Assembly (NCBI RefSeq): GCF_019209905.1 | Contig: NZ_JAHUTM010000001.1 | Coordinates: 310,001-374,000 of the forward strand | Direction: 5' to 3' | DNA length: 64,000 bases | Source: Corynebacterium sp. TAE3-ERU12 | Lineage (GTDB): Bacteria; Actinomycetota; Actinomycetes; Mycobacteriales; Mycobacteriaceae | In this document: positions 1-64,000 of the stretch, piece after piece | How positions within the stretch are numbered: the first letter of the stretch is position 1 | How the letters are laid out: the number at the start of each line of letters is the position of its first letter | The notes under the pieces: generated by a model | Seen by the model: only the letters and a program-made list of their open reading frames with translations | The model's database searches: none | Told to the model about the DNA's origin: nothing | Position numbers and translations under genes: made by a program

Positions 1-54
1 TTGTTCGCAACGCATCGTGATGGACAGCACCGAGGTGGTGTTCCGTCACCGCAC

Positions 55-192
55 ATTCACCGAAGACCGCCGGTTCCCCGCACATCCTTGTGGGGTGAAG
101 GTCCAACGCTGTGTTGGCGGCCCGCGTAGGGGAAGAACGTAGACACGAGATTCTCGCGTCCCGACGCTTTCCGCTGCGCTCGGGGCGTTTTT
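55..192 (+). promoter_or_regulatory. L10-type ribosomal protein leader of rplJ-rplL
   Basis: This non-coding stretch upstream of rplJ contains the sequence ACCGAAGACCGCCGG (about 59-73). It resembles the conserved core of bacterial L10 leaders, the mRNA element that L10(L12)4 binds to repress its own operon. It ends in an attenuator-like hairpin at 160-192. The assignment rests on position and motif resemblance; I did not fold it against a covariance model. Confidence 0.6.
160..192 (+). terminator. Attenuator-like hairpin upstream of rplJ
   Basis: The arm CCCGACGC (160-167) pairs with GCGCTCGGG (176-184) with one bulged base, followed by GCGTTTTT. It sits in the leader 60 bases before the rplJ start, so it most plausibly tunes readthrough into rplJ-rplL rather than ending an upstream gene. 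Confidence 0.55.
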
Positions 193-253
193 GCATGGTA
201 GGGCCTTCTTCGTCGGCGGAATAACCGACACCAGGAAGGAGGCGAGAGTACCC

Positions 254-766
254 ATGGCAGTTAACGAAACCAAGAAGGCCGCTGTTGCGGCCCTGAAGCA
301 GGAGTTCGACGAAGCCAACGCGACCGTGCTGACCGAATACCGCGGCATGTCCGTTGCTGAAATCACTGAGCTGCGTCGTGCACTTGGCTCCGATGTCACG
401 TACTCCGTCGCCAAGAACACCATGATCCGGCTCGCCGCTGCTGAAGCGGGAGTCGAGGGTCTGGACGAGCATCTGACCGGCCCGACTGCTATTGCCTTTA
501 TTAAGGGCGAGCCAGTCGACGCTGCGAAGGCGATGAAGAAGTTCGCCGATGACAATAAGAAGCTCGTCATCAAGGGCGGTCACGTCGACGGTGTGGCTAT
601 TGACGCCGCACAGTTCGGTGCCCTCGCGGAGATGGACAACCGCGAAACCACGCTGGCAAAGCTGGCTGGTGCCTTCAATGGCGTTCTGGCGAACGTCGCC
701 GGCCTGCTCGATGCTCCTACCTCCTCCGTGGCCCGCCTCGCAGCGGCCCTGGAAGAGAAGAAGTAG
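254..766 (+). CDS. rplJ: 50S ribosomal protein L10
   Basis: A 170-residue protein starting MAVNETKKAAV. L10 anchors the L7/L12 dimers to 23S rRNA at the GTPase-associated centre. Length and sequence (an N-terminal RNA-binding domain with the TEYRGMSVAEITELR helix region, and a helical C-terminus that binds L12) fit actinobacterial L10. I chose the ATG at 254 because AGGAAGGAGGCGAG lies just upstream. An in-frame ATG at 194 would add a tail inside the leader hairpin and is unlikely. It is cotranscribed with rplL 75 bases downstream. Confidence 0.96.
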   Translation: MAVNETKKAAVAALKQEFDEANATVLTEYRGMSVAEITELRRALGSDVTYSVAKNTMIRLAAAEAGVEGLDEHLTGPTAIAFIKGEPVDAAKAMKKFADDNKKLVIKGGHVDGVAIDAAQFGALAEMDNRETTLAKLAGAFNGVLANVAGLLDAPTSSVARLAAALEEKK

Positions 767-841
767 TAACTCGGGCCCGGCCCACGCACATCACACATCT
801 GCGGCAACGTTCGCCGCATCATTCTTTACAGGAGAACACTC

Positions 842-1222
842 ATGGCTAAGTACACCACTGATGAACTGCTCGAGGCCTTCAAGGAAATGACCCTCGTTGA
901 GCTCACCGAGTTCAAGAAGGCTTTCGAGGAAGAATTCGACGTCACCGCCGCCGCCCCGGTCGCCGCTGTTGCCGCTGCCGGTGCTGACGCCCCGGCCGCT
1001 GAGGAGAAGGACGAGTTCGACGTCGTTCTCGAAGATGCCGGCGCCAAGAAGATCGGCGTTATTAAGGTCGTCCGCGAGCTCGTCTCCGGCCTGGGCCTGA
1101 AGGAAGCCAAGGAGCTCGTTGAGTCCGCTCCGAAGGCTATCCTCGAGGGCGCTTCCAAGGACGACGCCGAGGCCGCCAAGACCAAGCTCGAAGAGGCCGG
1201 CGCCAAGGTTTCCCTCAAGTAG
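842..1222 (+). CDS. rplL: 50S ribosomal protein L7/L12
   Basis: A 126-residue protein, [13 protein letters not shown], with an N-terminal dimerisation domain, an Ala/Glu-rich flexible hinge (residues about 37-57) and the conserved C-terminal domain ([20 protein letters not shown]). It recruits translational GTPases such as EF-Tu and EF-G, both encoded later in this window. AGGAGA precedes the ATG. A strong hairpin follows the stop codon and closes the rplJ-rplL unit. Confidence 0.97.
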
Positions 1223-1270
1223 GACCTGCCACCTCTGCGGGATGCCCCACGCGGGCACCCCATTGGCTAC

Positions 1271-1314
1271 ACACCCCCGCTGCCACCGGATTTCCGGTCG
1301 TGGCGGGGGTGTTG
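1271..1314 (+). terminator. Terminator after rplL
   Basis: ACACCCCCGC (1271-1280) pairs with the later GCGGGGGTGT, with an inner CCGG stem, followed by a short T-containing run (TTGTGCATT). It lies 48 bases after rplL and separates it from the DUF3068 gene. Confidence 0.75.
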
Positions 1315-1388
1315 TGCATTCAGAAAACGATTCACAGAAATGGCCGGGTATGGTTCGCAAACACCACAAACCCAGCTAGAGTGGCGTC

Positions 1389-2351
1389 ATGCTTTCTCGC
1401 GGTCGTGTGCTCTCCGTCTTGCTCATCGGTATTGGTGTGGCGTTTATCGTCGCGGCCTTCGCTATTCCCCGGGTCATTGATGATGAACCAAAGGTGCCCT
1501 TGAACCTGCAGGACACCACGTTGCAGCTTGTCGCTGAGGACGCGGTGACCGCCAAGGTCGCCCCTGGTGGGGAAGTGGAAGAGGTCACCGGCCCGGTGCG
1601 GCGCCAGTTCCACGCGCAGTTCATTGAGCCTGCCGACGAAAAGACCGTCACCTTACGGGTGGGGGTGTCCATGACTCGGATCACGGATCAGACGACCGCA
1701 GAGGACCCGCTTGATGGCCTGGTTAATGCCAGTGTGTGGACGTACACCATTGACCGGCTCACCGGAGAAGCCACCGGCCCCGCCACGATTAGCGATCAGC
1801 CTTTAGGTGTGCAGCAGGAAGTCGATATGAACGGTAGTTGGGCGAAGTTCCCCGCCAATGTGGAGCAGCGCAACTACCCGGTCTTTGACTACACGCTGAG
1901 GCAGCCCGTTGAGGCTGAGTTTGTGGGCACTGAGGACCGCGAGGGCGTTGAGGTGTTGCATTTCACCCAGACCATTGCCCCCACCGATATCTCGAAGCGC
2001 TATCAGTCGGTGATTACTCAGGGGGAGATTGATGGCACCCCGGTGCATCTGGAGTACTCCGGTACCCGTGACTGGTGGGTGGAGCGCACCTCTGGCCTGG
2101 TCGTCGACCTCGCTGAGGACCTTGATGCCCGGTGGGAAGATGAGGATGGCCAGCGGGTTGCTACCGCGATGAAATTTGATGGCCGGATGCCTCAGACGGC
2201 CTCGACTGCGGCCCTGGAGCAGGCTGCCGATGTTGCTGATACCCCCAACACCAGCGTGTGGGCCATCGTTATTGGTGTCATCGGTGCTATCTTGGCGCTC
2301 GTCGGGCTCTTTGGCGTGCTGCGCCGGGAGTCGGGCGACAACGGTGAATAA
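1389..2351 (+). CDS. DUF3068 (PorA-family) membrane protein
   Basis: A 320-residue protein with an N-terminal hydrophobic anchor (about residues 7-26), a large extracytoplasmic beta-rich domain and a C-terminal membrane segment (about 288-310) ending in a short basic tail. This architecture, and the position between rplL and rpoB, match the DUF3068 proteins of Corynebacteriales. RefSeq sometimes calls these 'porin PorA family', although they are not the short PorA porins. The molecular role is unknown. It has its own short intergenic regions on both sides, so it may be transcribed alone or with rpoB. The start is an ATG 66 bases after the end of the terminator stem. Confidence 0.8.
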   Translation: MLSRGRVLSVLLIGIGVAFIVAAFAIPRVIDDEPKVPLNLQDTTLQLVAEDAVTAKVAPGGEVEEVTGPVRRQFHAQFIEPADEKTVTLRVGVSMTRITDQTTAEDPLDGLVNASVWTYTIDRLTGEATGPATISDQPLGVQQEVDMNGSWAKFPANVEQRNYPVFDYTLRQPVEAEFVGTEDREGVEVLHFTQTIAPTDISKRYQSVITQGEIDGTPVHLEYSGTRDWWVERTSGLVVDLAEDLDARWEDEDGQRVATAMKFDGRMPQTASTAALEQAADVADTPNTSVWAIVIGVIGAILALVGLFGVLRRESGDNGE

Positions 2352-2432
2352 CGCAGTTCGGTTATCCGGCACACCCCGCAGCGCTTTTCGCGTTACCCGT
2401 TGTTGAGCCACTTTTAAGGCCTAGGCAATCGT

Positions 2433-2459
2433 GCCGCTACGTCAAGTAGACATAGCGGC
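2433..2459 (+). terminator. Hairpin between the DUF3068 gene and rpoB
   Basis: GCCGCTA (2433-2439) pairs with TAGCGGC (2453-2459), followed by GTCTTTG. It is a weak terminator or leader structure that separates the DUF3068 gene from rpoB. Confidence 0.4.
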
Positions 2460-2481
2460 GTCTTTGCTATAGCATTGTCCG

Positions 2482-2510
2482 TTGCGCTGGAATTAGGTGT
2501 GCCGTAGTGT
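2482..2510 (+). promoter_or_regulatory. Candidate sigma-A promoter of rpoB
   Basis: TTGCGC (2482-2487) and TAGTGT (2505-2510) are separated by 17 bases, which is acceptable sigma-A geometry. The site is about 160 bases upstream of the rpoB start. It is a visual match only; other promoters in the 2352-2672 gap are possible. Confidence 0.3.
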
Positions 2511-2672
2511 CTCTTGATCCGTTAATTCGGATGGTTTCGCCATGTGTCTGTATGGCCATGGTTAGCTGCGCACGCTGATTCAATTCCTGCTTACTCAACG
2601 CTTAAACCCAGCGGAACGGGGCGTCGCACGCGACGTCATTTGCTTCCGCGTGAGGTGCTGGAAGGACGCATC

Positions 2673-5600
2673 TTGGCAGTCTCCCGCCAGACCAAGGCAG
2701 TGACCCCAATCCCCGGAGCTTCGAAGAGGTACTCGTTCGCAAAGATTAGCGAACCTATCTCCGTTCCGGGGTTGCTCGATCTTCAGCGCGAATCTTTCGC
2801 GTGGCTCATCGGCACCCCTGATTGGCGCGCCCGTCGCGCCGCCGAACTGGGCGACGAGGCCCAGGTAACCAGTGGTCTCGAAGACATCCTCGAAGAGCTG
2901 TCCCCAATTGAGGACTACTCCCAGAAGATGTCCCTGACCCTGTCCGACCCCTGGTTCGACTCCGTGAAGAACACGGTGGACGAATGCAAGGACAAGGACA
3001 TCAACTACGCGGCGCCGCTGTACGTCACCGCTGAGTTCACCAACCGCGAAACCGGTGAGATCAAGAGCCAGACCGTCTTCATCGGCGACTTCCCGATGAT
3101 GACCGAGAAGGGCACCTTCATCGTCAACGGCACCGAGCGTGTCGTTGTTTCGCAGCTGGTGCGTTCCCCGGGTGTCTACTTCGACGAGACGATGGACAAG
3201 TCCACCGAGCGCCCGCTGCACTCGGTGAAGATCATCCCGTCGCGTGGTGCGTGGCTCGAGTTCGACGTCGACAAGCGGGACACCGTCGGCGTGCGTATCG
3301 ACCGTAAGCGCCGTCAGCCGGTCACCGTGCTGCTGAAGGCCCTGGGTTGGACCGCTGAAGAGATCCGCGAGCGTTTCTCCGACTCCGAGATCATGATGGC
3401 CACCCTCGAAAACGATGGTGTGGCCAATACCGATGAGGCCCTGCTGGAGATCTACCGCAAGCAGCGCCCCGGTGAGCCGCCGACGCGCGAGTCCGCGCTG
3501 GCCCTGCTGGAGAACAACTTCTTCAAGGCCAAGCGCTACGACCTAGCCAAGGTCGGCCGCTACAAGGTCAACCGCAAGCTGGGTCTCGACCCGGCCGGTA
3601 AGGAGATGACCCTCACCGAGCAGGACATCGCCACCACTATTGAGTACCTGGTCCGCCTGCACGCAGGTGATAAGACCATGACCAGCCCGGACGGCAAGGA
3701 AGTTCCCGTCGAGGTCGACGATATCGACCACTTCGGCAACCGCCGTCTGCGCACCGTCGGTGAGCTGATCCAGAACCAGGTCCGCGTTGGCCTGTCTCGT
3801 ATGGAGCGCGTCGTCCGCGAGCGGATGACCACCCAGGATGTTGAATCCATCCAGCCGACCACGCTGATTAACGTGCGCCCGGTCTCCGCTGCCATCCGCG
3901 AGTTCTTCGGTACCTCGCAGCTGTCGCAGTTCATGGACCAGAACAACTCCCTGTCTGGCCTGACCCACAAGCGCCGCCTGTCTGCGCTGGGCCCCGGCGG
4001 CCTGTCGCGTGAGCGCGCCGGCCTTGAGGTCCGCGACGTGCACCCGTCCCACTACGGCCGTATGTGCCCGATTGAGACCCCTGAGGGCCCGAATATTGGT
4101 CTGATTGGTTCGCTGTCGGTCTACGCCCGCGTGAACCCCTTCGGTTTCATCGAAACCCCCTACCGCCGCGTTGTTGACGGTGTGGTCACCGATGAGGTCG
4201 ACTACCTCACCGCCGATGAAGAGGACCGCTACGTGGTCGCCCAGGCGAATTCGCCGGTCGGCCCCGATGGTCGCTTCACCGACGAGACCCTGCCGGTGCG
4301 CATTAAGGGCGGCGACGTCGAGGTCGTCAAGGCCTCCACCGTTGACTACATGGACGTCTCCCCGCGCCAGATGGTGTCGGTGGCTACCGCCATGATTCCG
4401 TTCCTTGAGCACGACGACGCTAACCGTGCCCTGATGGGTGCGAATATGCAGCGTCAGGCTGTGCCGCTGTTGCGTGCCGAGGCTCCCTATGTCGGTACCG
4501 GCATGGAGCAGCGCGCCGCATACGACGCCGGCGATGTCATCATCGCCCCGGTCGATGGCGTGGTCGAGACTGTGTCCGCTGACTTCATGACCATCATGGA
4601 TGATGAGGGCGGCCGCCATACCTTCATGCTGCGCAAGTTCGAGCGCACCAACCAGGGAACCTGCTATAACCAGCGTCCCCTGGTGAATATGGGTGACCGT
4701 GTCGAGGCTGGCCAGGTGCTTGCCGACGGCCCGGGCACCTCCAATGGTGAGATGGCTCTGGGTAAGAACCTGCTCGTGGCATTCATGCCGTGGGAAGGCC
4801 ACAACTACGAGGACGCCATCATCCTCAACCAGCGCATGGTTGAAGATGACATCCTCACCTCGATTCATATCGAGGAGCACGAGATTGATGCTCGTGACAC
4901 GAAGTTGGGCCCTGAGGAAATCACCCGCGAAATCCCCAACGTCGGCGAGGACATGCTCCGTGACCTCGACGACCGCGGCATTGTGCGCATCGGCGCCGAT
5001 GTGCGCGACGGCGATATCCTCGTCGGCAAGGTCACCCCGAAGGGTGAAACCGAGCTGACCCCGGAGGAGCGCCTGCTGCGCGCCATCTTCGGTGAGAAGT
5101 CCCGCGAGGTGCGTGACACCTCCATGCGTGTCCCGCACGGTGAGTCCGGCAAGGTCATTGGCGTGCGCGTGTTCTCTCGCGATGATGACGACGATCTGGC
5201 ACCTGGTGTCAACGAGATGATTCGCGTCTACGTTGCCCAGAAGCGCAAGATCCAGGACGGCGACAAGATGGCCGGCCGCCACGGCAATAAGGGCGTTATC
5301 GGCAAGATCCTGCCGCAGGAAGATATGCCCTTCCTGCCGGACGGCACCCCGGTCGACATCATCCTGAACACCCACGGTGTGCCGCGTCGTATGAATATCG
5401 GCCAGGTCCTCGAGGTCCACCTCGGCTGGTTGGCTAAGGCCGGTTGGTCCATCGAAGGAGATCCGGAGTGGGCTTCCCGCCTGCCGCAGGAGCTGCACGA
5501 TGTGCCGGCTAATTCGCTGGTGTCCACCCCGGTATTCGACGGTGCGGAGAACGCAGAGCTTGCTGGCCTGCTGGATTCCTCCCGCCCGAACCGCGATGGT

Positions 5601-6140
5601 GAGGTGCTCGTCGATAAGGACGGCAAGGCCGAACTGTTCGACGGCCGCTCCGGCGAGAAGTTCCCCTTCCCGGTGTCTGTTGGCTACATGTACATGCTGA
5701 AGCTGCACCACCTGGTTGATGAGAAGATTCACGCCCGCTCCACCGGCCCGTACTCGATGATTACGCAGCAGCCGCTGGGCGGTAAGGCCCAGTTCGGTGG
5801 CCAGCGCTTCGGTGAGATGGAGGTCTGGGCCATGCAGGCCTATGGCGCCGCCTACACCCTGCAGGAGCTGCTGACCATCAAGTCTGACGACGTCGTCGGC
5901 CGTGTGAAGGTCTATGAGGCAATCGTCAAGGGCGATAACATCCCGGACCCGGGTATACCTGAGTCCTTCAAGGTGCTGCTCAAGGAGCTGCAGTCGCTGT
6001 GCCTGAACGTCGAGGTGCTATCCGCAGACGGCGTCCCGGTGGAACTTGGTACCACCGACGACGAAGAGCTGGATCACGCCACGGCTTCCCTGGGCATCAA
6101 CCTGTCCCGCGATGAGCGGACCGACGCCGACTCCGCCTAA
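2673..6140 (+). CDS. rpoB: DNA-directed RNA polymerase subunit beta
   Basis: About 1155 residues, the catalytic beta subunit. Family sequence is clear throughout ([67 protein letters not shown]). The rifampicin region reads [20 protein letters not shown] then [13 protein letters not shown], which is the susceptible form. Start choice: TTG at 2673 has GGAAGGA six bases upstream. Family annotations often begin at an equivalent of GTG 2655 ([12 protein letters not shown]), six codons earlier, but no Shine-Dalgarno is visible there. The frame stays open back to 2544. rpoC follows in the same transcription unit. Confidence 0.97.
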
Positions 6141-6273
6141 CCGGGCAGAGTTCGGCGCGGTCAGCCGACGCGCTACAGCACAAAGCACACAAACACAGTC
6201 ACGCACGAACGCACGACATCATCCCCCGCACGAAAAGCAATAATTATTGCCGCGGGGGGAAAGGGATATTCAG

Positions 6274-10236
<3,963 letters not shown>

Positions 10237-10253
10237 GCCTAGCGCCTAAGCAC

Positions 10254-10299
10254 AAAAAATCCGGCCCCGCCTCAACTATCGAGGCAGGGCCGGATTTTT
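10254..10299. terminator. Bidirectional terminator after rpoC
   Basis: AAAAATCCGGCCCCGCCTC pairs almost perfectly with GAGGCAGGGCCGGATTTTT across a 7-base loop. Runs of A on one side and T on the other let it serve both rpoC and the convergent minus-strand gene ending at 10318. Confidence 0.92.
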
Positions 10300-10317
10300 G
10301 TTATGCGGGATAAGTGC

Positions 10318-10998
10318 TTAACGACGGGCCGGGCGGCGCACAATATCCACCCCGCCCAGCACCGCCCAACCAGTAAACCGAATCAGCGGCGCATCTGAGG
10401 CCACCTCACACATAGGCCGCGCCCCCGCCTGATCCGAACAATCGAACCCCCCGAACAACCCGACACCGTCCATCGCGATCCGCACATCATCGGGAACAAT
10501 AATGTCCGCCCCGCCCATCACGGCGACCACATTGACCGTGGTCTCCTGGGCCTCCAGGCTCACATTGGTGAGATCAAGATCCACGCCACCAAACAGTGTG
10601 CACGCCGTGTGCTTCCTCGGCAGGTTCCACGACGCGGTGCGCTCCGCCCCAGAAAAAAACGCGACGGTGGTCGTCGGGCCGAAATTTTCCCCAGTCACCG
10701 GCAGCGAAGCAGCGGCTTGCGACTGCACCGGGAAAGTCGGCGTCGCCCGCAACGCCACCCTGTCCGAGTAGGCCGCCGTGCCCGGGCTGAGCAGGCGATC
10801 CGGGTCGGCGTGGACGTCGGCAAGCAAGTCAGTGAGATCAGAAACCGTAACTGAGGCGGTCACCTCCGCGCTGCGCTGCTCGAACTCCTCCATCGTGAGC
10901 TGGCCGCGGGCGTAGGCCTGGGCTAATTCATCAAGCACAATGCTGCGCTGATCATCGCTCGCGCGCAGCGGGCGACTCTTGCCGTCATCAGTAGCCAT
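10318..10998 (-). CDS. DUF1707 / LiaF-like C-terminal domain protein
   Basis: A 226-residue protein. The N-terminal 60 residues (RASDDQRSIVLDELAQAYARGQL then TMEEFEQRS) are the DUF1707/SHOCT-like module common in Actinobacteria. The C-terminal part (about 140-226), with glycine-rich strands such as TLFGGVDLDLT and VVAVMGGADIIVP, resembles the cell-wall-active antibiotics response domain of LiaF/VraT proteins. No clear membrane helix is seen, so it may be cytoplasmic or peripheral. The start is the ATG at 10996-10998; the open frame continues upstream without a plausible start. A role in envelope stress is inferred from the family only. It carries one copy of CTTGCCGACG (complement, 10815-10825). 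Confidence 0.8.
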   Translation of the reverse strand: MATDDGKSRPLRASDDQRSIVLDELAQAYARGQLTMEEFEQRSAEVTASVTVSDLTDLLADVHADPDRLLSPGTAAYSDRVALRATPTFPVQSQAAASLPVTGENFGPTTTVAFFSGAERTASWNLPRKHTACTLFGGVDLDLTNVSLEAQETTVNVVAVMGGADIIVPDDVRIAMDGVGLFGGFDCSDQAGARPMCEVASDAPLIRFTGWAVLGGVDIVRRPARR

Positions 10999-11127
10999 AC
11001 CTCTAGCGTAGTTCAGTAGCAGCAGCACAGCCCCGGTGCGAGGGAAATCACGGCTGGGCAGGCGCTGGTCACATACCCTTAAACCCAAAGCTGCGAATAG
11101 CGGACGCCGATTGTGAAGGAGGCCCAG

Positions 11128-11553
11128 GTGGCAGAGTTTGGTGAGCCCGCACAGCCGGAAAGTTTCTCCCGCTTCGCCGACGCCGACGCAGGCGCAGGCC
11201 GCAGTAGTGCGCCATTGCAGGTCATAACCGGGCCGTGGCATTGGGTCAGCGCAGCCATAGTCAGCGCCGCGATCGGTGTGTGCCTGGGGGCGGCCGCGCC
11301 GATGGTCGCCACCGCCACCGATTCCCTGTGGGCCGTACTGGCGTTGACCGGGTGGATACTTGCTGGTGTGGTGACGTTTGTGCTCGTTGGTGTGCACACC
11401 ATCGCCGACACCCAACGCCAAGCCGCCGGCCCCTACCTGTCGACCCCAGCCCAAGAATGGTTGTACCGGGTAGCGATTGTGGTGGGGCTGGCCGGTGTGG
11501 TGCTCACCGCCATCGAGATCGCCATGTGGGCAGCAAAGACAGGGGTGCTGTAA
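11128..11553 (+). CDS. Small multi-pass membrane protein, first gene of the tubulin-like/GTPase operon
   Basis: A 141-residue protein with a hydrophilic N-terminus of about 38 residues, then three hydrophobic segments (WVSAAIVSAAIGVCLGAAA, LWAVLALTGWILAGVVTFVL, VAIVVGLAGVVLTAIEIAM). I do not recognise a family. The start is GTG 11128 because AAGGAGG ends five bases before it; GTG 11113 is in frame but lacks such a site. Its stop overlaps the start of the next gene (TAATG), so the two are translationally coupled. It probably forms a membrane component of the complex made by the following genes. Confidence 0.7.
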   Translation: MAEFGEPAQPESFSRFADADAGAGRSSAPLQVITGPWHWVSAAIVSAAIGVCLGAAAPMVATATDSLWAVLALTGWILAGVVTFVLVGVHTIADTQRQAAGPYLSTPAQEWLYRVAIVVGLAGVVLTAIEIAMWAAKTGVL

Positions 11554-13973
11554 TGCTGAAGCGCACTGCACGGCGCGTACTGGCGCTAGCGGCCACCGGA
11601 GTCCTGGTCGGCGCGATAACTGCTGGTGGGGCGAGCGCCCAGCCCGCCCCCAATGATGCCCCAGAGGCTTTCGCTGGGTGTATCGCCGGTGCCCATGCCG
11701 CAGACATTCTCATCGTCATGGACGAATCCGAATCCCTGGTCGGCTTCGCTGGGGAACAAGCCACCGACCCATCAGCGGTGCGGGTGAAGGCGGCCACCGA
11801 CTTCGCTCACCATATGGCCGCCCACGCAGCGGCCACCGGGGCCGATATCTCCGTCGCCATTGCCGGGTTCGCCGATGATTACCGCACCCACAGTGGCTGG
11901 ACGACGCTGCGCCACACAGACCAAGGCAGCAATATCGACGCTGCTATCGCGGAATTCACCGAGCGCACCGACGGTTCATACACCAACTACGAAGCAGGCC
12001 TAGCCGGGGCTTTCCGGGACCTATCCCAACGACCCAGCACCTGCCGGGCGGTGCTGTTTTTCTCCGACGGCCAACCCACCGCCAGCAGCTACGGCCAGCC
12101 CATGGAACCGGTCTGCGCAGCCGACGGGCCGGTGGCCAAACTGCGCTCCAGCGGCATTCGGGTATTCACCATCGGGCTGGGCCCGGACACCGCAGAAACC
12201 ATGCAACCCATCGCAGCGGGGCAGTGCTCTGCTGAGGCCCCTAATGGTGTGCACCTGCAGGCCGATGAGCCCGCCGCGCTCTACGCCGCTTTTCGCCGCA
12301 TGATCCCCAACGGCGCCCATGATGTCCGCGATGGTGGGCCCGCCACCGACCCGTACCGGTTCACCCTCGACGAATCGACCCAGCCGGTGCGCCTATCCGT
12401 CCAACCGGACCGCACCATCGCCATGGGTGCGCTCATTCCGACGCTCACCCCGCCCGGTGGGCAACCAGTAGACCTTGCCGACGGTGCCCAGCGCATCGCA
12501 GGCGCTGAGGTCACTGTGCAGCGCAATGCTGAGGTGCCCGGCATGGTGGATGCTGACCTGCGCCGCGCCGCCGATGGGGAGTGGGCAGGGCAGTGGAGCT
12601 TCGGCTACCGCATTGCCGACGCTAGTGCTGAGCAGATGACCTACCGGGCGGTGCTGACCGTCATCCCGGGTCTTTCCCTGGTTGTGCCCGGTGCGGAAGA
12701 CACCGAGACCATGAGCGTGTCGAGTAGCGATTCCCTCCCCGTGGAGGTCCGCGACCCCGACGGGCAGGTACGCGCCTTTGCTGGGCAAGCCCGCCTGGAT
12801 GCGGTGCTGCGCCCAGATGACGGTTCCGCACCGGTCGATATCGCCCGTGGGGTAGACCTGCGCTCAGGTGCTGGCGAAGTCGAGTTCAGCAGTATCGACG
12901 GCCGGGCGGCCGGGGTGCTCGAACTGAGCTTATTCATCACCACCGCCGGAGGTGAAGGTGTGCCTGGCACTGCCCTGAAGCCGCTGACTTTTAGAAAACC
13001 TATCTCGGTGGCACCAGCTACTGCGCCGAAACTTCCTGGCTCGGTTGTGTTGGAGATGACCGGAGTAGAGGCCAGTACGCCCATCGAGTTCACCGGCCCC
13101 GGTGCGGTGTGGATCGACGATGGGGAATTCAGCGTCGGTGATGCCGTGGTGAACTACACCTCCGACCATGACGCAGCCGCCCCGCTCACCCTCGGCCCCG
13201 GGGAAACCGGCACCATCATTGTGCGTACCAGCACTGCTGATCCCATCGACCGGGTGATAGCTGACTCCGCGCTTGAGGTCACCGCCCAGGACTCCGAATC
13301 CGGGGCGACCGAGGTCGTCCAGCTGCCGCTGCGTGGTTCGCTCAGCGCGCCCATCAACACCACTGTCTTCGGGATCGCCTTAGTTGGTGCCCTGGTGCTG
13401 GCGCTGGCCATCCCGCTGGTGGTGCTCTACGCCATGAAATACCTCGCTGGCCGGATTCCGCGCAGCCCGGGCGTGCTGGCGCTGCGCATCCCAGTGCGTC
13501 GGCACGCCGGAGAATTAGTGCGCACCGATACTGGGGGAGTCTTCACCGTCGACTTCGATGAGGTGGTGCGCGCCCCACGCACCACCAGCACCGGCCGGTC
13601 CATTAACCTTGCCGGCACCCAGGTGCGGGTGCGTGGCGGGCTGAACCCGCTGCGCCCGCCGATGGCAGTAGCCGAGCACACCCCGTCTATTGCCGATGAT
13701 GGTGCCCGGCATGCCGGTGCTGCCCAGTTGCCGCTGGCGGTACACAACCACTGGTTCGTTCTGCCTGGGGAAGTGGTGGTGGCAGTGGATGAGCGAATCC
13801 GGCGCGAGGCGCTAGCCGCTATCGTCGCCGATATCCGTGCCCACGCCCCGCAGCGTCTGGAAACGATCGGCGACAAAGCCACGCAGGCCCCTGAACCCAC
13901 CGCCCCGGCCAGGCGCACCGGTGGTTTCGTTGACAATGGGCCCAACCCGTTCGGCGATTCTGGTCGTCGCTAG
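11553..13973 (+). CDS. Secreted, membrane-anchored vWA-domain protein
   Basis: An 806-residue protein. A Sec signal peptide (residues 1-29, cleavage after AGGASA) leads into a von Willebrand A domain whose metal-binding MIDAS reads DESES near residue 57. This is followed by about 350 residues of beta-rich extracytoplasmic sequence, one membrane helix (about 604-628, FGIALVGALVLALAIPLVVL), and a cytoplasmic tail of about 175 residues with a basic start. The topology suggests a surface sensor or adhesion domain coupled to cytoplasmic partners. The ATG at 11553 overlaps the previous stop. The next gene encodes the tubulin-like protein. The family-level vWA assignment is firm; the ligand is unknown. 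Confidence 0.8.
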   Translation: MLKRTARRVLALAATGVLVGAITAGGASAQPAPNDAPEAFAGCIAGAHAADILIVMDESESLVGFAGEQATDPSAVRVKAATDFAHHMAAHAAATGADISVAIAGFADDYRTHSGWTTLRHTDQGSNIDAAIAEFTERTDGSYTNYEAGLAGAFRDLSQRPSTCRAVLFFSDGQPTASSYGQPMEPVCAADGPVAKLRSSGIRVFTIGLGPDTAETMQPIAAGQCSAEAPNGVHLQADEPAALYAAFRRMIPNGAHDVRDGGPATDPYRFTLDESTQPVRLSVQPDRTIAMGALIPTLTPPGGQPVDLADGAQRIAGAEVTVQRNAEVPGMVDADLRRAADGEWAGQWSFGYRIADASAEQMTYRAVLTVIPGLSLVVPGAEDTETMSVSSSDSLPVEVRDPDGQVRAFAGQARLDAVLRPDDGSAPVDIARGVDLRSGAGEVEFSSIDGRAAGVLELSLFITTAGGEGVPGTALKPLTFRKPISVAPATAPKLPGSVVLEMTGVEASTPIEFTGPGAVWIDDGEFSVGDAVVNYTSDHDAAAPLTLGPGETGTIIVRTSTADPIDRVIADSALEVTAQDSESGATEVVQLPLRGSLSAPINTTVFGIALVGALVLALAIPLVVLYAMKYLAGRIPRSPGVLALRIPVRRHAGELVRTDTGGVFTVDFDEVVRAPRTTSTGRSINLAGTQVRVRGGLNPLRPPMAVAEHTPSIADDGARHAGAAQLPLAVHNHWFVLPGEVVVAVDERIRREALAAIVADIRAHAPQRLETIGDKATQAPEPTAPARRTGGFVDNGPNPFGDSGRR

Positions 13974-14020
13974 GCCCACGTCGGTGCCAAGCTGTAGGCA
14001 AACCCAAGGAAGGGACAATC

Positions 14021-17000
14021 GTGCAGAAATACCTCGTCGTTGGTTGCGGCGGCTCGGGCGCTAAAACCCAGGCCTACATGATGGACCAGCTCAAGGCCCA
14101 CATGCGCCAGGTCGACCCCGAACGCAGCACCCTGCCCGCGGCGTGGCAGTTCGTCTCTATTGACGTCCCCCTGGTGCCCGAAGCCGGCCCGGACGGGCTA
14201 CCCAATGTCGCCCAGGCCGGTGGGGCCTATATCGATATCGGCAGCCGCCTGCATTACAACGACTTCGAACAGGGCCTTACTGAGCAGCTCGGGGCGTCCG
14301 GGGCGCTCGGTGAGATCGCCACCTGGGCCACCCGCAACCCCGAGGACCTCAATACGCCCATCAGTGATGGTGCCGGCCAGTACCGCGGTATTGGCCGCAT
14401 CCTCACCATCCAGAATTTCGCCAAAATTCAGCGCGAACTCACCGCCGCCATTGACCGGCTCAACCTGGTGTCCACCAACCAGGAACTTAACGACCTCAAT
14501 TACGCCATCACCGGCAAACACAGTGATTCCAGCGATGACCAGCCAGTCACCATCATTATTGGTTCGATGGCTGGTGGCTCCGGTGCGTCGATGGTGTTCG
14601 ATGTCGCCCGCCTGTTGTCCACCCTGGGCAGTGTGAAACCCGCGCACACCGCGATTTTTATGCTCACCCCGGAGGTGTTCGAGGCCATTCCGCGCGACAA
14701 GATGGTCGGGTCCTGGCCGAATGCCTTGGCAATGTTTGGGGAGGCCTTCGCCGCCCAGACCGGTGCCGGCGCTGACCACGACCGGGCCCTGTACTCCGCG
14801 ATGGGGCTCCCCGGAGCCCCGCAGGACAGCACTTTTGCCCGCCTGTTCCCCATTGGTGCCCGCATGGGTGGCCAACGCGCCCGTTTCGGCGACGGCACCC
14901 CCAACGCCATCTACCGCGGGTTGGCGCGCGCGCTTGCCGCCCTGGTTTCTTCGCAGACCGCGTCCTCAGATTTCAAGTCCTATGCCCTGGCGAATACGGG
15001 TTCCACTGCGGGTAACCGGTCCGTGCTGGGCTGGGGTAATCCCAGCAAGGTGGCCTGGGACAAGGTTCCGTGGGGCTCACTGGGCTACGCCCAACTGTCC
15101 ATGGGACGCGACCGTTATGCCGAATACTGTGCCCAACGCCTCGCCCGGGCGGCTTTCGATCGGTTACGGCGCGGCCATATCGACCCCGCCGATCCGGCCA
15201 CCGGAAAAGAACAGCTCGACCGCAGGGTCGCCGATGTGCTTGCCGACGTGCTGGGCAACTGTTCCCTGCCGCAGCGGCTCGACCGGGGCATGGGGGCTGA
15301 GGACACCGAACAGTGGTTGGCGCGTACCTTCACCACCCGCTACGCCCGCCCGGCGGCCACCCACGCAACCCGCCAGGTGCGTGATGTATTGCCGGCTGGT
15401 GATGGGATGAAGTCCACCGAATGGGCCGCGTTGGTGCGCACCCGCCTGGCGGATCTGGCCCGCCCGGTCGATACCGCCTTGGCGGATAATGCCTATGCCG
15501 CAGTGCACGCTTTCGCGGATTTCCTCGCCGACGCTGTGGTCGAGCAGATGGAAACTGTGCTGTCCACCACCGGCGTGCCCTGCGCTAGTGAGGCATTGGA
15601 CCGCGTTACCGCGCTGGTCAATGAGGAACTGTTGCCGGCGGTGCAGGCCTTTGCCGATAGTCGCCGGGGGATGAACCCCACCGCTATTGGTCCGCAGGTT
15701 CAGGCGCAGCTGCAGCCGCTGTCTGGTCGGGGCACGATAGCTTCCTCCGCCCAGCTTGCCGACGCTATCGCCGCGGCCTACCAGGACCAGTTTGAGGACT
15801 ATCACCTGGGGCAGGTCGCCGCCCAGCTGGTGCCGGTGCTTGAGGATCTGCGCCCGGAGCTTCTCGCCCCGCTGCGCCGCGAATTCGATGCCCTGCACGC
15901 TGACCTGGCCCGGGCCGCGGCGGTGCAGGATGTGCACGTCAATCTTGCCGACGTTGCCACTGACGAACCCAATGCCTGGCCGGCTGATACTGATGAGCAG
16001 ATCAACCGTCGTTTCGTCGGCAGCGCCAATGAGATTGTGGTCAGCGATACCAGCCGGTTCGCCGCCGATTATGAGGATCATCTCATCGCCACAATGCGCG
16101 CCGAACACCCGGACCTGCGCAGCCTGGATGAGGCCGTTGACCGCGCCGCCCGGGAGGTTATCGCCGGCCAGTGGCATACCCAGGGCGCGCGGCGGGCCCC
16201 GCATGACACCTTGTGCCCACCGCCGGGCGATATCACCGTCGGCAATCGCAGTGGTTGGGTGTCGAAGCACCTGGTGGCCTCACCGATAAATGAGGACAAG
16301 CGGGAGGCCCGCCCGGCGCGGTTTTCCGCCCGGCTGCGCCCGCGTGATCTGATGGAGCGCACGCGGGCGTGGATTGCCCGCCCGGATCAGCCTTTCGACC
16401 GGTTCATTAGTGTGGACCTGCGTTCCTATTTGAGCCCGAGCACGGCCAGTAATGAGGCCGAGCATGATGCTCGCGTCACCCGGTTGCGGGGCGCGTTTGT
16501 GCAGGCAATGCGCCTGGCCCGGCCGCTGGCTGCGGTCGATACCGCCACCTTGGGTCTGGCGCATGGTGTGTCCGCGGAGGAGTACCACTTCAACTTTTCT
16601 GAAATCCCCCTGGCTGGGCTCAATGCCGCTACTGACCTGCGCGATGTCATTGTGGCCGATAAGTACCGCGATGAGGCGACGCTGACGACCTTCGATAATG
16701 CGTGCACTGATGACCGCAAGGTGTTCAGCATTGATGTGTTTGGTTCCTACCCGAACTACTCACCAGTGGTGTTTAGTTCCCTGTTCCCACACATCATGGA
16801 GGACTGGAGTACTCGCGGTGAGCTCACCGAGGGTTTCTGGAATCTGCGCCGCGCCCGCCCGCTGCCGGCTGCCTTGCCGTTGACTGATGATGCGCGCCGG
16901 GCGATGGTGGCTGGCTGGATTGTGGGCATGATTACTGGCCGGATCACCATTGTTGATGAGGGCACCCCGACGGCGGCGGCGCATATTTATGACCCGGCAG

Positions 17001-17656
17001 CGACCCCCTCGGGCGGGCAGTGGGTGAGTTTCCCGCCGCAGTTGTTGACCCCGCCGTCACGGTTCCAGGCTCGGTTCGACTGGATGCCGGCGATTATTGA
17101 GTCAGTGTTGTTGGCTTATGCCGATGTGCAGACCGCGCCGGTTGGTGGCCGGGTGGGGGACTCCCTGCGGCCCTATATCCTGCTGCGCTCGTTATATGAC
17201 GATAATCCGAGGGAGCCGACCACCGGTGCCATTGAGCACAGCGCCACCAGGTTGTTGGCGCAGTGGTTGCGTACTGGTGAGGACCCGCGTTTTTCCACCG
17301 GCAGTCCGCTGGGCGCGACATTAGAGCAGCGGCGCGATGCAGCCCGCCAGGCCCTGCAGACCGCTCGTGATAATGCCGCGCATTTCCGGGCCGGTGCGGC
17401 GGCTGCGGCCCTGCCCGGCCAGGAGGAGCAGGCTCGCCCGTGGGCGCAGGTGCGCGACCGTCGGTACGCCTCGAAGATGCCGCTGTACCGGGACTTAGCT
17501 GATGATGTGTTCGGTATGGCCACTGATTTATTGGGCCGCCTGGACCGGGCCGCGGATTTAGCGACCCGGCCAGAGCAGGCCCCGGGGGTTCCGGGTAGCT
17601 TCGCGGTCGACCCGGGCGGGCCGGATGGGGTGGACTTCGGCGGAGGCCTGTTCTGA
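14021..17656 (+). CDS. Tubulin-like (Tubulin_2-type) nucleotide-binding protein
   Basis: A 1211-residue protein. The N-terminus LVVGCGGSGAKTQ (residues 5-17) is a Gly-rich nucleotide-binding loop as in FtsZ/tubulin, and GSMAGGSGAS at 181-190 matches the tubulin signature loop (GGGTGSG in FtsZ). This fits the bacterial 'tubulin-like' family (Pfam Tubulin_2). The remaining 900 residues are largely helical and lack membrane segments. The GTG start has AAGGAAGGGA upstream. The stop overlaps the next ATG (TGATG). Whether it polymerises or only binds GTP is unknown. It carries three copies of the CTTGCCGACG word. Confidence 0.8.
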   Translation: MQKYLVVGCGGSGAKTQAYMMDQLKAHMRQVDPERSTLPAAWQFVSIDVPLVPEAGPDGLPNVAQAGGAYIDIGSRLHYNDFEQGLTEQLGASGALGEIATWATRNPEDLNTPISDGAGQYRGIGRILTIQNFAKIQRELTAAIDRLNLVSTNQELNDLNYAITGKHSDSSDDQPVTIIIGSMAGGSGASMVFDVARLLSTLGSVKPAHTAIFMLTPEVFEAIPRDKMVGSWPNALAMFGEAFAAQTGAGADHDRALYSAMGLPGAPQDSTFARLFPIGARMGGQRARFGDGTPNAIYRGLARALAALVSSQTASSDFKSYALANTGSTAGNRSVLGWGNPSKVAWDKVPWGSLGYAQLSMGRDRYAEYCAQRLARAAFDRLRRGHIDPADPATGKEQLDRRVADVLADVLGNCSLPQRLDRGMGAEDTEQWLARTFTTRYARPAATHATRQVRDVLPAGDGMKSTEWAALVRTRLADLARPVDTALADNAYAAVHAFADFLADAVVEQMETVLSTTGVPCASEALDRVTALVNEELLPAVQAFADSRRGMNPTAIGPQVQAQLQPLSGRGTIASSAQLADAIAAAYQDQFEDYHLGQVAAQLVPVLEDLRPELLAPLRREFDALHADLARAAAVQDVHVNLADVATDEPNAWPADTDEQINRRFVGSANEIVVSDTSRFAADYEDHLIATMRAEHPDLRSLDEAVDRAAREVIAGQWHTQGARRAPHDTLCPPPGDITVGNRSGWVSKHLVASPINEDKREARPARFSARLRPRDLMERTRAWIARPDQPFDRFISVDLRSYLSPSTASNEAEHDARVTRLRGAFVQAMRLARPLAAVDTATLGLAHGVSAEEYHFNFSEIPLAGLNAATDLRDVIVADKYRDEATLTTFDNACTDDRKVFSIDVFGSYPNYSPVVFSSLFPHIMEDWSTRGELTEGFWNLRRARPLPAALPLTDDARRAMVAGWIVGMITGRITIVDEGTPTAAAHIYDPAATPSGGQWVSFPPQLLTPPSRFQARFDWMPAIIESVLLAYADVQTAPVGGRVGDSLRPYILLRSLYDDNPREPTTGAIEHSATRLLAQWLRTGEDPRFSTGSPLGATLEQRRDAARQALQTARDNAAHFRAGAAAAALPGQEEQARPWAQVRDRRYASKMPLYRDLADDVFGMATDLLGRLDRAADLATRPEQAPGVPGSFAVDPGGPDGVDFGGGLF

Positions 17657-20364
17657 TGTCCGATGCGATTGTGGTTCTTGGCGCTGGGCCGGGCCCACGC
17701 GCGGTGCGGTCATGTCTGCTGGATATGGCGGCGCTAGGGCTAACCACACCGGTGTACTGGGTCGATCCCACCGGGGACCCGGCAGGGCCAGCGGCGGTGG
17801 AGTGCATTGCGCATGCCGAGGCAGGCGGCGCCCAGGTACGGCGGATGAGCCTAAGCCACGCCACCCGCGCGATGGGCCGGGGCCGGGTTGTGCTCATTGC
17901 TCTCGATGAGCCTGATGGGGCCGGTTCGACGCTGGATACCGCGGGGGTGCGTGGCTTCACCGACGCCATTGACCATATTTTGCCGGCCGCGGCGCGGCGG
18001 GTGCATCTGTACCTGCCTCGGTTGCCGCTACCGCAGCAGCCGCCGACGACCATGCCTGGGTGGACGTTATTGGTGGTGTCCCCGGAGGACAGTGAGGCGC
18101 CGGATGCGGCCCGGGAGGTGCAGTACCGCGCCGATGGTCCGGATGCTTTGGCCCGCTATGTCACCCCTGCTGTGGTGGGGATGACGGGATTATGGGCGCA
18201 TAGCACCGGGGTGCCGGTGTGTGATGCGCAGACCTCACCGGTGACTGGGGAGGTGGGTGTTGATGCGGAATCGGCCCGCCTGGTGCGGGTATTCCACCGC
18301 CATATTGATGCCACCGAGGTCGAGCGGGAACTGCGGGAGCGGGTGTTGGACGTGCGCTCAGCGGTGCCGCAGCCGCGCCTGGCCGATGGTCGCCATATCG
18401 TTACCGCCGATAATCCGGCAGAACTTAACCGTCGGGTTGCTGATTCTTTTATGGCCCGCGCTGAGACCGAAGGCGCCCGGCCACCCCAGACCACTGTTCC
18501 CGGTGGGGTCGATGCCGGCGCGGATGGGTTTTTTAGCCAATTCACTGAGTACGTCACCGGTGCTGTGCTGGGTAACTCAGGCCGGTGGTTCGACACCGCC
18601 ACCGCCACCGCTGATTGCGAAACCAGCACCGCGGTCCATAGGGCGCTGGGTATTGCTGAGGAGTCGGCCGCTCCCGACCCGTGCGTGCGGGTGCTTACCA
18701 GTTCGCGCCCACAGAGCCTGCACAGTGTTGCTGATGCGGCCGCGTCCTTACGGGAGCAGTTGAGCACCAGTGACGCCATCGTCGTCGGGCCGCCCCCGAC
18801 TGCGCCAGCGTTGTGGCGCACCTACACCGCAACCACGTTAAGCCTGGTGGACGGCAAGGAACGCGACAGTAGTCTCGGGCCGGTCCGCGATAGCAATACC
18901 AATCCCGTTGTGGTGCCCCGGCCTGGTCTGGCCGCCCCCGATGTGGCCGATAGTTTTTCCGGCGACCACCCAACCCTGCGGGAGCTGCTGGGGGACTCCC
19001 TCGGCCCGACAACTATTAGCCCGGTCGACCCGCATGGGGCCGCCCATTACGCTGCTGCGTTGCAATACGCGGCCAGTCAAACCACTGACCAGTCCATTGC
19101 CACGAAAAAACGCGAGTTCACCAATTGGCGCCAGCAGCACGCATCGAGTTTCGCCTGGCAGGTGGGCCAACGTCTAAGTGGTGCGATCCAGGACGGCCAG
19201 GACCGCGCCCGCGCGGCCTATAAGGACGTGCTCACCACCCGCGCCGCACTTGGGGCTTTCGCCGGTGATGATGACGCTGCCGCCCACCGTGGCTTGGCGC
19301 GCACCATGCGGGCGGTGCTGTTGGTGTGGTTGGTCGTGGTGGTGGGGTGCCTGGCCGCGGCGCTGCTGAGCCCCCGGGTGGCGTTCGCGGCTGGTGTGGG
19401 CACTGCGGGTGTGGCCACAGTTATTGCGTTGCTGGCTGAGCTGGCTATTTTCGCCCGTGGCCGAGATGCGGTGGTGGACCGCGTGTCACGTCGGCGGGCT
19501 GTGTGGCGCCGGCACAGTGCAGCTGCTGGCGCATTCGTTGCTGCCGTGACTGACCTTGAGCGCGCTGCGGCGGCTTACCGGCAGCATCAGGTGTGGAGCA
19601 CCATTATTGGCCGGGCCATCCACCATCCCTTCGGTGCTGGTTGCGCTGAGGAGCGTCCGGCGCTGTTGCCGACGGCGGGGCTGCCTCGGGCCAGCATTAT
19701 TGGCACCGCGCAACCGGATGCTGTTGCTATGCGCCGGGCTGTGCAGGACCTCCGGGCGACGGTATTCACCCCGGATTGGGCGGATATAGCTGTTGCTGAT
19801 CTGCTTGCGGCGGCCAGTGCGGAGTTGGAGCAGCGCGGCGAGTTCGTGCCGAGCCGTTCGGAGTTATTTGGCCAACCGGCTGCCGGTGCGCATTCGGTGC
19901 TGTGCCGGCTGGCGGAAGTCGCCAGCGATGATGGTCTGCCGCGTGGCGATAGTGCCCAGGTGTGGTCCCCGGCGGTGGCCAGTTATGTGTCCTCTGGGCA
20001 GGCCGAGGCGTTGCTGGAGTCTGTGCGCAGCATTGATGATGGCCAGCCGGTGGAGCTTTCCCGAGCCGATGTGCTTGCCGACGTTCTGGGCACAACCGAT
20101 GCTGGATTTTTCCGTGGCGCGGTTTCTGCTCGTGGCGCCAATCATGGCGCGGTAGAGGTCGACCCCGCGGCGAGTGTGTGCGCCCGCTACCCGGATCTAT
20201 CCGCCGGGTCCGGGGCGGCGCCACGAGCGGCGACGCTGTCCCAGGCGGTGACTGTGGTGCAGTGTGGCCATAGTGTCCGGCCGGAATGGTTCACTGGGGC
20301 TACAGTGCAGCACACCGCCGAGCCGGACTTGGAGTTGCCGGGTCAGCGCGACAGCCTGTTTTAA
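17656..20364 (+). CDS. 902-residue membrane protein of the tubulin-like/GTPase operon
   Basis: I do not recognise a named family. The N-terminus (VVLGAGPGPRAVRSCLLDMA) looks like a Rossmann-type or degenerate nucleotide-binding loop, followed by alternating beta/alpha sequence. Two adjacent membrane helices lie at about 550-570 (AVLLVWLVVVVGCLAAALL) and 576-600, after which about 300 residues appear cytoplasmic. No signal peptide is seen, so both large domains probably face the cytoplasm with a hairpin in the membrane. It overlaps the tubulin-like gene by one base and precedes the beta-repeat gene with AGGAGG between. It could tether the tubulin-like protein to the membrane; that is inference. 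Confidence 0.65.
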   Translation: MSDAIVVLGAGPGPRAVRSCLLDMAALGLTTPVYWVDPTGDPAGPAAVECIAHAEAGGAQVRRMSLSHATRAMGRGRVVLIALDEPDGAGSTLDTAGVRGFTDAIDHILPAAARRVHLYLPRLPLPQQPPTTMPGWTLLVVSPEDSEAPDAAREVQYRADGPDALARYVTPAVVGMTGLWAHSTGVPVCDAQTSPVTGEVGVDAESARLVRVFHRHIDATEVERELRERVLDVRSAVPQPRLADGRHIVTADNPAELNRRVADSFMARAETEGARPPQTTVPGGVDAGADGFFSQFTEYVTGAVLGNSGRWFDTATATADCETSTAVHRALGIAEESAAPDPCVRVLTSSRPQSLHSVADAAASLREQLSTSDAIVVGPPPTAPALWRTYTATTLSLVDGKERDSSLGPVRDSNTNPVVVPRPGLAAPDVADSFSGDHPTLRELLGDSLGPTTISPVDPHGAAHYAAALQYAASQTTDQSIATKKREFTNWRQQHASSFAWQVGQRLSGAIQDGQDRARAAYKDVLTTRAALGAFAGDDDAAAHRGLARTMRAVLLVWLVVVVGCLAAALLSPRVAFAAGVGTAGVATVIALLAELAIFARGRDAVVDRVSRRRAVWRRHSAAAGAFVAAVTDLERAAAAYRQHQVWSTIIGRAIHHPFGAGCAEERPALLPTAGLPRASIIGTAQPDAVAMRRAVQDLRATVFTPDWADIAVADLLAAASAELEQRGEFVPSRSELFGQPAAGAHSVLCRLAEVASDDGLPRGDSAQVWSPAVASYVSSGQAEALLESVRSIDDGQPVELSRADVLADVLGTTDAGFFRGAVSARGANHGAVEVDPAASVCARYPDLSAGSGAAPRAATLSQAVTVVQCGHSVRPEWFTGATVQHTAEPDLELPGQRDSLF

Positions 20365-20382
20365 CCCTAGGAGGTGCCACCA

Positions 20383-22503
20383 GTGCCCAGTCCCCATCAG
20401 CCGCAGCGGCCCGCCGAGTCCGGTGCTGAGCTGTCCCGGATGCCGCAGTACCTGATCGATAAGGTCGCGGCCCTCGGCGCTACCTCCACTGAGGCCATTC
20501 GGCGCACGCTGCCGCCGAGATATCAGCATTTAGCCCCGGCATTGGCGCAGCGGTTAGGTATTGGTGAACCTGCGGCCACACCGGAACACGAACCCACCCC
20601 AACCCCCACCCCAACCCCGGAGGAAGGCCCGGTGCCGGTGCCGGCGCCGGCTGCGTCGGCACGCAATAAGGTCGCCGAGGCGCTGGCGGATTTCGTATCC
20701 GCCGCGTCCAGTGCCCCTGCGGTGGACCCGGATGATGTCCTCACCGTCGACCCCAGCCTCTTTGCCGACTATGACCACAGCGCCACTGTGTCCGCCGCCG
20801 CTGAATTGGCGCTCACCACGTATCGCAGTGGCGGGGCCGAGCAGGTTGTGCTGCGGTGGGACACACCGGATTGGGTGGACCACGATTACGTCATCTACCG
20901 CGTCATTGCCGGGGACGGGGAGCAGGAATTATCCCCCGAAGCCGGGGAGCAAGTGCTGTGCACCACTGGCCATATTTATGTTGAACCCCAGGTCAGTGGG
21001 GTTAGTTTCCGGCATTTCCAAGTGTGGGTGCACCAGGGGCCCGATATCGCCGCCGCCCTCGGCGCCCAGCCGCAGTTAGTGGGCTACGCCATCGCCGTCG
21101 CCCCGGTGCGCGCGATTACGCTCGCCGCCAGCCAGGGTGTTGTTGAGGGGTCGTGGGCGCCGATGCCGCCTGATTGGTCGGTGCGGGTGCACGCCAGCCC
21201 TGCCGGTTCGGCACAGCCCGCCGACGCCCCGGAGTTCCTGTTGGGCTCTGGGGTGCAGGAGACCTCTTTTGCGCACCGGCCTCCCACCCGCGGCGGGACG
21301 TGGCGGTATGTGTTCACCCCGGTGGTGCGGTTAAGTGGCGGCTGGCACCTGGGGGAGCCCAGTACTGTGCACAGGGCGGATATTCCGGCGGTAACGCGGC
21401 CGGTCAGCCTGGATTTTTATGATGTCGAGCAGCACGGCGGCGATGACCGGATTGTGTTGTCGTGGTGCGCCCCACCGGCGGGTTCGGTCAGTGTCTACCT
21501 CACACAGCGGCATCCGCATGAGGATCTCAGCCAGGGCCCGATTTCTGCTGATGCGCTTGCCCGCGATGAGGTTTTTGCCGCCGCAGGCACGACGAAGGTC
21601 ACTGTCGGCCCGCGCGAAGAAGGCGCCCCAGTCGATGCGGACACCATTTGGCCGGTCGATGCCGATACCGCCGAGGCCTGGTCGGTTGTCTATATCACCC
21701 CGGTCACTGAGGTCGGGGAGATGGTTGCGGTCGGCCCCACGGTGGCTTTGCACCAGGTCCAGCCGATTTCTGCGGCCCGGATCGCTGAGCGGATCGATAC
21801 TCAGGTGGTGTCTTTCGCCTGGCCGCGGGGCGCGGATTTCGTCAGTATTGACATCACTGATCTGGGGGCCGGTACCGGCGGGCAACGACGTCGGGTAGCT
21901 GACCTAGAACCCGATGACTATAAGAACAACAGTGGGGTGCGCCTGGGCCTCAACCCATACGGCAATGACGTTATCCTCACCCCGTATGTGATGTACCAGG
22001 GCCGCACCACCAGTGCGGAGCCGACGGTGCTGAGTTATCCGGGGCTGCGTCGCTACCGGTGGCGGATGCTGACCGACCCGACTGCGCTGCGGATTCAGGT
22101 GTGGACGGACAGTTCTGCTGATGTAAATCCGCCCCGGCTGCAGTTAGTGCACCACCCCGACCGGTTGCCGTTGTGCATTGCCGACGCCGCCGACGATGGG
22201 GCGGGGGTGTGCACGGTCATCCCGGTGGACCCAGACACCGGCCAGCCCAGCGGGCCGGCCGGGACGGTGCTCGCCCCGGACACGTTGCCGGGGGTGACTT
22301 CTGGTGCCGGCGGGCAGTCCGCCGCCGCGACGTGGCTGGTGCCTGCTAGTGCACTTAGTGGGATGCGCCCGGGCCAGTTCTTCCGCCTATTCCTCGTTGC
22401 TGATGATGAGCCCGGCGCCACCACCCGCCGCCGGGTGCTGGTCGATAATGATGCCGCGGCCGGGATTTACCAGCCGCCCAGCAGGTGGGGGAAGCGGCGA
22501 TGA
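20383..22503 (+). CDS. Beta-sandwich (fibronectin III-like) repeat protein of the GTPase operon
   Basis: A 706-residue soluble protein. Residues 1-60 are a helical N-terminus, followed by a Pro/Thr linker (PTPTPTPTPEEGPVPVPAPA) and then several segments with fibronectin type III-like strand spacing (VVLRWDTPDWVDHDYVIYRV, RIVLSWCAPPAGSVSVYL, VVSFAWPRGADFVSIDI). No signal peptide or membrane segment is present, so these domains would be intracellular, which is unusual. GTG 20383 is favoured because AGGAGG (20369-20374) is eight bases upstream; GTG 20374 lies within that site. The stop overlaps the next ATG (ATGA). A scaffold role is inferred. Confidence 0.6.
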   Translation: MPSPHQPQRPAESGAELSRMPQYLIDKVAALGATSTEAIRRTLPPRYQHLAPALAQRLGIGEPAATPEHEPTPTPTPTPEEGPVPVPAPAASARNKVAEALADFVSAASSAPAVDPDDVLTVDPSLFADYDHSATVSAAAELALTTYRSGGAEQVVLRWDTPDWVDHDYVIYRVIAGDGEQELSPEAGEQVLCTTGHIYVEPQVSGVSFRHFQVWVHQGPDIAAALGAQPQLVGYAIAVAPVRAITLAASQGVVEGSWAPMPPDWSVRVHASPAGSAQPADAPEFLLGSGVQETSFAHRPPTRGGTWRYVFTPVVRLSGGWHLGEPSTVHRADIPAVTRPVSLDFYDVEQHGGDDRIVLSWCAPPAGSVSVYLTQRHPHEDLSQGPISADALARDEVFAAAGTTKVTVGPREEGAPVDADTIWPVDADTAEAWSVVYITPVTEVGEMVAVGPTVALHQVQPISAARIAERIDTQVVSFAWPRGADFVSIDITDLGAGTGGQRRRVADLEPDDYKNNSGVRLGLNPYGNDVILTPYVMYQGRTTSAEPTVLSYPGLRRYRWRMLTDPTALRIQVWTDSSADVNPPRLQLVHHPDRLPLCIADAADDGAGVCTVIPVDPDTGQPSGPAGTVLAPDTLPGVTSGAGGQSAAATWLVPASALSGMRPGQFFRLFLVADDEPGATTRRRVLVDNDAAAGIYQPPSRWGKRR

Positions 22504-23954
22504 GCGGGGTAGACGTACTGACCTACGCCAGCCACGCCAGTGGGTGGTCGGTGGGGCACCACTCGGCGGGGTTGCAGCCTGACGAGATCGCCCGGCTGGC
22601 CGAATGGGCGCCGACCAGGTTGGCGACCACGACCCCCATCCCCGCTTATCCTTCGGCTGCTGAGGTGGCGTGCTTGCCGCGTCGCACCGCGTGGCTGCCG
22701 GCGCCGTGGGGAGGCGCTGACCGGGTGTTTTTCCATTCTGTTCCGGCTGGGGCGGATGGTTCGGGCCGTGCGGGCAATATTTATACCCAGGCCCATATTG
22801 TGCGCGGTAATGCCGCCGGGCAATGGCGGCCTAGTGATGGTTTCCACAGTCCTTGTCTGCGCACGCCGTTCGGGGTGGTGGAGGTCAATGCCGCGCGCCC
22901 GGATGCGGTGGTGCCTGCCGACGGCCCGCTTGCCGACGCGGCAGCTGTCTGGTCTTTTATTTTCGATCCTGGGCCGGTGGACCGGCGTGCTGTCTTAGCG
23001 GCGATTATCGATGCGTGGGTCAGTGGGGCAGTGGTTGCCATCGCCTGCCCGCCGCAGCAGGCCGAAATATGGATCGCGGCCCTGCTGCACACAACATCGG
23101 CGCAGGTAGCGCGAGAAATATCGTTTTCTTCGTGGCAGCGTGCAACCAGCCTGGACGCGTTATTGCACGAGGATCTGCGTCTTGTGGCGATCCCGCCGGA
23201 GGATATGGCGCAAGCGTCCCGCCAGCCTGGTGTGATTGTTGTTGATACCGCTGTTTCTCCTGCGACTGGAATCTACGGTCAGCGGCCCACTGTGCTCAGC
23301 GATGGCACCGAGCTGGAGGTCTCGGAGTGGTCAGAGTTGCTGGTCAATATCTGTTTCAGCGCCGCTGATGCAGTGGCTGCGAGTACCGGGGCCAGCGGGG
23401 GCGGTGGTGGGCTCGCCACGCACCCGGCGGGAATGCTTGCTGCGGTAGCCGAGGCGAGTCCGGAATTGCGCCAGGAACTAGCCCAGCCGCTGCGGTGTGT
23501 TCGCGCCGGTACCACGGCCGATCCCGCACCGGCGTGTTCGCTTGCGCCGCTGGTTGCCGCGCAGGTCCGCGCGATCAGTGCGGATACGCTGCGCAGCGTT
23601 ATCGCTGACCCGCACCTGTGTGGTGCTGATGGTGAACGCGTCGGCCTGCTGGGTGATATTTTGCGCCTTGACCCGGCCGGTGATGCCCTTGTCGAGCGCG
23701 CCCAGCAGCGGATTCTCGCCGCGGCGTTGGTGGAGATGTGCCGGGATGGCGCCACCAGTGGGGTGGATTATTTGCCGTGGTGGCGCGCCGAATATGTCAG
23801 TGCCGCGCAGCGGGCTGGGGTTGCCGCGTCCGTGGCGGAGTGTCTTGGCGCCGACCCGGCCGCAGGTGCCGCGCTTGGTGAACTCGCCACTGCCCCCGGC
23901 CCGAATGGGCGCCGACTGCTTGCCCAGGCCGCCTATGATCGGCTGACTGGATAA
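22500..23954 (+). CDS. GTPase-associated protein 1 (GAP1-N2)-like
   Basis: A 484-residue soluble protein. The first 150 residues follow the pattern of the GAP1-N2 family (GTPase-associated protein 1, N-terminal domain type 2): an early YASHASGWSVGH segment, spaced prolines, an Arg before a Phe-His strand (DRVFFHSVPAGADGSGRAGN) and a following His. These proteins are found beside TRAFAC-type GTPases, as here (the GTPase is two genes downstream). The middle and C-terminal parts are helical. The ATG at 22500 overlaps the previous stop by four bases. The family call is by pattern recognition, so moderate. Confidence 0.6.
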   Translation: MSGVDVLTYASHASGWSVGHHSAGLQPDEIARLAEWAPTRLATTTPIPAYPSAAEVACLPRRTAWLPAPWGGADRVFFHSVPAGADGSGRAGNIYTQAHIVRGNAAGQWRPSDGFHSPCLRTPFGVVEVNAARPDAVVPADGPLADAAAVWSFIFDPGPVDRRAVLAAIIDAWVSGAVVAIACPPQQAEIWIAALLHTTSAQVAREISFSSWQRATSLDALLHEDLRLVAIPPEDMAQASRQPGVIVVDTAVSPATGIYGQRPTVLSDGTELEVSEWSELLVNICFSAADAVAASTGASGGGGGLATHPAGMLAAVAEASPELRQELAQPLRCVRAGTTADPAPACSLAPLVAAQVRAISADTLRSVIADPHLCGADGERVGLLGDILRLDPAGDALVERAQQRILAAALVEMCRDGATSGVDYLPWWRAEYVSAAQRAGVAASVAECLGADPAAGAALGELATAPGPNGRRLLAQAAYDRLTG

Positions 23955-23968
23955 CTGAGGAAAACACC

Positions 23969-24952
23969 ATGTCGATGATGTCTTTACGCCCTGGCCGGGC
24001 TACTGCGATCAGTGCCCGTGGAATGGTGCATGTCGAAGCGCACCCGATTGGCGGCACTGAGCCTGTTGTGGTGGATATTCGCGGCGCTGCGACGGTGAAC
24101 CGGGTGAGTGCCTCGGCGGTGAAGATCATCCGCCCGACAGGGGTGCTCGAGATTGTGGTGCGGCCCGAATCCGGTGGGGTTTTCGGTCCCAACCAGGCGG
24201 TATTGGCCCGGGTGGTGCGTGGCCGCCTCGGTACCCCAGGTGCGACTGGGGTGGAGTTGCCCCGCGCTGTGGTCGATGGGTGCGGTGAGTACATTCTTGG
24301 CACGCTCACAGTCGATGGGGACCAGTTGCAGGTGGCGGCCCCCGGTGCCGGCGGCGGCACTATCGAGGGGCCGGCGGCGACTGTGCGTGCGGGGTTGCGG
24401 GCACGCCTTGGTGCGGCTGGGTCTGGCCTCGGCGAGGCCGGCGGGCGCGGCGTGCCGGTGGTTGTGCATGTGGACGCTTCCGCGTCGATGATGAGCCCTG
24501 ATGTCGCCGCCATGGTCGACTATGCCGCCGAGATCATTGCCGGCACTATCGCCGCCCTGCCCGAGGTGCCCAGCATTGAGGTGCACAGTCGCGGCAGCAC
24601 TCACCACGTCGATACCGGCGCAGAACTTATTGGTGTGGTGCGCCAGGAAATCCACGCCGGGCGGTGTCGGATCGGTGCGCTGGAAAACCTGCCCAGCCAG
24701 CAGCCGCAGGGCGGTGCTGGGGCGCTGGTGTGGTGTGTGTCGGACGCTGTGCCTGCCGCGATTCGCTCCGGGGCCACCAGTGCGGTGGCGCTTGTGCTGG
24801 GTGATGCCGATACTGTTGCCGGGCGCACTGAGGTCGCCGTCGATAAGCAGCTTGCGCGTGCGCTTGCCGACGGTGATATCTGCGGTGCCGAACACCTCAT
24901 CGACGCGGTGCTGACTGCCCTGCCTGGGACGTCGGAAGGAGACCGCCAGTGA
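23969..24952 (+). CDS. Cytoplasmic vWA-domain protein of the GTPase operon
   Basis: A 327-residue protein without a signal peptide. Residues about 1-140 form a beta-rich N-terminal domain; about 160-320 form a vWA fold with the MIDAS motif VDASASM near residue 168. Cytoplasmic vWA proteins commonly work with NTPases. Here it sits directly upstream of the TRAFAC GTPase and overlaps it by four bases (GTGA), which suggests stoichiometric production and interaction. AGGA lies before the ATG. It is a second, independent vWA besides the secreted one at 11553-13973. Confidence 0.72.
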   Translation: MSMMSLRPGRATAISARGMVHVEAHPIGGTEPVVVDIRGAATVNRVSASAVKIIRPTGVLEIVVRPESGGVFGPNQAVLARVVRGRLGTPGATGVELPRAVVDGCGEYILGTLTVDGDQLQVAAPGAGGGTIEGPAATVRAGLRARLGAAGSGLGEAGGRGVPVVVHVDASASMMSPDVAAMVDYAAEIIAGTIAALPEVPSIEVHSRGSTHHVDTGAELIGVVRQEIHAGRCRIGALENLPSQQPQGGAGALVWCVSDAVPAAIRSGATSAVALVLGDADTVAGRTEVAVDKQLARALADGDICGAEHLIDAVLTALPGTSEGDRQ

Positions 24953-25962
24953 CTATGCCCACTGCCGCCGGGGCGGTAACTCGCTGCCCCTATACCTTCA
25001 AAGAAATTCGTGACCCCCGGTACCTGCAGTTTTTGCAGCAGAATAAGGGCCTGCCGGCTGACTGGGGCGATAGCGGCACCATATGCATTGCAATGGCCGG
25101 GGCGCGGGCGTCGGGCAAGAGCTTGTATATCGCCGTGGTGGTCAAACAACTAGCCCGGCTGCTGCAGAAACACCATCTGCCGCTCATTCCGATGGGGGAT
25201 ACCGGCCAACGCTACCGCGACCACTATGAGCATTCCCTTTTCGCCGAAATGGGGTTGCTGCGGCCCACCCCACGGATGGCTGCCGACGACGCCTATCACC
25301 GCGATCCGCTGATCTTCGATATCGGTAATTGGGACTGCGGTGGCGGTGAGCGCAAACACTATCTGGTGCTGCGCGATGTGGCTGGCGAGGACTTAGAACA
25401 ACTGCCTGATAACCCATCTGCGCTGGAGTTTTTCCAGCATGCCGACACGGTGCTGTTCCTCTTTGACCCGCTGGGGGTGCGCCGAATCCGCACCTATTTG
25501 AAGGGGCGGGTGGTCATGCCGCATGTGGGCGGGGACCCCGTGACAGTGCTGAATAACCTGCTGCGGGTGCTTGGCGGGGCCCGGCCGCCCTTGGCGGTGG
25601 CCTTGTCGAAATTCGACACCCTGCAGGAACTGGAGTTCAGCGGCGATACCGACTGGACTGAGATTATGGCCAACTACGGGGCGGCCTACCGGCGCGATAG
25701 TGATCTGGAATTCGGTGCCGCGGATTCACATCTGCTCGACGCGGAAATCCGGTCCATGTTGCTGCGGCTCAATGCCCACGATGTGGTCTACACCATCGAG
25801 TCCTGCTACCGGGACGCGCCGACATCATTTCGGTATTTCGCGACCTCGGCGCTCGGGGCGCCGCCGAAGGGCTCCCGCGTGGATGCGAGTAAGGGCATTG
25901 CACCATTTCGGTGTTTAGACCCCATTTTGTGGACATTAACCCGCAATGGCCTGCGAGTTTAA
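24949..25962 (+). CDS. TRAFAC-type P-loop GTPase, last gene of the operon
   Basis: A 337-residue protein with a Walker A loop GARASGKS (residues 51-58), a G3-like DVAGED (about 144-149) and a G4-like LSKFDTL (about 219-225, in place of NKxD). This fits the TRAFAC GTPases that accompany vWA and GAP1 proteins in actinobacterial multi-component systems. An N-terminal CPY segment (residues 13-15) precedes the GTPase fold. The start is GTG 24949 overlapping the previous stop; ATG 24955 is an alternative. It ends the operon. The next feature is one base later, an inverted copy of the 11-base word. Confidence 0.75.
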   Translation: MTMPTAAGAVTRCPYTFKEIRDPRYLQFLQQNKGLPADWGDSGTICIAMAGARASGKSLYIAVVVKQLARLLQKHHLPLIPMGDTGQRYRDHYEHSLFAEMGLLRPTPRMAADDAYHRDPLIFDIGNWDCGGGERKHYLVLRDVAGEDLEQLPDNPSALEFFQHADTVLFLFDPLGVRRIRTYLKGRVVMPHVGGDPVTVLNNLLRVLGGARPPLAVALSKFDTLQELEFSGDTDWTEIMANYGAAYRRDSDLEFGAADSHLLDAEIRSMLLRLNAHDVVYTIESCYRDAPTSFRYFATSALGAPPKGSRVDASKGIAPFRCLDPILWTLTRNGLRV

Positions 25963-25973
25963 CGTCGGCAAGC
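25963..25973 (-). repeat. Intergenic copy of the GCTTGCCGACG word
   Basis: The plus strand reads CGTCGGCAAGC immediately after the stop codon of the GTPase gene. This copy lies outside any coding sequence, which shows the word is not merely a Leu-Ala-Asp codon string. See the finding on the word for the full list. Confidence 0.7.
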
Positions 25974-26046
25974 CCTGAGTGGGGCAGGGGTGGCAGCGCA
26001 GCCGTTTTGGGTAATCGACGCTGGTTGCGCTACTCTGCCTGATTAG

Positions 26047-26109
26047 TCCCAAGAGCGTTTGGGAGCAGTGACTTACACCCAGTAGGCCAGCGAGAGCGGC
26101 TGACTGGGT
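26047..26109 (+). promoter_or_regulatory. Structured 5' leader of rpsL
   Basis: Two hairpins lie in the 259-base gap before rpsL: TCCCAA (26047-26052) with TTGGGA (26059-26064), and ACCCAGT (26077-26083) with ACTGGGT (26103-26109). They may form an autoregulatory leader for the rpsL-rpsG-fusA-tuf unit. I see no clear promoter boxes and no gene in this gap. Confidence 0.4.
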
Positions 26110-26221
26110 TACGCGCGTCCTAAAAGCGCACTGCAAACACATATTTTGAAGAACCAATTAAGCGCCCCCGTGGTGCGACTCCGGTCGTGCCAGGTGGGCC
26201 AGACCTACAGAAAGACGGTTC

Positions 26222-26593
26222 ATGCCCACTATTCAGCAGTTGGTCCGTAAGGGCCGCCACGACAAGAAGTCGGCGACCTCGACCGCCGCGCTGAAGGGTT
26301 CGCCCCAGCGCCGCGGCGTGTGCACCCGCGTGTACACCACCACCCCGAAGAAGCCGAACTCGGCTCTTCGTAAGGTCGCGCGTGTGCGTTTGACCTCCGG
26401 TATCGAGGTTTCCGCCTACATCCCGGGCGAGGGCCACAACCTGCAGGAGCACTCCATGGTGCTCGTCCGCGGCGGTCGTGTGAAGGACCTGCCGGGCGTG
26501 CGCTACAAGATCGTCCGAGGTTCCCTCGACACCCAGGGTGTTAAGGACCGCAAGCAGGCCCGTTCCCGCTACGGCGCGAAGAAGGAGAAGTAA
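26222..26593 (+). CDS. rpsL: 30S ribosomal protein S12
   Basis: A 123-residue protein, [12 protein letters not shown], with the decoding-centre loops [13 protein letters not shown] and [15 protein letters not shown]. The lysines at positions equivalent to E. coli 43 and 88 are present, so the sequence shows the streptomycin-susceptible form. It begins the str operon, with rpsG two bases after its stop. Confidence 0.98.
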
Positions 26594-26595
26594 GA

Positions 26596-27066
26596 ATGCC
26601 TCGTAAAGGTCCCGCCCCGAAGCGTCCCGTCGTCAATGACCCCGTGTACGGCTCCCCGTTGGTGACCCAGCTCATCAACAAGGTGCTGCTCGACGGCAAG
26701 AAGTCCACCGCTGAGCGCATCGTCTACGGCGCTCTGGAGATGACTCGTGAGAAGACCGGTACCGACCCGGTGCTCACCCTCAAGCGCGCCCTGGAGAACG
26801 TCAAGCCCGCCCTCGAGGTGCGCTCCCGCCGTGTTGGTGGCGCCACCTACCAGGTGCCCGTTGAGGTCCGCCCGGGCCGCTCCAACACCCTGGCGCTGCG
26901 CTGGCTGCTGATGTTCTCCCGCCAGCGTCGTGAGAACACCATGACCGAGCGTCTGGCCAACGAAATCCTCGATGCCTCCAACGGCCTCGGTGCTTCCGTG
27001 AAGCGTCGCGAGGATACGCACAAGATGGCAGAGGCCAACCGCGCCTTCGCGCATTACCGCTGGTAA
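26596..27066 (+). CDS. rpsG: 30S ribosomal protein S7
   Basis: A 156-residue protein, [20 protein letters not shown], the primary 16S rRNA-binding organiser of the 30S head. Length and the conserved [16 protein letters not shown] segment are typical. It is separated from rpsL by two bases with GAAGGAGAAG upstream of the ATG, so the two are coupled. Confidence 0.98.
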
Positions 27067-27256
27067 TAGCGCTGATAGCGTCGGTTGCGGCCCATTTCAG
27101 GGTCGGATCGGCGAGTACCGGTCGGCCTCGGCCGGACGCGGTCAACGCGCCGCCACCGGAAATTGGTGGCAACATGAATAAAGCAACGCAACCGAGGTGG
27201 TTGCCAGCACACCGGCTGGTACGCCGCCGCAAAACCTGAAATGAGTGGGGAATCTA

Positions 27257-29389
27257 GTGGCTGAAGGTGCACTTCCCGTCAAGAAGGACCTCAACAAGGT
27301 CCGCAATATCGGCATCATGGCTCACATCGATGCCGGTAAGACCACCGCGACCGAGCGAATCCTGTTCTACACCGGCATCAACCGCAAGGTTGGCGAGACG
27401 CACGATGGTGCCTCGACCACCGACTGGATGGAGCAGGAGAAGGAACGCGGCATCACGATTACGTCTGCTGCCGTGACCTGTTTCTGGGAAGACAACCAGA
27501 TCAACATCATCGATACGCCGGGTCACGTCGACTTCACCGTCGAGGTCGAGCGCTCCCTGCGCGTGCTCGATGGCGCTGTCGCCGTCTTCGACGGTAAGGA
27601 GGGCGTGGAGCCCCAGTCCGAGCAGGTGTGGCGTCAGGCTGAGAAGTACGACGTCCCGCGTATCTGCTTCGTCAACAAGATGGACAAGCTCGGCGCTGAC
27701 TTCTACTACACCGTCGACACCATCGTCGATCGCCTCAACGCCAAGCCGCTGGTTATGCAGCTGCCCATTGGTGCCGAGGATGACTTCGACGGTGTCGTCG
27801 ACCTGCTCGAGATGAAGGCCTACATGTGGCCCGGCAAGACCGAGATCGGTACTGAGCCGACCATCACCGACATCCCCGATGACCTCAAGGACAAGGCCGC
27901 GGAGTACCACGAGAAGCTCGTGGAGCACGTCGCCGAGTCCGACGAAGAGCTCATGGAGAAGTACTTCGGTGGCGAGGAACTCACCATTGAAGAACTCAAG
28001 GCCGGCATCCGCAAGATGACCATCAACTCCGAGATCTACCCGGTGCTGTGTGGTTCGGCGTACAAGAACAAGGGCATCCAGCCCCTGCTTAACGCCATCA
28101 TCGACTACCTGCCGACCCCGATGGACGTCGGTGAGGTGCACGGTCACAAGATGGGCGATGAGTCCGTCGAGATGAACCGCAAGCCCTCCTCGAAGGAGCC
28201 GTTCTCGGCCCTGGCCTTCAAGATTGCGGCCCACCCGTTCTTCGGCAAGCTGACCTTCGTGCGCGTCTACTCCGGTCACGTGGAGCCCGGCGCCCAGGTG
28301 CTCAACTCCACCAAGGACCACAAGGAGCGCATCGGCAAGCTGTTCCAGATGCACGCCAATAAGGAGAACCCGGTTGACGACGCTTCGGCCGGTAATATCT
28401 ACGCGTTCATCGGCCTGAAGAACACCACCACCGGTGACACTCTTTGTGCTCCCGACGCTCCGGTTGTGCTGGAGTCCATGTCCTTCCCGGACCCGGTGAT
28501 CTCGGTTGCTATTGAGCCGAAGTCGAAGGCCGACCAGGAGAAGCTGGGTACCGCTATTCAGCGCCTGGCTGAAGAGGACCCGACCTTCACCGTGCGTCTT
28601 GACGACGAGACCGGCCAGACCGTCATCGGCGGTATGGGCGAGCTTCACCTCGACGTCCTGGTGGACCGCATGAAGCGCGAGTTCAAGGTCGAGGCCAATG
28701 TGGGCGCCCCGCAGGTTGCCTACCGCGAGACCATCCGCAAGCCGGTCGAGAAGTATGAGTACACCCACAAGAAGCAGACCGGTGGTTCCGGCCAGTTCGC
28801 GAAGGTCATCATCGCGCTCGAGCCGTACACCCCCGATGCCGAAGAGGTCGAGGAAGGCGCTTCCCCGATTTACCTCTTCGACAACCAGGTCACTGGTGGT
28901 CGTGTGCCCAAGGAGTACATCCCGTCGGTCGACGCCGGTATTCAGGACGCCATGCAGTACGGCACCGTCGCTGGCTTCCCGCTGGTCAATATCAAGGCCA
29001 CCCTGCTTGACGGCCAGTACCACGAGGTTGACTCCTCTGAGATGGCCTTCAAGGTCGCCGGTTCTATGGCGATGAAGGAAGCCGTGCAGAAGGCCAAGCC
29101 GGTGCTGCTCGAGCCGATGATGGCCGTCGAGGTCATCACCCCCGAGGAGTACATGGGTGAGGTCATTGGCGATATCAACTCGCGCCGTGGCCAGGTCAAC
29201 TCCATGGAAGACCGCGCTGGTGTGAAGGCCGTGAAGGCCCTCGTGCCGCTGTCGGAGATGTTCGGTTACGTCGGCGACCTGCGTTCCAAGACGCAGGGTC
29301 GTGCCAACTACACCATGATCTTCGACTCCTACGCGGAGGTTCCTTCCTCGGTTGCTCAGGAGATCATCTCCGAGCGCACCGGTGAGTAA
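27257..29389 (+). CDS. fusA: Elongation factor G
   Basis: A 710-residue translational GTPase that drives ribosomal translocation. GTPase motifs are [16 protein letters not shown] and NKMD, and domains II-V follow in full. The start is GTG 27257 ([16 protein letters not shown]); an in-frame GTG at 27245 is possible. The 190-base gap after rpsG contains a small hairpin (GCCACC 27152-27157 with GGTGGC 27165-27170) but no terminator, so it is probably cotranscribed with rpsL-rpsG. Confidence 0.97.
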
Positions 29390-29744
29390 GTAATTTAACG
29401 CCGCCCCCGTCACCTGGTTTTCCAGGTGGCGGCGGGTAGCGGCCCGCTGGGCACCGCCTCATAATCGAGACGGTTCTCAAGCCGGCCGTTACCCCTGCTG
29501 ATTGCGGGGAAGCGGGCGCTATCAGCCGGCGAAAACGTCGGTAGATACGCGGTTTGAAATGAACCGGCCGTGTCCCTAGTATTGGGTAACCGGCAATAAA
29601 GACATACGTCTACGCATGCCGTCATCCGGCTTCGCTGGGTCGGTGAGAATCCACCCCAACGGGGTTTGGATGCGCCAATGCGTAGGCTCCCACAATTCCG
29701 TGGCTACGAAAGTCGTGGCCACATGACGTCCAGGAGGACTAACA
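29390..29744 (+). promoter_or_regulatory. fusA-tuf intergenic region with hairpin
   Basis: This 355-base gap contains no credible gene. CCGTCACCTGG (29407-29417) pairs with CCAGGTGGCGG (29422-29432) across TTTT, a strong hairpin without a T-run that may weaken readthrough from fusA. The rest must hold the tuf leader and probably a tuf promoter; I could not pick confident boxes. AGGAGG lies about ten bases before the tuf start. Confidence 0.5.
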
Positions 29745-30935
29745 GTGGCGAAGGCGAAGTTCGAGCGTACGAAGCCGCACGTTAACATCGGCACCATCGG
29801 TCACGTCGACCACGGCAAGACCACCACCACCGCCGCCATCACCAAGGTGCTGGCCGAAGAGTTCCCGGAGCTCAATGAGGCTTTCGCCTTCGACGCCATC
29901 GATAAGGCGCCGGAGGAGAAGGAACGTGGCATCACCATCAACGTTTCCCACGTTGAGTACCAGACGGAGAAGCGCCACTACGCCCACGTCGACGCCCCGG
30001 GTCACGCCGACTACATCAAGAACATGATTACCGGCGCTGCTCAGATGGACGGTGCCATCCTCGTCGTCGCCGCAACCGACGGCCCGATGCCGCAGACCCG
30101 TGAGCACGTGCTCCTGGCTCGCCAGGTTGGTGTTCCCTACATCCTCGTCGCCCTGAACAAGTGCGACATGGTTGATGATGAGGAAATCATCGAGCTGGTC
30201 GAGATGGAGGTCCGCGAGCTGCTGGCCGAGCAGGATTACGATGAGGATGCCCCCATCGTGCACATCTCCGCTCTGAAGGCTCTCGAGGGCGACGCTGAGT
30301 GGACCAAGTCCATCGTCGAGCTCATGGAAGCTTGCGACGAGAACATCCCGGACCCGGTCCGCGAGACCGACAAGCCGTTCCTGATGCCGATCGAGGACAT
30401 CTTCACCATTACCGGTCGTGGCACCGTCGCCACCGGTCGTGTGGAGCGCGGCGAGCTCAACGTCAACGACGAGGTCGAGATCCTCGGCATCAAGGAAAAG
30501 TCCCAGAAGACCACCGTCACCGGTATCGAGATGTTCCGCAAGATGCTGGACTCCGCCGAGGCTGGCGACAACTGTGGTCTGCTGCTGCGCGGTATCAAGC
30601 GCGAGGACATCGAGCGTGGCCAGATTATCGCCAAGCCCGGTGCCTACACCCCGCACACCGAGTTCGAGGGCTCCGTCTACATCCTGGCCAAGGATGAGGG
30701 CGGCCGCCACACCCCGTTCTTCGACAACTACCGCCCGCAGTTCTACTTCCGCACCACCGACGTCACCGGCGTCGTGAAGCTGCCGGAGGGCACCGAGATG
30801 GTCATGCCGGGCGACAACGTCGACATGTCCGTCACCCTGATCCAGCCGGTCGCCATGGACGAGGGCCTGCGCTTCGCTATCCGCGAAGGTGGCCGCACCG
30901 TCGGCGCCGGTCGCGTCACCAAGATCAACAAGTAA
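29745..30935 (+). CDS. tuf: Elongation factor Tu
   Basis: A 396-residue GTPase that delivers aminoacyl-tRNA. Motifs are [17 protein letters not shown] and NKCD, with a full domain II ([12 protein letters not shown]) and domain III. The start is GTG with AGGAGG upstream. A terminator follows about 45 bases after the stop. Confidence 0.98.
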
Positions 30936-30979
30936 GACTGTTGGTCTAGCGAGGTGCTCCGCACCTAGCGACAACGTTC

Positions 30980-31014
30980 ACCACCCGTTGCCCCACCAGG
31001 GCGCGGGTGGTTTT
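30980..31014 (+). terminator. Terminator after tuf
   Basis: ACCACCCG (30980-30987) pairs with CGGGTGGT (31004-31011), followed by TTT. Beyond it, 31015-31260 holds a few further inverted repeats (for example GGCCTC-TCT-GAGGCC) but no gene that I can support. Confidence 0.82.
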
Positions 31015-31192
31015 CGTATGTCCAGGGCCTCTCTGAGGCCACCTTGGGCTCTAGCCCTCTGCCTTACCCGGCGGTCCTGTGCAGCCCACCAGCCCGGCAT
31101 GCCACCCTCGGGTGAGTAGTTGCCCTGGGATGTCTTCTAAAGCCGCTGTGTGGGGCGTGTAGACCTCATCTGTGGGCACCTGGGGATACAGA

Positions 31193-31223
31193 ACAGCCCC
31201 CGTGCAAAGAGCACGGGGGCTGT
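31193..31223 (-). terminator. Hairpin downstream of the Asp23 cluster
   Basis: ACAGCCCCCGTGC (31193-31205) pairs perfectly with GCACGGGGGCTGT (31211-31223) across AAAGA. It lies 37 bases beyond the last gene of the minus-strand cluster. It lacks a clear T-run but is a very stable stem. Confidence 0.65.
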
Positions 31224-31260
31224 GGTGCAGCCAGAGCGGCTTAGTGTCGCTGCGTGAGCA

Positions 31261-31767
31261 TTAGTCGTCAGCGTCGACGCGAAGCAGGAAGCGAACCGCG
31301 ATGGGGTTCTCCACTGCTTCGAGGATATTCTTATGAGCCTGCTCGCATGCCTGGAGGACAGGAGCCGGGTCAGCGCGGTGCCGCTGGTCAATGGTGACCG
31401 TAATGGTGTCACGGCCCTGAATGACCTTGGTCGTACCATTGGCGCGACGCACACCGGGAGCCGTTTCCAGCTCCTTGGCAACAGCGTCGGCAATGATCTT
31501 CGGGTCGTAGATCAGCGTGCCAGTGCCATCAGAAGCGCCGTCAATGACGGTATCGATGGACTTGCGGGACACATTGATCACGAACAGCCAGAGCGCAATC
31601 ACAATGCTGGCGATGGCGATGATGAGCAGAACCCACCAGGCGACGTCCTTCGGCAGATCGATGACTTCATCGACACCGAAGTAGAGGCCAGCAATGCCGG
31701 CGGCTAGCAGCACGGCTCCGAGCAGGAACGCGGCGAACCGGTTGAGGAAAACAGTCGTACTGGTCAT
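31261..31767 (-). CDS. AmaP-like membrane protein of the Asp23 cluster
   Basis: A 168-residue protein with two N-terminal membrane helices (about 9-29 and 43-65) and a cytoplasmic domain of about 100 residues. This layout resembles AmaP, the membrane anchor of Asp23 in Gram-positive bacteria, though the sequence similarity cannot be tested here. It is the last gene of the cluster and overlaps the upstream gene by four bases. Confidence 0.6.
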   Translation of the reverse strand: MTSTTVFLNRFAAFLLGAVLLAAGIAGLYFGVDEVIDLPKDVAWWVLLIIAIASIVIALWLFVINVSRKSIDTVIDGASDGTGTLIYDPKIIADAVAKELETAPGVRRANGTTKVIQGRDTITVTIDQRHRADPAPVLQACEQAHKNILEAVENPIAVRFLLRVDADD

Positions 31768-32303
31768 CGTGCGACCTCCGTCTTCGAAGCGATATGAACA
31801 CGGACCTTCGGCGGCTTAGCCAGGATGGTGGTGACCTCGTCGGTCACAACCTGCTCAATTTCCTGCTTAGCGCCAGCAAGGTCATTGCCGGCGTAATGCA
31901 CCGACACCTTGACCGAGTTCGGCTTCGCGACGGTGGTTGCAGTGAATACACCAGCAACCGAACGGGCACGCAGCGAGCAGCGGCGAGCCACATCCATCGG
32001 ACGAATCCAGGTGTGTGCGGCATTGGTCTGCAGATGCGTCTTACGACGCGGCTTCAGAGCAGCCAAAACCGAGAAAACACCAAGGATGATGAACACCACA
32101 AGAATGGTGTAAATCAACCAGCGGTAGTCCTGGCTGAGCACCTCGTTGAGGAACCACTCGAACCACTCGGGCCGACCAGCAACGTCATAGCGCACCAGCA
32201 GGTCGTGGATAGCAACCACGGCCGCACCGATGAGCAACACCATGAACAGCAGGGAGAAGAACAGGGATGCGGGCAAAGCCTTCGGTGGCTTTAATTCCTT
32301 CAT
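31764..32303 (-). CDS. DUF6286-like membrane protein of the Asp23 cluster
   Basis: A 179-residue protein with two membrane helices (about 13-35 and 62-84) and a C-terminal soluble domain (about 90-179). It fits the DUF6286 proteins that accompany Asp23 genes in Actinobacteria. Its function is unknown, probably envelope maintenance with the neighbouring Asp23 proteins. It lies three bases after the upstream gene. Confidence 0.65.
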   Translation of the reverse strand: MKELKPPKALPASLFFSLLFMVLLIGAAVVAIHDLLVRYDVAGRPEWFEWFLNEVLSQDYRWLIYTILVVFIILGVFSVLAALKPRRKTHLQTNAAHTWIRPMDVARRCSLRARSVAGVFTATTVAKPNSVKVSVHYAGNDLAGAKQEIEQVVTDEVTTILAKPPKVRVHIASKTEVAR

Positions 32304-32306
32304 CGC

Positions 32307-33152
32307 TTAGACCTCCTCTGACTGCGCAGCGCGCTGGTTGTAATTCTGCGAGACACGGCGACCGGGAATGATCTCCGGGGAACGCAGCGCACGCGGGGCG
32401 GGAACCGTGGGGGAGTAGACCTCCACCGGCTTCGCAGCCGATACCGACTTCGCCTCACGACGATGAATCTGCGGGCTTCGCAGGTCATCGGCAGCGGGCG
32501 CGGATACGGAATCAACTGTGCGGTGAGAAATAACCTCAGGTTTCCGGACCTCAACCGGGGCGGGCGCCGACACAGAGCGGGCCGGCTGCTGGGACAGCAC
32601 CGTGACCTGCTTGAGTGGGGCGTGCTCCGGAATAGTGACCGGGTGGGTCACCGCAACGCTGCGGATATCGGGGTGCCGGATCGTGCGCGCAGCCGGCGGG
32701 GCCGGCGGGTGCATCTCCGGGTGAGCAGGAATATGGGGCTGCTCGAAGTCCGGGGAATTACTACGCGCGTCGAGCTGCTCGCGGGACACCGGCACGTAGC
32801 CGGCGGTCGGACGAGCTGCTTCGACCTGAACATTGACGCAATTGGCGCGAACGCCAGCGCCTTCATCGAACCAGGTGATGATGCTGTCGCGCACCGACTG
32901 GGCAACGCGGCCGACCGGGCAGGGCCAGCGCACAGCAATACGGGCTTCGACAGTCACCACGGCGCCGGTAGCGTCGGCACTGATATCGATCTTGGGCAGG
33001 TCGGTACCAAACCAGTTGATACCGCCGCCCTTTGATTCGACGATTGTGCCGGGCACTGAGGCAATAGCTGCGCGAGCCAATCTGTCGAGGGCACGGGTGT
33101 TGATCCGGGTTACGCCCGGACCGTCACCCGCGGAAACATTAACTTCGGCCAT
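32307..33152 (-). CDS. Asp23/Gls24-like protein with long low-complexity tail
   Basis: A 281-residue protein. Residues 1-120 (GVTRINTRALDRLARAAIAS and following, with paired beta strands VVTVEARIAVRWPCPV) resemble the Asp23 fold. Residues about 130-281 are Pro/Ala/Val/Ser-rich with repeated units of the type RSVSAPAPVEVRKPEV and KSVSAAKPVEVYSPTV, likely disordered. The tail is an actinobacterial elaboration. Its role is unknown. Confidence 0.6.
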   Translation of the reverse strand: MAEVNVSAGDGPGVTRINTRALDRLARAAIASVPGTIVESKGGGINWFGTDLPKIDISADATGAVVTVEARIAVRWPCPVGRVAQSVRDSIITWFDEGAGVRANCVNVQVEAARPTAGYVPVSREQLDARSNSPDFEQPHIPAHPEMHPPAPPAARTIRHPDIRSVAVTHPVTIPEHAPLKQVTVLSQQPARSVSAPAPVEVRKPEVISHRTVDSVSAPAADDLRSPQIHRREAKSVSAAKPVEVYSPTVPAPRALRSPEIIPGRRVSQNYNQRAAQSEEV

Positions 33153-33156
33153 GGGC

Positions 33157-33342
33157 TTAGCCCCTGCCGTTGCCGCCGCGGGAACCCAAGACCGAACGCA
33201 GATCGATCATGCCGTCCATGTGGGCGCCGATGATGGCACCGATGGCGGCCAGGGCGATGCCGAGGATGAACGCGTCGAAGCCCCCGGTCACGGTGATAAG
33301 GGTCAGCAGTAGGCCGACAATCATGCCTAACCACAGTTTCAT
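33157..33342 (-). CDS. Small DUF2273-like membrane protein
   Basis: A 61-residue protein with two hydrophobic segments (LWLGMIVGLLLTLITVTGG and AFILGIALAAIGAIIGAHM) and a basic Gly-rich C-terminus. DUF2273 proteins of this size are standard members of Asp23 clusters. It overlaps the upstream gene by four bases. Confidence 0.6.
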   Translation of the reverse strand: MKLWLGMIVGLLLTLITVTGGFDAFILGIALAAIGAIIGAHMDGMIDLRSVLGSRGGNGRG

Positions 33343-33710
33343 TGAGTACCTCCGGAAGAGGACTGCTCCTGAGAAGCAGTCGTGATAGCAGCGAGGACAA
33401 CGTCAATAGGACGGTCATCGCCGTTGGAAAGGGCGCCTCGAGCGGCAGCGCGGATTTCGTCGGCCTGCTGGCGAATATCGCCAGCAGACTCGACATCAAC
33501 CACTAGCTTGACGTGAACCTCAAGGGTTCCGTCCTGCTCACGAAGCCCGGCGACACGGCGCCGGGGAAAGAGCATCGCAACTTCGCCGTACGAACCATTA
33601 TCGAGGTCCGAGACGTAGGGCAGCTCGAGCACCGCCTGAGAGATGGCCTCGGCGCGGTCTGAGTCGATTTCGTACTCAGCCGCGTCCGAAGCGCCGACGG
33701 GCTTGGTCAT
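33339..33710 (-). CDS. Hypothetical protein of the Asp23 cluster
   Basis: A 123-residue soluble protein. The central alternating strands (GTLEVHVKLVVDVESAGDIR) recall an Asp23-like half-domain, but I cannot assign it firmly. Its position between the canonical Asp23 gene and the DUF2273-like gene, with two bases to the former, places it in the same operon. Confidence 0.6.
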   Translation of the reverse strand: MTKPVGASDAAEYEIDSDRAEAISQAVLELPYVSDLDNGSYGEVAMLFPRRRVAGLREQDGTLEVHVKLVVDVESAGDIRQQADEIRAAARGALSNGDDRPIDVVLAAITTASQEQSSSGGTQ

Positions 33711-33712
33711 AC

Positions 33713-34192
33713 TTAGTTCACCCGAGACTCGTTGGTCTCTTCCTCAACGCCGGGGACGTCGGCGTCTTCGAGGTGGATGTCGTGAACGGTGATGTTGACC
33801 TCAGTGACCTCGAGGCCGGTCATGCGCTCAATGGAGTCGGTGACGTTCTTGCGGATAGCGCCGGCCAGCTCGTGGATGGCAACGCCGTACTCGGCGACGA
33901 TGGAAACGTCGACGGCAGCCTGGGTCTTGCCGACCTCGGTGGTCACACCGTGCTGGTTCGGGACAGCGCCACCGGGCATACGGTTACGCACGGCGTCGGT
34001 GAAAGCGGAGCCGGAACCCAGCGCGTAGACGCCGGAAACTTCGCTGGCAGCGATGGCGGCGATGGTGTTAACAACGCTGTCTTCGATGACGGTGCGGCCG
34101 GGGCCGCCAGCGGAGCGCTCGATCTCGGTGGAACCGGTGGCCTCGACGGCCTTGCCCTTGGCGTTTTCGTTCTGCTTATTGTTATCGGACAT
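33713..34192 (-). CDS. Asp23/Gls24 family envelope stress response protein
   Basis: A 159-residue protein whose core (VIEDSVVNTIAAIAASEVSG, AAVDVSIVAEYGVAIHELAG, GLEVTEVNITVHDIHLED) is characteristic of Asp23. These abundant cytoplasmic proteins line the membrane through an anchor such as AmaP and respond to alkaline or cell-wall stress. It is the first gene of the cluster, with AAGGAGC before the ATG. Charged, probably disordered residues flank both ends. Confidence 0.85.
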   Translation of the reverse strand: MSDNNKQNENAKGKAVEATGSTEIERSAGGPGRTVIEDSVVNTIAAIAASEVSGVYALGSGSAFTDAVRNRMPGGAVPNQHGVTTEVGKTQAAVDVSIVAEYGVAIHELAGAIRKNVTDSIERMTGLEVTEVNITVHDIHLEDADVPGVEEETNESRVN

Positions 34193-34815
34193 GTAGTGCT
34201 CCTTAGTAGAGGGTTGGGTTACTGAACAACGTATACCCTACAGCTGCTCGGTCTTGAGCGGCTGATCTTTCAACGCCCCAGGGTGAATTTTGGTTCCGGG
34301 CGGGGGACATGTTTTAATAGCCGGGTTGCTTTAACACGGCGTATTCGCCGCACTGCTGATAAGGCCCGCTGGGAACCGGCAGCAGATTGCGAAAGAATGC
34401 GGCGCTGGTAAAGCGAGCATGGACTTATGCGCCTTCACTTCCCCCGGGAAGCGAAAGGCGACTTTTCCTGCGCCGCCGGACGTGCGACACGCCCGGCAGC
34501 GGGTATCGGAGAAGAGCCCATGGCAAACGAACAGCGGCAGCAGACGGACAACCCTCCTCGAGGCGAGTCCCTCCAGCAAGTTGTGTGCATACGTGATGGC
34601 GGCCCACCTAATAGGGCCCACGCGAGACGCGACTTCGGAAATGCATGACGACGCTGATTCGTGCGTCATGGTTTTCGGATTCGGTACCCACATCACCAAG
34701 TGACAACGAGCTATACGCACTGGCGCTGGCCATCAGGCAGATACCGGCGACAGGGCTGACAGACATAAGGTGCGCACCCACACGGGTGAGTAACGCACCA
34801 AAGGAGAGGACAAGC
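34193..34815. promoter_or_regulatory. Divergent intergenic region and S10 operon leader
   Basis: A 623-base gap between the Asp23 cluster and rpsJ. Overlapping short frames on both strands have no family resemblance and I do not call them. Visible structure includes a CTTCCCCCGGGAAG palindrome near 34438-34451, a GGCCC/GGGCC hairpin at 34601-34618, and a final hairpin at 34769-34798. The long structured leader suggests autoregulation of the S10 operon by a ribosomal protein, as in other bacteria. I could not assign promoter boxes reliably. Confidence 0.45.
34769..34798 (+). promoter_or_regulatory. Hairpin just upstream of the rpsJ ribosome-binding site
   Basis: GTGCG and ACCC on the left pair with GGGT and CGCAC on the right (outer arms 34770-34774 and 34794-34798). 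It ends five bases before the AAGGAGAGGA Shine-Dalgarno of rpsJ, a place where it could affect initiation. Confidence 0.4.
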
Positions 34816-35121
34816 GTGGCGGGACAAAAGATCCGCATCAGGCTCAAGGCCTATGACCACGAGGCGATCGATGCGTCTGCACGCAAGATCGTGGAGACGG
34901 TCACCCGCACGGGTGCCCGCGTGGTCGGCCCCGTGCCGTTGCCCACCGAAAAGAACGTCTACTGCGTCATCCGCTCGCCGCATAAGTACAAGGACTCGCG
35001 CGAGCACTTCGAGATGCGCACCCACAAGCGGCTGATCGACATCCTCGACCCGACGCCGAAGACGGTTGATGCCCTTATGCGCATCGACCTGCCGGCCAGC
35101 GTCGACGTCAATATTCAGTAG
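34816..35121 (+). CDS. rpsJ: 30S ribosomal protein S10
   Basis: A 101-residue protein ([19 protein letters not shown]), first gene of the S10 operon. S10 also acts as NusE in transcription antitermination. GTG 34816 has AAGGAGAGGA upstream and gives the family length; the frame continues upstream to 34645 without support. Confidence 0.97.
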
Positions 35122-35150
35122 GCCTCGACTACGGCAGCGGAGACTAAATT

Positions 35151-35807
35151 ATGAGTGAAAAAGAAGTAAAGGGCATTCTGGGTAAAAAGCTCGGTATGAC
35201 CCAGGTCTTCGACGAAGATAACCGGGTTGTCCCGGTGACTGTCGTCGAGGCTGGGCCGTGCGTTGTTACCCAGGTCCGTACGCAGGAAACCGACGGCTAC
35301 GACGCCGTCCAGATCGCCTTCGGTGAGATTGATCCCCGCAAGGCCAACAAGCCTCAGACCGGCCACTTCAAGAAGGCCGGCGTGACTCCTCGACGCCATG
35401 TCGCTGAGATTCGCACCACCGACGCCTCCTCCTACGAGGTTGGCCAGACCGTTGGTGTCGATATCTTCGGCGAGATTGAGTACGTCGACGTCACCGGCAC
35501 CTCCAAGGGCAAGGGCTTTGCCGGCGCCATGAAGCGTCACGGCTTCGCCGGTCAGGGTGCCGCTCACGGTAACCAGGCTGCTCACCGCCGCGTCGGCGGC
35601 ATCGGCGCCTGCGCCACGCCTGCCCGCGTGTTCAAGGGCAAGCGCATGGCCGGCCGTATGGGTAATGACCGCGTCACTACCCAGAACCTGAAGATCCAGA
35701 AGATCGACGCAGACGCCAACCTGCTGCTCATCAAGGGCGCAGTTCCCGGTGTTCGCGGCGGCCTCCTGGTTGTCAAGACCGCTGTGAAGGGTGGTGCGCA
35801 CGCATGA
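35151..35807 (+). CDS. rplC: 50S ribosomal protein L3
   Basis: A 218-residue protein, [20 protein letters not shown], with the loop [19 protein letters not shown] that reaches toward the peptidyl transferase centre. It overlaps rplD by four bases (ATGA). Confidence 0.97.
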
Positions 35808-36454
35808 CGAACCTGAAACTGGATGTCCACACCGCCGATGGCGGCACCAATGGCTCCGTCGACCTGCCCGCCGAGCTTTTCGACGCTGAGGTTTCGAACG
35901 CTCTGATGCATCAGGTCGTCGTCGGCCAGCTGGCCGCCGCACGACAGGGCACTCATAAGACCAAGACCCGCGGCGAGGTTCGCGGCGGCGGTCGTAAGCC
36001 TTGGCGTCAGAAGGGCACCGGCCGTGCCCGTCAGGGTTCCATCCGTGCCCCGCACTGGACTGGTGGCGGCGTTGTCTTCGGCCGCGTGCCCCGCGATTAC
36101 TCGCAGCGCACCCCGAAGAAGATGAAGTCCGCAGCACTGCGCGGCGCACTGTCTGACCGCGCTCGCCACGACCGCATTCATGTGGTCGAGGAACTCATTG
36201 CCGGTCAGGTCCCGTCCACGAAGTCGGCTCGCTCGTTCCTCGAGCGCCTCACCGACCGTCGCTCCATCCTGGTGGTTCTTCCCCGTGAAGACGCCGCCGC
36301 TTGGAAGAGCGTCAACAACCTGCCGAACGTGCAAGCGCTCGCCGAGGACCAGCTCAACACCTACGACGTCCTGAACTCGGACGACGTTGTGTTCTCTGTG
36401 CAGGCCCTCACCGCGTTCATTGACCGCGCTACCGGCTCGAAGAAGGAGAAGTAA
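35804..36454 (+). CDS. rplD: 50S ribosomal protein L4
   Basis: A 216-residue protein. The tunnel loop [20 protein letters not shown] is conserved. In many bacteria L4 represses the S10 operon through its leader, so it may act on the structured leader before rpsJ here; that is inference. The stop overlaps the rplW start by one base. Confidence 0.97.
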
Positions 36455-36759
36455 TGGCTACCATCGCTGATCCCCGGGACATCATCATCGCCCCGGTCGT
36501 GTCGGAGAAGTCCTACGGGCTTATGGAGCAGAACGTCTACACGTTCCTCGTGAACCCCGACGCGAACAAGACCCAGATCAAGATCGCGGTCCAGGAGATC
36601 TTCGGCGTCAAGGTTGCCGGCGTCAACACCGCTAACCGTGAAGGCAAGCGTAAGCGCTTCCGCAACGGTTACGGTCGTCGCAAGGCCACCAAGCGCGCCT
36701 ACGTGACCCTCGCGGCTGGCAGCGATCCCATCGACATCTTCGGCGGTTCGGCCGCCTAA
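36454..36759 (+). CDS. rplW: 50S ribosomal protein L23
   Basis: A 101-residue protein at the tunnel exit, the docking site for trigger factor and SRP. Conserved segments are [18 protein letters not shown] and [17 protein letters not shown]. It is coupled to rplD through TAATG. Confidence 0.97.
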
Positions 36760-36794
36760 GGCGCGCCGACGAAGAAGTTTAAGGAAGAGCACTT

Positions 36795-37637
36795 ATGGCT
36801 ATTCGCAAGTACAAGCCGACTACGCCGGGCCGCCGCCAGAGCTCCGTCTCCGGGTTTAGCGAGATCACTCGCTCCGCCCCCGAGAAGGCGCTGCTGCGTC
36901 CCCTGCCTAAGACCGGCGGCCGTAACGTTCACGGCCACATCACCACTCGTCACCGCGGTGGCGGACACAAGCGTCAGTACCGCGTGATTGACTTCCGTCG
37001 TCACGATAAGGACGGCATCCCGGCCAAGGTCGCACATATCGAGTACGACCCGAACCGCACCGCCAATATCGCCCTGCTGCACTACGCAGACGGTGAGAAG
37101 CGCTACATCGTGGCGCCGAAGAACCTCACCCAGGGCACCATCGTGGAGGCTGGCGCCAACGCAGACATCAAGGTGGGCAACGCCCTCCCGCTGCGCAATA
37201 TCCCGACTGGTACCACCGTGCACTGCGTGGAACTCAAGCCGGGCGGCGGCGCACAGCTCGCCCGCTCTGCTGGTGCTTCCATCCAGCTGCTGGGTAAGGA
37301 AGGCAAGTACGCAATCCTGCGTATGCCCTCCTCCGAGATTCGCCGTGTGGATGCGCGTTGCCGCGCCACCATCGGTGAGGTCGGTAACCAGGACCAGATC
37401 AACATCCGTTGGGGCAAGGCCGGCCGTATGCGCTGGAAGGGCTGGCGCCCGACCGTGCGTGGTGTCGTGATGAACCCCGTCGACCACCCGCATGGTGGTG
37501 GTGAGGGTAAGACCTCCGGTGGCCGCCACCCGGTGTCCCCGTGGGGTCAGCCTGAGGGCCGCACCCGCAAGCCCAACCGGCCCAGCGAGCGGATGATTGT
37601 CCGCCGTCGCCGCGCCAATAAGAGCAAGAAGCGCTAA
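36795..37637 (+). CDS. rplB: 50S ribosomal protein L2
   Basis: A 280-residue primary rRNA-binding protein, [15 protein letters not shown]. The conserved C-terminal [17 protein letters not shown] contains the histidine implicated in peptidyl transfer. AAGGAAGAG lies upstream of the ATG. Confidence 0.98.
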
Positions 37638-37651
37638 GGAGGTAACAGCTA

Positions 37652-37930
37652 ATGCCACGCAGCCTGAAGAAGGGCCCGTTTGTTGATGAGCACCTCCTTG
37701 CGAAGGTCGATGCTCAGAACGAAAAGGGCACCAAGCAGGTCATTAAGACCTGGTCCCGCCGTTCCACGATTCTCCCCGACTTCATCGGTCACACTTTCGC
37801 CGTCCACGACGGTCGCAAGCACGTCCCGGTGTTCGTCGATGATTCGATGGTCGGCCACAAGCTGGGCGAATTCGCCCCGACCAAGACCTTTAAGGGTCAT
37901 ATCAAGGACGACAAGAAGGGACGTCGATAA
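37652..37930 (+). CDS. rpsS: 30S ribosomal protein S19
   Basis: A 92-residue protein of the 30S head, [15 protein letters not shown], with conserved [27 protein letters not shown] is upstream and rplV begins three bases after the stop. Confidence 0.98.
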
Positions 37931-37933
37931 GCC

Positions 37934-38296
37934 ATGAGCGATAACGTCACCTCTGCCCGCGCCACCGCGCGGTTTGTCCGCACCTCTCCGATGAAGGCTC
38001 GCCGAGTCCTCGACACCATCCGCGGTGTCACCGTCGACGATGCCCTGGCATCCCTGGAGTACGCCCCGCAGGCGGCTGCAGACCAGATCGCCAAGGTCGT
38101 TGCCTCCGCCGCGGCCAATGCCGAGAACAACTTCGGCATGGACCCGCGTTCGCTGGTTGTCTCCGAGTGCTGGGCCGACGAAGGCCCCACCATGAAGCGT
38201 TTCCGCCCGCGTGCGCAGGGTCGTGCCTTCCACATCCGCAAGCGCACCAGCCACATCACCGTGGTCGTCGAAAGCCAGAAGGGAAGTGCTCAGTAG
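37934..38296 (+). CDS. rplV: 50S ribosomal protein L22
   Basis: A 120-residue protein lining the exit tunnel. It is family-typical ([17 protein letters not shown], and the C-terminal hairpin [20 protein letters not shown]). The TAG stop overlaps the GTG start of rpsC by one base. Confidence 0.97.
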
Positions 38297-39042
38297 TGGG
38301 CCAGAAGATTCATCCCCACGGCCTCCGGCTGGGTATCTCCTCCGATTGGCGATCCCGCTGGTACGCCGATAAGCAGTACGCCGATTACCTCGCCGAGGAC
38401 ATCAAGATCCGTGATCTGCTGTCCTCCGGCCTGGAGCGCGCCGGCATCTCCAACGTGGTCATCGAGCGCACCCGTGACAAGGTTCGCGTCGATATTCACA
38501 CCGCTCGACCGGGCATTGTCATCGGTCGCCGTGGTGCTGAGGCGGACAAGATCCGCGCCAAGCTGGAGAAGCTGACCGGCAAGCAGGTCCAGCTCAACAT
38601 CCTCGAAGTCAAGAATATTGACGCCGATGCCAAGCTGGTCGCTCAGTCCATCGCCGAGCAGCTCGCAAACCGCGTCGCATTCCGACGCGCAATGCGTAAG
38701 GCCATCCAGTCCGCCATGCGCCAGCCGCAGGTCAAGGGCATCAAGGTGGTCTGCTCCGGTCGTCTCGGCGGTGCCGAGATGGGCCGCACCGAGCGTTACC
38801 ACGAAGGCCGAGTCCCGCTGCACACCCTGCGCGCCGAGATCGATTACGGCACCCACGAGGCCCACACCACCTTCGGACGCATTGGCGTCAAGGTGTGGAT
38901 CTACAAGGGCGACGTCATCGGCGGCCGCAAGGAGTCCGAGATTAACGCAGCCAACGAGCGTAACCGTCGTGGCGACCGCCGCGGTGGCCCGCGTCGTGGT
39001 GGCCAGCGTCGTCAGCGCGCATCTGAGAAGAAGGAGGGCTAG
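38296..39042 (+). CDS. rpsC: 30S ribosomal protein S3
   Basis: A 248-residue protein starting [14 protein letters not shown] at GTG 38296. It has the KH domain ([20 protein letters not shown]) and a basic C-terminus extended with Arg/Gly repeats ([18 protein letters not shown]). The open frame extends upstream into rplV without meaning. Confidence 0.97.
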
Positions 39043-39045
39043 CAC

Positions 39046-39462
39046 ATGCTTATCCCCAAGCGCGTTAAGTACCGCCGTCAGCACCGCCCGACCCGCACTG
39101 GTCTGTCCAAGGGCGGCAACCGAGTGACCTTCGGTGACTACGGCCTGCAGGCTCTTGAGCCGGCCTACATCACCAACCGTCAGATTGAGGCCGCTCGTAT
39201 TGCCATCAACCGCCACGTCAAGCGTGGTGGCAAGGTCTGGATTCAGATCTTCCCGGACCGCCCGCTGACCCAGAAGCCGCTCGGCGTGCGTATGGGTTCC
39301 GGTAAGGGCCCGGTCGAGAAGTGGGTTGCCAACGTCAAGCCGGGTCGCGTCATCTTCGAGATGTCCTACCCGGACGAAAAGGTTGCCTTCGAGGCCCTTA
39401 ACCGTGCAGCCGCCAAGCTGCCGATCAAGACCCGAGTCATCCGGAAGGAGGATCAGTACTGA
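39046..39462 (+). CDS. rplP: 50S ribosomal protein L16
   Basis: A 138-residue protein, [15 protein letters not shown], that binds near the A-site tRNA elbow. Conserved segments are [12 protein letters not shown]-like [14 protein letters not shown] and GRVIFEMS. Its stop overlaps the rpmC start (TGATG). Confidence 0.97.
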
Positions 39463-39698
39463 TGTCGAACGGAATTCCCGCCCACGAGCTCCGCACGCTT
39501 AGCGCCGAGGATCTCAGCGCCAAGCTCAAGGAGTCCAAGGAGGAGCTGTTCAACCTCCGTTTCCAGATGGCCACCGGTCAGCTGACCAACAACCGCCGGC
39601 TTCGCGTGGTCCGCAAGGACATCGCCCGCATCTACACTGTGATGCGCGAGCGCGAGCGCGGCCTGTCCGCCGCCCCCACCGATGGTGATGCCGCATGA
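39462..39698 (+). CDS. rpmC: 50S ribosomal protein L29
   Basis: A 78-residue helical protein near the tunnel exit with the typical [20 protein letters not shown]. It overlaps rplP by one base and rpsQ by four. Confidence 0.96.
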
Positions 39699-39979
39699 GC
39701 GAGGAAAATATGAACAACACCGAGTCTCAGGCCGGCGCCCGCAAGGTCCGTACCGGCTACGTCGTGTCCGACAAGATGCAGAAGACCATTGTGGTCGAGC
39801 TTGAGGACCGTAAGCAGCACGCCCTCTACGGCAAGATTATGCGCACCAACTCCAAGGTGAAGGCGCATGACGAGAACGAAGAGGCTGGTGTGGGCGACCG
39901 CGTCCGCATCAAGGAGTGCCGCCCGCTGTCCAAGGACAAGCACTTCCGTCTGCTCGACATCGTCGAGAAGGCCAAGTAA
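39695..39979 (+). CDS. rpsQ: 30S ribosomal protein S17
   Basis: A 94-residue OB-fold protein with conserved [17 protein letters not shown] and [18 protein letters not shown]. The N-terminal 17 residues are an acidic extension as in other corynebacteria; an internal ATG at residue 6 is possible. It is the last gene of the S10 block. The next genes of the usual order (rplN, rplX, rplE) appear only after 58.2 kb. Confidence 0.96.
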
Positions 39980-40025
39980 GCACTCCTGGCCTTGTGCCAG
40001 GCCCGCGCTGAGCGGGTTAGCTCTA

Positions 40026-40066
40026 CAACACCCCAGTTTCCGGGTCTCCCGGGAGCTGGGGTGTTG
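40026..40066 (+). terminator. Hairpin after rpsQ
   Basis: CAACACCCCAG (40026-40036) pairs perfectly with CTGGGGTGTTG (40056-40066), with an inner CGGG/CCCG pairing in the loop. No T-run follows, but it clearly separates the ribosomal operon from the accessory island. Confidence 0.75.
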
Positions 40067-40087
40067 GCGATCACGCATACTGGTGGC

Positions 40088-40690
40088 ATGGCTGAACAAC
40101 GCACCTGGCAAGCAATCGTGGCTGCCGATCCGACCCATTCGGCGCGGTATGCCCGCCGGTGGGATGATATGCAGGCCCACGGCAAGGACATCTACGGCGA
40201 GGCGCGGCTTGCCGACGCGATGGTTCCGCGCTCCGCCCGCATCCTCGACGCTGGTTGTGGCCAGGGCCGTGTTGGTGGCTACCTTATTGACCAGGGCCAC
40301 CAGGTCACTGGTGTGGATATTGATCCCTACCTCATCGACGTCGCTCGTGCCCGTCACCCTGAGGGTGCATGGCATGTCGCAGACCTTGCGGATCTGCCCG
40401 AGGTGCTTGCCGACGTTGCTGGCTTCACGCTCATCATCTGTGCTGGAAATGTGCTGACCTTCGTGGACCCGGCAGACCGGAAGAAGGTGCTAGCGGGTTT
40501 TGCTGCATTACTTGCCGACGATGGCCGCGCCGTCATTGGCTTTGGTACCAGCCGCGGTTATGAGGTCGACGATTTTTTCACCGATTGCGCCAGTGCCGGA
40601 TTGCAGGTGGTGCAGCAGTACCGCTCGTGGGAGCTGCACCCCGTGGATGACCACAGTGATTTTCTGGTCGCAGTCGTTGCCCGTGGCTAG
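40088..40690 (+). CDS. Class I SAM-dependent methyltransferase
   Basis: A 200-residue protein with motif I LDAGCGQGRVG (about residues 54-64), an acidic strand 2 end (VTGVDIDPYLID) and a motif IV-like LIICAGNVLTF. These bind S-adenosylmethionine. The substrate cannot be read from sequence. The ATG at 40088 is chosen since the family fold begins shortly after; the upstream frame runs into the terminator. It carries three copies of the CTTGCCGACG word. Confidence 0.8.
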   Translation: MAEQRTWQAIVAADPTHSARYARRWDDMQAHGKDIYGEARLADAMVPRSARILDAGCGQGRVGGYLIDQGHQVTGVDIDPYLIDVARARHPEGAWHVADLADLPEVLADVAGFTLIICAGNVLTFVDPADRKKVLAGFAALLADDGRAVIGFGTSRGYEVDDFFTDCASAGLQVVQQYRSWELHPVDDHSDFLVAVVARG

Positions 40691-40745
40691 GGGCGTGCGG
40701 TCCTCCACTAGCGGAATCACCTTCTGCTGGTGTTCCTCCTGACTT

Positions 40746-41408
40746 TTACTCAGGGGCCATATCGGTGCGTTGTGCCGGGTCGACACCGTCGGCGGGGTAC
40801 ATGAATAGTCGGACGCGTCTGCCGGGGCGTTGTTGTATCTCTCCGCAGTCGCACCATCCTGTTTTCCTGAGTGTCGTTTGTGCCGGCACGTTGCGGTAAT
40901 CAGGGTCGGCGACCAGTAACTCGCACGTCGGATCTGCGGCAAGCAGTGCTGGGGCAAGTAACCCTACAAACCGCGAAAAAATCCCCCGGCCAGTGAGCTG
41001 GCTACTTCCCACGGCGATGTGGAAGCCAAGGTCGGATGGGGCGGATAGGTAACACAGGCCGATTTCGTCCCGGTGGGGCCGGTAGAGCTCAACGTAGGCG
41101 GCGGGGGTGTGCTCGAAATGAACGATAAGCGGAACGGCGTAGCCGGATTCCTTTTTTGCACGCCAATCGGCCCGCCATCGATCAGCGGTCCATGGCTGCT
41201 CCCAGGTGGAGACCAGATGCGGCCGCGACATCCACTCAGATACCAGGTCTGCGTCTTGGGCAGCTTCGTCATCATCGGCGACCCGAACCTCAAACGGTGC
41301 GGGAATAGCCGGCAGCGGCGGCGGCGGGCCACTTGGTTTGTCGAGGAGGAGGCGATGGAGAAGCCGGTGCCGGCCGTGCCGGTCCGGTGTCGCCGATTCG
41401 GTATCCAT
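40746..41408 (-). CDS. GNAT acyltransferase, AlcB/IucB-like (siderophore type)
   Basis: A 220-residue protein. The segment SEWMSRPHLVSTWEQPW followed by a Trp-rich stretch, and YVELYRPHRDEIG, match the IucB/AlcB/MbtK branch of GNAT enzymes, which acylate hydroxylated lysine or cadaverine nitrogens during hydroxamate siderophore synthesis. The desABCD-like genes 10 kb away make this context meaningful. A second, fused GNAT domain occurs in the synthetase at 50983-53460, so the two may use different acyl groups or substrates. A DtxR-like box lies about 105 bases upstream of its start. Confidence 0.72.
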   Translation of the reverse strand: MDTESATPDRHGRHRLLHRLLLDKPSGPPPPLPAIPAPFEVRVADDDEAAQDADLVSEWMSRPHLVSTWEQPWTADRWRADWRAKKESGYAVPLIVHFEHTPAAYVELYRPHRDEIGLCYLSAPSDLGFHIAVGSSQLTGRGIFSRFVGLLAPALLAADPTCELLVADPDYRNVPAQTTLRKTGWCDCGEIQQRPGRRVRLFMYPADGVDPAQRTDMAPE

Positions 41409-41511
41409 GAGCTCCAGTGTGTCGCTGTTTCAGTGGGTAGTGGGAAGGAGGGGGGAGGGGAGTACATCAAAGAACGCTATTTTATGTGCAGCCTTCACTA
41501 ACCCTTGAGGC

Positions 41512-41530
41512 CAAAGTAAGCGAAACCTAT
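41512..41530. promoter_or_regulatory. Candidate DtxR operator in the divergent gap 41409-41617
   Basis: The reverse complement, ATAGGTTTCGCTTACTTTG, matches the DtxR consensus TTAGGTTAGGCTAACCTAA at 12 of 19 positions by eye. It lies between the siderophore-type GNAT gene (minus) and the esterase gene (plus) and could make both iron-responsive. It is a visual match only. Confidence 0.4.
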
Positions 41531-41617
41531 ACTCAATTTCCAGTCTTTGCTGTCCGTGCCATATCGGCCGATACCCTGCAGCGATTTGGACTGCATCTCA
41601 TCGATGAAAAGGTTCTC

Positions 41618-42445
41618 ATGCGGCTTTCCAGGATGGTTTTATTCGGTTCCCTTGCCGGCTTCTTGTGGTGGTCCTCGCAAGATAAGGGGCCCCAGGGTCA
41701 CAATCATGGGCCTCAAGAGAAGTTACCTGTGGTGTACGTAGCAGGCTCCACCGAGCCGTCTTGGCTGGCAGAGCGGTTTGCTGACTCGCTACGTCGAGAG
41801 GGATTCGACGTCCATGTTTTCTTAGTCTTGGTGCCAGGTCGCCCGGAGACCAACCCGTATCGAACCGTTCGCGGAAACTCTGCCCGGTTACCGGAGTTTG
41901 TTGAGGACGTGCTTTCCAAAACCGGGGCTGAGAAAGTTGATGTGGTCACGTACTCCCAGGGCGGCTTAGTTGCTCGATACTGGCTGAAGGAATTCGATGG
42001 TGCACGTCATGTCCGCACCATGGTGAACCTCGACGGCATCATTAAGGGCAGCCCCTTCCAGACCTGGCTGATTAAAAAAGGTTGGGGCCCCGAAGGCGAC
42101 GCGATCCATGAGATGGCGAAGGGGGGTCCGCAGATTACTGCATTGAATACCCCGTCCGAAGCGTTGCCGGGTATTCGGTACGTCAACATCACAACAATGT
42201 TTGAGATTGATGCCGCCCCGTGGACTATCAACTGGATGGATGGTCCTGGGGATTACGAGAATCTTATGGTGCAGGACCAGCTTCCCGGAGAACCGGTCTT
42301 TCACCTGTTCATGAATCAGGTGCGGTCTATTCAAACCGGTACTGCTGCAGCATTACGTGGCGGGCCGGTGGACTTCCAAAGCTGTTTCCCATGGCGCCGG
42401 TGGCGCAGGGCTAAAGGGCGTGTTGTGCCCAAAATTGATCACTGA
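41618..42445 (+). CDS. Alpha/beta-hydrolase esterase/lipase, membrane-anchored or secreted (copy A)
   Basis: A 275-residue protein with an N-terminal hydrophobic segment (MVLFGSLAGFLWW). VVYVAG near residue 38 matches the oxyanion strand, and the nucleophile elbow is TYSQGG (Ser113). This is the small lipase class with A/T-x-S-x-G. The ATG at 41618 has AAAAGG five bases upstream. It is clearly paralogous to the gene at 59590-60408 (shared LPVVYVAGS, RYWLKEF, IDAAP, QDQLPGEP). The two copies flank the accessory island. A role in hydrolysing ferri-siderophores or lipids is possible but unproven. Confidence 0.75.
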   Translation: MRLSRMVLFGSLAGFLWWSSQDKGPQGHNHGPQEKLPVVYVAGSTEPSWLAERFADSLRREGFDVHVFLVLVPGRPETNPYRTVRGNSARLPEFVEDVLSKTGAEKVDVVTYSQGGLVARYWLKEFDGARHVRTMVNLDGIIKGSPFQTWLIKKGWGPEGDAIHEMAKGGPQITALNTPSEALPGIRYVNITTMFEIDAAPWTINWMDGPGDYENLMVQDQLPGEPVFHLFMNQVRSIQTGTAAALRGGPVDFQSCFPWRRWRRAKGRVVPKIDH

Positions 42446-42484
42446 GGATCTTTGACCCATCCCGAAGGTGTCATAACCCGCCTG

Positions 42485-43699
42485 CTAGGCGGCCTGGACC
42501 TCCGGATGCGGGCGAACCTGGGAAGCGAGAACAGCGCCAACGGCTGCCAGGCAGGCGAAGAGAATAAACGCCATCTGCCCGCCGCCGGTGGCGGCGACGA
42601 TAAAACCAGTCACCGCTGGGCCCGCAATAGCGCCCAGTCGGCCAATTCCTAAGGACCAGCCGATACCGGTGGTGCGGGCTTCCGGCGGGTAGTGGCGGGT
42701 CACCCAACCATTAATCAGCGTCTGGGTAGCAACCGCGCCATAGCCAGTAACCGCAGCCAAGGCCAGCAGCAGGTCGGGGGCAGCGGTGAAGGCAAAAGCC
42801 ACCACACCAGCCGAGCCCAGCAAAAACGACGCACACACCACAGGGCGCGAACCCCACCGGTCAGCAGCGGCGCCGGCGAAAATACCGCCCACAATCGCGC
42901 CCGCGTTGAAGCTGAGGAGGAAACCCAACGACTTGGTGATCGTGGACCCAGCATCGTGCATGAGCGTCGGCAGCCACGTATTGGCGCCATAGACAAACAG
43001 CAACGAACAGAAGCTCATCGCCCAGAACAACACCGTGGCCAACCGAGTGCCCGGTGCGAGCAACATGCGCAGCGCAGCCATCCCGGTTGCGCCGCCGCTA
43101 TTGGGTTCCTCCTGTGATTCTGGAAGGAACAACACCGCCGGCAGCACAACCACAACCAGCGGCAGACCAGCGAAGAGATACATCCAATGCCACGAATGGT
43201 GCGGCAGCACATTCATCGACACCAGGGCCGCAGCGAGGCCACCAACTGGGAAACCGGTCTGCATCAGTACGTACGCAATATTGCGGCGGTGCAGTGGGGC
43301 ATGCTCGACCGTCATAGCGGCCGCCAAGGGCAGCACCGCCCCCAAACCGATGCCGGAAAGAATGCGCAAGACCGCGAAGATGGCGGCAGTGGGGGCGGCC
43401 GCACACCCGACCATGAGAATGGAAAACCACGCCACCGCCGCGATGAAGGTGCGCCGCCGCCCGAACCGGGCCGATAGGGGCCCCACGCACAAAGCACCGA
43501 GCAACATGCCCACCAGCGCGGCGGAACCAACCAGGCCAGCTGTGCTGGGGTCAAGGTCCCATTCCTCACGCAAGGAGGTCAGGGTGGCGCCGTACACGAC
43601 GACGTCATAACCGTCGAAAGCCACGGCTGTGCCGCAGATCGCACCAACAAGCCAGGGCTTTTTGGTGGAGTTTTGGGCGTGGGCGACCGGAGTAGAAAT
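42485..43699 (-). CDS. MFS transporter, AAHS-type (aromatic acid/H+ symporter), apparent ATT start
   Basis: About 404 residues with 12 predicted helices. TM1 carries the AAHS hallmark DGYD (AVAFDGYDVVVYG), followed by the MFS motif ARFGRRR. Family starts resemble MSTPVAHAQNSTKKPW before TM1. Here the in-frame bases back to the stop at 43736 contain no ATG, GTG or TTG; the best initiator is ATT (43697-43699), eight bases after AGGAAAGGA. The first canonical codon, GTG 43622-43624, would remove half of TM1. Either initiation is at AUU or the gene is crippled. Its neighbours are isochorismate enzymes, so the substrate may be a hydroxybenzoate. Confidence 0.7.
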   Translation of the reverse strand: MSTPVAHAQNSTKKPWLVGAICGTAVAFDGYDVVVYGATLTSLREEWDLDPSTAGLVGSAALVGMLLGALCVGPLSARFGRRRTFIAAVAWFSILMVGCAAAPTAAIFAVLRILSGIGLGAVLPLAAAMTVEHAPLHRRNIAYVLMQTGFPVGGLAAALVSMNVLPHHSWHWMYLFAGLPLVVVVLPAVLFLPESQEEPNSGGATGMAALRMLLAPGTRLATVLFWAMSFCSLLFVYGANTWLPTLMHDAGSTITKSLGFLLSFNAGAIVGGIFAGAAADRWGSRPVVCASFLLGSAGVVAFAFTAAPDLLLALAAVTGYGAVATQTLINGWVTRHYPPEARTTGIGWSLGIGRLGAIAGPAVTGFIVAATGGGQMAFILFACLAAVGAVLASQVRPHPEVQAA

Positions 43700-43782
43700 G
43701 GCGATAGTCCTTTCCTGAGAACGACAGTTCTGAACTTAGGCCTACCGCGCTAGAAAAGGAAGTGTGCCCTTATTTATGCAGT

Positions 43783-44880
43783 TTAGTGGCTGCGCAAGAC
43801 AACATCATCAGCATTAATCCGGGGCAGCCCCAATGCGCTGCGTACCGGCCCGAGCTTGGTGATGGTCTCCCTGGCCTCAGCATTAGGGTCAGAATCGGCA
43901 ACCACACCACTGCCGGTATGGGCCGTCACCGTTGCACCAGACACCACAGCGCTGCGAATAGTCACCCGCCATTCACCATCACCCGCCGCATCCGACCAGC
44001 CCACACAACCGGCATAAAAACCACGATCCGGCTCGTCGGTACGCAAAGCAGCCACCGCAGTATCAGTGGGGTAACCACCCACTGCCGGAGTCGGGTGCAG
44101 TGCGCGGGCAAGTTCCAGGGACGGCAATTTCGGATCCGCAACCCGGCCCACAATCGGAGTACCCAAGTGCCAGGTATGCGTCGACTGCGTCAGCGTCGGC
44201 TGGTCCGGCACATTGAGCTCCACACAGTACGGCTCCAGGCACTGCCTAATCTGCTCAGTAACAAAGGCGTGCTCGGCGAGGTCTTTCTCCGACTCAGCCA
44301 GGCCACGGGCCAACCGTGCGTCCTCATCCGGGTCCGCAGCACGCGGCGCAGTCCCCGCCAATGGGTGCGTCGAGATATAAGCCCCGCGTTTGCGGATCAA
44401 CACCTCCGGGGAAGCACCAACCAGATACGCGTCGGCATACTCACCACCAGCAGGGGAGAGCGCCGCAATATGGCCCTGCTTGGCGTCATTCATCACCCAC
44501 CGCAACATTGCTTCCGGGTTGATGGCGTCGCCCATCTGGAAACGCATTCGCCGCGACAGCACAATCTTCTCCAACTCGCCGCCGGAGATCCGGTCAATCC
44601 AGGAGCGAACCCGCTCGGCATGCTGGTCAGGATCGTCCTCCGCAAAATTCACGCACTGCGGCGGCGTCGCCGTCGGCAAGCTAGGCAGACTCGGGGCGAA
44701 GGTATAAAACCGCGGCGTAAATAACGAAGGCGCGTCCTCGACATGGAACGGAAGCGCGCCGACGACAAGATCCGCCCCACCGCGCAAGGCAGCTACCGCA
44801 TCATCGACAGAGCTGAACGTGCGCGAGATGTCCTCGGTGTTCAGGGCGGCATCGTCGTAATGGAAGAGGAAAGAATGCAC
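43783..44880 (-). CDS. Isochorismate synthase
   Basis: A 365-residue chorismate-using enzyme (EntC/DhbC type). Core motifs are ELEKIVLSRRM, STHPLAGTAPR, LHPTPAVGGYP, GFYAGCVGW and a C-terminal GSGVVADSDPNAE magnesium-binding region. It makes isochorismate for salicylate, 2,3-dihydroxybenzoate or menaquinone. The adjacent isochorismatase, five bases upstream in the same operon, points to 2,3-dihydroxybenzoate. No 2,3-dihydro-DHB dehydrogenase (EntA) is in the window. A copy of GCTTGCCGACG (complement 44671-44681) lies here in a frame reading Leu-Pro-Thr. Confidence 0.88.
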   Translation of the reverse strand: MHSFLFHYDDAALNTEDISRTFSSVDDAVAALRGGADLVVGALPFHVEDAPSLFTPRFYTFAPSLPSLPTATPPQCVNFAEDDPDQHAERVRSWIDRISGGELEKIVLSRRMRFQMGDAINPEAMLRWVMNDAKQGHIAALSPAGGEYADAYLVGASPEVLIRKRGAYISTHPLAGTAPRAADPDEDARLARGLAESEKDLAEHAFVTEQIRQCLEPYCVELNVPDQPTLTQSTHTWHLGTPIVGRVADPKLPSLELARALHPTPAVGGYPTDTAVAALRTDEPDRGFYAGCVGWSDAAGDGEWRVTIRSAVVSGATVTAHTGSGVVADSDPNAEARETITKLGPVRSALGLPRINADDVVLRSH

Positions 44881-44885
44881 AGAAA

Positions 44886-45521
44886 TTACCCCTTGAGCGC
44901 TGCCAGTGCGGCATCAGTGGACAGCACAACACCACACCGGCGAGCAATCCAGTCGAGAGTGCGGTGCTGATCATCGGCAGAGAAATCGGCAATAGCGTCA
45001 GCAATCGCAAACGGGGCCACATCATTCATAAACGCATCAGCGGCACTGACCTGGCAGCCCATATGCCCATAGACGCCAGTGATAATGAGCTGGTCGCGGC
45101 CAGCGCAGGCCAGAGCCTGGCGCAAATCAGTGCGCTCAAAGGCGGAATAGCGCCACTTCGTAATTAGATGGTGGTGCGCACGCGGAGTGAGCTCCGGTGC
45201 CACCGCAGCCTCCTCATCCGTGGATAGCCCAGTACCCCAAAAATCCGACAGCAGCCCCCGACGGATCGGTGCCTGCTGCGGCGGCTGCATCGAATAAAAC
45301 ACCGGAATATCGGCGGCATCGCAGGCATCAATAAGCGCCCGAGTATGCGCCAACACTGGCGCGATCGGCTCGGCCGAGCGGTCATAGGCGGCCAGGAAAT
45401 ACTGCTGCATATCGTGAACGAGCAGCGCCGCACGACCCGCCTCTAGCTGCCACGGCGGGACCGTCGGATACGCCGTAGTGTCACGCGGTAAGTCATACGA
45501 AGCGATAGCGGGAATCGGCAT
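44886..45521 (-). CDS. Isochorismatase (EntB/DhbB-like, without aryl carrier domain)
   Basis: A 211-residue cysteine hydrolase that converts isochorismate to 2,3-dihydro-2,3-dihydroxybenzoate. The acid and lysine of the family (LLVHDMQQYF with Asp37; LITKWRYSAF) and the GVYGHMGCQVSA cysteine motif are present. E. coli EntB has a further C-terminal aryl carrier domain of about 75 residues, which is absent here. The start is the ATG at 45519-45521 with AGGAAGG upstream. The frame remains open to 45848 but crosses the promoter region. Confidence 0.88.
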   Translation of the reverse strand: MPIPAIASYDLPRDTTAYPTVPPWQLEAGRAALLVHDMQQYFLAAYDRSAEPIAPVLAHTRALIDACDAADIPVFYSMQPPQQAPIRRGLLSDFWGTGLSTDEEAAVAPELTPRAHHHLITKWRYSAFERTDLRQALACAGRDQLIITGVYGHMGCQVSAADAFMNDVAPFAIADAIADFSADDQHRTLDWIARRCGVVLSTDAALAALKG

Positions 45522-45614
45522 GCCGGGCCTTCCTGGTGGGCTGTAAATGTACGGCGCACGCCACAAGGCTATGTGAAAACCCTTGCGACACCGCCGAAGT
45601 GAAGGGTACCCGCG

Positions 45615-45633
45615 CCAGGCAAGGTAAGCCTGG
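45615..45633. promoter_or_regulatory. Candidate DtxR operator between isochorismatase and MFS genes
   Basis: CCAGGC-AAGGTAA-GCCTGG is a perfect 6-base dyad with DtxR geometry (19 bases) and agrees with TTAGGTTAGGCTAACCTAA at 10 positions. It lies 94 bases before the isochorismatase start and 68 before the MFS start, on opposite strands. Iron-dependent repression of both is a reasonable inference. Confidence 0.45.
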
Positions 45634-45701
45634 ATTTTCTCTGGGCGTGGGCTGTGACTCGCAGTTTGTAGCCGGTGAGAGTACAGGCCAACATAGGGCA
45701 T

Positions 45702-46913
45702 ATGACCCATCAATCGGAAGGCGGTACCCCGCCCGGAATTACGCCGAAAGACCCGGCCTACCGGCGCATGCTGTTCGCTGTTCTGCTCGCCGGCCTCGCC
45801 AGCTTCCAGGCGCTGTACTACACCCAGGCACTGCTGCCGACTTTCCACGAAGAGCTCGGTATCAACCCCGCTACCGCAGCACTGACCGTATCCGCGGCCA
45901 CCGGGGCCCTCGCCCTGGCCGTGGTTCCGGTATCGATCCTCTCGGAACGCTTCGGCCGCAGAGAAGTAATAGTTGTCTCTGCCATCGCGGCAACAGCACT
46001 AACCTTTGCGGTCGCCGCCGCGCCGGGCGCGCTCAGCCTAGTGGGCCTGCGATTCGCCCAAGGCGTGCTCATCGCGGGCGTGCCTGCAGTGGCAATGACC
46101 TACGTCTCCGAAGAGGTCGACTCGGAATATATCCCGAAGGTCATGGGCATCTATATCTCCGGCACCACCGTCGGCGGGCTGCTGGGCCGAATTATTTCTT
46201 CCAGCGTCGTCGACTTCACCTCCTGGCGCTGGGCGACAGTCGCCACCGGCGTGGTCTCACTAGGCTGCGCAATCGGAGTGTGGCTGCTGCTGCCACAACA
46301 GCGTCGATTCGTGGCTAAGAACATCACCGGCGCAAGCGAATTCACCGCCCTGACCAACCACCTGCGCGATCCCCGCCTGCTGGGCCTGTACGCGCTGGGC
46401 TTTTTGTTCATGGGCGCGTTCGTCTCGCTGTATAACTACCTCGGCTTCCGGCTTGCCGACGACTTCGGCCTCTCCCCGGCCATCGCAGGTTTTGTCTTCC
46501 TGCTCTACCTGGCCGGCACCTGGAGCTCCGCCCGGGCAGGAACGTGGGCAAATGCGCTTGGCCGACGGCGCATCATCGCGCTGTCCTCGCTGGCCGCATG
46601 TGGTGGCCTGATTCTGGTTGGCCTGCCCAATCTCGTCGCCGTGATTATCGGTGTGGCCGTGTTTACCGCCGCGTTCTTCGTGGCGCACTCTGTTGCATCC
46701 TCGGCCGTGGGCATGGTTGCCGAACGCGACCGCGCCGAGGCGTCCTCGATGTACCTGTTTGCCTACTACGCCGGCTCCTCCATCGTCGGGTGGTTCTCCG
46801 GCGCTGTGTTCGGCCACTTCGGTTGGATGGCGCTGGAGGTCTGGCTTGGCATTCTGGCGATTGTTGCCGGTATCGCGGCTACCTACGGGCTGCGTGGGGA
46901 GAGCGAAAAGTAA
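45702..46913 (+). CDS. MFS transporter (possible siderophore exporter)
   Basis: A 403-residue protein with 12 hydrophobic segments and the MFS motif SERFGRREVIV between TM2 and TM3. It is divergent from the isochorismate genes and directly upstream of the iron-siderophore binding protein gene, so export of a siderophore or its precursor is plausible. The ATG at 45702 is chosen; GTG 45675 is in frame. Its last 310 bases are repeated, nearly intact, at 56848-57143. It carries one copy of GCTTGCCGACG (46451-46461). Confidence 0.82.
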   Translation: MTHQSEGGTPPGITPKDPAYRRMLFAVLLAGLASFQALYYTQALLPTFHEELGINPATAALTVSAATGALALAVVPVSILSERFGRREVIVVSAIAATALTFAVAAAPGALSLVGLRFAQGVLIAGVPAVAMTYVSEEVDSEYIPKVMGIYISGTTVGGLLGRIISSSVVDFTSWRWATVATGVVSLGCAIGVWLLLPQQRRFVAKNITGASEFTALTNHLRDPRLLGLYALGFLFMGAFVSLYNYLGFRLADDFGLSPAIAGFVFLLYLAGTWSSARAGTWANALGRRRIIALSSLAACGGLILVGLPNLVAVIIGVAVFTAAFFVAHSVASSAVGMVAERDRAEASSMYLFAYYAGSSIVGWFSGAVFGHFGWMALEVWLGILAIVAGIAATYGLRGESEK

Positions 46914-47165
46914 TCCGCGTCGGTGAGGTAATCGGCCTTGTTTTTAAAGGGGAGCCTTGCTAAACCTGGTTAGGACGAGTTTGGTTCGTATTCGCTTGAG
47001 CCGTTTTCGCGGCTCCATGAGAGGAAAAAATGCGCAGAACCTGTCCTATCTTCGAACAGTCGAACCCGGTGCAGGTCGGCACTGACCGACGTAAAGGTCT
47101 TAAGTCGCTATTCGCGACTGCTGTCGCCGCGACCTTGGTGCTTACCGGGTGCTCGAAAGGCGGTG
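46603..47165 (+). repeat. Left copy of a long direct repeat bracketing the siderophore module
   Basis: This segment (3' end of the MFS gene, intergenic, 5' end of the binding-protein gene) recurs at 56848-57316. Long stretches are base-identical (for example from 46740 to the MFS stop). The right copy differs by deletions and substitutions. The repeat encloses the importer and the des-like operon. Confidence 0.88.
46957..46975. promoter_or_regulatory. Candidate operator before the iron-siderophore binding protein
   Basis: TTGCTAAACCTGGTTAGGA contains the imperfect dyad CTAAACC-TGGTTAG. The equivalent place in the right repeat copy (near 57187-57203) reads GGCTAAATCTGGTTAG and is preceded by GGTTT, which with GGCTAA recalls part of the DtxR consensus. 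It lies 55 bases before the lipoprotein start. The assignment to DtxR is weak. Confidence 0.3.
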
Positions 47166-48037
47166 CCGATGACACATCAGCTGTTGACGATGCATCCAAC
47201 GGTGACGTTGCTGTTGAGCGTGTCGCTGCAGTCGGCATGGGCGACGGAGACACGCTCATGGCTCTGGGGATCAAGCCGGTTACCGTTTCTGCGTGGGGGC
47301 AGGAAGGAGATGTAGACGAAAGTGGCGTAGGTCCATGGGCTCGCGAACTGCTCGGTGATGCTAAGCCTACTGTTATCTACGGAGCAGGAACCGGTTTCAC
47401 TCCCGAGATTCTGGAAAAGATCGCCTCTACTGACCCCGACCATATTATTGCTGTGAACGCTGCTGTAGATGAGCAGGCTGAAGATTCACTCAATAAAATT
47501 GCGCCGACCACTCTTAAGCCTGAGGGGTTTGAAGACTGGCAGGTTCCGTGGGAAGACCAGGTAGAGCAGATCTCTGAGGCAGTAGGCAAAGAACAAGAGG
47601 GTGACAAGCTCATCGAGGAGACTAAATCTGCCTTCGAAAAATTCCGTAAGGAACACTCTGAACTGCAGGGTGAGACTGCCGCAGTAGTAATGCCTTACGA
47701 TGGCAAAATTGGTATTTATACCTCGGGTGATGGTCGCGGTGCTTTCATTGAATCCCTAGGTTTTGAGATCCCTGAAGAAATCGAGGGCGACGGTGAATCA
47801 TTTTATCGAGATGTTGCTCCCGAAAACTATGACATCTTCAATAATGTTGACCATCTGTTTGTATTAGACTACCAGGGTGCTGTTGACGAGCTGAAGAAAG
47901 AACCTACCTTCACCAATCTCGACGTAGTCAAGGACGGTCGCGTCAAGTACATCTCCGAAGATGTTGGTAATGCAATGAGCATGCCTAATCCGGTTACTAT
48001 CCCATGGGCCATTGGCAAGATCAACGATTCGCTGTAG
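47030..48037 (+). CDS. Iron-siderophore ABC transporter substrate-binding lipoprotein
   Basis: A 335-residue protein with an unusually long polar N-terminus, a hydrophobic stretch and the lipobox LVLTGC (Cys41). The mature part is a class III periplasmic-binding fold (RVAAVGMGDGDTLMALGI, ILEKIASTDPDHIIAVNA) as in FecB/FhuD/CeuE. AGAGG lies five bases before the ATG. It is followed by two permeases and an ATPase in the same direction. The base composition is more AT-rich than neighbouring housekeeping genes. A truncated duplicate of its 5' end lies at 57258. Confidence 0.88.
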   Translation: MRRTCPIFEQSNPVQVGTDRRKGLKSLFATAVAATLVLTGCSKGGADDTSAVDDASNGDVAVERVAAVGMGDGDTLMALGIKPVTVSAWGQEGDVDESGVGPWARELLGDAKPTVIYGAGTGFTPEILEKIASTDPDHIIAVNAAVDEQAEDSLNKIAPTTLKPEGFEDWQVPWEDQVEQISEAVGKEQEGDKLIEETKSAFEKFRKEHSELQGETAAVVMPYDGKIGIYTSGDGRGAFIESLGFEIPEEIEGDGESFYRDVAPENYDIFNNVDHLFVLDYQGAVDELKKEPTFTNLDVVKDGRVKYISEDVGNAMSMPNPVTIPWAIGKINDSL

Positions 48038-48053
48038 TGGTGAGCGATCTCCT

Positions 48054-49097
48054 TTGAACTCCGCTCCAGCAGCACAGCAGCCCCCGTGCCGTTCTGCCCA
48101 CCGATGGATGTACTTGGCCATCGGTGGGGTTCTTGTGTTTGTGCTGTCAGTCGCGTCTCTGTTCTTTGGCTCGAACGACGCTGGCGTTACCGAAATCTAC
48201 CGCGTTCTGCGTGTCGGCCCGACCTTCAGTAGCGGTAACGAACAGTTAGAGGCATTGCATGACGTGATCTGGCAACTCCGTATGCCACGTATGATGCTTG
48301 CGGTCTGTGTGGGTGCAGCTCTCGCCATGGCCGGTGCGATAGCGCAGGTCTGGACGGGAAATGTGCTGGCAGATCCAGGCATTCTGGGAGTTAATGCGGG
48401 AGCAGGGTGTGCGATAGCCGTAGGCATTACCTTTGGGGTTTCCGGATACTCCGAGCGCGTAGTGCTGGCGCTCTTCGGAGCCGCAGCCGCTGCTGCCATT
48501 GTCTTACTTGTATCTAGAGTCTCTGAGGATCCACTAACCCTGATCCTTGTAGGTATTGGTGTAATGCTGTGTCTACAAGCAGTAATGAACCTCTTAGCTC
48601 TTTATTCGAGCTATACCCTAAACGCTGTTCGAATGTGGGCGGTTGGATCTACCTCTGGACGGGGTTTTGATGACGTGGCACTAGCTGCAGCAGGCCTATT
48701 CCTTGGATCAATCTTCGCTGCGCTGGCGGCTAAACCAATGGATCTTCTATCGATGGGGGACGACTCTGCACGCAGTCTCGGCGTGAATCCGCGGACTGCG
48801 CGTATCCTCGCTGGTTTTGCGATTATCTGTCTAGCAGGTTCAGCTACCGCAGCAGTTGGTTTAGTGCTGTTTATTGGTTTCGCCGCTCCCCATGTTTCAC
48901 GCCGTTTCACTGGCCCATCGCTAACTCGGCTCTTGCCCGGTTGCGCGCTCACTGGGGCGGCAGTGACGTTGGTAGCTGACGTCCTAGGCCGGTTCTTGCT
49001 ACAGCCAGGCGAACTTGAAATGTCAATCGTACTAGCGATGGTGGGGGCACCTTTGATGATTGCTGTAGTGGTCTCCGGATCGCGTGCGAATTGGTAG
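48054..49097 (+). CDS. Iron-siderophore ABC transporter permease (FecCD family)
   Basis: About 347 residues with 9-10 membrane segments and the family signatures WQLRMPRMMLAVCVGAALA, TGNVLADPGILGVNAGAG and VGLVLFIGFAAPHVSR (the ATPase coupling region). The start is uncertain: TTG 48054 is the first candidate after the upstream stop, TTG 48012 would overlap that gene by 26 bases, and ATG 48108 is later. It is followed closely by the second permease. It likely forms a heterodimeric channel with that protein. Confidence 0.85.
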   Translation: MNSAPAAQQPPCRSAHRWMYLAIGGVLVFVLSVASLFFGSNDAGVTEIYRVLRVGPTFSSGNEQLEALHDVIWQLRMPRMMLAVCVGAALAMAGAIAQVWTGNVLADPGILGVNAGAGCAIAVGITFGVSGYSERVVLALFGAAAAAAIVLLVSRVSEDPLTLILVGIGVMLCLQAVMNLLALYSSYTLNAVRMWAVGSTSGRGFDDVALAAAGLFLGSIFAALAAKPMDLLSMGDDSARSLGVNPRTARILAGFAIICLAGSATAAVGLVLFIGFAAPHVSRRFTGPSLTRLLPGCALTGAAVTLVADVLGRFLLQPGELEMSIVLAMVGAPLMIAVVVSGSRANW

Positions 49098-49105
49098 AGG
49101 GACGC

Positions 49106-50146
49106 ATGAGTAGCTCTTCTTCCGCGAAAATACGCAAGATCCAGCGTCACCGGATGCGTCGTGAAATTTTCACTGCACTTGGATTTGCTGTACTAGCAGC
49201 TATCGCCTACTGCGCCCTGCTGGGACAGGGGCCCTTAAAACTGACTCCCTTGGAGGTCATCGATGTTCTAACAGGTGGTGGGGATCGGCGTGAGATTACT
49301 GTCGTGTGGGAGCTTCGCCTGCCGGTGGCTCTAGCAACACTTATCGTAGGAGCTGCCCTGGGGGCTGCAGGTTCGTGGACACAGATCATGGCTCGGAACC
49401 CATTGGCCTCGCCTGACATTTTAGGTGTTTCTGGGGGAGCTGCAGCCTTTGTCGTATTTGGGACCGTTTTGGCGCGCCCAGAAATCGCAGAAGACCTAAC
49501 CAAATTTTGGTATCGCGCAGCGCTAGCGCTAGTCGGAGCTACCTTCGCGATCATTCTATTGGTTGTTTTGGCGGGATTCGGCGTTTCTCAGAGGGTCGTT
49601 CTAGTAGGTTTAGCTCTCTCGTTGATGTCAAGCGCATTGATTTATTACGTGATGGCACGGGCGAACATGCATAGAGCTGCTGAGGCACAAACCTGGTTGT
49701 CTGGGTCCACCGCTTTTGTTCGGATGGACGCAATTTTGCCTATGCTTCTAGGATTGGTTCCGTTTCTGTTTATCGGGATATTCGCACACAGAAGAATCAC
49801 TCTGCTATCCCACGATGACGAAAGCGCGACGACTCTAGGGGTCAATGTTAAAAGAACTCGAGCCGAAGTATTGTGTGCAGCGACAGGGGTTGTAGCAGTA
49901 GTGGTTTCAGTTGTTGGCCCAATTGGTTTTATTGCTCTAATGGCTCCGCAGGTATCGCGTATAGTTTCCGGATCGCCAGTTCCATCCCCGATGTCCGGTG
50001 CGGCAGCAGGAGCGGCGTTGCTTACCGTTTGCGCGAATATCGCGGCTTTACTGCCTATGAGCGCCCCGGTCGGTCTCGTGACGGCGATTGTCGGAGGGCC
50101 AGTACTCGTCTGGCTAGTTTGGCGTTCAGTGAGAGAAGCGAAGTAG
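49106..50146 (+). CDS. Iron-siderophore ABC transporter permease (FecCD family, second)
   Basis: A 346-residue protein with the same family signatures (WELRLPVALATLIVGAALG, MARNPLASPDILGVSGGAA, GPIGFIALMAPQVSR). ATG 49106 has AGAGG five bases upstream; TTG 49091 is in frame but overlaps the first permease. It pairs with the previous permease. Confidence 0.87.
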   Translation: MSSSSSAKIRKIQRHRMRREIFTALGFAVLAAIAYCALLGQGPLKLTPLEVIDVLTGGGDRREITVVWELRLPVALATLIVGAALGAAGSWTQIMARNPLASPDILGVSGGAAAFVVFGTVLARPEIAEDLTKFWYRAALALVGATFAIILLVVLAGFGVSQRVVLVGLALSLMSSALIYYVMARANMHRAAEAQTWLSGSTAFVRMDAILPMLLGLVPFLFIGIFAHRRITLLSHDDESATTLGVNVKRTRAEVLCAATGVVAVVVSVVGPIGFIALMAPQVSRIVSGSPVPSPMSGAAAGAALLTVCANIAALLPMSAPVGLVTAIVGGPVLVWLVWRSVREAK

Positions 50147-50155
50147 TTATTAGCT

Positions 50156-50980
50156 ATGGAAGATGGCCGCACAATGATTCAGGACGAACCTCAGGGACTC
50201 GACGTCGTGGCAAACCAGCTAGTGGCGGGCTACGGGAAGAAACGTGTCATTGAGGGGATCTCGATTGAGGCTGAAGCTGGCTCCGTAACTACTTTGATGG
50301 GCCCAAATGGTTGCGGAAAATCAACCCTACTGAAGGTGCTTTGTAGAGTCCTGACCCCAGACTCGGGAACTGTCACGATCGGAGGCCATAATGTTCACTC
50401 TCTCGGCGCAAGAGCAGCGGCACGTAAAGTTGCATTGCTTCCACAGCACCCATCCTGTCCGCCGGGTCTGACAGTCGGCGAGCTTGTTGCCCGTGGCCGA
50501 CATCCGCATAGAAAGGCGTGGCACCGGCAGAACCAAAAGGATATGGACGCCCTGGAACGCGCTCTAACGGTTACTCGAACCGGAGAACTGGCCGACCGAT
50601 ACGTTTCCGAACTCTCCGGCGGACAGCGCCAGCGTGTTTGGATGGCGATGGTTGTGGCACAAGAAACTCCCGTAATCCTCCTCGACGAACCCACCACGTT
50701 CCTTGACCCGAAGCACGTTTTTGAGGTCTTGCAGCTCGCTCGCCACCTGGCTGAAGAGGGAAAAGCAGTGATCATGGTTCTTCACGACCTCATATCTGCA
50801 GGGAGCGTGAGTGACAAATTAGTCGTAATGAAGAATGGGAGGAAGGTAGTAGAAGGACCGCCGGCCGAAACCCTGACCGAAGAAGTGCTTGCAGAAGTCT
50901 ATAAACTACGCGCCGAGGTATGGAAAGATGATGGGCACGGTGCACCGATCGTTGTGCCACGAGGTGTGATTAGTGGATAG
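50156..50980 (+). CDS. Iron-siderophore ABC transporter ATP-binding protein
   Basis: A 274-residue ATPase with Walker A GPNGCGKST, signature LSGGQRQR, Walker B VILLDEPT and H-loop LHD. It is the FecE/FepC type. It ends two bases from the end of the convergent fused synthetase gene, so the importer and biosynthesis operons meet tail to tail with no visible terminator between them. Confidence 0.92.
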   Translation: MEDGRTMIQDEPQGLDVVANQLVAGYGKKRVIEGISIEAEAGSVTTLMGPNGCGKSTLLKVLCRVLTPDSGTVTIGGHNVHSLGARAAARKVALLPQHPSCPPGLTVGELVARGRHPHRKAWHRQNQKDMDALERALTVTRTGELADRYVSELSGGQRQRVWMAMVVAQETPVILLDEPTTFLDPKHVFEVLQLARHLAEEGKAVIMVLHDLISAGSVSDKLVVMKNGRKVVEGPPAETLTEEVLAEVYKLRAEVWKDDGHGAPIVVPRGVISG

Positions 50981-50982
50981 TT

Positions 50983-53460
50983 TTACTTTCTATGCAGAGG
51001 GTTTTTCATTCGTCCTGCGTAAAGAAGCGATGAACTTTGATCGCCCAGGTTAACCATTTCGACAGGATTGCGTAACTGTAGTCGATTGAGGCAAGAATGG
51101 GGAAAGCTCTCAGCTAGAAGTGGTAGGCGTTCGAGGGTGCCGGGGAAGTCTTCCTCATACCTCATGATAGTGTCACGAGTTATATTCCAGAAAGTTTCCT
51201 CGGGTAGGATATCGAAGTCGTCCGCAAGTGCGGCAACGTGACGAAAAACGCCATCGATCACATCGGTATGAATGGAAAGTGCTCGTTGCTCAGCAGTCAT
51301 AGAACCATCATCAACCTGCACTCTTTCGATAGTCGGCGGAAGCTTTCGGGTTGCATCTACGACTGCTACCTCCTCACCAAGATCCTTAAAAAAGCTGCCG
51401 ACTGGGAACCCATCGTTTAGTTCGAGGATTATGTTTTCAGTATGCGGCATAAAGACAACAGAATACTCGGCTAGAGCTCGAATTATTGGCCTCAAATAGA
51501 CCTTCATTAGTGCGGCTACCCAATCCTCAGGTGTTCGTCGTGATTTATTGATGAACTCTCTCAGGAGAGGGATTCCCGAAGCGTCTAAATGAAGAATACT
51601 GGCCATCGTCACCGCTACACATCCTGGCTGCAAAAGCGGAATAGGGGACTGTCGCCATAAGGCTGCGAGCATCTTTTGCTCAGGGGTGTTGCCAAAAATC
51701 GCGGACCCCTTCTTATTCGAGTGATAAACGTCTCCGACATACCCGATAGAGGCTATCTCTGGCAGAAGTCGGGCATTTGATTCTCGAAAAACGACGTCGT
51801 CCCCAAGTAACTGTTCAAGCCAGTCGTTAATAGCTGGTGTGGTTTTCATATATTCGGGTGATAGCCCACGAGTAAAGCCCATGTTTCTGACCGCGGTAGC
51901 AGTTTTGACGTAGGGTAGACTTGGTTCAGACAAACAGAACAAAGTTCTGAGAGACTGTTGTGGATGGTAGAGTTCAGTACCGGGACCTACGAAGACTAGT
52001 CGCTTTGCGATTATGTCTTCAGCAAATGTATTAACGATTTTGTTGTCCCACTGCCAAGGATGAACCGGGAGAGGCAGGTAGTCTTCTACCTTTAAGCCTT
52101 GGCCTTCGAGGCATCCTCTAAACTTCGCTGCCATGTCGTGTCCGAGAAGTTTTGGAAGCGCACCTTCGATAGAGGGCAGCGACGAACTCGTAGCGGTCAC
52201 ACATGTTTCACGCCGCGCGGCTAACCAGACTACCTGAAAAGACTCTCCGAGTTCAGGAACAAAGGACTCAAGTTCCAGCTCACTCATGCCGCCTCGACCT
52301 GCGTTGGCTACAAAACCTGGATGCCCACCGAGCATAGAAGACTCGACAAACTGGAAGTAGCTCGCTGTTTTGAAAACACTTTGGTCTTCTTTTGCAGGAC
52401 AATCTGCTAAAACTGCCGACGATGGCCGAGGCCTTGACAACGCTCTTGTTTGAGTAGCCACCGTGGCCTGAACTTCCGAAATATAGGTATTGACAAACTC
52501 CTGAGGCATACCTAGCTCCGAGGCGGAGTTTTTGATCAGTGTACTCAGGCTGACGGGAGCACCCCCAAGAAAACGGATGGAGTCCGGTTGGATGCTGAGG
52601 TGGTCAAGCTGGTGACGACGAGCACGGAAAGCTAGAGTGTGCGACCCCCAACGGACGCTATATTCTTCCGAGTTACCGGACTCTGTGGGAACAGCATCGA
52701 GAAGCCTCTCATGGATAAACTCCCGAAGAGCCTTCGCCAATTGGCTATTGGCAGCCATTTCACCGTGCAGTCGAAGGTGTGAAGCTGCATAGTCGAGGGG
52801 TGAAAGCGCTCTAGCCGGTAGCTTTTCGGTGAGGGTGTTGGGGAGGACTCTAGCAGAAGCGTGACCTGCTAAACGTGAGGAGCGAAAGTGCTCGGGCTTA
52901 CATACCTGGAAGCGGGCTGTCTTGTAGACACCGCTGAATTCACCTTTAACTGAAGTTAGTCCAGGGACGTCTGTAAAACCAGCGTCGAAATTTTTACGAA
53001 GAATTTGATGATTGCTGCGGTCTGGCTCTACCACGATAGAGGGGGACCCTTGTACATCAAATAACCATCGCACAACAGCCGCAAAAATGCAGTCTGTTAA
53101 CCCGTGTTCAGGAGGGCCATCCAAGGGTTTGACAAGGATATGCATTCCAATTGCATCAGCAGGGATCCCTCTAGAAAGAAACTCCTTCAGAATACTTCCC
53201 GCGGAGTAAGTTTCCACTAACGCTAAAGGTTGGCCTTCCCGACCTACTAACCAGGCCGCTTCGAACGACGAGCGGAAAATCCGGGAATATTCATTTCGGA
53301 CTTCGTCGAGAGACGAGTCAAGAGCGCCCCAAAAAGACGATTGCGGATGGGTAATCCAACTATGAATAAGATCGGAGTCTCGGACAACATTGACCGGGAA
53401 GATCTCAAGAGTACCGCAGCTAGTGAGGATAAAGGATGCGTAAGAATTTGGAAACAACAT
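50983..53460 (-). CDS. Fused GNAT acyltransferase and IucA/IucC-type NIS siderophore synthetase (DesC-DesD fusion)
   Basis: An 825-residue protein. Residues 1-190 are a GNAT domain of the siderophore type (DLIHSWITHPQSSFWG, AWLVGREGQPLALVETY, AIGMHILVKP). Residues about 230-820 are an NRPS-independent synthetase: GGHPGFVANAGRGG (about 375), LPLPVHPWQW (about 463), and the C-terminal metal-transporter-like MPHTENIILELNDGFP (about 670). The synthetase condenses acylated N-hydroxy-amines into oligo-hydroxamates. In Streptomyces desferrioxamine loci the two activities are separate DesC and DesD. It lies three bases after the hydroxylase gene. Confidence 0.87.
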   Translation of the reverse strand: MLFPNSYASFILTSCGTLEIFPVNVVRDSDLIHSWITHPQSSFWGALDSSLDEVRNEYSRIFRSSFEAAWLVGREGQPLALVETYSAGSILKEFLSRGIPADAIGMHILVKPLDGPPEHGLTDCIFAAVVRWLFDVQGSPSIVVEPDRSNHQILRKNFDAGFTDVPGLTSVKGEFSGVYKTARFQVCKPEHFRSSRLAGHASARVLPNTLTEKLPARALSPLDYAASHLRLHGEMAANSQLAKALREFIHERLLDAVPTESGNSEEYSVRWGSHTLAFRARRHQLDHLSIQPDSIRFLGGAPVSLSTLIKNSASELGMPQEFVNTYISEVQATVATQTRALSRPRPSSAVLADCPAKEDQSVFKTASYFQFVESSMLGGHPGFVANAGRGGMSELELESFVPELGESFQVVWLAARRETCVTATSSSLPSIEGALPKLLGHDMAAKFRGCLEGQGLKVEDYLPLPVHPWQWDNKIVNTFAEDIIAKRLVFVGPGTELYHPQQSLRTLFCLSEPSLPYVKTATAVRNMGFTRGLSPEYMKTTPAINDWLEQLLGDDVVFRESNARLLPEIASIGYVGDVYHSNKKGSAIFGNTPEQKMLAALWRQSPIPLLQPGCVAVTMASILHLDASGIPLLREFINKSRRTPEDWVAALMKVYLRPIIRALAEYSVVFMPHTENIILELNDGFPVGSFFKDLGEEVAVVDATRKLPPTIERVQVDDGSMTAEQRALSIHTDVIDGVFRHVAALADDFDILPEETFWNITRDTIMRYEEDFPGTLERLPLLAESFPHSCLNRLQLRNPVEMVNLGDQSSSLLYAGRMKNPLHRK

Positions 53461-53463
53461 TAC

Positions 53464-54801
53464 CTAAAGAGCTCCTCTTAGTTCAGTTTCATCATACCTT
53501 TCGTGTACGCCGAACGTTTGAAACGCGATACTGCGCTCAATCCGATAAACTTCGCGGCCAAGAATGCTCCGCAGGATTATGGAGTTCCTCCATGGCCCCA
53601 TGCCAAGATCCGGAGCGTTCAGTGAATGGGTGTGTTCCTCCGCGTTTTGGACAAAAATGGTTCGACTTTTATCGACGGAGAAATCCCGACCAACGGCAAG
53701 GCGTTCGTTTCCATCAAAATTTAATTGTGGGCGGGAAGCTTCAAGGAAGGCAGGGACCTTAGGCCGCCCGTAACCTGTGGCCAAAACGACATAGTCTGAT
53801 TCTTGTGGTATTCTGGTCCCGTCTTCGCCGTAAATAAGTTCAAGTTGACATTTACCTTCACTCTTGCCGATCCAACGTGCACTCCATCCGGCGCGGAGCG
53901 AAGAGCGAAAAGAACAAGGCAAACCGTCATCGATATCAAACCGGTAAAGATTGTCATAAATCGTGTTTATAGTATCTGCTGAGATGCCCTTGTAAAGATT
54001 TCGTTGACTCCTGTTTATTTTGTCCCGCTTAGCTTCGGGGAGAGAATAGAAGTGGGCTGCGTACTCTGGACTAGTTAACTCCAAAGTTAATTTTGTGTAC
54101 TCCATTGGAAAAAACCTAGGAGAGCGCGTAATCCAGTCAAGTCGTGTCCCCTTTTGTGCGTGCGTAGTCATCTGGTCTAAATAAATTTCCGCCGCAGATT
54201 GGCCGGAGCCGACGATAGTTACGCTATCTGCCTCCAGAAGTTCTTCCCGGTGATCTAGATACTCACTTGAGTGGATCACCTCCGGGAATCGTAAACTCTC
54301 CGAAAGTTCTGCTGGGACGTGGGGCACAGTACCGACACCTATTACGACGTTGCTAGCCAGTACTACCTGTTCGCAGCCGCTAGAATCGTCATATTTGACT
54401 TCCCAAACGTCTGGTGTGTGCCTGCTAACGCTCTTAACTTTAGAGCACCAACTTAAAGTAGTTAGCTGCTTGCTGACCCATGCGCAGTACTGGGAATACT
54501 CGGAACGGAGTGGATAAAAGTCTTCTTTTATGTAAAAACGGTGGATGTTTCCCCGAGATTTACAGAAGTTTAAAAAACTAAACGGACTTGTAGGATCCGC
54601 TAGTGTTACGAGATCCGCCAAAAAGGGTACCTGAATCGTTGCCTCTGAGAGCATCATTCCTGGATGCCAGCAAAACTTGGTTCTCTTGTCTAAAAATTTC
54701 GCGGTGATTTGCTTGCCATCGACGAGTGGCTGAATTAACGCTGCAAGACCTAGGTTAAAAGGTCCTATACCTACACCTACGATGTCGTACACATCTTTCA
54801 T
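53464..54801 (-). CDS. L-lysine/cadaverine/ornithine N-monooxygenase (DesB/IucD-like)
   Basis: A 445-residue flavoprotein. FAD site is VGVGIGPFNLGLAAL, the substrate-side motif is WHPGMMLSEATIQVPFLADL, the NADPH site is VGSGQSAAEIYLDQ, and LATGYGRP is near the C-terminus. It hydroxylates the terminal amine before acylation. ATG 54801 has GGAGA nine bases upstream; ATG 54822 would overlap the previous gene. It sits between the decarboxylase and the fused synthetase. With the decarboxylase next to it, cadaverine is the likely substrate. Confidence 0.88.
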   Translation of the reverse strand: MKDVYDIVGVGIGPFNLGLAALIQPLVDGKQITAKFLDKRTKFCWHPGMMLSEATIQVPFLADLVTLADPTSPFSFLNFCKSRGNIHRFYIKEDFYPLRSEYSQYCAWVSKQLTTLSWCSKVKSVSRHTPDVWEVKYDDSSGCEQVVLASNVVIGVGTVPHVPAELSESLRFPEVIHSSEYLDHREELLEADSVTIVGSGQSAAEIYLDQMTTHAQKGTRLDWITRSPRFFPMEYTKLTLELTSPEYAAHFYSLPEAKRDKINRSQRNLYKGISADTINTIYDNLYRFDIDDGLPCSFRSSLRAGWSARWIGKSEGKCQLELIYGEDGTRIPQESDYVVLATGYGRPKVPAFLEASRPQLNFDGNERLAVGRDFSVDKSRTIFVQNAEEHTHSLNAPDLGMGPWRNSIILRSILGREVYRIERSIAFQTFGVHERYDETELRGAL

Positions 54802-54818
54802 TTGAGTTATCTCCAGTT

Positions 54819-56360
54819 TCACTTTAACGGGGCTGTATGCTCTTGGGTTTTTAAGTTGTGAGAAAAAGTTCGAGTAATCTCGTGTAAAAGGTCATCGATA
54901 CTGTTTGGACTCAACGTCGGGTCGAGGACTGTGAATTTAAAGCATGGATGATCGTCGACGACGGTAGTCGCGACTACGCCCTTTCCTTCGCTGAAAAGGT
55001 GGTCTCTAACTTTATCGATTAACTCCTTTTGCTCTTCTTTAGTGGCGCAAGAATGCGCGAACGGTGTGAAGAGTACTGTCGTCAGACGCGGTTCCTCAAG
55101 GAGCTTCAGGGACTCGTGCGCTTCGACCTTTTTCGCGATTGCTTTTGCTAGATCTATGCAACTGTCAAAAGCCTCTCCAATCGCCTGTGGGCCGTGAGTC
55201 CTTAATGTCAACCAAAGTTTTAAGGCATCAAACCGTCGCGTTGTTTGCAAAGAGTAATCAGCAAGATTCCGTTGTTTAGCGTTGGTGGGATTTAGGTAAT
55301 CAGCATGTTCTTTTATTAGCTCAAAATCGTCGTGATTTTGGACGGCGAGCGCGCTACAGGCCACCGGTTGGAAGAAAGTCTTATGGAAATCGATTGTTGC
55401 GCTGTTGGCTCTCTCGATGCCTTTCAGTCGGTGTCGATAGTCCGCAGACACTAACAGCCCTCCTCCGTAAGCTGCATCTACATGGAGATATATGTTTCGG
55501 GCGGCGCAAATTTTGCCTATATCGTCGATTGGATCGATGCAGCCTCGGTCTGTCGAACCCGCTGTCGCTATGACTGCTGCCGGCACCATGTTTTTTGAGG
55601 CCGTCTCCTCGATATGGTCGGCTAGTCGTAAAGGATCCATCGTCCCGGGTTTATCTTGTGGAGCCGATACGGTGATGATGGCCTCCGGGTCGACGCCTAG
55701 AGTTTTCAAACCCTTAGTAACCGAGTAGTGGACATCTGGAGAAACGAAGAATCTCAGACGTGCTAATTTTTGCGCTTTGCTTAATCCTTCCAGGTCACTG
55801 TGATTCAGTGCCCTGTTCCGCGCAATTAGTAAAGCTTGTAAGTTTGATTGAGAGCCTCCAGATGTAAAGACTCCTCTGACATGGGTTTCGCTTTTGGCGG
55901 CCCCAGTATCTACACTTAATGTCCATCCCAGAAGACGGTGTAACCATGCCATAATTCGCTGTTCTATTGAAGCTGCTGAACCTGCCTGGTCCCAACTTTC
56001 GATCGCGGTGTTTAACGCTGTAGCAACCATATCGCCCGCGAATGCGGCACTCGTTATAGGGCAGTTTAGATGGGAAACATACTGAGGATGGTGGTACCAA
56101 ACAGCATGATTGAGCCAAAGATCGTCTAGCTCGGTAAGCGCCGTCCGCAAAGCCCCAAGGGGTTGGTCGAGATTGACTTTTGCAATTCGTTTTTCTAGTT
56201 CGCCTGGCGGTGTCGATCCGCAGGGGGTATCTGCATTTCGGAAGTGACGGTCTAGATAGGCTTCCACCTCAGTGATTGCACTGTGCAGGGGGCTTGTATT
56301 CTTAGTCAAGAAGTTCCCGGTTAGGTTGCGGAAGCCGTCGCTGTTCGGCTTATTTGTCAT
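54819..56360 (-). CDS. PLP-dependent group II decarboxylase (DesA-like lysine decarboxylase)
   Basis: About 513 residues. The PLP lysine is in ATIDFHKTFFQP, the aspartate in LHVDAAYGGG, and the Ser/Gly substrate loop in FTSGGSQSNLQALL. This matches lysine or diaminobutyrate decarboxylases of siderophore loci; in the context of DesB and DesCD, lysine to cadaverine is the best guess. Start uncertain: ATG 56360 fits family length but has no good Shine-Dalgarno, and the frame stays open with a Ser/Lys-rich, non-family stretch to TTG 56579. It is the first gene of the operon. Confidence 0.82.
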   Translation of the reverse strand: MTNKPNSDGFRNLTGNFLTKNTSPLHSAITEVEAYLDRHFRNADTPCGSTPPGELEKRIAKVNLDQPLGALRTALTELDDLWLNHAVWYHHPQYVSHLNCPITSAAFAGDMVATALNTAIESWDQAGSAASIEQRIMAWLHRLLGWTLSVDTGAAKSETHVRGVFTSGGSQSNLQALLIARNRALNHSDLEGLSKAQKLARLRFFVSPDVHYSVTKGLKTLGVDPEAIITVSAPQDKPGTMDPLRLADHIEETASKNMVPAAVIATAGSTDRGCIDPIDDIGKICAARNIYLHVDAAYGGGLLVSADYRHRLKGIERANSATIDFHKTFFQPVACSALAVQNHDDFELIKEHADYLNPTNAKQRNLADYSLQTTRRFDALKLWLTLRTHGPQAIGEAFDSCIDLAKAIAKKVEAHESLKLLEEPRLTTVLFTPFAHSCATKEEQKELIDKVRDHLFSEGKGVVATTVVDDHPCFKFTVLDPTLSPNSIDDLLHEITRTFSHNLKTQEHTAPLK

Positions 56361-56847
56361 GTGCGTGAGGGTATGGCGTAAACGTTCGTTGTGAAGGTCT
56401 CGGGGGTGTTGTTCAGTGCTAACGGACTGATAATGCTTCAGTTTTTCTTTAATGCCTAATGAGGGTTTCGTTGGCTTACTCTCGAGCTTTCCGAAACTTT
56501 TGCGAGATTGTGTACTTTTCTGTGCATGTGGGTGCGTCTCACGACCTTTTGAACTAGGTAAATAGGCTACTCGACTCAATCCTGCTGGTTTAATTTAAAA
56601 CGGATATCAAAGCTTCTCTAAAACTCTGCTCTCATTGTCTTCAGTTCCTGTGAATTTCCACGGAGCAATCAGGGGTGTCCGTAGGCCAGTTTTAACTGTG
56701 TAAAGTTGTCCAAAACTTGGAGCAGCCTTTGTAACTTTCGAGGGGGTGGAATTGCCGGCATTTAGGTCGATGATTTCGCAGAGCCTCGTCTCGGTTAGGT
56801 ATGGCGGCCGCTCCGGTTCACCTTCCGGTCGGTGTTATTCGCTTCTT
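56361..56847. other. Region upstream of the desA-like gene
   Basis: The first 219 bases are an open but non-family extension of the decarboxylase frame. The remaining 268 bases are AT-rich with no recognisable gene. A sequence CCTATTTACCTAG (complement near 56552-56564) matches half of a DtxR site. This region must hold the des operon promoter; I cannot place it exactly. Confidence 0.4.
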
Positions 56848-57143
56848 GTGGCCTGATTCTGGTTGGCCTGCCCAATCTCGCCCCGTGACTAATGGCGTGG
56901 CCGTGTTTATCGGCGCACTCTGTTGCATCCTCGGCCGTGGGCATGGTTGCCGAACGCGACCGCGCCGGCGCGTCCTCGATGTACCTGTTTGCCTACTACG
57001 CCGGCTCCTCCATCGTCGGGTGGTTCTCCGGCGCTGTGTTCGGCCACTTCGGTTGGATGGCGCTGGAGGTCTGGCTTGGCATTCTGGCGATTGTTGCCGG
57101 TATCGCGGCTACCTACGGGCTGCGTGGGGAGAGCGAAAAGTAA
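56848..57143 (+). pseudogene. Decayed 3' fragment of the MFS transporter gene
   Basis: This is the right copy of the direct repeat. From about 56918 it encodes, almost without change, the last 75 residues of the MFS protein at 45702-46913 (SVASSAVGMVAERDRA, then SSMYLFAYYAGSS to the same stop, ending GLRGESEK). Its 5' part (56848-56917) has deletions and a stop. No start codon with a ribosome site is seen, and the other 325 residues are missing. It is therefore a remnant, not a gene. Confidence 0.88.
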
Positions 57144-57316
57144 TCTGCTTCGGTGAGGTAATCGTTCTTGTTTTAGAGGATGGTTTGGCTAAATCTGGTT
57201 AGTGCGATTTTGGTTCGTATTCGCTTGAGTCGCGTCCGCGGCTCGGTGAGAGGAAAAATGCGCAGAACCTGTCCTATCTTCGAACAGTCGAACCCGGTGC
57301 TCGAAAGGCGGTGTCT
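56848..57316 (+). repeat. Right copy of the long direct repeat bracketing the siderophore module
   Basis: It matches 46603-47165. After the MFS stop it continues through the intergenic region with scattered changes and into the start of the binding-protein gene. It then skips 73 bases between two CCGGTGC/CGGGTGC words, a typical deletion between short repeats. Confidence 0.86.
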
Positions 57317-57490
57317 TTCGGGACGGTCGCGTCGGCATCGCCGAATTCCTACCCGGGTAACTCCGCAGCGAACTTGTTGGCTGTCGACATTCCGGTTTAG
57401 GCAGGTACGCTCCTGCTGAAGTTATTTTCGATGTTGCCTATCACTCAATTTTGAATGTGCCCATATTGAGTCTGGCGGTTGCTTGGGGTG
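57258..57490 (+). pseudogene. Remnant of an iron-siderophore binding-protein gene
   Basis: The ATG at 57258 starts MRRTCPIFEQSNPV exactly as the intact lipoprotein at 47030, but the 73-base deletion shifts the frame. Downstream, short coding-like pieces occur in different frames (GRVGIAEFLPG then stop; NSAANLLAVDIPV then stop; AEVIFDVAYHSILNVPI), which do not match the intact lipoprotein. They may be the end of a different, older binding-protein gene. The region is non-functional. Confidence 0.65.
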
Positions 57491-57641
57491 TCCAGTTTTC
57501 AGTTAGCCGTGTTCGCTAGCCTTATCGTGCGTTGCTTTCCTTTTGAGCAAGGGGAACGCTCGCAGAGCTGAAACCCCGATAAGGTTGTTCGCAAATCGTT
57601 CGACCTTAACTATCAAAGCGCAACGAATGAGAGGTAGAGGC

Positions 57642-58088
57642 ATGCGTGGAAAAGGATCCATTGGCGGTTTTACGCAGGCATGCGTTTTGTTCGCATTTTT
57701 CCTCTGCCTCGCGTCGTCGCTGTGGGCGATTTTGTCGGGGGTGGAAGAGAATGCCACTGCCATCTTCGTATCTACAGTGAGTGGTTTGGTGGGGCTGCTC
57801 TGCGCGCTATGCGGAGTGCGGTGGCGCATTACCGACGACACACTCGTCGTCAGGCAACTCGGGTTCACACGAAAAATCTCGTTGGGCCGAATCGACGATT
57901 ACTCCATCATCCGCGATGCCAGATGGAAGCAAGGCGTAGGTATCAGGTTCGTCGGCCACAAAGAATGGGGCATGGTGTGCGGATCCGACGAGGTCGTCAC
58001 CGTCCACTTCGGCGAATCAATACTGCACTTCAGCGCCGATGACGCCGATGCAGTTGTGTCCGCGCTCGATCAGCGGGTGGCGAGCTAA
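57642..58088 (+). CDS. Small membrane protein with PH-like domain
   Basis: A 148-residue protein with two membrane segments (FTQACVLFAFFLCLASSLWAIL and FVSTVSGLVGLLCALCGV; each about 20 residues) followed by a cytoplasmic beta-rich domain (DTLVVRQLGFTRKISLGRI) typical of small actinobacterial PH-like (DUF-type) proteins that precede or follow ribosomal genes. ATG 57642 is preferred (GAGG seven bases upstream); the frame opens at 57543. It lies between the decayed repeat and rplN and may belong to the ancestral locus. Confidence 0.65.
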   Translation: MRGKGSIGGFTQACVLFAFFLCLASSLWAILSGVEENATAIFVSTVSGLVGLLCALCGVRWRITDDTLVVRQLGFTRKISLGRIDDYSIIRDARWKQGVGIRFVGHKEWGMVCGSDEVVTVHFGESILHFSADDADAVVSALDQRVAS

Positions 58089-58101
58089 CTAGGGGCGCCG
58101 C

Positions 58102-58112
58102 CGTCGGCAAGC
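58102..58112 (-). repeat. Intergenic copy of the GCTTGCCGACG word before rplN
   Basis: The plus strand reads CGTCGGCAAGC in the 148-base gap between the PH-like gene and rplN. It is a second copy that lies outside coding sequence. Confidence 0.7.
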
Positions 58113-58236
58113 AATTTTGTCTCAGTGGCACCTCATGCAATAATTTGCCAGTTGCCTGCCGCGAGGTGGGCATAGACCGCGTGCGCTCGGGACGGAAATC
58201 CGGCGCACAAAGCAAACCAGGTCAAGGAGAACCGCA

Positions 58237-58605
58237 GTGATTCAGCAAGAATCGCGTCTGCGGGTCGCCGATAACACTGGTGCCAGGGAAATCCTGTGCA
58301 TCCGCGTTCTCGGAGGCTCGACTCGACGCTTCGCCGGTATCGGTGACGTCATCGTGGCGACCGTGAAGGAAGCCACCCCCGGCGGCAACGTGAAGTCTGG
58401 CGAGATCGTCAAGGCCGTCATCGTGCGTGCCAAGAAGGAAACCCGCCGCCCCGATGGTTCGTACATCGCGTTCGACGAGAACGCCGCTGTGCTCATCAAG
58501 CCGGACGGCGAACCCCGCGGCACCCGCATCTTCGGGCCGGTCGCCCGTGAGCTGCGCGATAAGAAGTTCATGAAGATCGTGTCCCTCGCCCCGGAGGTGA
58601 TTTAA
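58237..58605 (+). CDS. rplN: 50S ribosomal protein L14
   Basis: A 122-residue protein ([20 protein letters not shown]) that contacts 16S rRNA at the subunit interface. GTG 58237 with AAGGAGAA upstream. In most bacteria it follows rpsQ directly; here 18 kb of accessory genes intervene. It is followed immediately by rplX. Confidence 0.97.
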
Positions 58606-58920
58606 GTGAAGATCCGCAAGGGCGATACTGTCCTCGTCATCTCTGGCCCCGATAAGGGCGCTAAGGGCACTGTCATCGAGGCCTACCCCACCCGGGACAA
58701 GGTCCTCGTTGAGGGCGTCAACCGCATCAAGAAGCACGTTGCTGACTCCGCCCAGGAGCGCGGCGCTTCCTCCGGCGGCATTGTCACCCAGGAAGCCCCG
58801 ATTCACGTTTCCAACGTCATGTTGGTGGATGAAGAAGGCACCCCGACCCGCGTCGGCTTCCGCTTCGACGATGAGGGCAACAAGGTTCGCATCTCCCGCC
58901 GCACCGGGAAGGACATCTGA
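58606..58920 (+). CDS. rplX: 50S ribosomal protein L24
   Basis: A 104-residue KOW-domain assembly initiator ([20 protein letters not shown]). The GTG start directly abuts the rplN stop (TAAGTG). rplE starts two bases after its stop. Confidence 0.97.
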
Positions 58921-58922
58921 TC

Positions 58923-59492
58923 ATGAGCGATAACTACACCCCCCGCCTCAAGACGCGGTACCGCTCCGAGATCCGCGAGAACCTGCAGAACGAGTTCAAC
59001 TACGACAACGTTATGCAGATTCCGGGTATCACCAAGGTCGTCGTCAACATGGGTGTTGGCGAAGCTGCACGTGATTCCAAGCAGATCAACGGCGCCATCC
59101 ACGACCTGACCCTGATTACCGGTCAGAAGCCGCAGCTGCGTCGTGCCCGCAAGTCGATCGCTAACTTCAAGCTGCGTGAGGGCATGCCCATCGGCGCCCG
59201 CGTCACGCTGCGTGGCGACCGCATGTGGGAGTTCCTCGACCGCCTGCTGACCGTGGCCCTGCCGCGTATTCGCGACTTCCGTGGCCTGTCTGACCGTCAG
59301 TTCGACGGCCACGGCAACTACACCTTCGGCCTGTCCGAGCAGTCGATGTTCTACGAAATCGACATCGACGAGATGGACCGGCCCCGCGGTATGGACATCA
59401 CCGTCGTCACCACCGCGACCAACAACGAGGAAGGCCGCGCGCTGCTGCGCGAGCTCGGCTTCCCGTTCAAGACCGCTCAGCACAAGGACTAA
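58923..59492 (+). CDS. rplE: 50S ribosomal protein L5
   Basis: A 189-residue 5S rRNA-binding protein. Conserved segments are [18 protein letters not shown] and [22 protein letters not shown] terminator follows, so the ribosomal operon is again interrupted before rpsN/rpsH, as in other corynebacteria. Confidence 0.97.
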
Positions 59493-59524
59493 TAACAGTC
59501 CCACGCTGCACAACGCGGCCTAGA

Positions 59525-59561
59525 AAAGCCCGCCCCCGGATGCGTTCCGGTGGCGGGCTTT
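59525..59561 (+). terminator. Terminator after rplE
   Basis: AAAGCCCGCC pairs with GGCGGGCTTT, with an inner CCGGA/TTCCGG pairing around TGCG. T residues at the 3' side make it a canonical terminator, possibly bidirectional. Confidence 0.85.
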
Positions 59562-59589
59562 CTGCGTGTGACGGGACTATATTCACACC

Positions 59590-60408
59590 ATGTCCCGCAC
59601 GTGCGCACTCAGCGTTGCTTTTGGTGCCATCACCGCCGCCGCCGTCGGTCGGTGGGTATGGATCAGTCGAGTAAATAACGGCCCCCAGGGGCGTGAACAC
59701 GGCCCCCACGAACCACTGCCGGTGGTCTACGTCGCCGGCTCGTGGCAGCCAGAGTGGCTCGCCCAGCGCGCCGCCAATAGTCTGCGCCGCCGGGGTTTTG
59801 ATGTGTACCCGTGCACGCTGCACGACCCAGAACGCCCCCGCACCTTGGTCACCCGCACTGTGCGGGACATATCCGAAAAACTGCCTGCCTTCGTCGACGA
59901 GGTGCTCACGAAAACCGGGGCCAGCCAGGTTGATGTGGTCGCCTACTCACTCGGTGGTCTCGTGGTGCGCTACTGGCTGAAGGAGTTCGGTGGCGCCGAG
60001 GTGGTGCGCACTGCTGTGTTGCTCTCTGGTGTGGTGCAGGGCAGCCCGGTGGAGCAGTGGCTAGAAGAACGCGGTTGGCTGCCGACGGGGGATTCCGTAT
60101 CCGAGGTAGCCCGCGGCGGTGATGAGATAAAAGGCCTAAATACGCCGCAGGAGGCGGTAGAAGGCGTGCGCTATGTATGCATCACCACCCGGTACGAGAT
60201 TGATGCTGCACCCTATGAGATCAACTTCCTCAGTGGCCCGGGGGAGTACGACAATATCCTCATCCAGGATCAGCTACCGGGCGAACCGATTCTGCATCAA
60301 GGATTGGATCAGTTGTCTGGTGTATGGGCTGGTGTGGCAGATGCCCTGCGGGGTCGGCCGGTGAACTTTCAATCAGTGTTGCCGTGGCGCAGGAAGTGGT
60401 GTGGGTAG
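59590..60408 (+). CDS. Alpha/beta-hydrolase esterase/lipase (copy B)
   Basis: A 272-residue paralogue of the protein at 41618-42445. It has an N-terminal hydrophobic stretch (ALSVAFGAITAAAVG), the strand LPVVYVAGS, and the nucleophile elbow AYSLGG (Ser120), the A-x-S-x-G form seen in small lipases such as B. subtilis LipA. Shared long segments (VRYWLKEF, QDQLPGEPI, VNFQSVLPWRR) show recent common origin. It starts 28 bases after the rplE terminator. The substrate is unknown. Confidence 0.76.
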   Translation: MSRTCALSVAFGAITAAAVGRWVWISRVNNGPQGREHGPHEPLPVVYVAGSWQPEWLAQRAANSLRRRGFDVYPCTLHDPERPRTLVTRTVRDISEKLPAFVDEVLTKTGASQVDVVAYSLGGLVVRYWLKEFGGAEVVRTAVLLSGVVQGSPVEQWLEERGWLPTGDSVSEVARGGDEIKGLNTPQEAVEGVRYVCITTRYEIDAAPYEINFLSGPGEYDNILIQDQLPGEPILHQGLDQLSGVWAGVADALRGRPVNFQSVLPWRRKWCG

Positions 60409-60525
60409 AGGCCCCCAAATGGAGGGGTTGGTTTGGTGGGTGGGCGGCTCATAGGCGATTTATGTAGCCCCTCAAAAACGCTTTGACCGGCAGAGAGTAA
60501 CGAAACCATTACAAGCGCGAGAGGC

Positions 60526-60552
60526 ATGTGACGCAAGTGACGCATGTGACGG
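60526..60552 (+). repeat. Three tandem 9-base repeats upstream of the SGNH esterase gene
   Basis: ATGTGACGC, AAGTGACGC and ATGTGACGG lie head to tail, ending 60 bases before the start of the secreted esterase gene. Helically near-phased short iterons in a 204-base intergenic region suggest a transcription factor array. No promoter boxes were assigned. Confidence 0.6.
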
Positions 60553-60612
60553 TTTGAGTCCGAGTCGTTGCCAACTTGACATCAGTCGTAATACAAGGCA
60601 GCCTTTGGCCTC

Positions 60613-61527
60613 ATGAAGAAAAATCTCCTCGCTTCCGCGCGCGCGACTGCTGTCGCTGCCCTCTCTGTTATTGGCCTAAGCCTTGGTGCGGCCACTGCTG
60701 CTGCTCAGCCGCCGCTGCCGCCCCTGCCGGCACCGCCCGCCGTCCCGGGCTTGCCGCCGATTAACATGCCGGAGAACCCGGATGGCGCCAAGCAGATTGT
60801 TGCCTTCGGCGACTCCTTCACCGCCAATGCCGGCAAGGGTGGCCCCCGTGGCCTCGAAGCCGGTCAGGTTCCGTGGGTTGCTAACTGCGCCACCGACATG
60901 GAGAACTGGCCCAAGGTCGCTGCTGCCAAGCTGAATAAGTCCATCGGTGACTGGTCCTGTAACGGCACCGGCGGCATGCCGATTGTCCAGCTCAAGGCCT
61001 ATGTCGAGTCCGCCATTGCCTACGGTGACCTCGGCCCCGGTACTGAGAAGGTCGTCCTGATGTACGGCGGCATGGATGCCGTGCAGTGGATGGATGTTGC
61101 GGGCGTCATGACCGGCCAGGTCAACACCAACCCCACCATGTACCGCGCCTTGATCGGTGATGTGGTCACCCGCGTCAATCAGGTCGCCCCCGGTGCCGAG
61201 GTCGTACTGGCCTCCTACCCGGAGTACGCCATGAATGACCAGCTGTGCCTGGTGAACTTCCCCGACCAGATCAACCCGATTCCGGCCCCGGGTGGCACCC
61301 AGATCCAGCAGGCTCTGCGTGACTCCATCCGCCTGGCCGCTGAGGCCAACGGCGCCAAGTTCATTGACGTCTACGAGGCCACTATCGGCCACGGCACCTG
61401 TAACCCGGACCCGAACCAGCGTTACACCGCCGGTTTCGTCGACCCGGCCATTGGCCCCATGCCGAACCACCCGACCGTCGTCGGTGAGAAGGCTATGGGC
61501 GATATCATCGCCAGCCAGCTGTTCTAG
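60613..61527 (+). CDS. Secreted SGNH/GDSL hydrolase
   Basis: A 304-residue protein with a Sec signal peptide (about 1-31, ending ATAAAQ) and a Pro-rich spacer. The catalytic serine is in the motif FGDSFTAN (Ser68). A downstream Gly/Asn block (MYGGMDAVQW) and a C-terminal NHPTVVG with the catalytic histidine complete the SGNH pattern. Two or more cysteine pairs fit an exported enzyme. It probably acts on envelope lipids or esters, for example mycolates, but the substrate cannot be read. It has its own promoter region and a perfect terminator. Confidence 0.82.
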   Translation: MKKNLLASARATAVAALSVIGLSLGAATAAAQPPLPPLPAPPAVPGLPPINMPENPDGAKQIVAFGDSFTANAGKGGPRGLEAGQVPWVANCATDMENWPKVAAAKLNKSIGDWSCNGTGGMPIVQLKAYVESAIAYGDLGPGTEKVVLMYGGMDAVQWMDVAGVMTGQVNTNPTMYRALIGDVVTRVNQVAPGAEVVLASYPEYAMNDQLCLVNFPDQINPIPAPGGTQIQQALRDSIRLAAEANGAKFIDVYEATIGHGTCNPDPNQRYTAGFVDPAIGPMPNHPTVVGEKAMGDIIASQLF

Positions 61528-61581
61528 CCTGAGCTTTGCTGCGCTACCCATATAGGTAGCCGCAGATACTCGCGAGGAGAT

Positions 61582-61622
61582 CCGAAGCCCCGCTACCCGC
61601 TCACCGGGTAGCGGGGCTTCGG
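61582..61622 (+). terminator. Terminator after the SGNH hydrolase gene
   Basis: CCGAAGCCCCGCTACCCG pairs perfectly over 18 bases with CGGGTAGCGGGGCTTCGG across a short loop. No T-run follows, but the stem is one of the strongest in the window. Confidence 0.8.
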
Positions 61623-61642
61623 CATGTCTGCCTTATTTTCGG

Positions 61643-61654
61643 TAGGTTCACCTA
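61643..61654. promoter_or_regulatory. Short palindrome at the start of the DHB-AMP ligase gene
   Basis: TAGGT-TC-ACCTA ends two bases before the GTG start of the ligase. The half-sites resemble DtxR half-sites but are too close together for the 19-base consensus. It may instead be a regulator site or sequester the start. Confidence 0.25.
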
Positions 61655-61655
61655 T

Positions 61656-63356
61656 GTGTCCACTGCAGCGAAAATGATCCCAGCCGCCGCCCCCGAACCG
61701 CCGCTCAGCGGTGAGTACGAGGCAAACCCCCTGCTGAACGGCAAACCGCTCTACCCCCTTGAACTGGGCCGTACCTATTGGGAACAGGGGTATTGGACCA
61801 CCGATACCTTCGCCCGTTTCGCCGACGACACCGCAGCCCGTTTCGCAGAGAACACCGCAGTGGTCGGTACCGACAAAGCCGGGCGCCGTGTGGCGTTGAG
61901 CTACCAGCAGCTTGCCGACGCAGCCGCCGCCGCAGGATCGGGGTTTGCCGATCAGGGGATCTCCGCCGGTGATGCTGTTGTGGTGCAGCTACCCAATATC
62001 GTCGAATACGTCGTGGTTATTCTCGGCTTATTCCGGATTGGGGCGGTGCCCATTTTCGCCCTGCCAGCGCATCGTCGTGCCGAAATTACGCACTTTATTG
62101 AGGTCTCAGGCGCCTGTGGCTATATCACCGCAGGCAAGGTGGGTGGCTTTGACTACCGGGAGATCGCTGCTGAGGTCGATGACCGCGTCACCGTCGTTAT
62201 CGCAGATAATGACTCCAAGCAGTGGGTGAATATCGGCGATATCGTCGACGTGCACAACCCGGCCCCCGCTGGGTCTGTCCCGGCGGAGGTGCACCCTGAA
62301 AACCTGGCGCTTATTCAACTATCTGGCGGGACCACGGGTGTACCGAAGCTCATCCCGCGCTCTCATGCGGCCTACCACTACTCTGTGCGGGCCTCGGCGG
62401 AGATTTGTGGCCTCGATGAGGACAGTCGCTTGCTAGCGGTGCTGCCTGCTGCGCACAACTTCACCATGAGCTCCCCAGGCATCCTGGGGGTGCTGTGGGC
62501 TGGTGGCACCGTCGTGCTAGCGCCCAATGCCTCTCCGCGTCGCTCCTTCGAGCTCATTGAGGCCGAGGGGGTCACCATCGCCCCGCTGGTTCCGCCGATG
62601 GCGATGGCGTGGTTGCGGGCTGCTCGCACCACCACGTCTGACTTGTCGAGCTTGCAGGTGGTGCAGGTCGGTGGCGCTAAATTCACCGAGTCCGCGGCCC
62701 GACAGTTCATCGATGCTTTTGATGTGCGTCTGCAACAGGTCTTCGGCATGGCCGAGGGGCTGGTGAACTACACCCGCGATGAGGACCCGCTCGATATCGT
62801 GCTCACCACGCAGGGGCGCCCCATCTCCGATGCTGATGAGGTGCGGGTGCTTGCCGACGATGACGCCCAGGTCGCTGCGGGCGAGGTGGGCCGCCTGTTC
62901 ACCCGTGGGCCGTACACCATCCACGGCTACCTCGGCGGTGTCGACGCCGATTCCTTTACTGAGGACGGCTTCTATGGCTCCGGTGACCTGGTGCGCCAGC
63001 TACCCAGCGGGCACCTGGTGGTAGAGGGGCGCGTGAAAGATCAGATCAACCGTGGTGGCGAGAAATTCTCCGCCGAGGAGGTCGAGAATCACCTCATTGC
63101 CCACCCGGACGTTTCCGACGCTGTGGTGGTCGGTGTGCCCGATAAGAGCCTGGGGGAGCGGTCGTGTGCGGTGGTGATTACCGACGCTGATCTCAGTACC
63201 AAGGACATCCGTGCTTTCGTCCGCGATCGTGGTGTGGCCGCCTATAAGGTGCCGGATATCGTTGAGGTGCGCCGCGAATTTCCGCTGACTGGTGTGGGGA
63301 AAGTCTCGCGTCGGGAGCTGCGCAAGCTCGTGCTGGAGGCAGTGCAGCAGGGTTAG
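61656..63356 (+). CDS. 2,3-dihydroxybenzoate-AMP ligase (DhbE/EntE-like)
   Basis: A 566-residue stand-alone adenylation enzyme. The A3 motif is LSGGTTGVPK, AAHNFTMSSPG carries the Asn typical of aryl-acid-activating domains, followed by FGMAEGL, GRVKDQINRGGEKFS and the late catalytic GKVSRRELR. It activates 2,3-dihydroxybenzoate or salicylate. The isochorismate enzymes at 43.8-45.5 kb may provide the acid, yet no NRPS or aryl carrier protein is in the window. GTG 61656 is taken as start; no strong Shine-Dalgarno is visible, and ATG 61674 is an alternative. Two copies of GCTTGCCGACG occur in it. Confidence 0.86.
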   Translation: MSTAAKMIPAAAPEPPLSGEYEANPLLNGKPLYPLELGRTYWEQGYWTTDTFARFADDTAARFAENTAVVGTDKAGRRVALSYQQLADAAAAAGSGFADQGISAGDAVVVQLPNIVEYVVVILGLFRIGAVPIFALPAHRRAEITHFIEVSGACGYITAGKVGGFDYREIAAEVDDRVTVVIADNDSKQWVNIGDIVDVHNPAPAGSVPAEVHPENLALIQLSGGTTGVPKLIPRSHAAYHYSVRASAEICGLDEDSRLLAVLPAAHNFTMSSPGILGVLWAGGTVVLAPNASPRRSFELIEAEGVTIAPLVPPMAMAWLRAARTTTSDLSSLQVVQVGGAKFTESAARQFIDAFDVRLQQVFGMAEGLVNYTRDEDPLDIVLTTQGRPISDADEVRVLADDDAQVAAGEVGRLFTRGPYTIHGYLGGVDADSFTEDGFYGSGDLVRQLPSGHLVVEGRVKDQINRGGEKFSAEEVENHLIAHPDVSDAVVVGVPDKSLGERSCAVVITDADLSTKDIRAFVRDRGVAAYKVPDIVEVRREFPLTGVGKVSRRELRKLVLEAVQQG

Positions 63357-63844
63357 TCCTCGCCGAGTTCGTCGTCGAGGCGCTGTGCGTCACGCTTTCG
63401 CTGGAGACGGTTGATCGGGCCAATGAATAGTGCTGCGCCGATAAAGCCGGCGAAGGCTCCGATAAACACGCCGATGCTGCCGCTGCCGGATGAATACATC
63501 TCGCTGTCACTGGTGATGATGCCACTGGCCCATGCGATCACGATGAGGATGCCTGCGACGAGGTAGGGCACGCGGGTGAACAGGTTGAAGGTGCGCGGGC
63601 GGGGCGCATACTTACGCATCCACAGCACGCCGACGGTCTGGCCGACGAGTACGGGAATGAACGCCAGGAAGGACAGGAACACGTAGTCGCCGGGCAGTGT
63701 CCACGCGAGGACCACACCGAAAAGCAAACTTGCCCAGTAGGAAACATAAAAAGCCAGGTACTGCGACCGGTAGAAGCGGTCGCGCTGGTACTCGTCATCG
63801 AGAAGCTTATCTGTGCGCTGTAGCTCAGTATCCAGGTACGACAT
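63353..63844 (-). CDS. Four-helix membrane protein, hypothetical
   Basis: A 163-residue protein with four hydrophobic segments (YVSYWASLLFGVVLAWTL, FLSFLAFIPVLVGQTVGVLW, VPYLVAGILIVIAWASGII, IGVFIGAFAGFIGAALFIG) and acidic cytoplasmic ends. Its gene lies just downstream of an XRE regulator gene (five bases), a pairing common for regulator-linked DUF2178-like membrane proteins. AAGGAGG precedes the ATG. It overlaps the end of the convergent ligase gene by four bases. Confidence 0.72.
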   Translation of the reverse strand: MSYLDTELQRTDKLLDDEYQRDRFYRSQYLAFYVSYWASLLFGVVLAWTLPGDYVFLSFLAFIPVLVGQTVGVLWMRKYAPRPRTFNLFTRVPYLVAGILIVIAWASGIITSDSEMYSSGSGSIGVFIGAFAGFIGAALFIGPINRLQRKRDAQRLDDELGED

Positions 63845-63849
63845 TGTGG

Positions 63850-64000
63850 TTAGGCCTCCTTGGAAGTGGAAGGGGTGGGGGCTTTGTCGCTGTGTTGTTG
63901 TCCGAAGACTTCTTCGACGCTGTTGCCGAGTACTCGGCAAATGGCCAGCGCTAGGTGCACTGAGGGGGAGTAGTTGCCGCGTTCGATATTGGCGATGGTT
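63850..64000 (-). CDS. XRE-family HTH regulator (C-terminal part, cut by the window end)
   Basis: The last 49 residues are visible. TIANIERGNYSPSVHLALAI is the second half of a Cro/CI helix-turn-helix of the small YozG/HTH_3 type, followed by RVLGNSVEEVFG and a short tail. The start lies outside the window. It most likely controls itself and the membrane protein gene that follows. Confidence 0.82.
   Translation of the reverse strand, partial: TIANIERGNYSPSVHLALAICRVLGNSVEEVFGQQHSDKAPTPSTSKEA

Follow-up and report, generated by a model that had tools for sequence, protein, structure and literature searches.

An eight-gene actinobacterial operon encoding a tubulin-like protein, a membrane protein with a tubulin-like predicted model and a TRAFAC-type GTPase

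An operon of eight genes in Corynebacterium sp. TAE3-ERU12 may encode one constant, membrane-tethered tubulin/GTPase machine for the response to envelope stress or attack, a reading to which we assign a probability of roughly 0.45. In the published accounts, as far as their passages on such systems go, this class is so far known from gene neighbourhoods alone. With a predicted membrane-anchored tubulin-like partner, what looked like an odd collection of genes becomes a pair open to biochemical testing, and the linkage to Ter stress genes provides a first concrete hypothesis of the purpose of the operon. If true, membrane-embedded pseudo-tubulins would join the cytoskeleton, and a widespread, poorly understood stress system would be tied to a cytomotive filament.

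Operon layout and gene content

The operon is located at positions 11128 to 25962 on the + strand of the window, which is the whole stretch of 64,000 nucleotides that was analysed, and lies inside the rpoBC-rpsL-fusA-tuf cluster. As the initial annotation had claimed, it consists of eight co-directional open reading frames, here called g1 to g8. They span 14,835 bp, and each contains a single stop codon, at the end of the frame. The overlaps had been counted at five of the seven junctions; we find them at four (1, 1, 4 and 4 bases), the other three having gaps of 47, 9 and 14 bases. The genes are:

11128..11553, + strand: g1, small membrane protein of 141 aa with 3 hydrophobic segments (ORF and hydrophobicity)
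11553..13973, + strand: g2, exported vWA protein of 806 aa (Pfam VWA 2e-10, hydrophobic segments, motif)
14021..17656, + strand: g3, tubulin-like protein (Tubulin_2/FtsZl1) of 1211 aa (Pfam 1.8e-41, AlphaFold2 model)
17656..20364, + strand: g4, TM-hairpin membrane protein of 902 aa (AlphaFold2 model, VIA-align)
20374..22503, + strand: g5, fast-evolving protein of 709 aa (homologues in the same place; without Pfam match)
22500..23954, + strand: g6, GAP1-N2 protein (GTPase-associated protein 1) of 484 aa (PF20013 1.4e-12)
23969..24952, + strand: g7, vWA-like protein of 327 aa with no clear TM segment (DASAS motif, alignment members)
24949..25962, + strand: g8, TRAFAC-type DO-GTPase of 337 aa (P-loop, DVAGED and SKFD motifs, DO-GTPase2 matches in relatives)

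All motifs named at the outset are present, namely DESES in g2, the nucleotide loops T1 (GCGGSGAK) and T4 (MAGGSGAS) in g3, and the P-loop GARASGKS, DVAGED and SKFD in g8. The domain names given with them were mostly right. Pfam recognised VWA in g2, Tubulin_2 in g3 (PF13809, 143 bits against a cut-off of 27) and GAP1-N2 in g6 (48.3 bits against a cut-off of 24), but not the vWA domain of the window's own g7. This g7 has DASAS at residue 169, and in an alignment of 24 members vWA-TerF-like was matched by 4 (best E 8e-4) and VWA_2 by 1. The other vWA protein, g2, carries an N-terminal hydrophobic segment (residues 9-27), the MIDAS motif at residue 57 and one C-terminal TM segment (607-625), the tail after which is predicted to be cytoplasmic. 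Among distinct loci, the DxSxS pattern was absent from 10 of 96 g2 and 21 of 93 g7 proteins.

The putative switch consists of g6 and g8. A second domain, GAP1-M (PF20014), matched g6 weakly (E 0.0086; 16.7 bits, under the cut-off of 24). The window's g8 scored 25 bits with DO-GTPase2 (PF19993), just under the curated cut-off of 27, and 17 of the 20 members of the g8 alignment, the window's included, matched this domain at E <= 0.01. The P-loop pattern was present in all 91 loci that have g8, and by our own reading the Glu of DVAGED would be the conserved Walker B Glu of DO-GTPases. A zinc-ribbon CxxC is lacking in the window's g8 and present in 46 of the 91 loci; every one of the 45 that lack it is from Corynebacterium. 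For g5, Pfam gave no match, FN3 repeats included, in any of the 27 members scanned (the window's among them), and a g1 homologue was found upstream of g2 in 95 of 99 distinct loci.

Relation to published systems and conservation

Judged by the relevant passages of two papers, the operon belongs to the actinobacterial tubulin theme of the GAP1-N2-type DO-GTPase systems, in print since 2020 (Kaur, Burroughs, Iyer, Aravind 2020, eLife 9:e52696, PMC7159879), and the tubulin of this theme is the FtsZl1 family, described earlier alongside genes for vWA proteins and GTPases (Makarova and Koonin 2010, Biol Direct 5:33). The theme as outlined in those passages of the 2020 paper has in common with the operon its actinobacterial hosts, a DO-GTPase with the conserved Glu, GAP1-N2, a vWA protein bound to the membrane and one recognisable tubulin whose C-terminal part is helical. 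It also contains two FNIII proteins, one of them with HRDC, whereas Pfam shows neither in this operon; g5 may possibly be the published FNIII(-HRDC) component. The same passages describe a single tubulin gene for the theme and do not describe a g1-like protein, a g4-like TM-hairpin protein or a separate second vWA protein. The two N-terminal zinc ribbons that they 'usually' ascribe to the DO-GTPase are not a strict requirement, and the window's g8 has no CxxC. The constancy of all eight genes and the Ter link are additions to the theme as presented there, where TerD is named once in the main text, in a different context. With FtsZl1, as portrayed in the 2010 text, the operon shares the N-terminal Tubulin_2 domain, an extended helical region and the co-encoded vWA, P-loop GTPase and membrane proteins.

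Of 99 distinct loci, 88 contained the complete set of eight genes in unchanged order, and the remaining 11 ended at contig or retrieved-sequence limits. The order was kept in all 99 as far as the sequence reaches, so that the genes travel together, as the initial annotation required for its reading. Since the same eight genes occur in all loci within reach, no effector swap was seen, the genes outside the eight having been sampled partly. Among 151 genus genomes, Tubulin_2 and GAP1-N2 occurred in an identical set of 46, and in a phylum sample Tubulin_2 was present in 6 of 198 genomes, the window's own counted. The operon also occurs in mycobacteria and rhodococci, and in Corynebacterium glutamicum, a harmless species that is easy to handle, which served as control and where it is known from these two domains alone, both domains matched. 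Median identities were 0.19-0.26 for the fast-evolving g4 to g7, against 0.37 and 0.43 for the slow g3 and g8. The g3 tree follows bacterial families, which argues for mostly vertical descent. In PADLOC-DB 2.0.0, none of the 8 proteins matched at E <= 0.1 and no system model fitted.

Ter stress-gene neighbourhood

Ter stress-response systems reportedly consist of TerD, TerC, the vWA proteins TerF/TerY and PRTase-StiP, and they protect against phages and bacteriocins. Of 22 genomes or records, 18 had TerD within 10 kb of the operon, as did 2 of 16 further genomes, which amounts to 20 of the 24 operon-bearing genomes or records with any TerD, 12 of these 24 having been chosen for TerD in the flank and 8 of the other 12 being linked. 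One locus (L160) contained TerC/DUF475 and a PRTase_2-TRSP-StiP-PELOTA_1 protein near the operon, and another (L155) a protein of the latter kind. Such neighbourhoods were seen in Rhodococcus, Gordonia, Williamsia, Nocardia, Arthrobacter, Pseudarthrobacter and Salinibacterium. There were no TerD matches in the genome of the window or in the 7 mycobacterial genomes searched, and TerD was absent from 14 of 38 other operon-bearing genomes or records. Because the operon also occurs in genomes without TerD, the window's included, the Ter proteins would be a partner and not a necessary part. The two systems are alike in being genomic neighbours in several genera and in that some g7 relatives are weakly vWA-TerF-like, whereas none of g1 to g8 is TerD. 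Since the operon lies among TerD, TerC/DUF475 and PRTase-StiP genes in several genera, its purpose is likely a Ter-type stress or attack response at the envelope.

A different purpose, which we consider somewhat unlikely, is that of the conflict system proposed in the passages of Kaur 2020 (PMC7159879) on this theme, in which the fast-evolving FNIII/GAP1 part would sense an invader, the DO-GTPase act as the switch and the tubulin be the effector whose assembly blocks or kills an infected cell. The patchy presence of Tubulin_2 in the genus and the phylum sample fits this proposal, as does the fast divergence of g4 to g7 compared with g3 and g8. The TerD neighbours point the same way, given the protective role of Ter systems, but the constant set of eight genes with no swapped effector, the mostly vertical descent, the lack of a PADLOC match and the location of the window's operon amid rpoBC-rpsL-fusA-tuf all argue against it.

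Predicted folds of g3 and g4 and assembly at the membrane

The AlphaFold2 model of g3 (residues 1-1190, pLDDT 90.2) predicts a complete tubulin fold, with the N-terminal GTPase and C-terminal activation domains split by a long helical insert. In VIA-align it matched CetZ with Z 20.5 and tubulins with Z 18.7-19.7, in agreement with the tubulin fold that the initial annotation had expected of the gene starting at 14021, and in Foldseek the best match was FtsZ at E 1.5e-3, with nothing at E <= 0.001. The VIA-align alignments extended from model residue 1-2 through to between 934 and 1068, and a C-terminal tubulin domain therefore appears to follow the insert, whereas the C-terminal part of FtsZl1 was presented without tubulin similarity in the 2010 text on the family (Makarova and Koonin 2010). 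The T4 pattern was present in all 99 distinct loci and T1 in 98, the single miss beginning downstream of T1. In tubulin and FtsZ, the T7 loop carries catalytic acids. The g3 stretch taken as T7, which follows a putative H7 and was assigned from helix order and not by superposition, carries D at both 388 and 391 in the window's protein; in 66 rows, position 388 was Q in 35 and D in 24, and 391 was N in 46 and D in 9. Since acids of the T7 type are not conserved in this presumed stretch, GTP turnover and dynamic polymerisation of g3 are unsure.

Judging from its AlphaFold2 model (pLDDT 88.5, pTM 0.81), g4 is probably a membrane-anchored pseudo-tubulin. The TM hairpin (553-593) lies within a long helical insert, and in the model the N- and C-terminal alpha/beta parts on either side of it resemble a tubulin fold that lacks the G-rich loops. 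In VIA-align, ranks 1-34 were all tubulin/FtsZ at Z 9.3-8.2 and the next row had Z 7.7, values to be read with the caution that Z < 8, or < about 13 where a model is mostly helical, may mean a common arrangement alone and that g4 is helix-rich. The alignments with tubulin/FtsZ comprised 211-257 residues, covered both ends of g4 and on the tubulin side extended from residue 1 to about 402. No GGGTGSG-type T4 loop was seen: the columns that are invariant, or almost so, in 66 rows include no glycine-rich loop. Should g4 be a tubulin, it would therefore be a pseudo-GTPase. The likeness to CetZ, alpha/beta-tubulin and FtsZ concerns the fold predicted for g3 and, with less certainty, the one predicted for g4. 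The long helical inserts, the TM hairpin of g4 and its lack of conserved G-rich loops, and the unconserved T7-like acids of g3 set the two proteins apart.

A trans-envelope tubulin/GTPase machine, as first suggested from the sequence, is plausible. In the mechanism that we propose, g4 would be a pseudo-tubulin that partners g3 and anchors it in the membrane, and the two may assemble there under nucleotide control. The outside vWA domain of g2 would report on the envelope or an attacker, and the DO-GTPase/GAP1 pair (g8/g6), with g5 and g7, would time the formation or disassembly of the assembly. Counting against this mechanism are the negative sequence and Foldseek results for g4, the best Foldseek match of g3 staying above E 0.001, the unconserved T7-like acids, the g2 and g7 proteins that lack DxSxS, the operon-bearing genomes without TerD and the missing PADLOC match. 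More specifically, and only as a tentative possibility, the operon may encode a heteromeric tubulin system in which the membrane-embedded pseudo-tubulin g4 anchors, and perhaps stimulates, the large active tubulin g3, driven by the TRAFAC GTPase/GAP1 switch and the outside vWA sensor, and serve Ter-type responses to envelope stress as their cytoskeletal arm.

The same components could instead form a membrane remodelling or vesicle machine, as in the text of Makarova and Koonin 2010 on FtsZl1 operons, or an accessory of shape or division, with g3 polymerising on the membrane via g4 to bend or divide it. The predicted complete fold of g3, its predicted membrane-anchored partner and the exported g2 with its TM segment are consistent with such a role, which we nevertheless regard as unlikely, since 105 of 151 genus genomes are without Tubulin_2, making it dispensable for division, and the T7-like acids of g3 are not conserved.

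It is improbable, in our view, that g4 is unrelated to tubulin, that is, an alpha/beta and helical membrane protein with Rossmann-like halves that match by common topology, which would be compatible with any other reading. Sequence methods detected no similarity of g4 to g3 or tubulin, Foldseek gave no tubulin among the 50 matches listed and nothing at E <= 0.001, and KRAS chains also aligned in VIA-align, with the first 194 residues at Z 6.7-6.9. The tubulin/FtsZ matches, however, span both ends of g4 and rank above the unrelated rows, the gene adjoins g3, and firmicute systems with two tubulin genes are described in part of the published account (Kaur 2020, PMC7159879). The two most informative points, the tubulin-like model of g4 and the TerD and other Ter genes beside the operon elsewhere, were absent from the initial annotation.

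Operon layout and chromosomal setting

The initial annotation had described eight genes on the same strand at one site of the window, and this arrangement was borne out, with the operon lying between the two halves of a housekeeping gene cluster:

2544-10998: one half of the RNA polymerase-ribosomal protein cluster
11128-25962, forward strand: the operon, consisting of g1 (small membrane protein), g2 (exported vWA protein), g3 (Tubulin_2/FtsZl1 tubulin-like protein), g4 (two-TM hairpin protein), g5 (fast-evolving protein of 709 aa), g6 (GAP1-N2), g7 (vWA-like) and g8 (TRAFAC DO-GTPase)
26222-30935: the other half of the cluster

Overlaps had been claimed for five of the seven junctions. Four of these are real, namely g1/g2 and g3/g4 (1 base each) and g5/g6 and g7/g8 (4 bases each), while the fifth is not, as gaps separate g2/g3 (47 bases), g4/g5 (9 bases) and g6/g7 (14 bases). 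The sequence motifs named for the operon proteins were found where they had been placed. Pfam assigned VWA to g2, Tubulin_2 to g3 and GAP1-N2 to g6, and DO-GTPase2 matched g8 with a score slightly below the cut-off; no accepted Pfam family was obtained for g1, g4, g5 or g7. Searches of the operon proteins against NCBIfam gave weak matches only, far under the cut-offs, and PADLOC gave no match.

Since rpoB and rpoC are located to the left, along with a reverse-strand DUF1707/LiaF-like gene, and rpsL, rpsG, fusA and tuf to the right, the operon resides here inside the RNA polymerase-ribosomal protein cluster. In BLAST searches, relatives of rpoC were also identified in the flanks of the collected loci L041, L043, L044, L062/L073 and L071; the five distinct Corynebacterium loci with such a flank represent two deep branches of g3. 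The rpoBC-rpsL cluster is perhaps the ancestral site of the operon in Corynebacterium. Groups of loci lacking the rpoC relative are flanked by other genes. The host genome is 2.2 Mb in size in 6 contigs.

Sample, spread and descent of the operon

We collected 122 loci, made up of the window, 40 from the genus sample, one from a Rhodococcus plasmid and, of 156 relatives in named genomes, the best 80. After an iterated profile search and the removal of near-identical copies, 99 distinct loci were left. All eight genes were present in the same order at 88 of the 99 distinct loci, in agreement with the suggestion that they travel together, and at the remaining 11 the absent genes were those at the end where the contig or the collected stretch stops. 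Tubulin_2 and GAP1-N2 co-occurred in the same 46 of the 151 genomes in the genus sample, and Tubulin_2 was rare across the phylum sample, with 6 of 198 genomes including the window's own. The closest g3 relatives, among the best 80 of 156 in named genomes, were from Corynebacterium.

The g3 tree was inferred with FastTree and has long branches and a midpoint root; its fine placements were left unused. With few exceptions it clusters by family (Corynebacterium, Micrococcaceae/Microbacteriaceae, Propionibacteriaceae, Mycobacteriaceae and Nocardiaceae/Gordoniaceae), and our reading is that inheritance of the operon has been old and mostly vertical, with many losses. A mobile element might be suspected from the variable neighbours among groups of loci and from the plasmid copies, yet the grouping of the g3 tree by family led us to reject it. 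A g3 relative was present in 2 of 72,556 plasmid records, both from Rhodococcus, and no g8 relatives were found in phage records. One locus, L072 on the 1.39 Mb megaplasmid of Rhodococcus sp. JS3073, carries a complete operon and several TerD genes. Two loci are likely mislabelled or misbinned: L102, whose record title says Rhodococcus and to which the tree tool gave the label Cyanobacteriota, and L137, a contig of 3.6 kb that comes from a Solirubrobacterales MAG and groups within the mycobacterial g3 branch.

When the distances of the individual genes were compared with one another, they correlated at 0.79-0.97, which fits joint inheritance, although common ancestry alone would also yield high values. 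Across the 88 complete loci, median pairwise identity was highest for g8 (0.43) and g3 (0.37), followed by g1 and g2 (0.29 each) and then by g4-g7 (0.19-0.26). Given that the nucleotide motifs of g3 and g8 have been kept and the other genes less so, both nucleotide machines are strongly constrained and the remainder freer to vary. The P-loop of g8 was present at 91 of 91 loci and the AGED motif at 89, both misses being cut short. A CxxC motif (zinc ribbon) was observed in 46 of the 91 g8 proteins; the other 45, including the one in the window, were all from Corynebacterium. DxSxS was sought anywhere in the protein, which probes the metal site of vWA domains only loosely, and was detected in 86 of 96 g2 and 72 of 93 g7 proteins. 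A weak vWA-TerF-like match was obtained for 4 of 24 g7 members, and neither FN3 nor HRDC was found by Pfam in 27 members of g5. Flank genes related to one another recur at 18 loci, almost all of them from mycobacteria, and in most cases lie upstream of the operon on its strand; DUF4190 was identified in the two examples scanned, at L092 and L113.

Predicted tubulin-like folds of g3 and g4

The T4 loop pattern of g3 was conserved at 99 of 99 distinct loci and the T1 pattern at 98, the exception being L137, in which the protein starts past the T1 stretch. The model of g3 (residues 1-1190, 66 rows) had a pLDDT of 90.2 and a pTM of 0.82, and the tubulin fold anticipated in the initial annotation was recovered in it by VIA-align, with a Z-score of 20.5 over 320 aligned residues for CetZ and of 18.7-19.7 for tubulins. 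The best Foldseek rows were FtsZ proteins at E = 1.5e-3, none being ≤0.001, and a profile search with g3 against PDB sequences named no tubulin. As the VIA-align alignments span the model from residue 1 or 2 to a point between 934 and 1068, the predicted fold of g3 appears to be a complete tubulin fold with both domains, interrupted by a long helical insert at about 385-840 (limits read from secondary structure). According to the available sections of the FtsZl1 study, no C-terminal tubulin-like domain was seen there by sequence (Makarova and Koonin 2010, PMC2875224); compared with FtsZl1 as so described, the g3 model also appears to have this domain.

In most relatives the putative T7 stretch of g3 has lost its acids, which makes GTP hydrolysis by g3 uncertain. 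In tubulin, the alpha subunit supplies catalytic acids to the beta subunit, and by analogy a partner could donate the missing T7 acids to g3.

The model of g4 (902 residues, 66 rows) had a pLDDT of 88.5 and a pTM of 0.81. VIA-align placed tubulin or FtsZ at all of ranks 1-34, with Z-scores of 9.3-8.2 against 7.7 for the best other match, values that may reflect a mere common arrangement. These alignments covered 211-257 residues, from g4 positions 1-3 to about 874-893 and from tubulin positions 1-3 to about 390-418. Foldseek searches with g4 gave only non-significant rows against PDB, with long-helix pore-forming proteins leading, and nothing significant against viral models. Comparisons of g4 with g3 by hhalign, using whole profiles and individual domains in local and global modes, yielded nothing, nor did the g4 profile reveal any link to tubulin among PDB sequences, so that a tubulin-like g4 is a proposal from the predicted fold. 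No conserved glycine-rich loop was present in the 66-row alignment. A hydrophobic hairpin is located at 553-593, within the helical insert. Judging from the model, we regard g4 as quite likely a diverged pseudo-tubulin with a membrane anchor. Among 198 phylum-sample genomes, the g4 profile matched the window's own genome and gave two weak partial matches.

Five distant Tubulin_2 loci (L164-L168) were obtained from the phylum sample. A vWA gene with TM segments precedes the tubulin gene at L164, L165, L166 and L168, and a protein with mid-chain TM segments comes after it at L164, L165 and L168; at L166 an opposite-strand helicase lies behind it. The two-TM proteins at these loci had no significant similarity to g4. 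The triad of vWA, tubulin and TM-hairpin genes may be an older core.

Ter neighbourhood and proposed role

A link to the Ter stress-response genes was first indicated by a TerD gene next to the operon in Williamsia, one TerD having turned up in a scan of 10 flank genes from several loci. TerD-like ORFs were present in the collected flanks of 12 of the 99 distinct loci. Linkage was then examined from whole-genome positions of TerD and Tubulin_2 in 22 genomes or records, comprising these 12 and 10 relatives without TerD in the collected part. In 18 of them the operon had a TerD gene no more than 10 kb away, compared to 0.58 expected from TerD density; no probability is given, as 12 of the 22 had been preselected. 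Of the other 10, six were linked, one had TerD at 20 kb, two had none and one had it elsewhere. In 16 further genomes, TerD was present in 4 and linked in 2, which brings the linked cases to 20 of 24 TerD-bearing genomes or records and to 8 of 12 without preselection, all from related genomes that are not independent samples. As TerD was absent from 14 of 38 operon-bearing genomes or records, and from the window's own genome, the association covers part of the range. In three Gordonia genomes (L109, L110 and L114) the sole TerD match follows the operon on its strand, at a distance of up to about 900 bases. A PRTase_2-TRSP-StiP-PELOTA_1 protein is encoded close to the operon in Gordonia malaquae (L155) and, together with TerC/DUF475, in Salinibacterium (L160); we take both to be parts of Ter systems.

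The type of system is already described, and the operon is a sound observation of it. In the accessible parts of the published accounts, actinobacterial GAP1-N2 systems contain a DO-GTPase, a membrane-bound vWA protein and a single tubulin whose C-terminal domain is helical, as compared to two tubulin genes in firmicute systems (Kaur et al. 2020, PMC7159879), and Tubulin_2 proteins are divergent FtsZ-like sequences (2023 paper, PMC9871819). Our literature search, which was biased towards open access and covered few subscription papers, found no experiments on the operon, no second tubulin within it and no TerD link; the second tubulin-like fold predicted in g4 and the Ter neighbourhood are thus two leads not found in the literature searched.

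Taking the observed composition, constancy, nucleotide motifs and hydrophobic segments together with the predicted folds of g3 and g4, we infer that g4 would tether g3 to the membrane, where assembly of g3 would be nucleotide-dependent and g8 and g6 might act as its switch. The vWA proteins, g2 outside and g7 inside, may be metal-dependent adaptors, and g5 may sense a fast-changing signal. Such a physiological stress machine is our leading reading, at somewhat short of even odds (about 0.45). The GAP1-N2/DO-GTPase theme has been predicted to represent conflict systems in the consulted part of Kaur et al. (2020, PMC7159879), which the patchy presence and the fast evolution of g4-g7 fit, while the constancy of the gene set and a g3 tree that follows families suit the stress machine better than a rapidly changing weapon. 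A third proposal, based on FtsZl1 tubulins with vWA and GTPase neighbours, is a membrane remodelling system, as predicted in the consulted part of Makarova and Koonin (2010, PMC2875224).

Elsewhere in the window, an AT-rich stretch at 45675-58000 (GC 0.48-0.57 from 46 kb on) contains a siderophore-like set of genes for a binding protein, two FecCD permeases, an ABC ATPase, IucA/IucC, a Lys/Orn monooxygenase and a pyridoxal-dependent decarboxylase, with an adjoining MFS gene, and has perhaps been acquired.
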